Shown: one piece after another, positions 1 through 46,085 of the stretch
Layout: each line of letters starts with the position of its first letter
Numbering within the stretch: position 1 is the first letter of the stretch
Assembly: GCA_947482555.1 (NCBI GenBank)
Contig: CANKKB010000002.1
Location: 1 to 46,085, forward strand
Direction: 5' to 3'
DNA from: Burkholderiaceae bacterium
GTDB lineage: Bacteria > Pseudomonadota > Gammaproteobacteria > Burkholderiales > Burkholderiaceae
DNA length: 46,085 bases
The notes under the pieces: model-generated
The model's input: only the letters and a program-made list of their open reading frames with translations
Told to the model about the DNA's origin: nothing
The model's database searches: none
Translations under genes and position numbers: made by a program

Positions 1-858
1 CAAGAATTATTTGAATTGGCCCGCGATGAAAATGAAGATGAAACCTTAATTGCGCTTGAGCAGGATATTAAAGCCTACGGCACGATCATCGCCGATCTTG
101 AATTTCGGCGGATGTTTCATAATGAAATGGATCCGTGCAGCTGCTTTATTGATATTCAAGCTGGTGCAGGTGGTACGGAAGCCTGCGATTGGGCCAGTAT
201 GCTCTACCGTCAATACTTAAAATATTGCGAACGCAAAGGCTATAAAACCGAAATTTTAGAAGAATCCGATGGTGATGTCGCTGGCATTAAAAGTGCGACC
301 ATTAAAGTCGATGGCGAATATGCGTATGGGCACTTACGTTCTGAAACTGGCGTGCATCGTTTAGTACGCAAGTCCCCTTTTGATTCATCAAATGGTCGCC
401 ACACCTCTTTCGCGAGTATTTATGTGTATCCCGAAATTGATGATTCGATTGAAATTGATATCAACCCCGCAGATATTCGTACCGATACCTATCGGGCTTC
501 GGGGGCAGGTGGACAGCACATTAATAAAACCGATTCTGCTGTGCGCTTAACGCACATGCCAACCGGGATCGTGGTGCAATGCCAAAATGACCGCAGCCAA
601 CACCGCAACCGAGCTGAGGCCATGAGCATGCTCAAATCCAGACTTTACGAACATGAAATGCAAAAACGCCGGGTCGAGCAAGATAAACTAGAGGCTACCA
701 AAACCGATGTGGGCTGGGGTCATCAAATACGCTCTTATGTACTAGACCAAAGCCGCATTAAAGACCTACGTACCAATGTTGAAATTTCCAATACACAAAA
801 GGTATTGGATGGAGACCTCGATGCCTTTATTGAAGCTAGCCTTAAGCAAGGCGTCTAA
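1..858 (+). CDS. prfB: Peptide chain release factor 2, 5'-truncated by window edge
   Basis: Reading frame is open from base 1; class I RF motifs incl. [36 protein letters not shown]; followed by lysS. Confidence 0.97.
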
Positions 859-876
859 CTTAATTACTCTGCTCTT

Positions 877-2436
877 ATGAACGATAAAGCCCCAAATATT
901 AGCTCTGCCCCAGCTGCTCCTGAAGCGGTAGATGAAAATCACATCATTGCCGAACGCCGGGATAAATTAAGTAAGCTACGCGAATCTGGCGTTGCCTTTC
1001 CCAATGATTTTGTACCAACCCATTTATCTGTTGACCTACATCAACATTACGATGCTCTAAGTAAAGATGATTTAGCTGCTAAAGCAATACATGTCAAAGT
1101 CGCTGGCCGCATGGTGTTAAAGCGCGTCATGGGTAAAGCGAGTTTTGCGACGATTCAAGATCGTAGCGGACAAATTCAGTTTTATATTACCGATGATCAT
1201 GTTGGAGCAGATAAGCACAATGCTTTTAAACACTGGGATTTAGGCGACTTTATCGCCGCTGAAGGCATTCTCTTTAAAACCAATAAAGGTGAGCTTTCAG
1301 TTGAGTGTAAAAATTTACGGCTCCTCACCAAATCATTGCGCCCCCTACCCGATAAATTTCATGGGCTTGCAGATCAAGAATTAAAATACCGTCAGCGTTA
1401 TGTCGACTTAATTGTGACCCCTGAAAGTCGAAATACGTTTTTAGCGCGTAGCAAAGTCATTGCTTCAATTCGCCAGCAGATGATTGATGCCAGTTTTATG
1501 GAAGTAGAAACTCCCATGCTGCACTCTATTCCTGGTGGCGCCACGGCAAAACCATTTATTACGCATCACAATGCGCTTGATATGCAAATGTTTTTACGCA
1601 TTGCGCCAGAGCTCTACCTAAAGCGCTTAGTCGTCGGTGGCTTTGAACGGGTCTTCGAAATTAATCGTAACTTTCGTAATGAAGGGGTAAGTCCGCGTCA
1701 TAACCCCGAATTTACGATGATGGAATTCTACGCAGCGTATACCGATTATCTGTGGCTCATGGATTTTACTGAAAACCTGATTCGATCTGCCGCGATCCAC
1801 GCACAGGGTACTGCCGTACTGAGCCACCAAGGCCGGGAACTCGATTTAAGTAAGCCTTTTCAACGCCTCAGTATTACTGCAGCGATCTTAAAATATGCGC
1901 CCTTATCAAATAAAAATTATGCTGCTAATCAGCTAGAAGATGCTGATTTTATTCGCGCTGAAATCAAAAAAGGTGGTATCGATCCAAATGGCCCTGCTCT
2001 AAAAAATGCTGGCATTGGCGGCTTGCAATTAGCCTTATTTGAACTCGTAGCAGAAGAGCATCTCTGGGAGCCAACCTATATCATCGACTATCCAATTGAA
2101 GTAAGTCCACTCGCCAGAGAATCAGATACGCGCCCAGGCATTACCGAACGCTTTGAGTTATTTATTACTGGCCGTGAAATTGCTAATGGCTTCTCAGAGC
2201 TAAATGATGCCGAAGATCAGGCTGAGCGTTTTCGTAAACAAGTCGCAGAAAAAGAAGCTGGCAATGAAGAGGCCATGTATTTTGACCATGACTTCATTCG
2301 CGCCCTCGAATATGGGATGCCCCCTACCGGTGGTTGCGGTATTGGTATCGATCGCCTAGTTATGCTGCTGACCGATTCGCCCAATATTCGCGACGTGATC
2401 CTCTTTCCCCACTTACGGCGGGAAGAAGAAAATTAA
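877..2436 (+). CDS. lysS: Lysyl-tRNA synthetase (class II)
   Basis: Class II motifs: [19 protein letters not shown] and [26 protein letters not shown]; 519 aa. Confidence 0.97.
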
Positions 2437-2473
2437 CTGCTTCTAAAGCTGAATCTTTATTCAAAAATCAACA

Positions 2474-3451
2474 TTAAGCGGCAGCTAAACCTTTTTCATC
2501 GAATACGCCCTCAAATAAAGCCGAGCTTAAATAACGCTCAGCTGTATCGGGCAATACCACCACAATCGTTTTACCCGCATATTCTGGTAACTTTGCTAAG
2601 CGTACAGCTGCAGCCGCCGCAGCTCCACAGGAGATGCCCACCAAAATGCCCTCTTCTTTGGCGATGCGGCGCGCCATGGCAATGGCCTCTTCATTAGTCA
2701 CTTGTTCTACTCGATCAACCAGCGATAAATCTAAATTTTCAGGAATAAAGCCCGCACCAATACCTTGAATTTTATGGGGTCCAGGTTTTATTTCCTCACC
2801 ATTGAGTTTCTGGGTAATGACGGGGCTTGCAGTTGGCTCAACTGCTACTGTCTCAATTGCTTTGCCTTGGGTTTTTTTAATGTAGCGACTAACACCGGTT
2901 AACGTGCCGCCTGTACCAACGCCTGAGACAAAAACATCAATCTTGCCATCGGTATCAGTCCAAATTTCTGGGCCAGTCGTTGCCTCATGAATTGCGGGAT
3001 TGGATGGATTACTAAATTGCTGCAATAAAACATATGTATTGGGATCAGAGGCCACAATTTCGTTTGCTTTCGCAATTGCGCCATTCATCCCTTTAGCACC
3101 TTCAGTTAATACCAATTTGGCGCCCAGAGCAGTTAATAGTTTTCTGCGCTCAACACTCATCGTCTCGGGCATGGTTAAGGTCAGTGGAATACCGCGTGCA
3201 GCTGCAACAAACGCTAAGGCAATGCCGGTATTGCCACTGGTAGGCTCAACCAATTCCTTACCAGGCCCTAAGATACCGCGCTTCTCAGCGTCATTGATCA
3301 TGGCCACACCAATGCGGCACTTCACTGAATAGGCTGGATTACGGCCTTCAATTTTGGCCAGTACTGTCGCCTTAGCGCCGTCAGTAACGCGATTTAAGCG
3401 TACTAAGGGAGTGCCGCCAATGGTTAGTGAATTATCTGCAAAATAGGTCAT
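2474..3451 (-). CDS. cysK: Cysteine synthase (O-acetylserine sulfhydrylase)
   Basis: PLP fold type [52 protein letters not shown]. The PLP-Lys region reads [11 protein letters not shown]. Confidence 0.92.
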
Positions 3452-3578
3452 CGAAAATCCTTAAGATTCTAAAAACAAGAGGAATAATGATTGTATTCAA
3501 ATTAATTCCTTAAAAATACATTAGGCTAAGATGAAGTTGCTATTAGCTAAGCACTAAAAGTTAGAAGTAAACCTAGGC

Positions 3579-4055
3579 TTATTTCTTTTTGAACAGGGTG
3601 ACTAAAAGTACGCTAGTTAAAATTACAAACCAAATTAAAGACCAAACTGGTACTGCTAACCCAAAGATCAAGGGTAATTGGGCTGTGCAGAAGCCATCGG
3701 CCTTAAATAGCCAAGGTAGGCCATTGACGATCTGAAATTGATTAATCCAGACTTCAAGCGGATCAATTCCACAGGACACCTCAGGATGAGACAAAATCCA
3801 CACATGCCGACTTGCAACACCTAGACCAAAAAGGCTTGATATCAAGGCAAGGGCCTGAAACCAACGCGCAAAATAAGCAAAGCTAGCGGCCATAAAGCAC
3901 ATAATTGCGATGCCCAAGAAACCAACCCGCTGCAAAATACACAAGGGACATGGTGCGTAGAAAACACCCTGATAACCCACTTGCTGCAAAAAGATTGCCA
4001 CAATGATCAGCAAAAAACAGATGATGGAAATATAAAGATAGTGATTAGGCTTCAT
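3579..4055 (-). CDS. dsbB: Disulfide bond formation protein B
   Basis: Four TM segments, CPLCILQR motif, 158 aa. Confidence 0.9.
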   Translation of the reverse strand: MKPNHYLYISIICFLLIIVAIFLQQVGYQGVFYAPCPLCILQRVGFLGIAIMCFMAASFAYFARWFQALALISSLFGLGVASRHVWILSHPEVSCGIDPLEVWINQFQIVNGLPWLFKADGFCTAQLPLIFGLAVPVWSLIWFVILTSVLLVTLFKKK

Positions 4056-4133
4056 AGTGAGATATTAAAGCAAACCAGAAAGCAAACCATTAGATCATTC
4101 CTCAAAATGGTGCTAATTTATTGAAATACCCCA

Positions 4134-5036
4134 TTATTTCGATGGAGTTGGGGTATTGCAGATGTCTTCCAATAGCAGCAGCATCGCAGTACAGTCTTGC
4201 TGTGCTCTGCCCCACGGCTTTGCCAAGGAAAATAGTTCGCGAGAAACACCGCCTAAAAAGAGTGGCACCCCTTCAGACTTCGCAAGTTCAATTGCCAAAC
4301 TAATATCTTTTAAACCCAGCGATAAAGGAAAGTCAGGAGTAATGTCACCAGCCAAAACCTTTTTCGGAAAATTAACATTAATTTGCCCCCTACCAGCAAC
4401 CGTATTTTGCAATACCTTCACTGTCGTATCACGATCGAGGCCCAACTTGCCAGCAAACATGAGTGTTTCAGCAGTAAGTACCATACTCACCATACTCATA
4501 TAGTTATTAATCAGCTTTAATTTAATCGCATTACCTACTGGGCCGATATGCATAATATCTTTGCCAAAATTTTCTAATAAGGGCTTAACCTCATTTAGAA
4601 TTGCTTCATCTGCGCCAACCAAAACCAATAAGTCGCCTTTTTCAGCATCTGTGGGAGTGCGTCCCATTGGCGCGTCAATGGCTCTTAATCCCAGCGCTTT
4701 AAGACGTTCGACAGTTTTCATAAAACGGGTCGCATTACCCGTACTCATTTCGATTAAAAGCGCATTCTTTGGCATGCTTGCCGCTGCTCCATTTGTACCA
4801 AATAGCGCCTCATCAATAAAATCAGAGTCGGGTAGCATCGTAAATACATAACCCACGTTCTGCGCAGCATCGGCAGGAGAATTGGCAACCCGGCAATTTG
4901 TATAGGACTTAAATTCAGCGAATGCCTGAGGATTAATGTCGTAAACCGCTATTTCATGGCCAGCCTGAGCAAGTCGCAAAGCCATTGGACGCCCCATCAC
5001 TCCTAGGCCAATAAAGGCGATTTTTTTAATTTCCAT
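4134..5036 (-). CDS. 3-hydroxyisobutyrate dehydrogenase-superfamily NAD(P) oxidoreductase, YihU (3-sulfolactaldehyde reductase)-like
   Basis: IAFIGLGVMGRPMA Rossmann motif; APMGRTPTDAEKGDLLVLVGA; KLKLINNYMS; FPKKVLAGDITPDFPLSLGLKD. These resemble E. coli YihU (VPVGRT, KLINNYMS, WPNKVLSGDLSPAF) as recalled. Confidence 0.8.
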   Translation of the reverse strand: MEIKKIAFIGLGVMGRPMALRLAQAGHEIAVYDINPQAFAEFKSYTNCRVANSPADAAQNVGYVFTMLPDSDFIDEALFGTNGAAASMPKNALLIEMSTGNATRFMKTVERLKALGLRAIDAPMGRTPTDAEKGDLLVLVGADEAILNEVKPLLENFGKDIMHIGPVGNAIKLKLINNYMSMVSMVLTAETLMFAGKLGLDRDTTVKVLQNTVAGRGQINVNFPKKVLAGDITPDFPLSLGLKDISLAIELAKSEGVPLFLGGVSRELFSLAKPWGRAQQDCTAMLLLLEDICNTPTPSK

Positions 5037-5108
5037 TACAGCCTCAAAGTTAATTACAAATCTTAAACTTCATTCGCACGCATGGTTTGTCATGAAGGTA
5101 TTGCTTCA

Positions 5109-6086
5109 TTAGTCGGGCTTAGCCCCAGAATCCTTAATTAATTTGCTATATTTTTGAGATTCAGCATTCACAAATAATGCAAACTCTTTTGGCATTAATG
5201 GTGCAGGAATAGCGCCTTGCGCTGACAAGAGTTCATAAAAAATTTTCTCTGCGGCAATTACACCGATATCAGTAGCGATCTTATCGACAATCTGACTATT
5301 CGTTCCCCTGGGCACAAAAATGCCTTGCCAATTTTCAATATTAAAACCTGGAAAGCCTGATTCTGAAATAGTCGGCACTTGTGGCAACAAAGGTGATCGC
5401 TTGAGGGTCGTGACCGCTAAAGGCCGTAATTTTCCAGCAACAATATGGGGCAATGCTGGTGGAATACCGGCAAAAAATAAATCGACTTGACCGCCTAATA
5501 AATCCGTAATTGCTGGAGCCCCACCTTTATAGGGAATATGCGTCATTGATACGCCGGCCATTAATTGAAAAAGTTCTCCAGCTAGATGTTGTGGCCCGCC
5601 ACTTCCAGAAGAGGCGTAATTGACTTTACTGCCTTGGGTTTTAATCATTTGCAATAATTCAGGCATATTTTTAACTGCTGACTTGCTATTGACCACCAAG
5701 ACTAAAGGTGAGGATGCAACGCGCGCGACCGGAATAAAATCTCGACTGGGATCAAACGGCATCTGAGCGTATAAATAGGGGTTGATGGTGATTTCAGCAG
5801 GCGAAGCTAAGAGCAAGGTATAGCCATCCGCTGGGGCCTTAGCGACTAAGTCTGCGCCAATATTCCCACCTGCTCCAGGCTTGTTTTCTACCAGCACTTG
5901 TTGCTTCCATAGTTGCCCAAGCCTTACCGCAAGGGCTCTACCAACAACATCAGTTGCCCCGCCAGGCGGAAAGGGGACAATAATCTTAACGGGCTTATCT
6001 GGATAATAAGATTGAGCAAGAGCTACAGTTCCATAGCTTATAACTAAAAACAGAAGTGGTAATAAAAATTTGAATTTAATCCGCAT
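5109..6086 (-). CDS. Bug/TctC-family tripartite tricarboxylate transporter substrate-binding protein
   Basis: Signal peptide then YYPDKPVKIIVPFPPGGATDVVGRAL...VENKPGAGGNIGADLVAKAPADGYTLL. Confidence 0.95.
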   Translation of the reverse strand: MRIKFKFLLPLLFLVISYGTVALAQSYYPDKPVKIIVPFPPGGATDVVGRALAVRLGQLWKQQVLVENKPGAGGNIGADLVAKAPADGYTLLLASPAEITINPYLYAQMPFDPSRDFIPVARVASSPLVLVVNSKSAVKNMPELLQMIKTQGSKVNYASSGSGGPQHLAGELFQLMAGVSMTHIPYKGGAPAITDLLGGQVDLFFAGIPPALPHIVAGKLRPLAVTTLKRSPLLPQVPTISESGFPGFNIENWQGIFVPRGTNSQIVDKIATDIGVIAAEKIFYELLSAQGAIPAPLMPKEFALFVNAESQKYSKLIKDSGAKPD

Positions 6087-6144
6087 ATTATTTTTACACT
6101 TCTTTAATTATTAAAAAATGTCAGGCTATTAAGCATGACTTCAC

Positions 6145-6564
6145 TTAATTAACTACCCCACCAATCACTTCAACCATTTTTTTGCTGGGATCAACCCGTA
6201 AAATTTGTCCGCTCTGTAAGGCCTGAGTAATATCTTCAGTAAAGCCACTCAGCATACTGATATCGCCCTGCGCTGCGCCCTGCACTAAGATTGGATTTAC
6301 AGAATTAAAAATAATGGCCAATGGGGCAATATTGCGTGACTTCATTTCGTACAACATCCAAGCGCTTGCAACTCCGCCCTTAGCAGTATCAAGGACTAAA
6401 ATTTTATCCTTATACGACTGGCCAAATAGCTTATGACTGGGTCTAGAGAAAGTACCGTTAACGCGGTCTAAATCGTAGCGCGCTGAAAAACCATCGCTCG
6501 CACTTAAACATTCGCCCTCAACAAGATTGCCTAAACCGTGTTTTGCATAATAAATTGTGCTCAT
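6145..6564 (-). CDS. Aconitase X small (swivel, DUF126) subunit
   Basis: GEALS-like start (EGECLSASDGFSARYD), DTAKGGVASAW, IIFNSVNPILVQGA; ATGA overlap with the large subunit. Confidence 0.85.
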   Translation of the reverse strand: MSTIYYAKHGLGNLVEGECLSASDGFSARYDLDRVNGTFSRPSHKLFGQSYKDKILVLDTAKGGVASAWMLYEMKSRNIAPLAIIFNSVNPILVQGAAQGDISMLSGFTEDITQALQSGQILRVDPSKKMVEVIGGVVN

Positions 6565-7793
6565 GATAATTTTCCTGTCTCAGCTGCTCTTACACACTCT
6601 TCCATTGAAGCCAACATCGGAATATAGCCATACCCACCTAATATATTGACCATTTTTGCGCTATTGGTGGCAAGGCGCTTCCAGCCATTGGCTGTAGCAA
6701 TTTCTCTGGCATACGATTGATAAAAGCACATCCCAGAAAAAACCGTACCACCTGCATCTTCAATGGTTTTAGTAAGCCCCATACGGTCTGAATCCGCTTT
6801 TACCTGCGGACTCGTTACTGCAAGTAAGGGAATTTTAAATTGCTTGCCTTCACATAAATCTGCTACTGAACGCATTTCAATTAAGCTTAATTGTGGCGCT
6901 GAAAAAACTACTACATCAACTTCATCAGTTACTCGATAAGAGCTTTGCAAAGCCATCACGTCTGAATAAGCAATCTTACTGGGTGATAGTTGATTAATTC
7001 CCAAATCTTGCGGTCTAAGCGCTTCAGGGGTAATTTCAGCAATATGAAATAGTGCCGTAGAACCAAAGCTGGCCATCGCGGCACCAAAATGCTTGAGGCT
7101 GTCTGAAGTGGGCACCGAACTCACTCCTTCCAAAATGGGTACAGCCCAGTAATTACCTGTTTGCTTACCAATATAAGCGCCTAAAGCGCCCCATTCGTTT
7201 AGAGAGTTTGGCATCCAGTCAACCGAAAATCGTTGTGATGGCCGACGATAGGAATTAAGGTGATAACCATAACGCGGCGTTCTTCCCGTTAATCCCGCCG
7301 ATAATGCCGATGGCCCACCCTCAAAATTTGAGCGCGCACCACAAATTGAATTTGAATAGATGACTACGCCGGTATCACCAAAAGCCACATGCTCGCCATA
7401 AATCGGCGCCATGATGGTTTGGTAATTAATGCAGGTATCTGTCATCGATACGCCCATCTTGACAAAGGCGGCGATAGCACGCCGCTCAAGATCGAGCATT
7501 TTCTCGGTTTGGCCTAATTGCTTGGCTTTAGTAAAGTCTGTACCACGTGGGTCAGTAATCGTCGGAATGCTAACTACCCGATCTTTAGAAGTGTTTTTTG
7601 CCAAACCCTCAAGCCAAACTACACCAGCCTCACCAAGACTTTCTGTGTCGGCCATAATGTGTGCCTGCGCTACCTCAACAAAATCTTCAGCCTCAAAAAA
7701 ATCGCCGACTTTAATTTGATGCTGTATCGCCATTTGCTTTACTGGCCCAAATTCACCAGCTAGCATCGCTTGTTCTTTTTGGTTTAATTTCAT
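6561..7793 (-). CDS. Aconitase X catalytic (DUF521) subunit
   Basis: MADTESLGEAGVVWLEGLA, SNSICGARSNFEGGPSALSAGLTGRTPRYGYHL, GTVFSGMCFYQ. Confidence 0.88.
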   Translation of the reverse strand: MKLNQKEQAMLAGEFGPVKQMAIQHQIKVGDFFEAEDFVEVAQAHIMADTESLGEAGVVWLEGLAKNTSKDRVVSIPTITDPRGTDFTKAKQLGQTEKMLDLERRAIAAFVKMGVSMTDTCINYQTIMAPIYGEHVAFGDTGVVIYSNSICGARSNFEGGPSALSAGLTGRTPRYGYHLNSYRRPSQRFSVDWMPNSLNEWGALGAYIGKQTGNYWAVPILEGVSSVPTSDSLKHFGAAMASFGSTALFHIAEITPEALRPQDLGINQLSPSKIAYSDVMALQSSYRVTDEVDVVVFSAPQLSLIEMRSVADLCEGKQFKIPLLAVTSPQVKADSDRMGLTKTIEDAGGTVFSGMCFYQSYAREIATANGWKRLATNSAKMVNILGGYGYIPMLASMEECVRAAETGKLS

Positions 7794-7860
7794 TATTGTT
7801 ATGGCCTTAAAAGAATAAATACAAACAAGTAATAGCGCTTTAAACCTAAAAAGGTGGATA

Positions 7861-7898
7861 CCCCTAATTTATAACAGTATAAATTAATCTCTCAGGGG
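7861..7898. repeat. Interrupted inverted repeat upstream of the aconitase X operon (AATTTATA-ACAG-TATAAATT inside CCCCT...AGGGG)
   Basis: 7866-7873 and 7878-7885 are exact reverse complements; 7861-7865 and 7894-7898 are also complementary, with a bulge. Confidence 0.6.
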
Positions 7899-7955
7899 AT
7901 CGTAGCTATTTACCAAAGCCAAGGCTTAGCAAAAAATCGAATGAAATCAAAGGGA

Positions 7956-8588
7956 TTAACGCTTCAAGAATAGCGCTAGTAGAACGACTGCCACGATTTG
8001 AGCAGCAATAAAGCCTAAGGTATCGGCTGGAGCGATTCCGACCAAGGTATTGGTTAGGCTTCTTGCTACTGTTACGGCGGGATTTGCAAAGAAAGTGGAT
8101 GAAGTAAACCAATAACCCGCTGTCACTGTTAGAGCTACTAACATGGGTATGCGGTCCTTAGCACTTCTATCGCCAAGATAAATTACGCTGAGTAAAACTA
8201 GGGTTGAAAAAAATTCACTAGCCCACATACCCATACTGGTTCTAACTTTGCTTGATTCTTGCAAAATGGGTAAGCTAAAGATGAAGTGGGTAAGCCAAAT
8301 ACCGGCAATAGCGCCAGTAAATTGGCAAACCCAATAAGCAAGCATTTTGCTTTTATCGATATGACCTAATTTCCAGAACATTAAACTCACAACAGGGTTA
8401 AAGTGCGCTCCTGATATTGGCCCAAGCAAGGTAATCAAGACATATAAACCAGCACCTGTGGCAATGCTATTACCTAGTAAGGCCACAGCATCATTACCAC
8501 CACCCAAGGTTTCACCCATAATTCCAGAGCCCGCAATAATGGCTAATAGCAAAGCTGTGCCTATAAATTCACTCAGATAACTTCTCAT
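7956..8588 (-). CDS. MIP-family aquaporin/aquaglyceroporin in the ars operon (AqpS-like role)
   Basis: Two half-helix motifs: GAHFNPVVS and FANPAVTVAR; directly follows arsC. Confidence 0.88.
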   Translation of the reverse strand: MRSYLSEFIGTALLLAIIAGSGIMGETLGGGNDAVALLGNSIATGAGLYVLITLLGPISGAHFNPVVSLMFWKLGHIDKSKMLAYWVCQFTGAIAGIWLTHFIFSLPILQESSKVRTSMGMWASEFFSTLVLLSVIYLGDRSAKDRIPMLVALTVTAGYWFTSSTFFANPAVTVARSLTNTLVGIAPADTLGFIAAQIVAVVLLALFLKR

Positions 8589-9064
8589 GCTTTTGTGTGA
8601 ATTTCTCTAAGACTCATGGAATCTAATTTTTCCAAAGGTAAGGCGGCCAAGATATCTAGGCGTTTTTTTAAGCCATTCTTCACGTCGTTAAACACTTTAC
8701 GCTTTTCCAAATCTGTGCCCTGTATTTGTGATGGATCAGGAAAGCCCCAATGCGCAGTAGCTGGTTGCCCTGGCCAGAATGGACAAACTTCACCAGCAGC
8801 GTTATCACAAACAGTAATAACAAAATCCATCTTGGGGGCATCAGGCCCACCAAAAACATCCCAGCTTTTTGATTTCAACAAGGTTCGATCCATTCCCAAT
8901 TCTTCAGCAATGTCTGCAGCGATTGGGTTTACGCTGGTACCAGGTGTAGAGCCCGCAGAAAAACCCTTAAATTTTCCGCTTGGATGGGTAGAGGATAAGG
9001 CTTCACCAAGTACAGAGCGGGCTGAATTATGGGTGCATAAAAAAAGGATGTTGTATTGCTTCAT
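8585..9064 (-). CDS. arsC: Arsenate reductase, LMW phosphatase-type
   Basis: LFLCTHNSARS (CX5R), DFVITVCDNAAGEVCPFWPG. Confidence 0.92.
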   Translation of the reverse strand: MKQYNILFLCTHNSARSVLGEALSSTHPSGKFKGFSAGSTPGTSVNPIAADIAEELGMDRTLLKSKSWDVFGGPDAPKMDFVITVCDNAAGEVCPFWPGQPATAHWGFPDPSQIQGTDLEKRKVFNDVKNGLKKRLDILAALPLEKLDSMSLREIHTKA

Positions 9065-9082
9065 TTCCGGTTCCCTTAAAAA

Positions 9083-9550
9083 TTAGCAGCAAGATTTTTT
9101 AGCAATGGCAGAAACAGCCACAGTTGCAATTGGCGCCGGTACGCAGCAAGCATCATCGCTGGCTGCTGCATTATTAAAAACAGGTATTGAGTCCAAGGTA
9201 TGAAAGGTTTCCCAAGGTATGCCAGCCGGGTCATTAACCCAATACTTATCGGATTGGGCATAACAACACGCAGTACCCATTTCCTCGATTACTTCACCCT
9301 GCACCTGATCCAAACGAGTTTTCATTTCGCCTAATTCAGCATCATTTTCTACCTGGATGCCTAAATGGTTAATTCCAATAGGTGCACCTCGAGCAGAAAT
9401 TGCGAAATTTACTTTTGGGTCTTCTAATTGCCATTTAGCATAATCACTCTTTATTACGGTAGGCTCAGAGCCGAACATTTTTGAATAAAAAGGAATGCTG
9501 GATTGAATATCGGAGACCCCTATATGAACATGCATACGCTTCATCTGCAA
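9083..9550 (-). CDS. arsI: ArsI/CadI-family vicinal oxygen chelate protein (putative organoarsenical C-As lyase)
   Basis: MHVHIGVSDIQSSIPFYSKMFG, NHLGIQVE, GTACCYAQSDKYWVNDPAGIPWETFHT; Cys-rich C-terminus KKSCC. Confidence 0.82.
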   Translation of the reverse strand: MQMKRMHVHIGVSDIQSSIPFYSKMFGSEPTVIKSDYAKWQLEDPKVNFAISARGAPIGINHLGIQVENDAELGEMKTRLDQVQGEVIEEMGTACCYAQSDKYWVNDPAGIPWETFHTLDSIPVFNNAAASDDACCVPAPIATVAVSAIAKKSCC

Positions 9551-9867
9551 CTCACTTTCTTTTTCTTTTTCGTTTCACATAATTTTCCGCCACAACAATT
9601 TTCTAGCAAAAAAGCACTAAGTGAATTAACTAAGTCGGCATTGGGTCTATAAATCAGATTGCGACTTTGACGCTCAACTAATAGCAATTTAGCATTTACT
9701 AACTCTTTGAGGTGAAAGCTCAAGGTGGCATTGGGAATGCCTAACTTCTCAATAATTTGCGTGGGCGTTAAGCCAATATCGCCTTTTTGCACAATTAGGC
9801 GAAAGACATTCAGTCGACTTTCTTGACCTAAGGCGACAAATGCTTCGATAGCTTCGCTATTTTTCAT
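9541..9867 (-). CDS. arsR: ArsR-family repressor
   Basis: ArsR/SmtB winged helix: LGIPNATLSFHLKELVNAKLL; heads the ars operon. Confidence 0.88.
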   Translation of the reverse strand: MKNSEAIEAFVALGQESRLNVFRLIVQKGDIGLTPTQIIEKLGIPNATLSFHLKELVNAKLLLVERQSRNLIYRPNADLVNSLSAFLLENCCGGKLCETKKKKKVSCR

Positions 9868-9887
9868 ATTTCCATAATAATGGAAAT
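9868..9887. promoter_or_regulatory. Probable ArsR operator: perfect IR ATTTCCAT-AATA-ATGGAAAT abutting the arsR start codon
   Basis: 8-bp arms are exact reverse complements; immediately 5' of the ATG at 9865-9867 (minus strand). Confidence 0.7.
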
Positions 9888-9932
9888 TTATGACAAACTG
9901 ATTACAAGCTCATGACAAGCCCTGTTTCTAGC

Positions 9933-10931
9933 TTATTCTGGCTTAATACCGGAATCTTTAATCGTTTTAGCCCATTTCAGCGCTTCATTCTTTTGGAAAG
10001 TACCAAAAGCTTCAGGAGTCATTGGCTTAAATTTAGCGCCCTCAGTTTCTAAACGCTTTTGTACTGCAGGCTGTTGCATGATTTTGATAATCTCTGCATT
10101 AAGCTTATTAATAATGGGTTTTGGCGTACCTGCTGGAGCAAAAATGCCAATCCAGTTGCTGACATCAAACCCCGGTAAGGTTTCAGCCACTGTTGGCACA
10201 TCGGGGAGTGAACTGGCTCTGCTACTACCGATCACTGCTAAAGCCTTTAATTTATCGGTCTTAACATAAGGCAAGACTGTGGGCATCGTTGCAAACATAA
10301 CTTGGGTTTGCCCGCCAATTAAATCAGTGATAGCAGGTGCATTACCTTTGTATGGAATATGCGTCATATCCACTTTTGCTAAGGACTTAAATAATTCGCC
10401 AGCTAAATGGCTTGTTGTTCCCATACCGCCAGAGCCATAAGAAACTTGGCCTGGACGCACTTTAACATAAGCAATTAATTCATTGACATTTTTTACGGGA
10501 ATTGCGGGGTTAACAACCACTAAGCCTTCAGCATCTAAAACATAAGCAACTGGCTCAAAATCTTTTAGCGGGTCATAGGGCATATTTTTCATGAGGTATG
10601 GGTTTACCGCATGACTACCAATATTACCCATGACCAAGGTATATCCATCGGCTGGGGCTTTTGCCACAAAGTCTGCACCAATATTGCCGCCACCACCGGT
10701 TTTATTTTCAACCACCACCGGTTGACCCAAGGACTCACTCAATCCCTGGCCCACTACACGCGAAAAAGTATCGGCAATTCCCCCGGTGGCAAATGGCGAA
10801 ATAATCTTAATGGGCTTATTGGGGTAAGGCTGACTTTGCGCACTTACCGCACTTACATTAGCGATGAAAGCGATAAAAACAATAAAAATACGGGCAAATA
10901 AAGATTTCATGATTGTTAACCCTTTAATCAA
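9933..10931 (-). CDS. Bug/TctC-family substrate-binding protein
   Basis: YPNKPIKIISPFATGGIADTFSR...ENKTGGGGNIGADFVAKAPADGYTLVMG. Confidence 0.95.
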   Translation of the reverse strand: MIKGLTIMKSLFARIFIVFIAFIANVSAVSAQSQPYPNKPIKIISPFATGGIADTFSRVVGQGLSESLGQPVVVENKTGGGGNIGADFVAKAPADGYTLVMGNIGSHAVNPYLMKNMPYDPLKDFEPVAYVLDAEGLVVVNPAIPVKNVNELIAYVKVRPGQVSYGSGGMGTTSHLAGELFKSLAKVDMTHIPYKGNAPAITDLIGGQTQVMFATMPTVLPYVKTDKLKALAVIGSSRASSLPDVPTVAETLPGFDVSNWIGIFAPAGTPKPIINKLNAEIIKIMQQPAVQKRLETEGAKFKPMTPEAFGTFQKNEALKWAKTIKDSGIKPE

Positions 10932-12062
10932 TTAATTTAACGATTCTGCAAATAACATCTCAAAATCTTTTTTATTCAATGGACGTGGATTCGAGGCGCT
11001 TGAATGGTCTTTTAAGGCGCCCTCCACCATTGCAGGAATTATCTCTGGAGTAACTCCCATGGCGCTTAACGATACAGGTAGATTCAGTTTTTGATTTAAA
11101 TTCTCAATAAATCGATCAAGTGAAATGCCATTTGGCACTCCCATGGCTGCTTTTAAATCGGCAATCTTTTCAGCACAATAGGATTGATTAAAGCGCAGCA
11201 CGGCGGGGAGGATTACCGCATTTAAGGTGCCATGATGAAGTACAGGAGACTTTAGCCCCCCTAATGGGTGCGACATCGAATGCACTGCACCAAGCCCTTT
11301 TTGAAAGGTTAAGCCACCCTGCAGCGAAGCCATCATCATGTTCCATCTCGCATCGCGATTAGAGCCATCTTTAAATGCGACCTCGATCCACGCTGCAGCG
11401 CGTTTAGCCCCGTCAATTGCAATTGCGTCCGCCGGCGGGTTAACACGGGGAGATAGATAAGTTTCAATGCAGTGAGTCAAGGCATCCATCCCCGTTGCCG
11501 CAGTAAGACTTGGAGGTAAGTCAAGTGTTAAGTCAGGATCACAGAGTGCTATTTTTGGAATGAGATGGGGACTAATAAAACCCAATTTACGACCGTCTCG
11601 AAGAGAAATTAAAGCTGCCCGCCCTACTTCGCTACCGGTGCCGGCAGTCGTAGGCACAGCAATCACCGGCACAACTTTAGAGCTGATCTTTTCAAGACCG
11701 CCCAAAATTACTGCATATTGCTCAATGGGTCCTGGGTGGGTAGCCAATAGGGCCACACCCTTTGCGAGATCAATTGATGAGCCACCACCAATGGCAATGA
11801 TCCCATCGCATTTTTCTGTTAAATAAACGTGGACGGCATCCTCTACCGCCTCTTCGGTCGGATTTTGTGGGGTATTAGCAAATAAAACTGGATTAAATTG
11901 GCTAAGCAATTTTTGAATATCGCCCACGATTGCAGTTTTACTGAGAAAGGGATCGGTGACTAGCAGCGGTTTACTAATTCCCAAACTGCTTAGTAAGCTT
12001 GCAAGCGTCTTAATCGCTCCATAATCGAATTCGATGCGAGTTAAGTAATGAATCGTTGCCAT
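10932..12062 (-). CDS. Iron-containing alcohol dehydrogenase (group III)
   Basis: IIAIGGGSSIDLAKG, VPTTAGTGSEV, TGMDALTHCIE, HSMSHPLGG...HHGTLNAVILP. Confidence 0.93.
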   Translation of the reverse strand: MATIHYLTRIEFDYGAIKTLASLLSSLGISKPLLVTDPFLSKTAIVGDIQKLLSQFNPVLFANTPQNPTEEAVEDAVHVYLTEKCDGIIAIGGGSSIDLAKGVALLATHPGPIEQYAVILGGLEKISSKVVPVIAVPTTAGTGSEVGRAALISLRDGRKLGFISPHLIPKIALCDPDLTLDLPPSLTAATGMDALTHCIETYLSPRVNPPADAIAIDGAKRAAAWIEVAFKDGSNRDARWNMMMASLQGGLTFQKGLGAVHSMSHPLGGLKSPVLHHGTLNAVILPAVLRFNQSYCAEKIADLKAAMGVPNGISLDRFIENLNQKLNLPVSLSAMGVTPEIIPAMVEGALKDHSSASNPRPLNKKDFEMLFAESLN

Positions 12063-12064
12063 AA

Positions 12065-12907
12065 CTAAAAAAGTTGCCTTAGTTTTTTGATCATTGGCAA
12101 CTCAATTAATTTACCCTCGTAAACAATGGGCCGACTAGGATCTAATGCATACATCGCCAGTATTTTTTCCGCCCGCTCGATCTCTTCTGCACTTGGAGAA
12201 AATGCTTTCTTAATCGTGCTCACTTGACTACCATGCTTAGTAACCATCCCCATCATGCCCAAAGCTTTAGATCTCAAGCAATAGTTAAATAGCTTTTCTT
12301 GGTCTGCAGTTGCATCAACAAAAGGTGCAGGAGAATCAAAGACTAAAATACCCCCCAAAGCAGCTGCATGAACCACTTTAGAGCGGCTATATAACAATGG
12401 CTCCCAATCCATCTCGCAACCAATTGCTGTTGACAGATCAAATCCACCGAAATACAGTCCTTTTAACTTTGGATGTGCGCCAGCAATCAGTGAGGCATGC
12501 TCTAGGCCCTTTGCTGTTTCAATGATTCCAAATAAATTCATTGGAGAATTTTTTTCTTCCAAAAAATGACCTACTTGAATTAACTCTTCTACTGTTTCAA
12601 GTTTGGGAATTAATAAGGTAGAAATAAAGGCTGGTTGATTGACTAGCATTGCTAAGTCACTTTGCCCGTCTTCTGAATCCAGTGAATTAATTCTAACGAT
12701 ATATTGCGCAGACCTTGTCGGTTTATACGTTTTTAAAAATTGTTTGAGGGCTAAGCGACCCTCCTGTTTTCGGTCTAATGGCACCGAATCTTCTAGATCG
12801 ATACAAACAATATCAGCAGCACATTCAGCTTCATTATTTAATTCACTCAGGCGCAAACCACCCCAAAATAAAGAAGCGCAATGATTTTTCTTTAAATTAT
12901 CGGGCAT
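12065..12907 (-). CDS. HpcH/HpaI aldolase / citrate lyase beta-like protein
   Basis: DIVCIDLEDSVP, YIVRINSLDS, LFGIIETAKGLEHASLIAGAHPKLKGLYFGGFDLS, MVTKHGSQV. Confidence 0.88.
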   Translation of the reverse strand: MPDNLKKNHCASLFWGGLRLSELNNEAECAADIVCIDLEDSVPLDRKQEGRLALKQFLKTYKPTRSAQYIVRINSLDSEDGQSDLAMLVNQPAFISTLLIPKLETVEELIQVGHFLEEKNSPMNLFGIIETAKGLEHASLIAGAHPKLKGLYFGGFDLSTAIGCEMDWEPLLYSRSKVVHAAALGGILVFDSPAPFVDATADQEKLFNYCLRSKALGMMGMVTKHGSQVSTIKKAFSPSAEEIERAEKILAMYALDPSRPIVYEGKLIELPMIKKLRQLF

Positions 12908-12914
12908 TGCAGGC

Positions 12915-13583
12915 TTATTTTTTCAACATATTGTCGTAATTGACGTTTAGATGTGCCTCTACCGGATCGGCACCCGCGCGAATTTCAGCAATGACACGAT
13001 CTTCGGTAGCCTTCACTTTTTGGGCAAAAGCGAGCACTTCTACGATATGCTCCATCGGCACAACCACGGTACCATTTTCATCTGCCAAAATAAAGTCACC
13101 AGGTCGCACAGGTACGCCAGCTAACATAACTGGTATGCCATAACCTGCACAAGAAGAACGCCCACGAACAGATTGTTGCGCAATACCTTTGGCATAAACA
13201 GGCATGCCATAAATTTTGTATTCATCCACATCACGTACTACGCCATCAGTGACGCAGCCAACTAAACCATTATGTTTGGCAGTTGCCCCCGCAACACCAC
13301 CAAAGGAATTGACAAAGGGATTTTCTGAAGCATCGACTACCAGAACTGAGCCCGCTCCACCAAGAACAATTGCCTTTAGCGTACCGATAACGGTTGACTC
13401 TTCTGCCTGCCCAAATGGGAGATACTTCAAAGTAGCCGCTGGACCAGCGATTTTGGCGCATGGGTATATTGGCAATATGCCTTGTGGGGCTCCATTAATA
13501 CCAAGCCGATCTAGAGCATCCGAAACATTGGACGCTGATACATTTAAATATTGACTGACGATTTTTGAATCTACTTTAGCCAC
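12915..13583 (-). CDS. RraA-like / HMG-CHA aldolase family protein
   Basis: VSDALDRLGINGA, GGVAGATAKHNGLVGCVTDGVVRDVDEY, GDFILADENGTVVVP. Confidence 0.88.
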   Translation of the reverse strand: MAKVDSKIVSQYLNVSASNVSDALDRLGINGAPQGILPIYPCAKIAGPAATLKYLPFGQAEESTVIGTLKAIVLGGAGSVLVVDASENPFVNSFGGVAGATAKHNGLVGCVTDGVVRDVDEYKIYGMPVYAKGIAQQSVRGRSSCAGYGIPVMLAGVPVRPGDFILADENGTVVVPMEHIVEVLAFAQKVKATEDRVIAEIRAGADPVEAHLNVNYDNMLKK

Positions 13584-13616
13584 TGAAGCCTCCCTTTAAA
13601 TAAGTAATTATTTTAA

Positions 13617-14615
13617 TCAATCCAACGTTGCACCCGAATCACGCACTGCCCGGGCCCACTTACTAAGTTCCTTCGCCTGAAAATCAGCAAAGGGCTCACT
13701 AAAATCCGTATTTGGTACAACACCTAGATTACCCAGCTTATCTTTATAGGCGGCTGAAGCAGCAATCTTCTCAGTATCGGCCTTGAGTAGGGCATAGACA
13801 TTTTTGGGTAATTTGGCTGGCGCAAATACGCCCCACCAAGCAATCGACTCAAACTGAGGATAGCCCTGCTCTGCTACCGTAGGAATAGTTGGCAGCACTG
13901 GTGAGCGGACTTTGCTGGTTACGGCCAAGGCGCGTAACTTACCAGAAACAATATGGGGTAAAACAGATTGAATTGGGTCAAAAACGAGATCAATTTGGCC
14001 GCCTAGTAAGTCAGTAACTGCTGGCGCACTGCCTTTGTAGGGAATATGTTTTAGGTTTGCCTTGGTAGTCGATTCGAATAATGCCGCTGTTAAGTGCCCT
14101 GGGGTGCCGTTACCAGCAGTACCAAACTGTAGAGACTCTGGGTTTTGCTTGGCTTGTTTAATTAATGCATCTAACGTTTTTATTGGGCTACTCGCATTAA
14201 CCGCAATCACAATTGGTGCGCTGGCAACTAATGCAATGGGCGTAAAGTCCTTCACCGCATCGTAAGATAGTTTTTTATATAAACTCGGATTAATCGCGTG
14301 GGTGCCAACTGTACCCATAAAAAGCGTATAGCCATCTGGCGCAGCACGGGCCACAAAATCTGCTCCAATCGTACCGCCAGCACCCCCTTTATTGTCGATA
14401 ATTACCTGCTGCTTAAGCTCATCTCCCAGTAACTGGGAAAGTGGTCTAGCAACAATATCGGTTGGTCCGCCCGGGGGAAATGGCACAATTAAGCGCAATG
14501 GTTTGTCAGGAAAATTCTGCGCAACTACTGGGCTAATGATACCGCTAAGTAGGCCAAGAATGGCAAAAAATAAGCCTGATTGATAGCGCCTAGAATAAAA
14601 ATGATTTTTACGCAT
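13617..14615 (-). CDS. Bug/TctC-family substrate-binding protein
   Basis: FPDKPLRLIVPFPPGGPTDIVARPL...GGAGGTIGADFVARAAPDGYTLFMG. Confidence 0.95.
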   Translation of the reverse strand: MRKNHFYSRRYQSGLFFAILGLLSGIISPVVAQNFPDKPLRLIVPFPPGGPTDIVARPLSQLLGDELKQQVIIDNKGGAGGTIGADFVARAAPDGYTLFMGTVGTHAINPSLYKKLSYDAVKDFTPIALVASAPIVIAVNASSPIKTLDALIKQAKQNPESLQFGTAGNGTPGHLTAALFESTTKANLKHIPYKGSAPAVTDLLGGQIDLVFDPIQSVLPHIVSGKLRALAVTSKVRSPVLPTIPTVAEQGYPQFESIAWWGVFAPAKLPKNVYALLKADTEKIAASAAYKDKLGNLGVVPNTDFSEPFADFQAKELSKWARAVRDSGATLD

Positions 14616-15359
14616 TTAGAACACCTCTCTAAATAATAAACCGCAGCCTGATAACACTAAGATCAAGCCATATATTAACTTTAATGTACTTAATTGAATA
14701 CCAATATGCGCTCTTGTTCCTGCCCAGACACCAATAGCCATAAAAGGAATTAAAAATAGGGCCAATAATGCAATGTCGGCCTTGAGAAGTAAGCCAGTAA
14801 TAATCATTAACGCTAAACGCAAAAATACCAATGAAAAAATAATGGCGGTCATGGTTGCTCTTAACCGAACGGCATCGTGAATACGCATTGCTAGATACGA
14901 GGCATAGATGGGACCGCCAGTGGCAAATAAAGCGGTAAAAATACCGCCACTCACCCCAAAGGGAATTGACCAAAACTGTGAAATTGTCTTATCTACTATG
15001 GAATTTCGGCCCACCAAAATTCGAATCCCATTCAAACCAGCAAAAATCCCCAAGGTAATTAGTAATGGGCTTTTAGGTGCGTCTAATAACAAAGTTACGC
15101 CAATAATGAGGCCCACTAAGGTAAAAGGAGCCAACCAATATAGCTCTTTAAAACTTGCTTGTTTAAATGATTTTTTTCCTTGATAAAAAGAGGCGCATAA
15201 ATCCAAAACCACAATTAGCGGCACTACGGTTTGCAAAGGATATAACTGAACTAACAATGGCACCGAGACAATTGACGAGCCAAAACCCGTAATACCAAAA
15301 ATAAAGTAGGCCAATAAAATAATGGCCGCAGCAGCAACTAGAGTTAAGGTCATTTCCAA
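14616..15359 (-). CDS. TauE/SafE-family permease (copy 1 of tandem)
   Basis: FGITGFGSSIVSVPLL, FGVSGGIFTALFATGGPIYASYL; multiple TMs. Confidence 0.85.
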   Translation of the reverse strand: MEMTLTLVAAAAIILLAYFIFGITGFGSSIVSVPLLVQLYPLQTVVPLIVVLDLCASFYQGKKSFKQASFKELYWLAPFTLVGLIIGVTLLLDAPKSPLLITLGIFAGLNGIRILVGRNSIVDKTISQFWSIPFGVSGGIFTALFATGGPIYASYLAMRIHDAVRLRATMTAIIFSLVFLRLALMIITGLLLKADIALLALFLIPFMAIGVWAGTRAHIGIQLSTLKLIYGLILVLSGCGLLFREVF

Positions 15360-15360
15360 T

Positions 15361-16110
15361 TTATATTAATGCGCTTACTAATAAGTTAAAAATTGCATTA
15401 GCGGCCAACAGATAGAGGCAGATTTTTTTAATCTTCGATTTTGTAATTAGGTGTTCTTGATCAATGTGATGGGCTATATAAAAACCGAGCAAGAATGCAG
15501 GTAAGCCTACTAAGAGCAAAGGTAACCAAGTTAAATCGCTACTAATTATGCTAGCAGTAATAATAGCAAATAGCGCCATCCCAGAAGTCACTTGTGAAAG
15601 TAATGCGCGGGACCGAGAAAACTCTAGCGAGCTGGCATTTAAGTACAACGCAACGACTGGCCCACCAAAACCACATGAGCCCAATAAAAGGCCTGCACCA
15701 GAGCCAATAAGAGTATCTTTTAGATTCGATAAGGCAACTTGCACATGGGGCTGAAGTAAAAAGTAAAGAGCGAAACAAAGTACTGCAACGCTAGCCGCAA
15801 TTTTTAAAAATTGCACGGGAAATTGCATGCTAACTAGAATGCCAATCGGCAAGCAAATGGCAGAGCCTAATAGTAAGCGGTACATGCGGGGCCGATCCTC
15901 CTTGATAACTCGCCAATTTCGGGCTAACCAAACACCGCCAAGAAGTTCGATGAACATCACCACAGGAATAAGTACCGCTAATGGAAAGAAGCCCATTAGC
16001 AAAGGAGACATCACCATCGCACCCCCAAAACCACTTAAACGCCGAAATAATCCTCCTAAGGTAGCAGAAATTGCTAAAAGGGCGATTGCAAACCAATCAA
16101 ATGAATTCAA
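15361..16110 (-). CDS. TauE/SafE-family permease (copy 2 of tandem)
   Basis: RLSGFGGAMVMSPLLMGFFP, GSGAGLLLGSCGFGGPVVALYL. Confidence 0.85.
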   Translation of the reverse strand: MNSFDWFAIALLAISATLGGLFRRLSGFGGAMVMSPLLMGFFPLAVLIPVVMFIELLGGVWLARNWRVIKEDRPRMYRLLLGSAICLPIGILVSMQFPVQFLKIAASVAVLCFALYFLLQPHVQVALSNLKDTLIGSGAGLLLGSCGFGGPVVALYLNASSLEFSRSRALLSQVTSGMALFAIITASIISSDLTWLPLLLVGLPAFLLGFYIAHHIDQEHLITKSKIKKICLYLLAANAIFNLLVSALI

Positions 16111-16895
16111 CTAACTTCACTTAAATCATGTTCATCAGAAATTAAGTCACGAATTTGCTTGCGTATTTCTAGATAGCTTGGAGTATCTTCAACCATCCGC
16201 CTGGGTTCTGGCACGCGAATCACTTTTTTAACTCGGCCGGGCCTACGCGTCATGACGATAATCACGTCCGATAAATTAATTGACTCTTCAATGCTATGCG
16301 TCACAAGTACTACGGTTTTACTTTCTTCAGCCAAGATGCGAATCATTTCTTTTTGCATCATTGCCCTATTCTGCGCATCTAAGGCTGCAAAAGGCTCATC
16401 CATCAGCAGCACCGTAGGATCAACCGCTAAGGCACGAGCGATCGATACCCGTTGACGCATCCCGCCAGACAACTGATGGGGGTAACTTTCAATAAAGGAA
16501 CTAAGGCCCACTAAGGCGGCAAAATGCTCGACATCTTTTTTTATCGTTGCGGAATCAATGCCCTTAATGCTGAGGCCAAAAGCAATATTGTCGCGTACAG
16601 TAAGCCAAGGAAACAAAGCATAGTCTTGAAATACCATCGAACGATCTGCGCCGGGCTCCTTTACTTCTTTACCTGCGCATTCGATTCGGCCAGCTGTAGG
16701 CACTTCAAAACCAGCAATTAAATTAAGGAGAGTCGTTTTACCGCATCCGCTATGACCCAAGATCGAGACGAACTCGTTTTTATTCACCTCCAATGAGACA
16801 TCCTCCAAAGCCTGAACAGCTTGGCCTTGACCATTTAGTGCGGGGTAAATTTTACTAAGGTGTTCTACTTTTAAAGCTGACATTAATTTAATCAC
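16107..16895 (-). CDS. ABC transporter ATPase (nitrate/sulfonate/taurine type), cassette 1
   Basis: Walker A GHSGCGKTTLL, signature LSGGMRQRVSIARAL, Walker B VLLMDEPFAALD. Confidence 0.95.
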   Translation of the reverse strand: MIKLMSALKVEHLSKIYPALNGQGQAVQALEDVSLEVNKNEFVSILGHSGCGKTTLLNLIAGFEVPTAGRIECAGKEVKEPGADRSMVFQDYALFPWLTVRDNIAFGLSIKGIDSATIKKDVEHFAALVGLSSFIESYPHQLSGGMRQRVSIARALAVDPTVLLMDEPFAALDAQNRAMMQKEMIRILAEESKTVVLVTHSIEESINLSDVIIVMTRRPGRVKKVIRVPEPRRMVEDTPSYLEIRKQIRDLISDEHDLSEVS

Positions 16896-16912
16896 TATCT
16901 ATCAAGAAAACA

Positions 16913-17686
16913 TTACGCATTCAAAGCCCGTGACCATGGCATAAACTTTTTAGCGGCATAACGGATGAGCCGATCAAGCGTCAAGCCAATGAGACCAATC
17001 GCCAACATGCCATCTAAAATATAGTCGGTACGTAACACTGTTCGCGCATCATTAATTAAAAAACCGAGCCCAGAGTTAGCGCCAACAAGCTCAGCGGCAA
17101 CCAAAGCCATCCAGCCTACTCCAAGGCCAATCCGTATACCAGTGATAATTTGCGGCAAAGCGGCGCGTAACACAACCCGCGTTATTACATTCCACCCACG
17201 TGCACCCAAACACCGAGCTGCGCGGATTAAATTAGGTTCAATATTTTTTACTGCATCAATCGTATTTAATAGAATCGGGAAGAAAATTCCTAAGAAAATA
17301 ATGAATTGGTTTTGTGTATTGCCAACGCCAAACCATAAAATACTTAATGGAATCCACGCAATCGGTGGAATGGGTCGCAAGATTTCAATAATGGGGTCAA
17401 CTTGTTCATTCACCCATTTAAAACATCCCATCACAATGCCCAGTGGAATTGCTACGCTGGCATAACAAAAAGCAATGAATTCACGCGCCAAGCTATCACG
17501 GATGTGCTTCCATAATTCACCTGAAAATCCTAATTCAATTGCGCCGTTTAATACTCCAGACGGCGGCGGTAAAAGTGTGGCCTGCGTTTTATCCAAAATA
17601 TACCGGCTGGCAAACTCCCAGCCAGCCAGTAATATCAAGAGCAGAATTAAACGCCGTAACTGCTTAACTGAATGAAAAAAAGGCAT
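16913..17686 (-). CDS. ABC transporter permease (SsuC/TauC type), cassette 1
   Basis: AAELVGANSGLGFLINDARTVLRTD; EAA-loop region; TMs. Confidence 0.93.
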   Translation of the reverse strand: MPFFHSVKQLRRLILLLILLAGWEFASRYILDKTQATLLPPPSGVLNGAIELGFSGELWKHIRDSLAREFIAFCYASVAIPLGIVMGCFKWVNEQVDPIIEILRPIPPIAWIPLSILWFGVGNTQNQFIIFLGIFFPILLNTIDAVKNIEPNLIRAARCLGARGWNVITRVVLRAALPQIITGIRIGLGVGWMALVAAELVGANSGLGFLINDARTVLRTDYILDGMLAIGLIGLTLDRLIRYAAKKFMPWSRALNA

Positions 17687-18966
17687 TATTTTTTGTATAC
17701 CTTGCCATCAAACGACCAGTCTTTAGTTAAATCGCCCTTTTCTGGAAATGGCTGAGGCTTAGTTGTATTAAGTGAAGTCATATAAGTTGGATATGGTGTT
17801 TTATCCATTGGCGTACTCCAATTAGCCGGCAAGAACGAGGGCTGCTTGGGAATACTCCAACCTAACTTAGAAAAGGTTTTATCCATAAAGCGGGTGTCTA
17901 CAGCACGCGCAAAATCGACTCCGGTGAGTTTATTTTGAATTCGCTTGCTTTCATAAAGCCAGTTATAAATTGGCTCATTGGCGCGACCCCAAAATAACGG
18001 AATAGGATAAATATAGGTTGGCTTGTATAACAGGTTATAAGCACTCACTTGTTGACGCAAAATTTCTGTGGAGTAATTCTTCAGATTAGGATCTTCTTGC
18101 ATTGCGGTTACTGCAGCATCCGGATTTTTGCGTATCCATAAAGTGGCTTCAGCAATGGCATCAGTAAAAGCCTGTACCACGTCTGGTGCGTTATCAATCA
18201 TTTCTTGACGCGCATAGAAGGTACCCTCGTAAATGTTGTAAGGGAAGCTATCGCTAACGATGCGGGCATTTTTACGCTCCTTCACCATAATCGTTGGCGT
18301 TGGATCCCATGGAACTACCGCGTCAATACCCTTAGGCATTGCCATTTGTTCGCCGGGTGGCATATTTTTCAAAATAATATCTTTACCCACTTCAAGGCCA
18401 TTGGCCTTAGCGGCTGCCTGAATATAAAATTCAGCCGAGGATCCCGTCACAATACCAATAGTTGCAGGCGGATTAGACCCTTTAAAATCTTTAATGGATT
18501 TAATTTTTGAATCGGTCGGCACCAACATGGCATGCAACAAATTCACATTAATAACAGCGATGGTTTTAACGGGAATATTTTTATCGACTAAAGTAGTAAA
18601 TGGAAAATTTCCGCCATTACCAAATTGAAAACGGCCTGAAATAATCACCTCATTAATCGCCGGACCCGAAGGGAAAGCTTGCCACTTAGCCTCTAACCCA
18701 CGCTTGGCTAACAAGCCTTTTTTATCCATTACTAAGTTAATCGTATTTTGACCTGACCAAGGCGGTTGAAAAGCTACCTGAATTGGCCACCAACCTTTTT
18801 CTTTAAGCCAGGCAATGGATTTAGGGGAAATTTTTTCATCTGCCCCTTCCGGCCAGCCATAATCAGTAAATTGGGTAGTTTGCGCGGCAGCTGGTAAAGC
18901 TAAACCGGCTACCATTGCAATGGCTAAAGCACTAAATACTCTGCGAGAAATCGTTAAAACTGTCAT
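17686..18966 (-). CDS. ABC transporter substrate-binding protein (NrtA/SsuA-like), cassette 1
   Basis: Signal peptide; GLLAKRGLEAKWQAFPSGPAINEVIISGRFQFGNGG; TIGIVTGSSAEFY. Confidence 0.9.
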   Translation of the reverse strand: MTVLTISRRVFSALAIAMVAGLALPAAAQTTQFTDYGWPEGADEKISPKSIAWLKEKGWWPIQVAFQPPWSGQNTINLVMDKKGLLAKRGLEAKWQAFPSGPAINEVIISGRFQFGNGGNFPFTTLVDKNIPVKTIAVINVNLLHAMLVPTDSKIKSIKDFKGSNPPATIGIVTGSSAEFYIQAAAKANGLEVGKDIILKNMPPGEQMAMPKGIDAVVPWDPTPTIMVKERKNARIVSDSFPYNIYEGTFYARQEMIDNAPDVVQAFTDAIAEATLWIRKNPDAAVTAMQEDPNLKNYSTEILRQQVSAYNLLYKPTYIYPIPLFWGRANEPIYNWLYESKRIQNKLTGVDFARAVDTRFMDKTFSKLGWSIPKQPSFLPANWSTPMDKTPYPTYMTSLNTTKPQPFPEKGDLTKDWSFDGKVYKK

Positions 18967-19120
18967 AGCTATCTCCTGTCGTAATTTTTATAAAATGCTG
19001 CTTTTGATAATAAAGTCAAACCTGATTCTATCAATTTTAGAGGCTATATCCCAATAACACGCCATCCGCTGAAACGCGATCCTAGTTTAACCGGCTGGAT
19101 AGTTAGCCCTATATTTTTAT

Positions 19121-20272
19121 CTAAGAATTATCATTTTTTAGAGCTCTAGCAATGACTAATCGCTGAATTTCACTAGTTCCCTCATAAATCTGGGTAATTC
19201 GAGCATCCCTATAAAATCGCTCTACAGGGTAATCCTGTAGATATCCATATCCTCCATAAATTTGAATTGCCTTAGAGCAAACAAATTCCGCCATTTCCGA
19301 AGCAAATAATTTAGCCTGAGAAGCCTCAGATAAGCAAACTTGACCAGCCTCTTTCATGCTGGCAGCTTTTAATACCAATAGTCGGGCAGCATTAATTTGC
19401 GTTTGCATATCAGCCAAATAATTGCCAATAGTTTGGAGCTCAATAATTGGAGCGCCAAATTGAATGCGCTCTTTAGAATATTTCAGGGCAGATTCAAATG
19501 CAGCACGCGCTATACCCAGCGCCTGTGCGGCAATTCCAATTCGTCCGCCCTCTAAATTTGCTAAAGCAATTGCAAGGCCTTTGCCACGTGGCCCTAGTAA
19601 ATTACCCTCTGGAATTATGCAGCCATCCAAAGAAATTGAACAAGTATCTGATCCTCTAATTCCCAGTTTATTTTCAATTCTATTCACAATGAATCCTGGT
19701 GATGCCGTAGGAACAAGAAAAGCTGAAATTCCTTTTTTTCCAAGCTCTGGGTCAGTAACAGCAAATACGATTGCTAACTTTGCACGCTTACCGTTACTTA
19801 CAAACTGCTTATGACCATTTAGCACCCAATGGCCATTCTTTAAAACTGCTTTAGTTTGCAAATGATGTGCCTCTGATCCTGCCTGAGGTTCCGTTAAACA
19901 AAAACAAGCAATTACTCTTCCCGTAGAAAGCTCAGTTAACCATTCTTGTTTTTGAGAAAAAGTACCAAACTGCATTAACGGCCCACAACCAACGGAATTA
20001 TGAATACTCATGATCCCGCCAACTGAACCATCCCCAAATGAAATTTCTTCAATTGCTAGGGCGTAAGAAATAAAATCTAAGTTTGCTCCACCCCACTCTT
20101 CTGGAACTAAGACACCCATTAAACCAAGTTTACCCATTTGCAATAATACTGACTCATCAACCCATCCCTCCTGATCCCAGCGAGCACTATGAGGAATTAA
20201 TTCATTACGAGAAAAATTTCGTGCCATATCTCGCACCATAATTTGCTCAAGGGAAAACTCTAAAAATCCCAA
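19121..20272 (-). CDS. Acyl-CoA dehydrogenase (isobutyryl-CoA-type by context)
   Basis: [60 protein letters not shown]. Confidence 0.92.
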
Positions 20273-20282
20273 AAAAATATCC

Positions 20283-21332
20283 TTAAAAAATCGACGGTAA
20301 AAGGGCTTTAAGGCGTGAACTTGTTAACTCATCTATTCGATACTTCCATTGCGGAGAATTATCCTTATCAATAATTAATGCCCTGATACCCTCAAGAAGG
20401 TCACCCACATCAATCCATCGCTCTACCAGGGCGATTTCCATCGCAAAACACTCTTGAAGAGATAGGCCTCTTCCCAAGTGAATGGTCTGTAAAGCGCCAA
20501 ACAAGGATAATGGTGAACGTTTACTCATTATATTAAGTGTATCTTCAGCCCATTTTTTATGACGAGCGTTCTTCATCATTTTGAGCGAATGAGCGATGTC
20601 CTGAATAGTCGGCAATGAAAAAATTGAGTCAATCAAAAGCCTTTGTTTTGAGAGTGCTGGTGAAATAGCATTTTTTCTTCCGCCAAGTTGGGTAAGTAAC
20701 TGGCTAATTGTCTTTTCACCAAATGTGTCAGAGGTTAGCAAACCCAGTTCTTGAAGAAAAATATTGAGTTGGTTTGCCGGCAGATACCAATCAGCTAACT
20801 TAGCATATAAGGCATCTTCTGCCTTAATAGTGACTCCTGTTACACCAAGATAGCTGCCAATAAAACCGGGGCAACGTGATAAGAAATAGCTTGCACCAAC
20901 ATCTGGAAAGTAACCGATGGATGTTTCAGGCATCGCAAGATTTGATCGCTCAGTCACAATCCTAAAATCTGCGCCCTGCACAATCCCCATTCCTCCTCCA
21001 ATGACATAGCCATCCATAATTGCAATATATGGCTTGGGGAATTGATACATATACTCATCAAGAAGGAATTCTTCTTTAAAAAAATTTATATGCTGATTGC
21101 AACCATTACTAATACTTTCATGCAGACTTAGAATATCACCTCCTGCGCAGAACGCTTTTTCACCGGCCCCCTTTATAACTACAGCGAAAATAGCATCATC
21201 TTGCTCCCATATTTCTAAAGCCTTATGCATGCTCCTAATCATATCTAAATTTAAGCTATTTAAAGCTTCAGGGCGATTAAGTGTAATTAGGCCAAGGTGG
21301 TTTTTTGTCTCAATAATTAAATCTTTAATCAT
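20283..21332 (-). CDS. 3-hydroxyisobutyryl-CoA hydrolase (enoyl-CoA hydratase superfamily)
   Basis: [73 protein letters not shown]. The ORF track starts at 21377, but [14 protein letters not shown] at 21332 is the likelier start. Confidence 0.92.
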
Positions 21333-21735
21333 TTTTTTTAAATAGATTAATAATTGCAGAAAAATCAAAACTGCCATTGATTAGCGCGCCTTTATCAATT
21401 GCTTTTTTAGAAACTTCACGCGAACTCATAGGGTCAATTGTGGAAGAATCAATCAATATCAATCCAGTTACATTCTGTGAAAAAATTCCACCTTCATCAA
21501 GATATACAGACTTAACTTCTTTGGAAGCTGGAAGCATGGTGATGATAATTTCAACCTTTGAGGAGATCAAAGAAAATAATGAAGTGGCAGTCGTCACATC
21601 GCCCCTATTAGCCTGAGCTAATTTTTTTATATTGGCCTCAACCACGTCATACACCACCAAATCATGTCCCGCTTTGACTAAATTACGTGCCATGGGTACG
21701 CCCATATTACCAAGCCCGATAAATCCAATTTTCAT
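21325..21735 (-). pseudogene. 3-hydroxyisobutyrate dehydrogenase with large in-frame internal deletion
   Basis: 136 aa instead of about 295. N-terminal Rossmann part (MKIGFIGLGNMGVPMARNLVKAGHDLVVYDV...LIDSSTIDP) runs into a C-terminal-like tail ([13 protein letters not shown]). The catalytic Lys domain is missing. Confidence 0.75.
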
Positions 21736-21861
21736 AACATTCTTAACTTTTCAAGATGAACTAATAATTTATTGAAAATAATTTAATAAAATATCTTAGG
21801 CGCAAACTGATCAAGTATTTTTAACCTACAATCAAAACCAGCGATCCTCAGCAAGGGAAAA

Positions 21862-21886
21862 TTACCGCATGCGAGAACTGCGGCAA
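21862..21886 (-). terminator. Probable intrinsic terminator downstream of the MDR gene
   Basis: Minus-strand TTGCCGCA-GTTCTCGCA-TGCGGTAA stem (one G-U pair) followed by TTTTCCC. Confidence 0.55.
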
Positions 21887-21891
21887 AATAC

Positions 21892-22887
21892 TCATGTAAG
21901 CCTAACTAGTTGCTTACCCAGATTTGCTCCTTGAAGCATGCCAATAAAAGCCTCTGGAGCACTATCTAACCCATCTGCAATAGATTCATAATATTTTAAT
22001 TTTCCTGCAATGAGCAATTGAGATAGCTCACTAACTGCTTTATCCCAGTCTGCCATATGATCAAAAACAATAAAGCCCTGCAGCCTTACTCGATTAACTA
22101 AAATATTTCTGATATTTAAGTACCTATATGCCTCAATAGCACTAGACTGAGCTATTAATCCACACAGTGCAATGCGTGCAAATGGGTTAACTAAGCTTAA
22201 TACCTCATCAAATATTTGCGCGCCAACATTTTCAAAACAAACATCTATGCCATTTGGACAGGCTATTTTGAGATCTTCATGAAGATGATTTGCCTTGTAG
22301 TCAACACATGCATCAAAACCCAGCTCCTCAACTACGTGCAGACATTTTTTTACACCTCCTGCAATGCCAACAACACGACAACCAATCAGTTTTGCAATTT
22401 GACCAACAGTACTTCCAACCGCCCCCGCTGCTGCAGAGACGATTAAAGTTTCTCCAGGCTTAGGGAGACTTATTTTATTGACCCCAATCCAAGCTGTAAC
22501 CCCAGGCATTCCCAAAACCCCTAAATAAGCAGAAAGAGATATTTGAGAGTCAGGAATTTTACGTAATGCGTCGCCCTTCGAGGTCGCATAAAGTTGCCAC
22601 CCGAGCGTGCCTACGACTTTATCACCGACTTTAAAATCAGGGTGTAATGACTCAACTACTTCTCCTGCCGTTGCTCCAACCATTACTTCGCCAATTTCTA
22701 TAGGATTTACATAGGATTTTGCATTTGATATTCTGCCTCGCATATAGGGATCTAAAGAGAGCCAAAGATTGCGGACTAACACTTCCCCTGCGTTAGGGTT
22801 AGTGACTTTCGCTGCAAATAATTCGAAATCACTAGGCTTTGGAATTCCTACCGGCCTATTCTTTAAGAGAATTTGTAGATTTTTCAT
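21892..22887 (-). CDS. MDR-family NADP-dependent oxidoreductase (CurA/YncB/prostaglandin reductase-like)
   Basis: LWLSLDPYMRGRISNAKSY, GMPGVTAWIGV, VSAAAGAVGSTVGQIAKLIGCRVVGIAGG. Confidence 0.9.
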   Translation of the reverse strand: MKNLQILLKNRPVGIPKPSDFELFAAKVTNPNAGEVLVRNLWLSLDPYMRGRISNAKSYVNPIEIGEVMVGATAGEVVESLHPDFKVGDKVVGTLGWQLYATSKGDALRKIPDSQISLSAYLGVLGMPGVTAWIGVNKISLPKPGETLIVSAAAGAVGSTVGQIAKLIGCRVVGIAGGVKKCLHVVEELGFDACVDYKANHLHEDLKIACPNGIDVCFENVGAQIFDEVLSLVNPFARIALCGLIAQSSAIEAYRYLNIRNILVNRVRLQGFIVFDHMADWDKAVSELSQLLIAGKLKYYESIADGLDSAPEAFIGMLQGANLGKQLVRLT

Positions 22888-22913
22888 TTTAGTTATAAAT
22901 TTTTTTAATAATA

Positions 22914-23810
22914 CTAGGTTAGTTTAAACGTCGAACTAAGCCATACTAAAGTTTCTGCCATTACGGAATCAAATGCTGGCCCCGAATAAACATCATAGTG
23001 ATCCTTGCCCTCTAAAATAATCAGCTTCTTAGGCTCAAGTGCAGCATCATATAAAGCCTGCATTTCGTAGGGCGGGGCTACCTGGTCATTAGAGCAAGAG
23101 ATTAAAAGTAATGGCCTAGGAGAAATTTTAGCTACAACCCACTCAGCTTTAAAAATAATGGTTTCATCCACAAACTCTAATGGAATTTCATCGCGATTTA
23201 CTCCGCCAGCTTTACGTGCTGCCTGAGACTTAGCTTGAGATGCGGCGTCAAGAAAAAGTATCCGGCCACGATCGACAAAACTTGATTTTCCAGTTCTTGC
23301 GCGCTGCAAACGATCGTCTCTAGCATCTTGCATTAGTTGCTGCCATTTATCAGCTGGCCAAACACTTTCCAACCAACGTTCCCCATCTCCAACCCCAACA
23401 ACACCAACTACTACTTTTACTCGCTGATCAATTGATGCAGTCCAAATGGCTGTTGAGCAACCAAAACTCCATCCAAATAGGCCAATACAAGACTGGTTAA
23501 TATTTGGCTCTGCACAAAGTATGGTTAATGCAGCCTGAACATCTGCTACACGACCATGGGGATCTAACCGGCGAACTGGTCCGTCACTTTCCCCCCAACC
23601 TTTGTAATCAAAGCATAAAACTGCATAACCTGCATTAACAAGAAATTTTGCTGCATCTGGGAGATATAGATGCTTCATGCCATTGTATCCATGGCACATA
23701 ACTACCCCTGGTCTCCCTTCCGGTGGTGGAGCATCGGTAGGTAAATATAAGTCGGCAGCTAAGCGAACCCCCTCACTAAAAAAATGTCGTGACTCACAAA
23801 CTAAACCCAT
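22914..23810 (-). CDS. Alpha/beta hydrolase (dienelactone hydrolase/S15-like)
   Basis: VVMCHGYNGMKHLYLP, GLFGWSFGCSTA nucleophile elbow, SCSNDQVAPPYEM...GKDHYDVYSG. The likelier start is MGLVCESRHFF at 23810, which removes most of the overlap with the GST gene. Confidence 0.85.
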   Translation of the reverse strand: MGLVCESRHFFSEGVRLAADLYLPTDAPPPEGRPGVVMCHGYNGMKHLYLPDAAKFLVNAGYAVLCFDYKGWGESDGPVRRLDPHGRVADVQAALTILCAEPNINQSCIGLFGWSFGCSTAIWTASIDQRVKVVVGVVGVGDGERWLESVWPADKWQQLMQDARDDRLQRARTGKSSFVDRGRILFLDAASQAKSQAARKAGGVNRDEIPLEFVDETIIFKAEWVVAKISPRPLLLISCSNDQVAPPYEMQALYDAALEPKKLIILEGKDHYDVYSGPAFDSVMAETLVWLSSTFKLT

Positions 23811-23811
23811 A

Positions 23812-24504
23812 TCAAATCTCCTTCGAATAAATAGTTGGGGAATTTCTTGCCAATCCGCCATATAAATCAAGTATTTTTTCTAACCAAATATAAATTGGAT
23901 CAGTGGGCTCAAAAAATTGGAGTGAAGAAACAAATCTTGCCATTAGCAAGGGGGATGCGGCAATAAAATCCTGATAGTCTGGAGCATTCCCACCTAAAAA
24001 TGGTTGTTCTTGCAAAATAAGTCGAATAGGCTGCAGAACCTCTTGCAACAATAAGATGCCTTGCTCCGCCGGAATTTTAATTAATTCAAGTGAATTACCA
24101 AATCGAGCCTCCCGCGATGTTCTAAAATAATCCCTATCCCCCGCATCAATGCAATTAAAAATATCTAAAATTACCATTTTTAGAATCAAGGGTTGTATTG
24201 AAAGTTGTGTATAGTAATTGAGTAATTTAGATTGACTGCCTAAAAGTAAGTTACTTTCAGATGGATAAAATTTATCTAGATAACAGGCAATGTCCCAGCT
24301 ATCAACAATTACTTTTTCATTGTCAACTAAAACTGGTAATAACTTTTGCCCCGAAAATGCAATTCTATTTTTTTCTACAAACCGAATAGGAATTGATTCA
24401 AATTTTAGACCTTTAAATGCTAAAGCCAGCTTTACTCGCCAGCAAAATGGACTAAACCGCACTTCAGAATTGGCTGCAGCTAAATCATAAATTTGAATAG
24501 TCAC
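23812..24504 (-). CDS. Glutathione S-transferase family protein, LigE (beta-etherase)-like
   Basis: SPFCWRVKLALAFKGLKFE, LPVLVDNEKVIVDSWDIACYLDKFYP, GDRDYFRTSREARFG, FLGGNAPDYQDFIAASPLLMARFVS, DPIYIWLEKILDLYGGLAR. These resemble LigE of Sphingobium as recalled. Confidence 0.72.
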   Translation of the reverse strand: MTIQIYDLAAANSEVRFSPFCWRVKLALAFKGLKFESIPIRFVEKNRIAFSGQKLLPVLVDNEKVIVDSWDIACYLDKFYPSESNLLLGSQSKLLNYYTQLSIQPLILKMVILDIFNCIDAGDRDYFRTSREARFGNSLELIKIPAEQGILLLQEVLQPIRLILQEQPFLGGNAPDYQDFIAASPLLMARFVSSLQFFEPTDPIYIWLEKILDLYGGLARNSPTIYSKEI

Positions 24505-24523
24505 TTTTGAAGCTAGCTTATAA

Positions 24524-25300
24524 CTAATTTTTTAATGAAGCGTTTAAGTTACCAGCGCTTTGTACATATTTTTGAATTTGTGCTTTTAATTCAACAAATC
24601 CCTGTTCCGTATTTACGCGTTTTCTATCTAGCGTATTAGAAATTTCATTATGTATGGTACCGGGTGATCCAGCCATAATAATAATCTTGTCGGCCATAGT
24701 TACAGCCTCATCAACACTATGGGTTACAAAAAGTACAGTTTTCCGTTCTTTTTCCCAAATATTTAATAATTCTTGCTGTAAATTTTCTCTAGTGTATGCA
24801 TCCAATGCACCAAAGGGTTCATCCATTAATAAAATATCTGGTTGCATTGCAAGTGCGCGAGCAATTGCTACTCGTTGTTTCATTCCTCCAGATAGTTCAG
24901 AAGGATAGCTATCAATAAATTTCTCAAGCCCGACAAGTGCTACATAATATTTTGCATGTTCATAGCGTTTTACTCGCCCCATGCCTTTCATCTCAAGTCC
25001 AAATGAAATATTATCCAAGACAGATAACCATGGAAAAAGTGCAAATTCTTGAAAAACCATGATCCTACTCGGACTTGGTCCATTAATTTTTTGACCATGT
25101 GCAATAACTTGACCGCTTGTAGGCTCTTCAAACCCGGCAATGATATTTAATAAAGTTGATTTTCCTCCGCCGCTAGGCCCCAAAATACAAACGAATTCGT
25201 TCTCATTAATAGTAAATGAGGTATTAGAAATTGCGTGAACTTTTTTTTTATTTTTTGTAATAAAAGTCTTACTAATATTATCAACAACTAGCGCATCCAT
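24524..25300 (-). CDS. ABC transporter ATPase (nitrate/sulfonate/taurine type), cassette 2
   Basis: GPSGGGKSTLLNIIAGF, LSGGMKQRVAIARAL, ILLMDEPFGALD. Confidence 0.95.
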   Translation of the reverse strand: MDALVVDNISKTFITKNKKKVHAISNTSFTINENEFVCILGPSGGGKSTLLNIIAGFEEPTSGQVIAHGQKINGPSPSRIMVFQEFALFPWLSVLDNISFGLEMKGMGRVKRYEHAKYYVALVGLEKFIDSYPSELSGGMKQRVAIARALAMQPDILLMDEPFGALDAYTRENLQQELLNIWEKERKTVLFVTHSVDEAVTMADKIIIMAGSPGTIHNEISNTLDRKRVNTEQGFVELKAQIQKYVQSAGNLNASLKN

Positions 25301-25311
25301 CTATAAATCCT

Positions 25312-26142
25312 TTATTCGCTTGACCCGTGATACCAGGTTAAAAAGGGGCGTGCAGCCATTCTCAAAACAAAATCCATCGCGATCCCCATAATTCCAATCA
25401 TGATCATGCCCATAAAAATGATGTCAGTACGAAGAAAATTGCGCGCATCTTGAATCATGAAACCCAATCCAGATGTTGCAGCAACCAATTCAGCTGCAAC
25501 TAAAACCATCCAAGCCACCCCCAAACCTACTCTTAAGCCATTAAAAATAGCTGGCATTGCTGAACGCAGGACAACTTTATAAAGTAATTTAGACGGCGGT
25601 GCACCAAGGTTGCGAGCAGCACGAATTAAGATTGGATCAATTCCCTTTACCCCATGGATAGTACTAAGCAAAACAGGGAAAAAGGTACCAATAATTATGA
25701 TAAATAAATTTTGTGTAAGTCCAATACCAAACCAAAGAATACTAATTGGTATCCAAGCTATTGGTGGTATTGGCCTAAGTAATTCAATAATTTTTTCAAC
25801 ATAGCGATTAAAACGAGGCCACCAACCAATTGCAACTCCCAATGGAACTGCAGTTATCATCACAAAACCCCATGCCATCAAAACACGTTTTGAGCTAGCC
25901 AAAACGTGTTCTAACAACTCTCCGGATTGTGCAGTAGTAGCTGCCGCCAAGAGAACCTTGGATGGAGGGGATACTAAAATCGACAACTGAGGATTTAATT
26001 GAGGAACTAAGAATTGTGCAACTAGCTCCCATACACCAATTAGGATTAAAATAATAATTAATCCTGCATAGCGTCTCTCTAAATCATTCCAATTAAATCC
26101 CTGCTCAGATTTATCCTCCAGCTCCACGCCGCGCGCCTCCAC
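25312..26142 (-). CDS. ABC transporter permease, cassette 2
   Basis: AAELVAATSGLGFMIQDARNFLRTD; close parallel to the cassette 1 permease. Confidence 0.93.
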   Translation of the reverse strand: MEARGVELEDKSEQGFNWNDLERRYAGLIIILILIGVWELVAQFLVPQLNPQLSILVSPPSKVLLAAATTAQSGELLEHVLASSKRVLMAWGFVMITAVPLGVAIGWWPRFNRYVEKIIELLRPIPPIAWIPISILWFGIGLTQNLFIIIIGTFFPVLLSTIHGVKGIDPILIRAARNLGAPPSKLLYKVVLRSAMPAIFNGLRVGLGVAWMVLVAAELVAATSGLGFMIQDARNFLRTDIIFMGMIMIGIMGIAMDFVLRMAARPFLTWYHGSSE

Positions 26143-26202
26143 TATTATTTTGCTAGCTTAATTGAAATTATTCATTTGACTTAACTCTCAGATTTTGTTG
26201 GC

Positions 26203-27471
26203 TTAGGATGGCTTAAAATTACGTCCATTAAAGTACCATGGACTTATTAAATCACCTTTATCTGGAAATATTTGAGGCTCTGTCATATTATCTTCATTAG
26301 GATAGCTTGGATACGGCACTTGTCCTACCTTACCAGCCCAATTTGCGGGTATCCATGGCGGTCTCTGCGGCACCTTCCATCCCAGTTTTTGCATGGTCCG
26401 ATCAGCAAAGCGCGTATCAAAATATTCCTTGTACATCTCGGCGGTTACTAATGTTTTTAACCGACCTGATTTAGCTAGCCATGCTGAAACCCTTGAATTC
26501 TCTGTCGCCCAAAAATCTGTATAAGGATAAAACCAGGTAGGTTTGTAACTATTATTAACAAGACGTGTAAGCAAAGCAATTAATTCAGGCGTAAAACTTT
26601 TATACATTGGGTCTTTTTCGGTTATGGCATTTGCATCTTTTTCATCATAACGAGAATACAGAATTCCTTCTACATAAGCATCTACAAAAGCTTGGGCTAC
26701 ATCTGGGGCCTTATCAATAATTTCCTTAATCATCCAAACGTTACCTTGGTAGAAATTGTAAGGAAAAATAGTGTCAATTTCACGGGCATTTTTTCTAACT
26801 TTAGTTTGCGTCCAAGTATATGGAGCCCATTGAACAACTCCAGCCAATCCATCGGGCATCAACAGTAAGTCTGGTGGGGTTAAGCTTTTTAGAATAACGT
26901 CCTTGCCAACCTCAAGACCATTAGTCTTTAAGGCTTCTTGAAAATAAAATTCAGCAGACGATCCAGCTACGATTCCAAATGCAAGGGGTTTGTTTGGCGC
27001 CTGTTTAATATCAGCTAGCGACTTTAAGGGAGAATTTAGGGGCACCATAGTTGAATGCTTAAGCACAGGTGCCGCAATAGCCAAACACCTTACCTGAGCA
27101 TTATTGGCTATTAAACTTGTAAAGGGTAGATTCCCCTCTATCCCCCCCTGGATTCGGCCAGCTGCCGCTGCTTCATTAATGGCAGGTCCACTTAAAAAAG
27201 AAATGACCTCAACTTCTAAGCCGCGGGACTTAAAAAACCCTTTAGGACCTGCAACAGGGAGAGATGTAAACCCCGGTTGACTACCAATTTTAATAGGCCA
27301 CCAGCCCTTCTCTTTTAAAAAAGCAATCGAACTTGCAGAGACCATTTCATAAGGCTGTGGCATTCCCCATTCGGTAAACTTTTTTTGCTGCTGCGCTACA
27401 GCAAGCATTGGGTTAATAGTTAACCCTAAACCACCAACTCCAACTGCTGCAATAAAGTTGCGTCTTTTCAT
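26203..27471 (-). CDS. ABC transporter substrate-binding protein, cassette 2
   Basis: MKRRNFIAAVGVGGLG leader; GFFKSRGLEVEVISFLSGPAINEAAAAGRIQGG; same domain layout as cassette 1 SBP. Confidence 0.9.
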   Translation of the reverse strand: MKRRNFIAAVGVGGLGLTINPMLAVAQQQKKFTEWGMPQPYEMVSASSIAFLKEKGWWPIKIGSQPGFTSLPVAGPKGFFKSRGLEVEVISFLSGPAINEAAAAGRIQGGIEGNLPFTSLIANNAQVRCLAIAAPVLKHSTMVPLNSPLKSLADIKQAPNKPLAFGIVAGSSAEFYFQEALKTNGLEVGKDVILKSLTPPDLLLMPDGLAGVVQWAPYTWTQTKVRKNAREIDTIFPYNFYQGNVWMIKEIIDKAPDVAQAFVDAYVEGILYSRYDEKDANAITEKDPMYKSFTPELIALLTRLVNNSYKPTWFYPYTDFWATENSRVSAWLAKSGRLKTLVTAEMYKEYFDTRFADRTMQKLGWKVPQRPPWIPANWAGKVGQVPYPSYPNEDNMTEPQIFPDKGDLISPWYFNGRNFKPS

Positions 27472-27518
27472 TTTGTCTCCAATATTTTAATTTAGTTATG
27501 TTGTTTGGTTACTCCAAT

Positions 27519-28406
27519 TCAATACATTTCCATCATCTCGCGTGCTTCTTGAGGTGTAGCGATCTCTCTTCCCAGCTCACGCGCTATTCGCACTGCTCTC
27601 TCAACCATTTGGGCATTACTAACAGCTAATGTTCCAGGAGAGTAATAAACGTTATCTTCAAATCCAACTCGAATATTTCCACCCATTGCTAAAACCATCG
27701 TTGATAGTGGTACTTGATATTTTCCAATGCATACCACTTGCCATGTAGCGCCATCTGGGAGGTTATCAATCATAGCCATCAAATTTTGCGGTGAAGCGGG
27801 AATGCCGCCATCAATTCCCATTACTAAACTGAAGTGCATTGGCCCTGTTATTACTCCCAAATCTCTTAACTTGAGCATATTTGTAATGTGACTAATATCA
27901 TATACTTCTAACTCGTTATGAATTTTTCGCTCATTACATCCTTTGATAAAGATAGTATTCCACCATTTAGAATTGTCGAATAAAAACTCCGTATTTTTAT
28001 GTTGAAAATGAAATGTTCCTGCATTCACAGTCAACATATCTGGGCGTGGAACAAGATCTAATAATGCCATTCTCTGATCTTGCGTAAATCCTTCAGCTGG
28101 TCTATGTAGGCCATTAATATAGCGGACACCAATTCCATTTCCCACTTGTGTAATCATCCCCTTACAGCGAGAATTAATTCCACTAAGTACCTCTCCATAA
28201 ATTGCAGGATCTGCGGAAGTGAGTCCATTTTTATCTCGCACATGTAAATGCGCTATTGAGGCACCTGCATTAAATGAGTCGTGCATGGCTTGCACGATAT
28301 CCTGTGGTTGCTCTGGTAAAGCAGGATTAGACTCTCTTCCATGAAGACCGCCCGTTGTTGCAACAGTGATGATGACCTTTTTTAGATCGGTTAAATTTGG
28401 CTTCAT
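27519..28406 (-). CDS. Beta-keto acid cleavage enzyme (BKACE, DUF849), copy 1
   Basis: ITVATTGGLHGRESNPALPEQPQDI, GASIAHLHVRDKNG, PDMLTVNAGTFHF, GGNIRVGFEDNVYYSPG. Confidence 0.9.
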   Translation of the reverse strand: MKPNLTDLKKVIITVATTGGLHGRESNPALPEQPQDIVQAMHDSFNAGASIAHLHVRDKNGLTSADPAIYGEVLSGINSRCKGMITQVGNGIGVRYINGLHRPAEGFTQDQRMALLDLVPRPDMLTVNAGTFHFQHKNTEFLFDNSKWWNTIFIKGCNERKIHNELEVYDISHITNMLKLRDLGVITGPMHFSLVMGIDGGIPASPQNLMAMIDNLPDGATWQVVCIGKYQVPLSTMVLAMGGNIRVGFEDNVYYSPGTLAVSNAQMVERAVRIARELGREIATPQEAREMMEMY

Positions 28407-28438
28407 TGTGCCCCCTCTTTTTAGTTATTAAAAGAAAT

Positions 28439-29914
28439 TTAAACTGAAAAACTTAAATCTACATTTCCAAATCGGGATTTAACCCTTGAAAAATTCTTGC
28501 CCTGTATTAGATACTTCATTAGCTCGGAAAAGGGCTGCAACTGCTTACCCTGCTTGAGGGCTACTGAGGTACCATCTTGCAGACCTAAAGCTAAATTGGG
28601 GGGATAGAAGGCATGCAGGCAAAGCTGCTCGCGCGAAACTGACTTACCCCATTGCTTTCTTAAATCACTTAAAGCAGGTTTGATGAAATCACCTGGTCGC
28701 TGACTCGGGTCATACTCCACCCCAGCGCGTGCCATTACTTCTGCGCTTGCCTGACCTGCTAATTTTCCGTAATGCCCACGCAAGTAGAGCTTTACTTCAT
28801 CAGGAATTGTTTTATAGCGTTCACCCTGCATCACATTGAGAACGGCCTGAGTCACAATATACTGGGCAAAAGGGCTAACTAAAATGGGATAGCCCAAGTC
28901 TTTTCTCACTTGCGCAGTTTCTTCTAAAATTTCTTGTTCTCGATGGGCGATGCCAAGAGTTGCTAACTGCGCCCGTAGATTAGAGATCATGCCACCCGGT
29001 ATTTGGTGTTCATACAGTGCTGGGTCATATGCTAGCTTTTCACCCCGGGGCAAACTATCGCGAGTACAAATCCAATCGAAATAGTCATCCACCTCTTGCA
29101 AGGAAGATATATTCATCTTTGGTGCTCTACCGAGGCGCTCTGCACTAGCCAATACTTCAGTTACCGAAGGTAACGAGGCGCCATTGGCTAAGCAATTCGT
29201 GGCAACATAACCATAACTAAAGCCGGCTTTAATTGCTTCTTCATAAACTAAAGGGGCCAAACCCGACTGACAATGGGAATGTAATTTCAAGGGAATGTCC
29301 TTGGCTACAGCAACTAGCGCTGGAAATAAAGTAGCGCCACGCTCTGGGGTCAATAAGCCTGTAGGATCTTTAACAGAAATAAAATCGACTTTTAACTCAA
29401 CTAGTTCTTTGGCCCGCGCCACAAAATAAGCATCGTCATGGACTGGGCTTAATGCATAAGTGAGCATCGCATTAATCAGCATGCCATGTTTTTTACCTGA
29501 GGTAATCGAAGAAGTAATGTTGCGGTTATCGTTGAGCGCATCGTAGACTGTTAATACCTTAACGCCTGATTCTGCCAATAAAGCAATATTCAGATCGACT
29601 ACATCATCAGGAAACAATTCAAAGGTATAAATACTTTGTCCACGTGTCAAGGCATCGGTAGGTGTTTCTAGTTCGCGACTGAGAAATGCCATGCGTTTCC
29701 AGGGGTCTTCACGCAAGAAACGTACCATTACATCAAACACGGCACCTCCCAAAATATTGATATAGCCGTAACCTGCACGGTCGATATTATCTAGGGCCGG
29801 GTAAATTTGGGCTGTAGTCATGCGCGTTGACCATAGGCATTGATGCGCATCGCGCAGCGTTACATCAATCATTTGGAATGGTGCAAGTTGACTAAGTAGT
29901 TTTTTTGCCATCAC
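28439..29914 (-). CDS. Biotin-dependent carboxyltransferase subunit (PycB / oxaloacetate decarboxylase alpha-like), divergent, no biotinyl domain
   Basis: IDVTLRDAHQCLWSTRMTTAQ, GGAVFDVMVRFLREDPWKRM, VTVYDALNDNRN, ISVKDPTGLLTPERG, LKLHSHCQSGLAPLVYEEAI. Confidence 0.88.
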   Translation of the reverse strand: MMAKKLLSQLAPFQMIDVTLRDAHQCLWSTRMTTAQIYPALDNIDRAGYGYINILGGAVFDVMVRFLREDPWKRMAFLSRELETPTDALTRGQSIYTFELFPDDVVDLNIALLAESGVKVLTVYDALNDNRNITSSITSGKKHGMLINAMLTYALSPVHDDAYFVARAKELVELKVDFISVKDPTGLLTPERGATLFPALVAVAKDIPLKLHSHCQSGLAPLVYEEAIKAGFSYGYVATNCLANGASLPSVTEVLASAERLGRAPKMNISSLQEVDDYFDWICTRDSLPRGEKLAYDPALYEHQIPGGMISNLRAQLATLGIAHREQEILEETAQVRKDLGYPILVSPFAQYIVTQAVLNVMQGERYKTIPDEVKLYLRGHYGKLAGQASAEVMARAGVEYDPSQRPGDFIKPALSDLRKQWGKSVSREQLCLHAFYPPNLALGLQDGTSVALKQGKQLQPFSELMKYLIQGKNFSRVKSRFGNVDLSFSV

Positions 29915-30513
29915 AACTCGATTACCATTAAAACTTGACCTGCCTCAATCGTTTCGCCATCAGCTACAAAGATATCGATAATTTTTCCAGCGTGTTCAGC
30001 TGAAATCGTATTGAGTAGCTTCATCACTTCCACAATGCACACGGGAGTATCGGGGCTTACCTTTGAGCCAATCTCGACAAAAGGCGGTGAAGTAGGATTG
30101 GGTCGGCGGTAAAAAGTTCCCACCATTGGGCTCAAGACTTCGAAAAGACCAGCTTGACTCCTTGGCTTAATAGCTTCTACAGCCTTAATAGCTTCTACAG
30201 CTGTAGGGGCTGTCGTTTGGGTTGCTCCTCCTAGATTTGCGCTGGAGCTCACTTCAGGAGAGCGCTTATTTCCAACTTCGATTTCTATTTCAAATTCTGG
30301 TGTTTTATAAGAAAAAGTATTGAAATGACCAGCATCTTTAATGAGGCCAATGACTTCTTTCACTTGTTGCATTGAAATTGTGCCAACCTGCACAGTAGGC
30401 TGAGTTTGAGCAATAGATGAAGAACCGGGCTTAGGAATTATCTTTGAGCTTGGCTTAACCCTAGCTAGGGCTAGGAGTCCGTCCTTTGTAGCGGGCATCT
30501 TTTTACGAGTCAC
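29911..30513 (-). CDS. Biotin carboxyl carrier protein (AccB-like)
   Basis: Biotinylation motif VCIVEVMKLLNTISAEHAGKI; FEVLSPMVGTFYRRPNP. Confidence 0.92.
   Translation of the reverse strand: MTRKKMPATKDGLLALARVKPSSKIIPKPGSSSIAQTQPTVQVGTISMQQVKEVIGLIKDAGHFNTFSYKTPEFEIEIEVGNKRSPEVSSSANLGGATQTTAPTAVEAIKAVEAIKPRSQAGLFEVLSPMVGTFYRRPNPTSPPFVEIGSKVSPDTPVCIVEVMKLLNTISAEHAGKIIDIFVADGETIEAGQVLMVIEL
30163..30198. repeat. Tandem 18-bp duplication within the BCCP linker
   Basis: tggcttaatagcttctac followed by agccttaatagcttctac; encodes repeated EAIKAV units. Confidence 0.7.
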
Positions 30514-30522
30514 AGTTACAAT

Positions 30523-30617
30523 CCATTAATGAGTTCTTTATTTAATGGAATATAAAGTATCATCAGATGAAATGCATTAAGGGTAAATACCTAAATATGC
30601 CCCATAAAACCATTAAT
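30523..30617. promoter_or_regulatory. Divergent promoter region with candidate IclR operator (CCATTAA-N12-TTAATGG, plus a further CCATTAAT)
   Basis: CCATTAA at 30523-30529, TTAATGG at 30542-30548, CCATTAAT at 30610-30617; lies between divergent BCCP and iclR genes. Confidence 0.5.
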
Positions 30618-30625
30618 AGCTAAAA

Positions 30626-31444
30626 ATGAAGAAATTAATTGCTGTAACTTCAAAAAATTCAGCGGATCTTACTGCCCTCACCATCCTGGAGGGAAGTAAA
30701 TCCAGTATGGCAGAGAAAGTATTGCTCATCTTGGTGGTCATTGCCAACTCGGAATTTCCGCTCACACTTGAAAATATTTCTTCGAGCATTGGTTTAGCAA
30801 AGCCGACCGCTTTTCGTCTTTTAAATACCCTGGTAGCTCAAGGTTTTGTTGAGCGCGATCAGAATGGGCGTCGCTTCCAGCCGAGCGCCAAATTTCGTTT
30901 AATGGGTATTAATTTACTCTCTGGTGACTCAATTCGCTCCCAACGAGTTGCGGTCATGAAACGTCTAGTTGATACTATTGGTGAAACATGTAACTTTAAT
31001 ATTTTGGATGGTAATGAAGTTCTTTACTTAGATCGGATTGAAACCGCTGCACCTATACGTTTACATATTGACTCTGGCATGCGAGTTCCACTTCACTGCA
31101 CTGCAAGTGGTAAATTATTTCTTTCGTATATGAATGAAACACAAATAAAGCGAATTGTTGGCTTAGAGCCATTTGATTATTACACTCCTAAGACCATGAC
31201 TAGCTTTAGCGATTTAATGCCTGCAATAAAAAAAATCAGTGGGCAAGGTTATTCAATTGATGAATGTGAATACTTAGAAGGTTCCATTTGTGTTGCTGTA
31301 CCTGTTCGTGACCAAAAAAATAAAGTATATGCGGCACTTGTTGCCCATGGGCCAACACCCCGCTTTACCTTAAAACTCGCCGAGCAAGCAGTGGCGAATT
31401 TGCAAGCCGCAGCTGCGGAATTAGAAGATAGCCTCACCCAATAA
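30626..31444 (+). CDS. IclR-family regulator 1
   Basis: wHTH LENISSSIGLAKPTAFRLLNTLVAQGFVERD; effector domain ETCNFNILDGNEVLYLDRIE, LHCTASGKLFLSYM. Confidence 0.95.
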   Translation: MKKLIAVTSKNSADLTALTILEGSKSSMAEKVLLILVVIANSEFPLTLENISSSIGLAKPTAFRLLNTLVAQGFVERDQNGRRFQPSAKFRLMGINLLSGDSIRSQRVAVMKRLVDTIGETCNFNILDGNEVLYLDRIETAAPIRLHIDSGMRVPLHCTASGKLFLSYMNETQIKRIVGLEPFDYYTPKTMTSFSDLMPAIKKISGQGYSIDECEYLEGSICVAVPVRDQKNKVYAALVAHGPTPRFTLKLAEQAVANLQAAAAELEDSLTQ

Positions 31445-31474
31445 ACAATCTCAAGCCAATTTTTCGGAGCTTAC

Positions 31475-32311
31475 ATGAATCAACCTGTCATTATTACCGT
31501 TGCTATTACTGGTGCAGTACCGCGCAAAAAAGATTGCGCAGGTTTACCTGTTACGCCGCCAGAACAAATCGAAGAAACTCAGAAAGCGTATGAGGCCGGA
31601 GCATCTTTGGTGCATATTCATGTGCGCAATCCCGATGAAAGCCCCAGCTCTAACCCAGACCTATATGCAGCAGTACAAGAAGGCGTAAAAAAATATTGTC
31701 CCGAGATGATCGTTCAATTTTCTACTGGTGGCCGTGGTCGAGATCAAGCTGCGCGAGGAGCGATGCTCTTTCATCGACCCGATATGGCTTCCTTAGCAAC
31801 CGGCTCAACGAACTTTCCAGTAGGCATTTACGAAAATCCTACTGATTTTGTTGAAGGGCTAGCGAGCGAGATGTTGAAATATGAAATTAAACCGGAAATT
31901 GAAATATTTGATTTAGCGATGCTCTATAACGCCGCTAATTTAGTTAAAAAAGGATTACTTAACTCACCTCCCCATGTGCAATTTGTCATGGGTGTTCCTA
32001 ATGCAATGCCGGTACGGCGCTCTATTTTAGAATTTTTAATTAAAGAGCTAAAAGATGTGATGCCGACTGCCACCTGGACAGCGGCAGGTATTGGTAAACA
32101 CCAATTAACTGTTAATGAATGGGCGCTAGAGCTAGGTGGTCATGTACGTACAGGCTTAGAAGATAACCTACGCTACGATGAAACTCGAGTTGCGAAAGAC
32201 AATGCCGAACTTGTTTCGCGGGTAGCAAAAATGGCGCAGGCCATGGGACGCCCCGTAGCAAGCGGTAAGCAAGCGCGTGAAATATTAGGCTTAAGACCTA
32301 TCTCCGCATGA
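31475..32311 (+). CDS. BKACE (DUF849), copy 2
   Basis: ITVAITGAVPRKKDCAGLPVTPPEQI, GASLVHIHVRNPDESPSSNP, GGHVRTGLEDNLRYDETRVAKDNAELV. Confidence 0.92.
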   Translation: MNQPVIITVAITGAVPRKKDCAGLPVTPPEQIEETQKAYEAGASLVHIHVRNPDESPSSNPDLYAAVQEGVKKYCPEMIVQFSTGGRGRDQAARGAMLFHRPDMASLATGSTNFPVGIYENPTDFVEGLASEMLKYEIKPEIEIFDLAMLYNAANLVKKGLLNSPPHVQFVMGVPNAMPVRRSILEFLIKELKDVMPTATWTAAGIGKHQLTVNEWALELGGHVRTGLEDNLRYDETRVAKDNAELVSRVAKMAQAMGRPVASGKQAREILGLRPISA

Positions 32312-33933
32312 GCGAGGCCGCTTCCTTAACAAACCAACAGTTTGATTACATCATCATTGGTGCTGGATCTGCGGGTTGTGTTCTAGCGAATCGCCTCTCT
32401 GCTAATCCACAGAATCGCGTCTGCTTACTTGAAGCCGGACCAGAAGATAGCTTACCTTGGATTCATTTGCCGATTGGTTACGGCAAGACCATGTGGGATG
32501 CCAGGGTCAATTGGAAATTAAATACTGCGCCTGAACCGGGTATGAATAATCGGGAAATTTATTGGCCAAGAGGGAAATGCCTTGGTGGCTCGAGTTCAAT
32601 TAATGGCTTAATTTTTATTCGCGGGCAAAAGGAAGATTACGACCAATGGCGTGACTTGGGCAATGTTGGTTGGGGCTGGGACGACGTACTGCCCTACTTT
32701 AAAAAAGCGGAGGGAAATGATCGCTTAGGCGAACCACTGCACTCACAAGAAGGGCCACTGAAGGCTTCATCGATACCCAAAAAACATCCCTTGGTAGAAG
32801 CCTTTAAGTTAGCTGCTAATGCCCTAGGTGTTCCTACTACCGATGACTTCAACAATCTCACGCAAGAAGGTGTTGGTTACTACCAGCTATCAACCCATAA
32901 GGGATTGCGCTGTAGTACGGCTGTCGCTTATTTGCGTCCTGCTCGTAAGCGCTCGAATCTCACCGTGCTTACCAACAGCCAGGCCACACAGATTCTATTT
33001 ACAGATCGTAAAGCCAGTGGCGTAGAACTATTCCATAAAGGCAAAAAAACTACGCTACTAGCGAATAAAGAAGTCCTCTTATGCGCAGGCGCAATTCAAA
33101 GCCCACAACTCTTACAACTTTCTGGAATTGGTCCAGCTAAACTGCTGCAAGAATTTAATATTCCACTGATTCAAGATTTACCTGGCGTGGGTGAAAACCT
33201 GCAAGATCATTTGCAGTACCGTTTAATTTATGAGTTAAATCAACCCATCTCGACCAATGATCAGCTACGCTCTATTTTTGGTAAAGTGAAAATGGGCTTA
33301 GATTGGTTACTATTTCGTGGTGGGCCGTTGTCGATCGGTATCAACCAAGGCGGCTTATTTACCAAAGTCATGCCCACCTCAAGTAAACCTGATATTCAAT
33401 TTCATTTAGGTACGCTCTCTGCAGACATGGCTGGGGGCCAAGTTCACCCATTCTCTGGATTTACGATGTCGGTTTGTCAATTACGCCCTGAATCTCGTGG
33501 CTATGTCCGCATTCAATCGGCTGACCCACTCGTGCCACCACGCATTGTTGCCAACTATTTAGATACCCAATATGATCGCGATATTAGTATTGCTGCAATT
33601 AAATTTGCGCGTAGCATTACGCAAACGCAGCCACTCAGTAATTTAATTGCGCGTGAAGTGAAGCCCAACAATCCGAAAAGCAATGAAGAGATTTTGGCAT
33701 TTTGTCGCGAAACTGGCGCGACTATTTTTCATCCCTCTGGGACCTGCAAAATGGGTCCAGATGATGATTCGATGGCGGTAGTCGACGCCGATTTGCGTGT
33801 TCGCGGTGTTACTGGTTTACGTGTCATCGATTGTTCTGTCATGCCAAGGCTGGTATCGGGCAATACCAACTGGCCCGTAGTAATGATTGCTGAAAAAGCG
33901 GCTGATATAATTAATTATCAATTGCTAATTTAA
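32308..33933 (+). CDS. GMC-family FAD oxidoreductase (choline dehydrogenase-like)
   Basis: DYIIIGAGSAGCVLANRLS, WPRGKCLGGSSSINGLIFIRGQ, FHPSGTCKMGPD, SVMPRLVSGNTNWPVVMIAEKAADII; ATGA overlap with BKACE 2. Confidence 0.95.
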   Translation: MSEAASLTNQQFDYIIIGAGSAGCVLANRLSANPQNRVCLLEAGPEDSLPWIHLPIGYGKTMWDARVNWKLNTAPEPGMNNREIYWPRGKCLGGSSSINGLIFIRGQKEDYDQWRDLGNVGWGWDDVLPYFKKAEGNDRLGEPLHSQEGPLKASSIPKKHPLVEAFKLAANALGVPTTDDFNNLTQEGVGYYQLSTHKGLRCSTAVAYLRPARKRSNLTVLTNSQATQILFTDRKASGVELFHKGKKTTLLANKEVLLCAGAIQSPQLLQLSGIGPAKLLQEFNIPLIQDLPGVGENLQDHLQYRLIYELNQPISTNDQLRSIFGKVKMGLDWLLFRGGPLSIGINQGGLFTKVMPTSSKPDIQFHLGTLSADMAGGQVHPFSGFTMSVCQLRPESRGYVRIQSADPLVPPRIVANYLDTQYDRDISIAAIKFARSITQTQPLSNLIAREVKPNNPKSNEEILAFCRETGATIFHPSGTCKMGPDDDSMAVVDADLRVRGVTGLRVIDCSVMPRLVSGNTNWPVVMIAEKAADIINYQLLI

Positions 33934-33941
33934 AATTATAA

Positions 33942-35219
33942 ATGCCCCGGCTGCCTTTTTCTCACTGGTTACCAGAATACAAAACCCCCGGCACTATACG
34001 CGCTGATTTATTAGCCGGGCTTACTGGAGCAGTAGTCGTTTTGCCGCAAGGCATTGCTTTTGCGATGCTGGCCGGTATGCCACCGCAATACGGACTTTAT
34101 GCGGCGATGGTACCTTGCTTAATTGCTGCCCTATTTGGCTCAAGCCGCCTGATGGTTACGGGACCAGCAAACGCCATATCTTTGACAACGATGGCATTAA
34201 TTGCGCCTCTCGCAACTCCAGAATCAGCGGAATATGTTGGCTTAGTTCTCACCCTCAGTTTTCTAATTGGTCTGATTCAAATTACCTTAGGATTTAGTGG
34301 TGCTGGGAAGTGGGTCCAAAAAGTACCGCACTCAGTAATTGTTGGTTTTACTGTTGGGGCTGCTATTTTGATTATGAATAGCCAAATTGGCACGGTTACT
34401 GGTTTTGCGATTCCACGCGGTATTAGTCCGCATGAAACCGTACATGAACTGTATTTGGCCCTGATGCAAAATCCATGGCATCCGGAAGTAATGGGTTTAG
34501 TAATAGCTACAATTTTAATTATTATTGTCTGGCGCCCACTTAATCGCTGGTTTCCAGGAATGCTTGTAGCCGTTATTATTGGCAGTCTAATTGCGCTTTA
34601 TATCGAAAGTCTTTACCCTGAACTTACGCCCTTTAAGCGAGTGAGTAGCATTCCGGGGCCTATTCCCATCTTTTCCTTACCGCATCTTGACGTGAATACC
34701 TTGAACCAATTATTTGGTGCAACCTTAATCATGGCCCTATTGGCTTCCACCGAAGCGATGGCTATTGCCCGAGCGATGGCTATAAAAACAAAAGATACAT
34801 TTAATGCGAATCAAGAATTTATTGGTCAAGGTTTAGCCAATCTCGCGGGTTCATTTTTTTCAGCCTATCCATCAAGTGGCTCATTTAATCGCAGTGGTGT
34901 GAATTTATCTGCTGGCGCAAAAACGCCTTTATCAGCTGTTAGTGCGGCACTTTTTTTAGTGATTATTTTGACCTTTGTTGGCCCGCTCGCTAAATATCTA
35001 CCTTACCCCGTTATTGGAGCCCTATTATTAGTGGTTGCTTGGAATCTCATCGACCCTAAAGAGATTCGCAAAGAATTTCATCATGGGCCAAAGGAATGGG
35101 TGCCCATGATAATTACATTTATTGGAACTATTACGATTTCTTTGGAATGGGCGATTCTAGCGGGTATTTTTACCTCTATCCTTGCTCACCATTTATATAA
35201 AGCCAAAAAGTCGCTTTAA
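33942..35219 (+). CDS. SulP-family anion permease lacking a STAS domain
   Basis: RADLLAGLTGAVVVLPQGIAFAMLAGMPPQYGLYAAMVP, SSRLMVTGPANAISL; ORF ends right after the last TM. Confidence 0.92.
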   Translation: MPRLPFSHWLPEYKTPGTIRADLLAGLTGAVVVLPQGIAFAMLAGMPPQYGLYAAMVPCLIAALFGSSRLMVTGPANAISLTTMALIAPLATPESAEYVGLVLTLSFLIGLIQITLGFSGAGKWVQKVPHSVIVGFTVGAAILIMNSQIGTVTGFAIPRGISPHETVHELYLALMQNPWHPEVMGLVIATILIIIVWRPLNRWFPGMLVAVIIGSLIALYIESLYPELTPFKRVSSIPGPIPIFSLPHLDVNTLNQLFGATLIMALLASTEAMAIARAMAIKTKDTFNANQEFIGQGLANLAGSFFSAYPSSGSFNRSGVNLSAGAKTPLSAVSAALFLVIILTFVGPLAKYLPYPVIGALLLVVAWNLIDPKEIRKEFHHGPKEWVPMIITFIGTITISLEWAILAGIFTSILAHHLYKAKKSL

Positions 35220-36787
35220 GTAGAAGTGCTGACACCCGGAAGATCTGATAACTTTAAGCGCTGAATTTTTCCTGAAGCGCCGCGCGGTAATTCATCAACA
35301 AATAGAATAATCTTGGGCGTGCGCAGTTTACCTAATTGCTCCAAGCAAAAATTGCGTATCTCAATCTCGGTGCAACTAGTATCCGGCCTTAAGACGATGC
35401 ACGCCAAAATTTCTTGGCCATAGTTCGCATCCGGGATTCCCACTGCAGCCGCGTCGAGAACGGCAGGATGCTTTAATAAAGCTTCATCTATTTCGCGGGG
35501 GGCAATATTTTCACCGCCCTTAATAATCAATTCCTTCAAGCGGCCGGTAATGAAATAAAAACCATCATCATCACGCAAGCCTAAGTCGCCTGTTTTAAGC
35601 CAGCCATCACTGGCAAAAGCTTTGAGAGTTTCAGCTTCGCCATGGTAATACGCTTGCATTACATTTGCACCACGTAAGCAAACTTCCCCAATTTGGTTAT
35701 TAGCCAATTCAATTCCATCGGGATCGACTACTTTGGCCTCAACGCCACAAGGTAAGCCAGGGCTACCATAACGTCGCTCACCATCTTGCGGATTGCAAAA
35801 TACCATCGAGGCCGATTCAGTCATACCCATGCCTTCTATAACCGGAATACCAAAGAGATTTTCAAACTCATGATGGTGCTCAGGTGGTAATGGTGCAGAG
35901 GCCGAACGGCCAAAACGGATTTGCTTTAATTGCGCTGGCAAATTAGGGTCTACGCCATTTGCTTTGGCAGCATTAATTAAATAAGCAATGATGGTTGGCA
36001 CCATGTTAATCCATGTACACCTGTATTTGATGGCGACCTGCCACCAATTACTAACCGAAAAATGATGAGGGGCAACAATAGCGCCACCTGAAAAGAAGGG
36101 AGAAATTGTCGCAATCACTTGCCCATTAATGTGGTAAATCGGTAATGAACTTAAGACAGTATCTGCTGGAGTAAGCCTATGCCACTGACTTACGGTCTTA
36201 GCTGCATACAGTACATTTGCATGGCTGAGGAGTACGCCCTTAGGGGTGCCTGTTGTGCCAGAGGTATACATTAATAAAGCGGGATTATGAACCGTAAGTT
36301 TCGGTAAATTACCGGCTACAGAGTTCATAAATGGGCCCTGTGCCGCGTCGGGGTCAATCTCAACGAGTTTAAATTTAGGCTGAATTTTTTTTAAGGCATT
36401 AAATAAGTGAATTTTATTGTCAGGTGCATAAAATAATATTTCAATATCACTATGCTCAAATACCCAAGCCAGCTGATCAACTGGGGCTAATAAGTTCATT
36501 GGCACCACGACTCGACCTGTCGCCATCGTCGCCAGAAAAACACTCGCTGTTTGTCGACCGTTATGCATAAATAAACCCACATGCCCATGAGCACTCACCC
36601 CCTGCTCATCCAGCCAGGTAGAGAGATGTTGGGCCTCTTGGGCTAACTCACCATAGGTCACCACAGCCTCAGTTTCGGGTGCATATAAAAAGGGGTGCTC
36701 AGCTTGCTGTTGATGCCAGTACGTCATTACGTCGCCAATGGTCAAACATGAGCTTGGCGGTAAGGTTGAAGTCATTTGCTCTAACAT
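35216..36787 (-). CDS. AMP-dependent acyl-CoA synthetase (SauT/sulfoacetate-CoA ligase role suggested by context)
   Basis: YTSGTTGTPKGVLLSH, GMGMTESASMVF, GWLKTGDLG, GRLKELIIKGGENIAPREID, PRGASGKIQR. Confidence 0.88.
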   Translation of the reverse strand: MLEQMTSTLPPSSCLTIGDVMTYWHQQQAEHPFLYAPETEAVVTYGELAQEAQHLSTWLDEQGVSAHGHVGLFMHNGRQTASVFLATMATGRVVVPMNLLAPVDQLAWVFEHSDIEILFYAPDNKIHLFNALKKIQPKFKLVEIDPDAAQGPFMNSVAGNLPKLTVHNPALLMYTSGTTGTPKGVLLSHANVLYAAKTVSQWHRLTPADTVLSSLPIYHINGQVIATISPFFSGGAIVAPHHFSVSNWWQVAIKYRCTWINMVPTIIAYLINAAKANGVDPNLPAQLKQIRFGRSASAPLPPEHHHEFENLFGIPVIEGMGMTESASMVFCNPQDGERRYGSPGLPCGVEAKVVDPDGIELANNQIGEVCLRGANVMQAYYHGEAETLKAFASDGWLKTGDLGLRDDDGFYFITGRLKELIIKGGENIAPREIDEALLKHPAVLDAAAVGIPDANYGQEILACIVLRPDTSCTEIEIRNFCLEQLGKLRTPKIILFVDELPRGASGKIQRLKLSDLPGVSTST

Positions 36788-36841
36788 AAAAATTGGGTCA
36801 AACCCGAATGATTAAACTGACTTAATTGATAAGGAAGTCAA

Positions 36842-38248
36842 TTACTGACGCGAAAATTGACTGAAATAATTTTCCAGTAAAACTTCCACTGTCGGCACAA
36901 TTTCAGGAATCGGACGAACGACACGGGAAATATTGAGGTAATGACGATAGTTCATATTATCCGAAAAATTATTACGCCCCCAAGTGCCGCACCCCATTGA
37001 TAAAGAAAAGGGTAGGCCATTATCAAAACTGCCACCGGTGGCGATCGCATGAGCTTGATTGACAATGACTCTAGCAACGGGCAATTCATTTGCTAACTCA
37101 GCAGCGCGTTGCTCCATGATTGGGCCCTGTAACTGGGTATGCAAGCCGACCGAATGGCCAGAGCCTTGATACGCATACACTTTGGTAATCAAAGCTTTAG
37201 CGTCTGCAAAATTGGCAACTTGCCAAACTGTTAATACGGGACTTAATTTTTCACCAGAAAATGGCGCATTTGCCCCAGATCCTTCTTCTTCTACCATTAA
37301 AAAGCGCGCGGTCTTCGCGAGCGGGTTTTTTAGCTCAGCTCGCTCAGCAATAAATGCTGCAGTCTGGGCGGTGAGTGTCGAGGTTAATTTACCATCATGA
37401 AACATCACTACTTGCAAACGTTGTTTATCATCTGCATCTAACAATACACCCCCTGCCTGCTCTAAAGCCTGAATAGCTTTAGCGTATACAGGGGCGCAAA
37501 TCACCACGCCGTTTTCACTCGAGCAGCTCGTGGCGTTATCAAATGTTTTTGACTGGGCAATTTGTTTGGCTGATTCAGTTAAGTCAGCTAATTCATCAAT
37601 GATGACTACGACATTGCCAGCACCAACGCCAAATGCAGGCGTTCCAGAAGCGTAAGCCGCCCGAATATTTGCCTGCGAACCTGTTGCTACAACTAAATCG
37701 GCCAAGCGCATTAACTCTTGCGTAGCATCTTTAGTGATGGGATTAGGTAAAACTTGCACTAAATCACGCGGTGCTTTAACTAAATCAAGCTGTTGATGCA
37801 CAAATTCTAATAAACGTGCGCAAGTAGTTTGTCCTTTTGGCGACGGCGCAACAATAATTGCATTTCGGCACTTTAAGGCATTGAGAATTTTATTAATTGG
37901 AGTGGCACCTGGGTTAGTCGAGGGCGTTATCGCCGCTACTACCCCTACGGGCCTGGCATATTCAGCCAACCCTGTAGCTGCGTTATCTGCAATCAATCCA
38001 ACCGTTTTTGCATGCTGAAGATCGCGCACTAAGCCTAAGGTTTTACGATAATTTTTCTTAAATTTATCCGCCACATTGCCCAGGCCCGTATCGTGCACTG
38101 CTAATTCAGCCAAGGCTTGATTACGCTTCGGCTCCAAAATAGCCCAGGCTACGGCCTCGACAACTAAATCAACTTCACTTTGAGTATATTTTTCAAAGGT
38201 TTGTTGTGCGGCTCGGGCGCGCGCAATTAAATTTTCTACTGGTGACAT
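36842..38248 (-). CDS. Acylating aldehyde dehydrogenase, sulfoacetaldehyde dehydrogenase (SauS)-like
   Basis: AAITPSTNPGATPINKILNALKCRNAIIVAPSPKG, ATGSQANIRAAYASGTPAFGVGAGNVVVIID, SKTFDNATSCSSENGVVI with catalytic Cys; 468 aa. Confidence 0.8.
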   Translation of the reverse strand: MSPVENLIARARAAQQTFEKYTQSEVDLVVEAVAWAILEPKRNQALAELAVHDTGLGNVADKFKKNYRKTLGLVRDLQHAKTVGLIADNAATGLAEYARPVGVVAAITPSTNPGATPINKILNALKCRNAIIVAPSPKGQTTCARLLEFVHQQLDLVKAPRDLVQVLPNPITKDATQELMRLADLVVATGSQANIRAAYASGTPAFGVGAGNVVVIIDELADLTESAKQIAQSKTFDNATSCSSENGVVICAPVYAKAIQALEQAGGVLLDADDKQRLQVVMFHDGKLTSTLTAQTAAFIAERAELKNPLAKTARFLMVEEEGSGANAPFSGEKLSPVLTVWQVANFADAKALITKVYAYQGSGHSVGLHTQLQGPIMEQRAAELANELPVARVIVNQAHAIATGGSFDNGLPFSLSMGCGTWGRNNFSDNMNYRHYLNISRVVRPIPEIVPTVEVLLENYFSQFSRQ

Positions 38249-39270
38249 TATTCCGCCTTAATACTCGACTCTCTAGTTACCTTACTCCATTTAGCCAATT
38301 CAGCTTTTACGATCGCACCTAATTGAGCTGGCGTGCTGCCTACCGCCTCTGCGCCCTGGGCGATTAGTTTTTCCTTAGTACTGGGTTGTGCTAAGACCTT
38401 AACTACTGCGTTATATAGTGCATCAACAATTGCTTGAGGTGTGCCCACTGGGACGAACATGGCATACCAAGAATCCACTTCGAAATCTTTGAAACCAGAC
38501 TCTGCCATGGTTGGTACGTCCGGAAAAATTACTGAGCGCTTAGTAGTCGATACCGCTAAAGCGCGCAATTTGCCGGCCTTAATATATTGGGTTGCAGCGG
38601 GTATGGAAACCCATAACAAGGGTACTTGTCCTGCCATTACATCAGTAACCGCTGGGCCACCGCCGCGATAAGGGATATGCGTCATCTTCACATTCGCTGA
38701 TGTTGCCATCATGGCGCCAGCAAGATGCCCTGGTGAGCCATTACCAACGGAAGCAAACGCAATGGTGTCAGGTTTGAGGCGAGCTAACTCAATGGCTTCT
38801 TTAACCGTCTTTGCCGGAAAATCAGGATTGGCGACTAAAATTTGCGGCAGTGAAGCGACTAATGAAACAGGTAAAAAATCTTTTTCGGTATTAAAAGCAA
38901 GTTTGGGATAAATCGCCGGATTAATCGTATGTGAGGATAAAGTAAATAATACGGTGTAACCATCTGCTGGTGACTTAGCAACTGCGTCAGTGCCAATCGA
39001 ACCCCCTGCACCGCCACGATTATCAATAATAATCTGCTGACCCAAAGCTTGACTCATCGGCTCTTGCACAATCCGCGCAATGACATCTGTACCGCCACCA
39101 GGTGGATAAGGGACGACAAATTTAATGGGCTTATTCGGCCATGCCTGCGCCAAAGCGCCCGTGGAAAACATCAACCCGTAAGCAGAAAAAATTAAGGTGA
39201 CAAGCAGCTTTATAACAATGGATTTTGACATCTTGATTCCTTTATCTTCGTATACCCATTTTTTTATCAT
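38248..39270 (-). CDS. Bug/TctC-family substrate-binding protein
   Basis: WPNKPIKFVVPYPPGGGTDVIARIV...RGGAGGSIGTDAVAKSPADGYTVLF. The start may be the internal Met of MSKSIVIKLL. Confidence 0.94.
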   Translation of the reverse strand: MIKKWVYEDKGIKMSKSIVIKLLVTLIFSAYGLMFSTGALAQAWPNKPIKFVVPYPPGGGTDVIARIVQEPMSQALGQQIIIDNRGGAGGSIGTDAVAKSPADGYTVLFTLSSHTINPAIYPKLAFNTEKDFLPVSLVASLPQILVANPDFPAKTVKEAIELARLKPDTIAFASVGNGSPGHLAGAMMATSANVKMTHIPYRGGGPAVTDVMAGQVPLLWVSIPAATQYIKAGKLRALAVSTTKRSVIFPDVPTMAESGFKDFEVDSWYAMFVPVGTPQAIVDALYNAVVKVLAQPSTKEKLIAQGAEAVGSTPAQLGAIVKAELAKWSKVTRESSIKAE

Positions 39271-39330
39271 AGATTAGGTAGTTTTAGGTCCTACAGACCA
39301 ATGCCTATAGAATAACTAATCTTACTCAAT

Positions 39331-39345
39331 GGAACAAGTTGTTTC
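39331..39345. promoter_or_regulatory. Candidate IclR operator GGAACAA-G-TTGTTTC in the Bug/iclR divergent region
   Basis: 6 of 7 arm positions complementary around a central G; a related GAAACGTTC lies further downstream toward iclR. Confidence 0.45.
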
Positions 39346-39437
39346 GTATAAGTGCAAATACTAGTATTTTATTGATAAATTACCGAAACGTTCTATTAAA
39401 ATGAACAAATTCACCCATTTCATGAGATTACATAGGC

Positions 39438-40238
39438 ATGCTTGAATCAACCCTAACTGACTTGGTGGAAGGCATCAAAAAAGATCCCGCTAATGAAAAT
39501 TCATCGATGCTGAAAGGGGTGGTCATTCTAGAGGCTCTAGCCACCCTTTCTCAGCCGGCTACCTTGGCCCAACTGATGCAAATTACTGCCATGCCAAAAG
39601 CATCGCTGCACCGCACATTAGCGATCTTTGAAGAGGCTGGCTTAGTTTCTCGTGAACCTGGCGGCAAAACGTATGCCCCCGGCGAACGCCTCTCTAAATT
39701 AGCAATTGCCACGATTACGCACGATAGTGTTGCTGCCATTCGCCACAGCGTACTCAGAAAATTAGTTGCTGAGGTTGGGGAAACCTGCAACCTCGCAGTG
39801 TTGCGTAGAGGCGAGTTATTTTATTTAGACCGCGTTGAAGCGGATTGGCCACTGCGTTTGCATTTGCCACCGGGAACCGTGCTACCTCCACATTGCAGTG
39901 CAAGCGGAAAATTACTTCTGGCTTTTAAGGTTGCGGATGAGCGCCGTCAACTATTACAAAATTTACCGCTCTTGCCCTTTACCCATCGTACGATTACCGA
40001 CCGCAGGCTTTTGGAGTCTGAATTAGAGCGAATTGTGACTACCGGCTATGCTGTTGATAACGAAGAGTATGTGATCGGCGTATCTTGTGTTGCTGTACCG
40101 GTTTACGATAGTAACCAAGATGTTGTAGCTGCAATTGCGATTCATGCGGCCACTGCGAGGCTACCTCTGAATCAAGCAATGGAGTACATTCCGCAACTAC
40201 AAGAGGCAGCTCAACGCGTCTCACAAACACTGAGCTAA
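39438..40238 (+). CDS. IclR-family regulator 2 (SauR-like by position)
   Basis: TLAQLMQITAMPKASLHRTLAIFEEAGLVSRE; GETCNLAVLRRGELFYLDRVE; PPHCSASGKLLLAF. Confidence 0.95.
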   Translation: MLESTLTDLVEGIKKDPANENSSMLKGVVILEALATLSQPATLAQLMQITAMPKASLHRTLAIFEEAGLVSREPGGKTYAPGERLSKLAIATITHDSVAAIRHSVLRKLVAEVGETCNLAVLRRGELFYLDRVEADWPLRLHLPPGTVLPPHCSASGKLLLAFKVADERRQLLQNLPLLPFTHRTITDRRLLESELERIVTTGYAVDNEEYVIGVSCVAVPVYDSNQDVVAAIAIHAATARLPLNQAMEYIPQLQEAAQRVSQTLS

Positions 40239-41152
40239 TGAGTCGCCCTACCTATCCGCGTTTGCAGCAACTCATTGCTTCTGCCAAAAGTCATTTATCG
40301 CTGGGCGTGGTTTATCCTTTAAGTCTGCCAGCCCTTGAAACGGTTGGCGAACTACTAACGCATCAATTATGTGTACCCACTTTACTTGGCCCCGCAGAGC
40401 GTATTACTCAAATGGCCAAAGAGGCTGGTTTAGATTTAACTCATGTTCGCTTAATCGATACCCCTGATGATCCAGTCGCAGCTGCAAAAATAGCAGTGCA
40501 AATGGTCAAGCAAGGTGAATTTGCTGCCTTGATGAAAGGCTCACAACATACTGAAGACTTAATGGGTCCCATCGTTGAGCGTGGCGGCTTACGCACCGAA
40601 CGCCGCACCAGCCATCTTTTTCTTTTTGAATTGGCTAGCTACCCTAAATTGTTGGGTATTAGCGATTGTGTCGTCAATATCGCACCGAATGCAGCGCAAA
40701 AGCAGCAAATCTTACTCAGTAGTCTTGAGGCGCTCGACCGTTTGGGAATTCATCAGGCCAAAGTTGCAATCATTGCAGCCACTGAAGTCGTCAACCCCGC
40801 CATGCCAGCAACCGTCGATGCAAAAACCATTGTTGATACGCATCAAATTGCGTCTATTTATCCTGGTGCAGTCATTGAAGGTCCACTTGGCTTTGATAAT
40901 GCGCTCTCCGCCCTTTCCGCCAAAACCAAAGGCATTCAATCAATCGTGGCTGGTGAACCCGATCTATTGTTGGTGCCGGATTTACAGGTGGGCAATATTT
41001 TATATAAAGCCCTAATTTATATGGCTGGGGCTGAATGCGCCGGCGTTATTCTAGGCGCACAAGTGCCCATTATTTTGACCTCACGTGCCGACTCTGTTTT
41101 TTCTCGAGTAGCATCAACTGCGCTGGCGCTCCGCTTAGCCGCACAGCCATAA
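40238..41152 (+). CDS. Phosphate acetyl/butyryltransferase family (Pta-like)
   Basis: GEFAALMKGSQHTEDLM, ERRTSHLFLFEL, VAIIAATEVVNPAMPATVDA, GPLGFDNALS, LQVGNILYKALIYMAGAECAGVILGAQVPIILTSRADS; start overlaps iclR stop (TAATG). Confidence 0.9.
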   Translation: MSRPTYPRLQQLIASAKSHLSLGVVYPLSLPALETVGELLTHQLCVPTLLGPAERITQMAKEAGLDLTHVRLIDTPDDPVAAAKIAVQMVKQGEFAALMKGSQHTEDLMGPIVERGGLRTERRTSHLFLFELASYPKLLGISDCVVNIAPNAAQKQQILLSSLEALDRLGIHQAKVAIIAATEVVNPAMPATVDAKTIVDTHQIASIYPGAVIEGPLGFDNALSALSAKTKGIQSIVAGEPDLLLVPDLQVGNILYKALIYMAGAECAGVILGAQVPIILTSRADSVFSRVASTALALRLAAQP

Positions 41153-41176
41153 AAAAATCGCCCGGAGGCGATTTTT
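41153..41176. terminator. Bidirectional intrinsic terminator between convergent pta and cytochrome c genes
   Basis: AAAAATCGCC-CGGA-GGCGATTTTT perfect 10-bp stem, immediately after the pta stop. Confidence 0.9.
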
Positions 41177-41195
41177 CTTTTTCCACGTCAAGACT

Positions 41196-41789
41196 TCATT
41201 GTTTGCAGTTTGTCATACAACGTACTGCATTGGTATCGGGCCGATCATCAACTATAAAACCATCACGATTAGGCATCTTTACTGCCGCGAGAGTTTTGCT
41301 ATTCATTTCATCCGTTTTACCTACTAAGCCATTTAAATTCAAAATATAAGCCGAAACTGCATAAACTTCGTCATTCGTTAAAGATTGGGGCTTATCCATT
41401 GGCATCGAACGGCGCACATAATCAAATAAGATTGGTGCATAAGGGTACATGCTTCCGGGAGTAAGCACCCGGGCATTGGTGGTAAACGACCCTATGCCGC
41501 CTACCATCGTGCCAAAAACCGGGCCGCCTTTCGCATCAGGTCCATGGCAATAAGCACACTTGGCTGCATACACTTTCTCGCCAGCTACAGCATTACCTTG
41601 TCCAGCAGGTAAACCTAGGCCGTCTTGGGTGCGAATGTCAATATTCCAAGCTTTCAGATCTTGCTCAGAAATTGGCTTGCCAAATGCAGCGCCAGAGGTA
41701 TTTTTAGGTGCCGTATTTTGCGAAGTAGTACAAGCCCCCAATAAAGTTAAGCCTGCTGCAATTATTATTATTTTTTTAACCAATGCCAT
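41196..41789 (-). CDS. Mono-haem cytochrome c lipoprotein (SoxD/SorB-like partner)
   Basis: Lipobox LTLLGAC; single CAYCHGPDAKGGPVFG haem c site; downstream of the SoxC-like gene and overlapping it. Confidence 0.85.
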   Translation of the reverse strand: MALVKKIIIIAAGLTLLGACTTSQNTAPKNTSGAAFGKPISEQDLKAWNIDIRTQDGLGLPAGQGNAVAGEKVYAAKCAYCHGPDAKGGPVFGTMVGGIGSFTTNARVLTPGSMYPYAPILFDYVRRSMPMDKPQSLTNDEVYAVSAYILNLNGLVGKTDEMNSKTLAAVKMPNRDGFIVDDRPDTNAVRCMTNCKQ

Positions 41790-43092
41790 TTGTCACCTCC
41801 CCATTTGCGCTGACATTCCATGGGAAAATGCCATTGTGATGTTGTACAAAGCCTGTAATAGCGCGTACCTTTTTAATATCGTCTACAGTTGGTTGCACAT
41901 ATCCGGTGCTATCTACTGCACGGCTTGCAATTACTGCGGGTCCACCTTGCCAATTCCAGTTGAAGTTAAACCGTGTCAAACATTTATTGAGTACAGGGCC
42001 TTCTAGCTTAGCTTGCTGCCAATTTTTTCCACCATCAACCGAAACATCAACAGCAGCAATCTTGCCATTACCAGACCAAGCAAACCCAGTAATTTCGTTA
42101 TATCCCGGCTTGATCTTCATGTTACCCGAAGGATTTGTAATAACTGATTTAGCTTCCATTTCAAAACTAAATTTACGCCATTTTCCATCAGGCATTGGGT
42201 CGCTATAACGAGCTGTTTCGCCACGGACATGCCAGGGTTCGGTGCCTGCTTTAATCCGCCGCAACCATTTAATGCTAACGTTACCTTCCCAACCAGGAAT
42301 AAACAAACGCAGGGGGAAGCCATTTTCACTTCTGAGCATTTCGCCATTCATCGCATAAGCCAACATTGCCTCATCTAAAATACGATCTAGAGGCAAACTA
42401 CGCAAATGGCCAGAAGCATCCGCTCCCTCAGCCACTATCCACGTGGCTTTTGGATCTATGCCAGCTTCATCGAGCACCCAAGAAAGTGGTACCCCTGTCC
42501 ACTGCGCACAAGAAAGCAAACCATGGGTTTGTTGCACCGTTTTCGATGCGGGCTTAAGCCAATCGGTTAAGCCATTTCCAGAGCACTCCATAAAATGAAA
42601 ACGCGTTACTGTGGGATAACGCATTAAATCTGACATCGTTAATACCAGGGGCTTACCAACCATTCCGTGTACCACTAATTTATGGGTATCCGGATTAATA
42701 TCAGGTACCCCATTATGATGGCGCTCAAAAAACAATCCATTTGGGGTCACGATACCTGGCGTTGATTGGATTGGCGTCATGCTCCAATCAGAGAATTGCT
42801 GTCTATTCACTAAGACATCAGAGCGGCGGCGAATCACATTCGCTTCATACTTTGATGGCATACCGTAAGCGGCAACCAAGGGCGCACCCATTACTTGATT
42901 TGAGGCAGGAATCGGCAAAGGATCTGCCATTGCTGCTGTGCTAGCTATTCCTAGGGTGCCTGCTCCACCAGCCAGGGCTACCGATTTACGCAGAAATGAC
43001 CGCCGTGAAAATTCCTTAGACAGCGAGGTTGAGGCTTGAATTTCATTTTGTGAAGCCGCCACTATGGCTTGCATCTTTTTCGATTCTTTCAA
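41776..43092 (-). CDS. SoxC-like sulfite/sulfane dehydrogenase, molybdopterin subunit (sulfite oxidase family)
   Basis: Tat leader SRRSFLRKSVALAGGAG; FHFMECSGNG Mo-ligand Cys; GWEGNVSIKWLRRIKAG; ITGFAWSGNGKIAAVDVSVDGGKNWQQA. Confidence 0.88.
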   Translation of the reverse strand: MKESKKMQAIVAASQNEIQASTSLSKEFSRRSFLRKSVALAGGAGTLGIASTAAMADPLPIPASNQVMGAPLVAAYGMPSKYEANVIRRRSDVLVNRQQFSDWSMTPIQSTPGIVTPNGLFFERHHNGVPDINPDTHKLVVHGMVGKPLVLTMSDLMRYPTVTRFHFMECSGNGLTDWLKPASKTVQQTHGLLSCAQWTGVPLSWVLDEAGIDPKATWIVAEGADASGHLRSLPLDRILDEAMLAYAMNGEMLRSENGFPLRLFIPGWEGNVSIKWLRRIKAGTEPWHVRGETARYSDPMPDGKWRKFSFEMEAKSVITNPSGNMKIKPGYNEITGFAWSGNGKIAAVDVSVDGGKNWQQAKLEGPVLNKCLTRFNFNWNWQGGPAVIASRAVDSTGYVQPTVDDIKKVRAITGFVQHHNGIFPWNVSANGEVTNGIG

Positions 43093-43252
43093 TCTACGCT
43101 CCTCTTTAATTTCATATAAATACGCATTTTTGTAATGATTAGCATAGCCTGTTTAAGCCTATTTATACATAGATAAATCCCTTACGTATTTACCCCTATC
43201 TATCAATTGATAAAGAAATGAGGAGATTAGCTGAAGGGCTTGTTTTAAGTCC

Positions 43253-44317
43253 TTACCGTAGGCAAGAAAAAGGCAATTTTTCTATATAAACAGGGCCTAA
43301 ATGGCTATTTGTAGAGCTTACTGCAAGAGCTGGTGCTTGACCCCCCACATCGCCATTTACCAGGGCAGCTTGGTCTATAAAGCCAAGGCCAATTTCATAT
43401 CCTAATTGAGGGGAAAAAGCCCGGCTCGTAACTTGAACTTGTGGCGCTATCTTAGGGGCTAAATTAGTCGCATTATTTTCACCTAGCGCACTAGGCGGAA
43501 AATGCACACCTACCAGCAATTCTTGTCTACCGTCTGACTCACTACCTCTGTCAGCTCCGAACAATTTCCCAAGCGATGCAAGCGTTCGCGGCTCAATTAA
43601 TTCATTGCAAAATAAAATAAAGCCCGCCTCAATACGTAGGGTATTGGCAGCAAGAAAACCGCATTCCAAGGCAGGAAAAAAGGCTGTTGTCAGTAATTGC
43701 TGCCACAAGACAATAGCTTCTGCGCGAGGCACCAACAACTCATAGCCTAGCTCGCCGGTATACCCTAGACGAGCAATCGTTAACGCGGGGTAATTTGGCG
43801 GCTGATTAAAAGAAAAATATTGTGGTAAATCAATAACCTTAAGCCCTAGAGCAGCCTCCAATAAAGCGCCACTATGTGGGCCTTGTACTGCTATTACTTG
43901 ATATTGCCCAGCAATATCTGCCAGATGCAGGTCGCGATAAGGTCTTGCTGCCTTAAGTAAAAAGGGCAAAATGGAATAGCCAGTGATTAAATAAAAATGG
44001 TCTGGACCCAAGCGCCACACAGTGGCGTCTAACCAAACGTCGCCATTCTCATTTAGCAACATGCTATAGGCAATTTTTCCAATTGCCAATTCCTCACAAT
44101 TTCGGTTTTGAATAAGCTTAAGTAATGTAATGGCATCACTGCCGATTAATTCAACCGTACTCATAAAGGAGAAATCAAATAGACCTGCTGATCTTCTCAC
44201 TGCCCAATACTCTTGCTCAAGGGATGAAAATTCAGCCGGTAAAAGAAGATTTTGGCTAAGTTCCAGTAATGGGATTTTTCGCATGGCGAAATAATCTGCT
44301 AGCGCTGGTGACTCCAT
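43253..44317 (-). CDS. Aminomethyltransferase (GcvT/YgfZ) family protein
   Basis: EYWAVRRSAGLFDFSFMSTVELIGSDAITLL, VIAVQGPHSGALLEAALG, ARLGYTGELGYELLVP, EAGFILFCNEL. Confidence 0.82.
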   Translation of the reverse strand: MESPALADYFAMRKIPLLELSQNLLLPAEFSSLEQEYWAVRRSAGLFDFSFMSTVELIGSDAITLLKLIQNRNCEELAIGKIAYSMLLNENGDVWLDATVWRLGPDHFYLITGYSILPFLLKAARPYRDLHLADIAGQYQVIAVQGPHSGALLEAALGLKVIDLPQYFSFNQPPNYPALTIARLGYTGELGYELLVPRAEAIVLWQQLLTTAFFPALECGFLAANTLRIEAGFILFCNELIEPRTLASLGKLFGADRGSESDGRQELLVGVHFPPSALGENNATNLAPKIAPQVQVTSRAFSPQLGYEIGLGFIDQAALVNGDVGGQAPALAVSSTNSHLGPVYIEKLPFSCLR

Positions 44318-44321
44318 TTGG

Positions 44322-45086
44322 CTAAACCAAGGAATTAACTGTCATATAGACCCCAACCAGAATACATAGCCAGGCTGCGACTTTCTTTAAACGCTCAACC
44401 CGAACCTGATGAGCGATGATTACACCAATCCAGATGCCAATTAATTCAAACGGCAATATAAATGCGACGATTTTGAAATCAACTATGTTATTCATCACAT
44501 TAGCTAAGGAGCCCGACGCAGAAGCGATTACCTGTATAACCTGAGCAATACCGATGGTGAGTAGCGGACTAAATTTAAAGACTAGCATCAATGGCACTGA
44601 AAATAATGGGCCACCGGCTCCAGAAAGACCGGAACCAAAGCCCGCCAAAAGACCAATTAATATTAGTAAACCCGTTTTTTTACCGGTTAATTTCTGCGCT
44701 TTTGAATCGCTGTGCGTCGCCACAGAGATACGTGCTAATAAGGCCCAGACTCCCGCAGCAATAACCAATAAGCCAATTATGCTAATCAATAATTGATCAG
44801 CGGTTTTTGCATTCAGTTGTGCCCCGAGATAACTAGCGATTACCGCCCCTAAACAGACTGGTATAGACATGCGCCAAGCAATTGACCCACGCCGCTGAAA
44901 CAAATAAGTGCCCAAAGCGCCGGTAAAGATAAAGGTAATCAGGGCCGAAGCACTTGCCTGATGAATATCTAAGCCTGCAAAAGCAATCAAAGCCGGAATC
45001 AACAGCACTCCACCAACACCAACGGCGCCAATAAATGTCCCCGCCAATATTGCTGTAGCCGCCAATAAAAATAATCCCAGAACCAT
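44322..45086 (-). CDS. TauE/SafE-family permease (third copy)
   Basis: GTFIGAVGVGGVLLIPALI, LLAGFGSGLSGAGGPLFSVPLML. Confidence 0.9.
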   Translation of the reverse strand: MVLGLFLLAATAILAGTFIGAVGVGGVLLIPALIAFAGLDIHQASASALITFIFTGALGTYLFQRRGSIAWRMSIPVCLGAVIASYLGAQLNAKTADQLLISIIGLLVIAAGVWALLARISVATHSDSKAQKLTGKKTGLLILIGLLAGFGSGLSGAGGPLFSVPLMLVFKFSPLLTIGIAQVIQVIASASGSLANVMNNIVDFKIVAFILPFELIGIWIGVIIAHQVRVERLKKVAAWLCILVGVYMTVNSLV

Positions 45087-45094
45087 CCCCCCAA

Positions 45095-45126
45095 ATAAAT
45101 AGAGGGCCTTTAAGCCCTCTATTTAT
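45095..45126 (-). terminator. Intrinsic terminator-like hairpin downstream of the PanB-like gene
   Basis: ATAAATAGAGGGC-CTTTAA-GCCCTCTATTTAT perfect 13-bp stem; minus-strand continuation is T-rich. Confidence 0.75.
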
Positions 45127-45154
45127 AGTATCTCAAAATTACTGAGTAAAACGC

Positions 45155-46021
45155 TTACCAGTTAACCATCTTTTTAAATTTGTCCAACTCTTCAGGACTC
45201 ATAAAGACAGTGTGCTCTTTACCAGGATATTGACGAGTTTTAACATCGTGCATGTATTCGGTATAGCCTTTTTCTAAAATAGGTACTAAATCACAGTAAA
45301 TTTTAGAATGGCGTGGCACGTGCTTTTCATATAAATGGAATAAATCAGAGCCAATAATATGTACGCCGTCTGAAGTACTTCCAGAACCCAAGCTAATTAC
45401 CGGCACATCTAAAGTTTCAGCCAAATACTGGCTTACTTCTGAAGTACAAACTTCCGTCATGATCGAGAAGCAGCCGGCGTCAATGAATGCCTGCGCATCT
45501 TCAACCAATTCTTTGGCGCGTTGCGCTGTTTTACCTTGAGCAACAAAACCGCCTAATTGAGGCATTCTCATTGGGCAAATACCGATATGACCCTGAACTG
45601 GAATACCAGCCTTAATAATGGCTTCAATATTGCGAGCATGATGGATATTGCCTTCACACTTCATCACTTCAGCGCCTGCTTTAGCAACGTATTGAGCGGC
45701 GTTATCAACTGCCTGCTGCTCTGAAAGATGGAAGCTCATATAGGGCATATCAACCATGCGTAAGCCATACTGAGAGCCACGCTTAACGGCTTGAGCCATA
45801 AACATAACCTCTTCAAATGAGACTGAGGTAGTCGATTCATGACCAAATAGCACCATTCCACCAGTATCGCTAACGCAAAGAATATCAATGCCTAAACGAT
45901 CAGCAATAATGGCATTCTCATAGTCATAAACTGCAAGCTGAACAATCGGCTCTTTATTTTTTTTCTTCGCATTCAACATCGGAATGGTCATTTTTTTTCT
46001 TTTTACTGGTGCATCAGACAT
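45155..46021 (-). CDS. Divergent ketopantoate hydroxymethyltransferase (PanB)-family protein
   Basis: GIDILCVSDTGGMVLFGHESTTSVSFEEV, MVDMPYMSF, VMKCEGN, GIPVQGHIGICPMRMPQLGGFVAQGK, ISLGSGSTSDGVHIIGSDLF. Confidence 0.8.
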   Translation of the reverse strand: MSDAPVKRKKMTIPMLNAKKKNKEPIVQLAVYDYENAIIADRLGIDILCVSDTGGMVLFGHESTTSVSFEEVMFMAQAVKRGSQYGLRMVDMPYMSFHLSEQQAVDNAAQYVAKAGAEVMKCEGNIHHARNIEAIIKAGIPVQGHIGICPMRMPQLGGFVAQGKTAQRAKELVEDAQAFIDAGCFSIMTEVCTSEVSQYLAETLDVPVISLGSGSTSDGVHIIGSDLFHLYEKHVPRHSKIYCDLVPILEKGYTEYMHDVKTRQYPGKEHTVFMSPEELDKFKKMVNW

Positions 46022-46085
46022 TTCTAAATCTCCTCGTTAACATAAACAACAAAAAATACTAAAAAATTAAGGCGCAATCGGCTCG

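Follow-up and report, generated by a model that had tools for sequence, protein, structure and literature searches.

The window, a stretch of 46,085 nt, comes from a Polynucleobacter MAG (1.95 Mb, 78% complete), of which it forms contig C2, and in the comparison of SauS loci its closest named relatives were Polynucleobacter. A minus-strand operon carries, in this order, the genes for a Bug receptor, SauS and SauT, and divergent genes for an IclR-family regulator and a PTA/PTB-family protein lie on the plus strand (Table 1). The open reading frames matched the initial annotation, in which the ligase, the aldehyde dehydrogenase and Bug had been described as one minus-strand operon. The overlap of IclR and Pta (GCTAATGAG, i.e. 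TAATG) agreed with the translational coupling proposed for these two genes, the only pair for which such an overlap had been named; an additional TAATG overlap was observed between Bug and SauS. SauS and SauT are separated by 54 nt. A promoter shared by both arms had also been proposed. The stretch in question is the Bug-IclR intergenic region of 167 nt, with two conserved palindromes; a promoter scan of the region found no sigma-70 consensus.

Table 1. Genes and candidate regulatory sites of the locus, with positions in the window.
Feature	Position	Strand	Evidence
SulP-family permease without STAS domain	33942..35219	+	PF00916; convergent with SauT, 4-bp overlap
SauT-like AMP-forming sulfoacetate-CoA ligase (predicted substrate)	35216..36787	-	PF00501 255 bits + PF13193
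SauS, acylating sulfoacetaldehyde dehydrogenase	36842..38248	-	NF047625 732.6 bits, cutoff 600
Orphan periplasmic receptor of Bug/TctC type, candidate for sulfoacetate	38248..39270	-	PF03401
IclR-type operator candidate GGAACAAGTTGTTTCG	39331..39346		conservation across the intergenic regions of 28 Polynucleobacter loci
Second conserved inverted repeat GTTC-N9-GAAC, close to IclR start	39390..39406		alignment of 28 regions
IclR-family regulator, predicted to control sau and xsc promoters	39438..40238	+	PF01614/PF09339
PTA/PTB-family phosphotransacylase, predicted phosphate acetyltransferase	40238..41152	+	PF01515 127.5 bits; NF006045 313, cutoff 282
Cytochrome c, putative partner of SoxC-type enzyme	41196..41789	-	PF00034; CxxCH at residue 78
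SoxC-type sulfite dehydrogenase catalytic subunit	41776..43092	-	TIGR04555 603.7 bits, cutoff 420
TSUP (TauE/SafE-family) exporter, putatively of sulfite or sulfate	44322..45086	-	PF01925 123.6 bits

The match of the dehydrogenase to the curated SauS equivalog model covered residues 4-466 and surpassed the cutoff by 133 bits, and the catalytic cysteine and glutamate (C242 and E245) were invariant across 80 aligned rows. On rival models the same protein scored 359.9 bits (AdhE), 291.7 bits (acetylating acetaldehyde dehydrogenase) and 184.1 bits (EutE-type), all far under the respective cutoffs. An AdhE or EutE identity was therefore dropped, and the model comparison proposed in the initial annotation identified the enzyme as SauS and not as AdhE/EutE.

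The ligase had the fold, the motifs (TSGTTGTPKG at 175 and GRLKELIIKGG at 415) and the position beside sauS of an AMP-forming SauT. The ligase gene came after SauS in 79 of the 80 SauS loci from public genomes, and the remaining locus ends at a contig edge. As no curated SauT model was among the NCBIfam matches of the ligase, its function as a sulfoacetate-CoA ligase is a prediction from these features.

It had been noted earlier that the window has no open reading frame for Xsc. Between 30 and 46 kb of the window no Xsc-sized ThDP open reading frame was recognised, and none of the Xsc-family matches of the genome-wide search lay on the contig of the window. The claim did not extend to the genome, where the profile search identified an Xsc of 602 aa on contig C57 (G000:C57:5075-6829; TIGR03457 1057.7 bits, cutoff 676.4). 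Of the two options originally considered, an Xsc encoded elsewhere or another desulfonating enzyme, the first was thus borne out, and genome-wide absence of xsc, which would have spoken against sulfoacetate, was not observed.

Among 37 Polynucleobacter genomes, SauS was present in seven (G000, G001, G002, G007, G010, G013 and G028). An xsc gene over the cutoff was found in the same 7/7 SauS-positive genomes and in 0/30 SauS-negative ones (Fisher p about 1e-7, ignoring kinship). The two halves are physically linked in many relatives. In nine loci (L039, L041, L043, L048, L049, L053, L054, L056 and L023) the distance from Pta to xsc is about 5 kb, with soeABC in between. The order in many Polynucleobacter is xsc, nitroreductase, DmsC-like, FeS and molybdopterin subunits (SoeC, B and A type), pta and iclR, with bug-sauS-sauT on the opposite strand. 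In Variovorax, Xsc and Bug-SauS-SauT are at most 10 kb apart. A single locus of genome G099 (L147) carries soeCBA-pta-CobT-CobS-iclR on one strand, and xsc and tctC-tctB-tctA-sauS-sauT-sulP on the other. The contiguity of xsc, soeABC, pta, iclR and the sau operon in several relatives argues that the split in the window genome is a local rearrangement.

The operator core GAACAANTTGTTYC had exactly two exact matches genome-wide, one in the Bug/IclR intergenic region and one 26 bp upstream of the xsc start codon on C57, compared with a chance expectation of 0.18 from base composition. In most other Polynucleobacter, sites with 0-1 mismatches precede xsc, and Variovorax xsc has similar sites upstream. 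The matches at both promoters, together with the sites before xsc in relatives, make it likely that one IclR acts at both the sau/iclR and xsc promoters. The Polynucleobacter operator was not found upstream of Comamonadaceae Bug genes, which argues that control by a single regulator, as predicted here, is confined to Polynucleobacter; upstream of the Comamonadaceae Bug genes there is often an IclR gene that is more distant.

The locus is read here, with a probability of about 0.85, as the half that serves uptake and activation in a regulon for sulfoacetate catabolism whose halves lie on separate contigs. The gene families, their presence in a single genome, their co-occurrence, the synteny and the common site are read from sequence, and from these we infer the substrates, the transporter pairing and the regulation. 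The sulfoacetate-type module of the initial annotation is supported by the SauS score, by the genus-wide co-occurrence of SauS and xsc, and by the operator common to the sau/iclR and xsc promoters. In the proposed pathway, Bug would capture sulfoacetate and pass it to TctBA, probably the pair encoded on contig C88. SauT would convert sulfoacetate to sulfoacetyl-CoA, with ATP going to AMP, and SauS would reduce this to sulfoacetaldehyde. The C57 Xsc would then yield acetyl phosphate and sulfite, and the PTA-family protein would convert acetyl phosphate to acetyl-CoA. IclR would bind GGAACAANTTGTTYC sites at the sau/iclR and xsc promoters, so that the split halves would stay one regulon.

Uptake through a Bug/TTT receptor was part of the original proposal. 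That Bug heads the operon and that TctBA is present in the genome agree with this, but Bug is outside any TTT operon, as no TctA or TctB gene adjoins it and only the receptor of a same-operon TctCBA set is found here. The true start codon of Bug probably lies 13 codons inward. Genome-wide, 61 TctC-family matches and two TctA genes were found; the search for tctAB placed one of these in a complete TctCBA operon on contig C36, and the other in a TctB-TctA pair on C88 that has no receptor beside it. The C88 pair is flanked by genes for alanyl-tRNA synthetase and a glutaminyl-tRNA synthetase-like protein (named by reading the sequences). TctA was found in 36/37 Polynucleobacter genomes and so does not co-vary with SauS. 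Sulfoacetate uptake is most likely by the orphan Bug with a TctBA pair encoded elsewhere, and the C88 pair is our best guess for the partner. As TctBA is on another contig, this pairing is a prediction. Receptor genes that sit among catabolic genes while their membrane subunits are encoded at other sites are known already, the Bordetella Bugs being one example (PMC5994714). The Comamonas TphC-TpiAB system for terephthalate is similar in having the receptor with catabolic genes and TctAB-type membrane genes elsewhere (PMC8556258); it differs in substrate and pathway, and the pairing is reported there and predicted here.

A rather unlikely alternative is that the module serves sulfoacetate but that uptake does not involve Bug with TctBA, Bug being only a sensor and SulP or another carrier the importer. 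Non-transport roles are possible for orphan TTT receptors (PMC5994714), and a sensor would fit the lack of TctA and TctB in the operon; but Bug is the first operon gene, its orthologue (at least 58% identity) precedes SauS in Polynucleobacter and Comamonadaceae loci, and SauST occurs with a different receptor and a full TctCBA set in Rhodocyclales, Oxalobacteraceae and others. As for SulP, its gene abuts SauT, and in L147 a homologue lies immediately 3' of SauT in the same orientation, but in L021, L022 and L046 it is missing beside SauT while Bug is kept. SulP may be an alternative carrier or a sulfate exporter, and is more likely the exporter, since in L147 it follows SauT despite the full TTT set there.

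The phosphotransacylase scored 64 bits on the classical Pta model TIGR00651, under the cutoff of 311, and 231.6 on the Ptb model, and its closest solved structure is a phosphate butyryltransferase. A close orthologue (66-83% identity) was restricted to the seven xsc-positive genomes of the genus, other matches being at about 40-46%. A non-sulfonate module, in which the ligase and dehydrogenase would act on succinate, malonate, glycolate or an acyl acid with a Ptb-like phosphotransacylase, would fit these scores, and the closest solved structures to SauS are likewise succinate-semialdehyde and acetaldehyde dehydrogenases. This reading is nevertheless improbable given the margin over the SauS equivalog cutoff, the strict co-occurrence with xsc, the physical linkage of sau genes to xsc in many relatives and the operator common with xsc. 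Points counted against the sulfoacetate regulon itself include the lack of a curated SauT model for the ligase, the distance of the phosphotransacylase from classical Pta, the failure of TctA to co-vary with SauS and the competition of 61 receptors for two TctA. Very improbable is desulfonation by a second, weaker and different Xsc-like enzyme, encoded on contig C1 together with genes for a TauABC-like transporter, a GMC oxidoreductase and an IclR regulator of its own, as at 630 bits it is under the TIGR03457 cutoff (676) that the C57 Xsc exceeds, was found at that threshold in 0/36 other Polynucleobacter genomes searched and, unlike C57 xsc, has no exact operator match upstream.

In the sulfoacetate regulon, sulfite would be oxidised by the SoeABC-type complex encoded beside xsc, with a possible contribution of the SoxC/cytochrome c pair in the window's clade. 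On C57, xsc adjoins genes for SoeABC-type B (FeS) and C (DmsC-like) subunits and part of the A subunit (molybdopterin), which is whole in L039; no match to a curated SoeA model was obtained. The window's clade has the SoxC-type sulfite dehydrogenase and cytochrome c beyond pta, and is the only clade in which the SoxC-type gene adjoins Pta; in the window's genome xsc, soeC, soeB and part of soeA are on C57. The SoxC-type enzyme may provide auxiliary sulfite oxidation.

Sulfoacetate breakdown by SauST and Xsc is already known, as is SauST with a TTT transporter (PMC12625764). As outlined in that source, SauT and SauS of the Cupriavidus necator H16 SauRSTU system (Weinitschke 2010) feed Xsc and phosphate acetyltransferase. 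The present genome is similar in its AMP-forming SauT, acylating SauS, Xsc in the same genome and predicted phosphate acetyltransferase. It differs in that an orphan Bug heads the operon and no SauU (MFS) carrier is beside sauST (SulP, Bug, IclR, PTA, the genes at 31475-33933, which are BKACE and GMC, and the downstream genes belong to other families), and in that iclR is coupled to pta, with an operator common with xsc. The hybrid sauST and TTT clusters described in 2025 from Arctic sponge symbionts also have SauS and SauT linked to a TTT receptor in place of SauU, but with the TTT transporter SauXYZ in the cluster (PMC12625764), whereas in the present locus the linkage extends to the receptor but not to the membrane half. 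The sauSCD-sauXYZ cluster of Bilophila wadsworthia, as given in the same source, shares a SauS homologue and TTT-type uptake; its ligase SauCD is ADP-forming (PMC12625764), whereas here an AMP-binding ligase is present and the partner enzyme is Xsc. The present system departs from these in that its receptor is an orphan, in that this form extends over Polynucleobacter and Comamonadaceae, and in the operator tying the separated halves. A limited literature search found no described sulfonate pathway for Polynucleobacter, a freshwater genus, in which the locus provides a genomic basis, open to testing, for the use of sulfoacetate. It would also represent a catabolic regulon with halves on different contigs here, joined in relatives and tied by one operator, and suggests a candidate ligand for one member of the genome's set of about sixty Bug receptors.

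On C57, a CobS/CobT-like AAA+/VWA pair is transcribed away from xsc, on the far side of the IclR site. The pair was found in the same 7/7 Polynucleobacter genomes as xsc and in 0/30 others. Its scores were under the cutoffs of the respective models (TIGR01650, 458.7 vs 558.55; TIGR01651, 197.7 vs 759.05), and the CobN family was absent in G002, G013 and G045, all of which carry the pair and two of which are among the seven xsc-positive Polynucleobacter. A cobaltochelatase was rejected on these scores and on the CobN distribution. Since MoxR/VWA pairs are often chaperones of a neighbouring enzyme (PMC9976466), the CobST-like pair might, as a tentative suggestion, be a dedicated chaperone of the regulon that matures or reactivates Xsc or SoeABC in the manner of CbbQO for Rubisco and NorQD for nitric oxide reductase. 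A limited literature search found no report of a CobST-like chaperone for Xsc or Soe, and the pair raises the question of whether some Xsc enzymes require a dedicated AAA+ chaperone. In an order-wide survey of xsc neighbourhoods, 9 of the 13 Xsc with at least 78% identity to the C57 Xsc had the pair at most 10 kb away, as did 0/31 others. All 35 pair-linked Xsc (35/35) were in one clade (SH-aLRT 100). In L147 the CobST-like genes form one operon with iclR and pta, which they overlap or abut.

The carboxyltransferase, biotin-carrier, IclR, BKACE and GMC genes are kept beside sau, the predicted sulfoacetate catabolism genes, in many Polynucleobacter. The BKACE was of the 3-oxoadipate:acetyl-CoA acetyltransferase type (447 bits, cutoff 350) and the GMC was choline-dehydrogenase-like; GMC homologues with approximately 60% identity were also close to sau in Variovorax. 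The SoxC-side block adjoins sau only in the window's own clade (loci L020, L034, L035, L093).

Features of the window and of contigs C57 and C1 of the same genome (G000)
Feature	Location	Remark
TctC/Bug receptor matches	window 5124-5939, 9948-10760, 13638-14453, 38269-39081	
Carboxyltransferase, biotin-carrier, IclR, BKACE, GMC	window 28439-33933	
SoxC-type sulfite dehydrogenase, cytochrome c, GcvT-like, TauE-like, PanB-like	window 41196-46021	
CobS/CobT-like MoxR AAA+/VWA pair	G000:C57 (L027, xsc locus) 2083-4878	divergent from xsc
Galactarate/altronate dehydratase-family gene	L027 191-1363	with GntR regulator
Second Xsc-like enzyme	G000:C1:28030-29730 (L183 361-7669)	630 bits, under TIGR03457 cutoff

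The CobS/CobT-like pair on C57, which did not reach the CobST cutoffs, recurred in L067, L069, L071-L073 and L147, and tracked one Xsc clade. This pair may act as a chaperone dedicated to Xsc or to SoeABC. With xsc, it adjoins the dehydratase-family gene, a possible SuyB of sulfolactate sulfo-lyase, and the GntR regulator.

Around the Xsc-like gene on C1 lie genes for a TauABC-like transporter and a GMC oxidoreductase, together with a divergently oriented IclR gene. The Xsc-like enzyme was not found in the remaining Polynucleobacter genomes searched. This cluster possibly represents another C2-sulfonate pathway.

Across the whole 1.95-Mb genome, 61 TctC/Bug matches were found versus two TctA genes. 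This surplus resembles the receptor expansion of Bordetella, here in a small genome.
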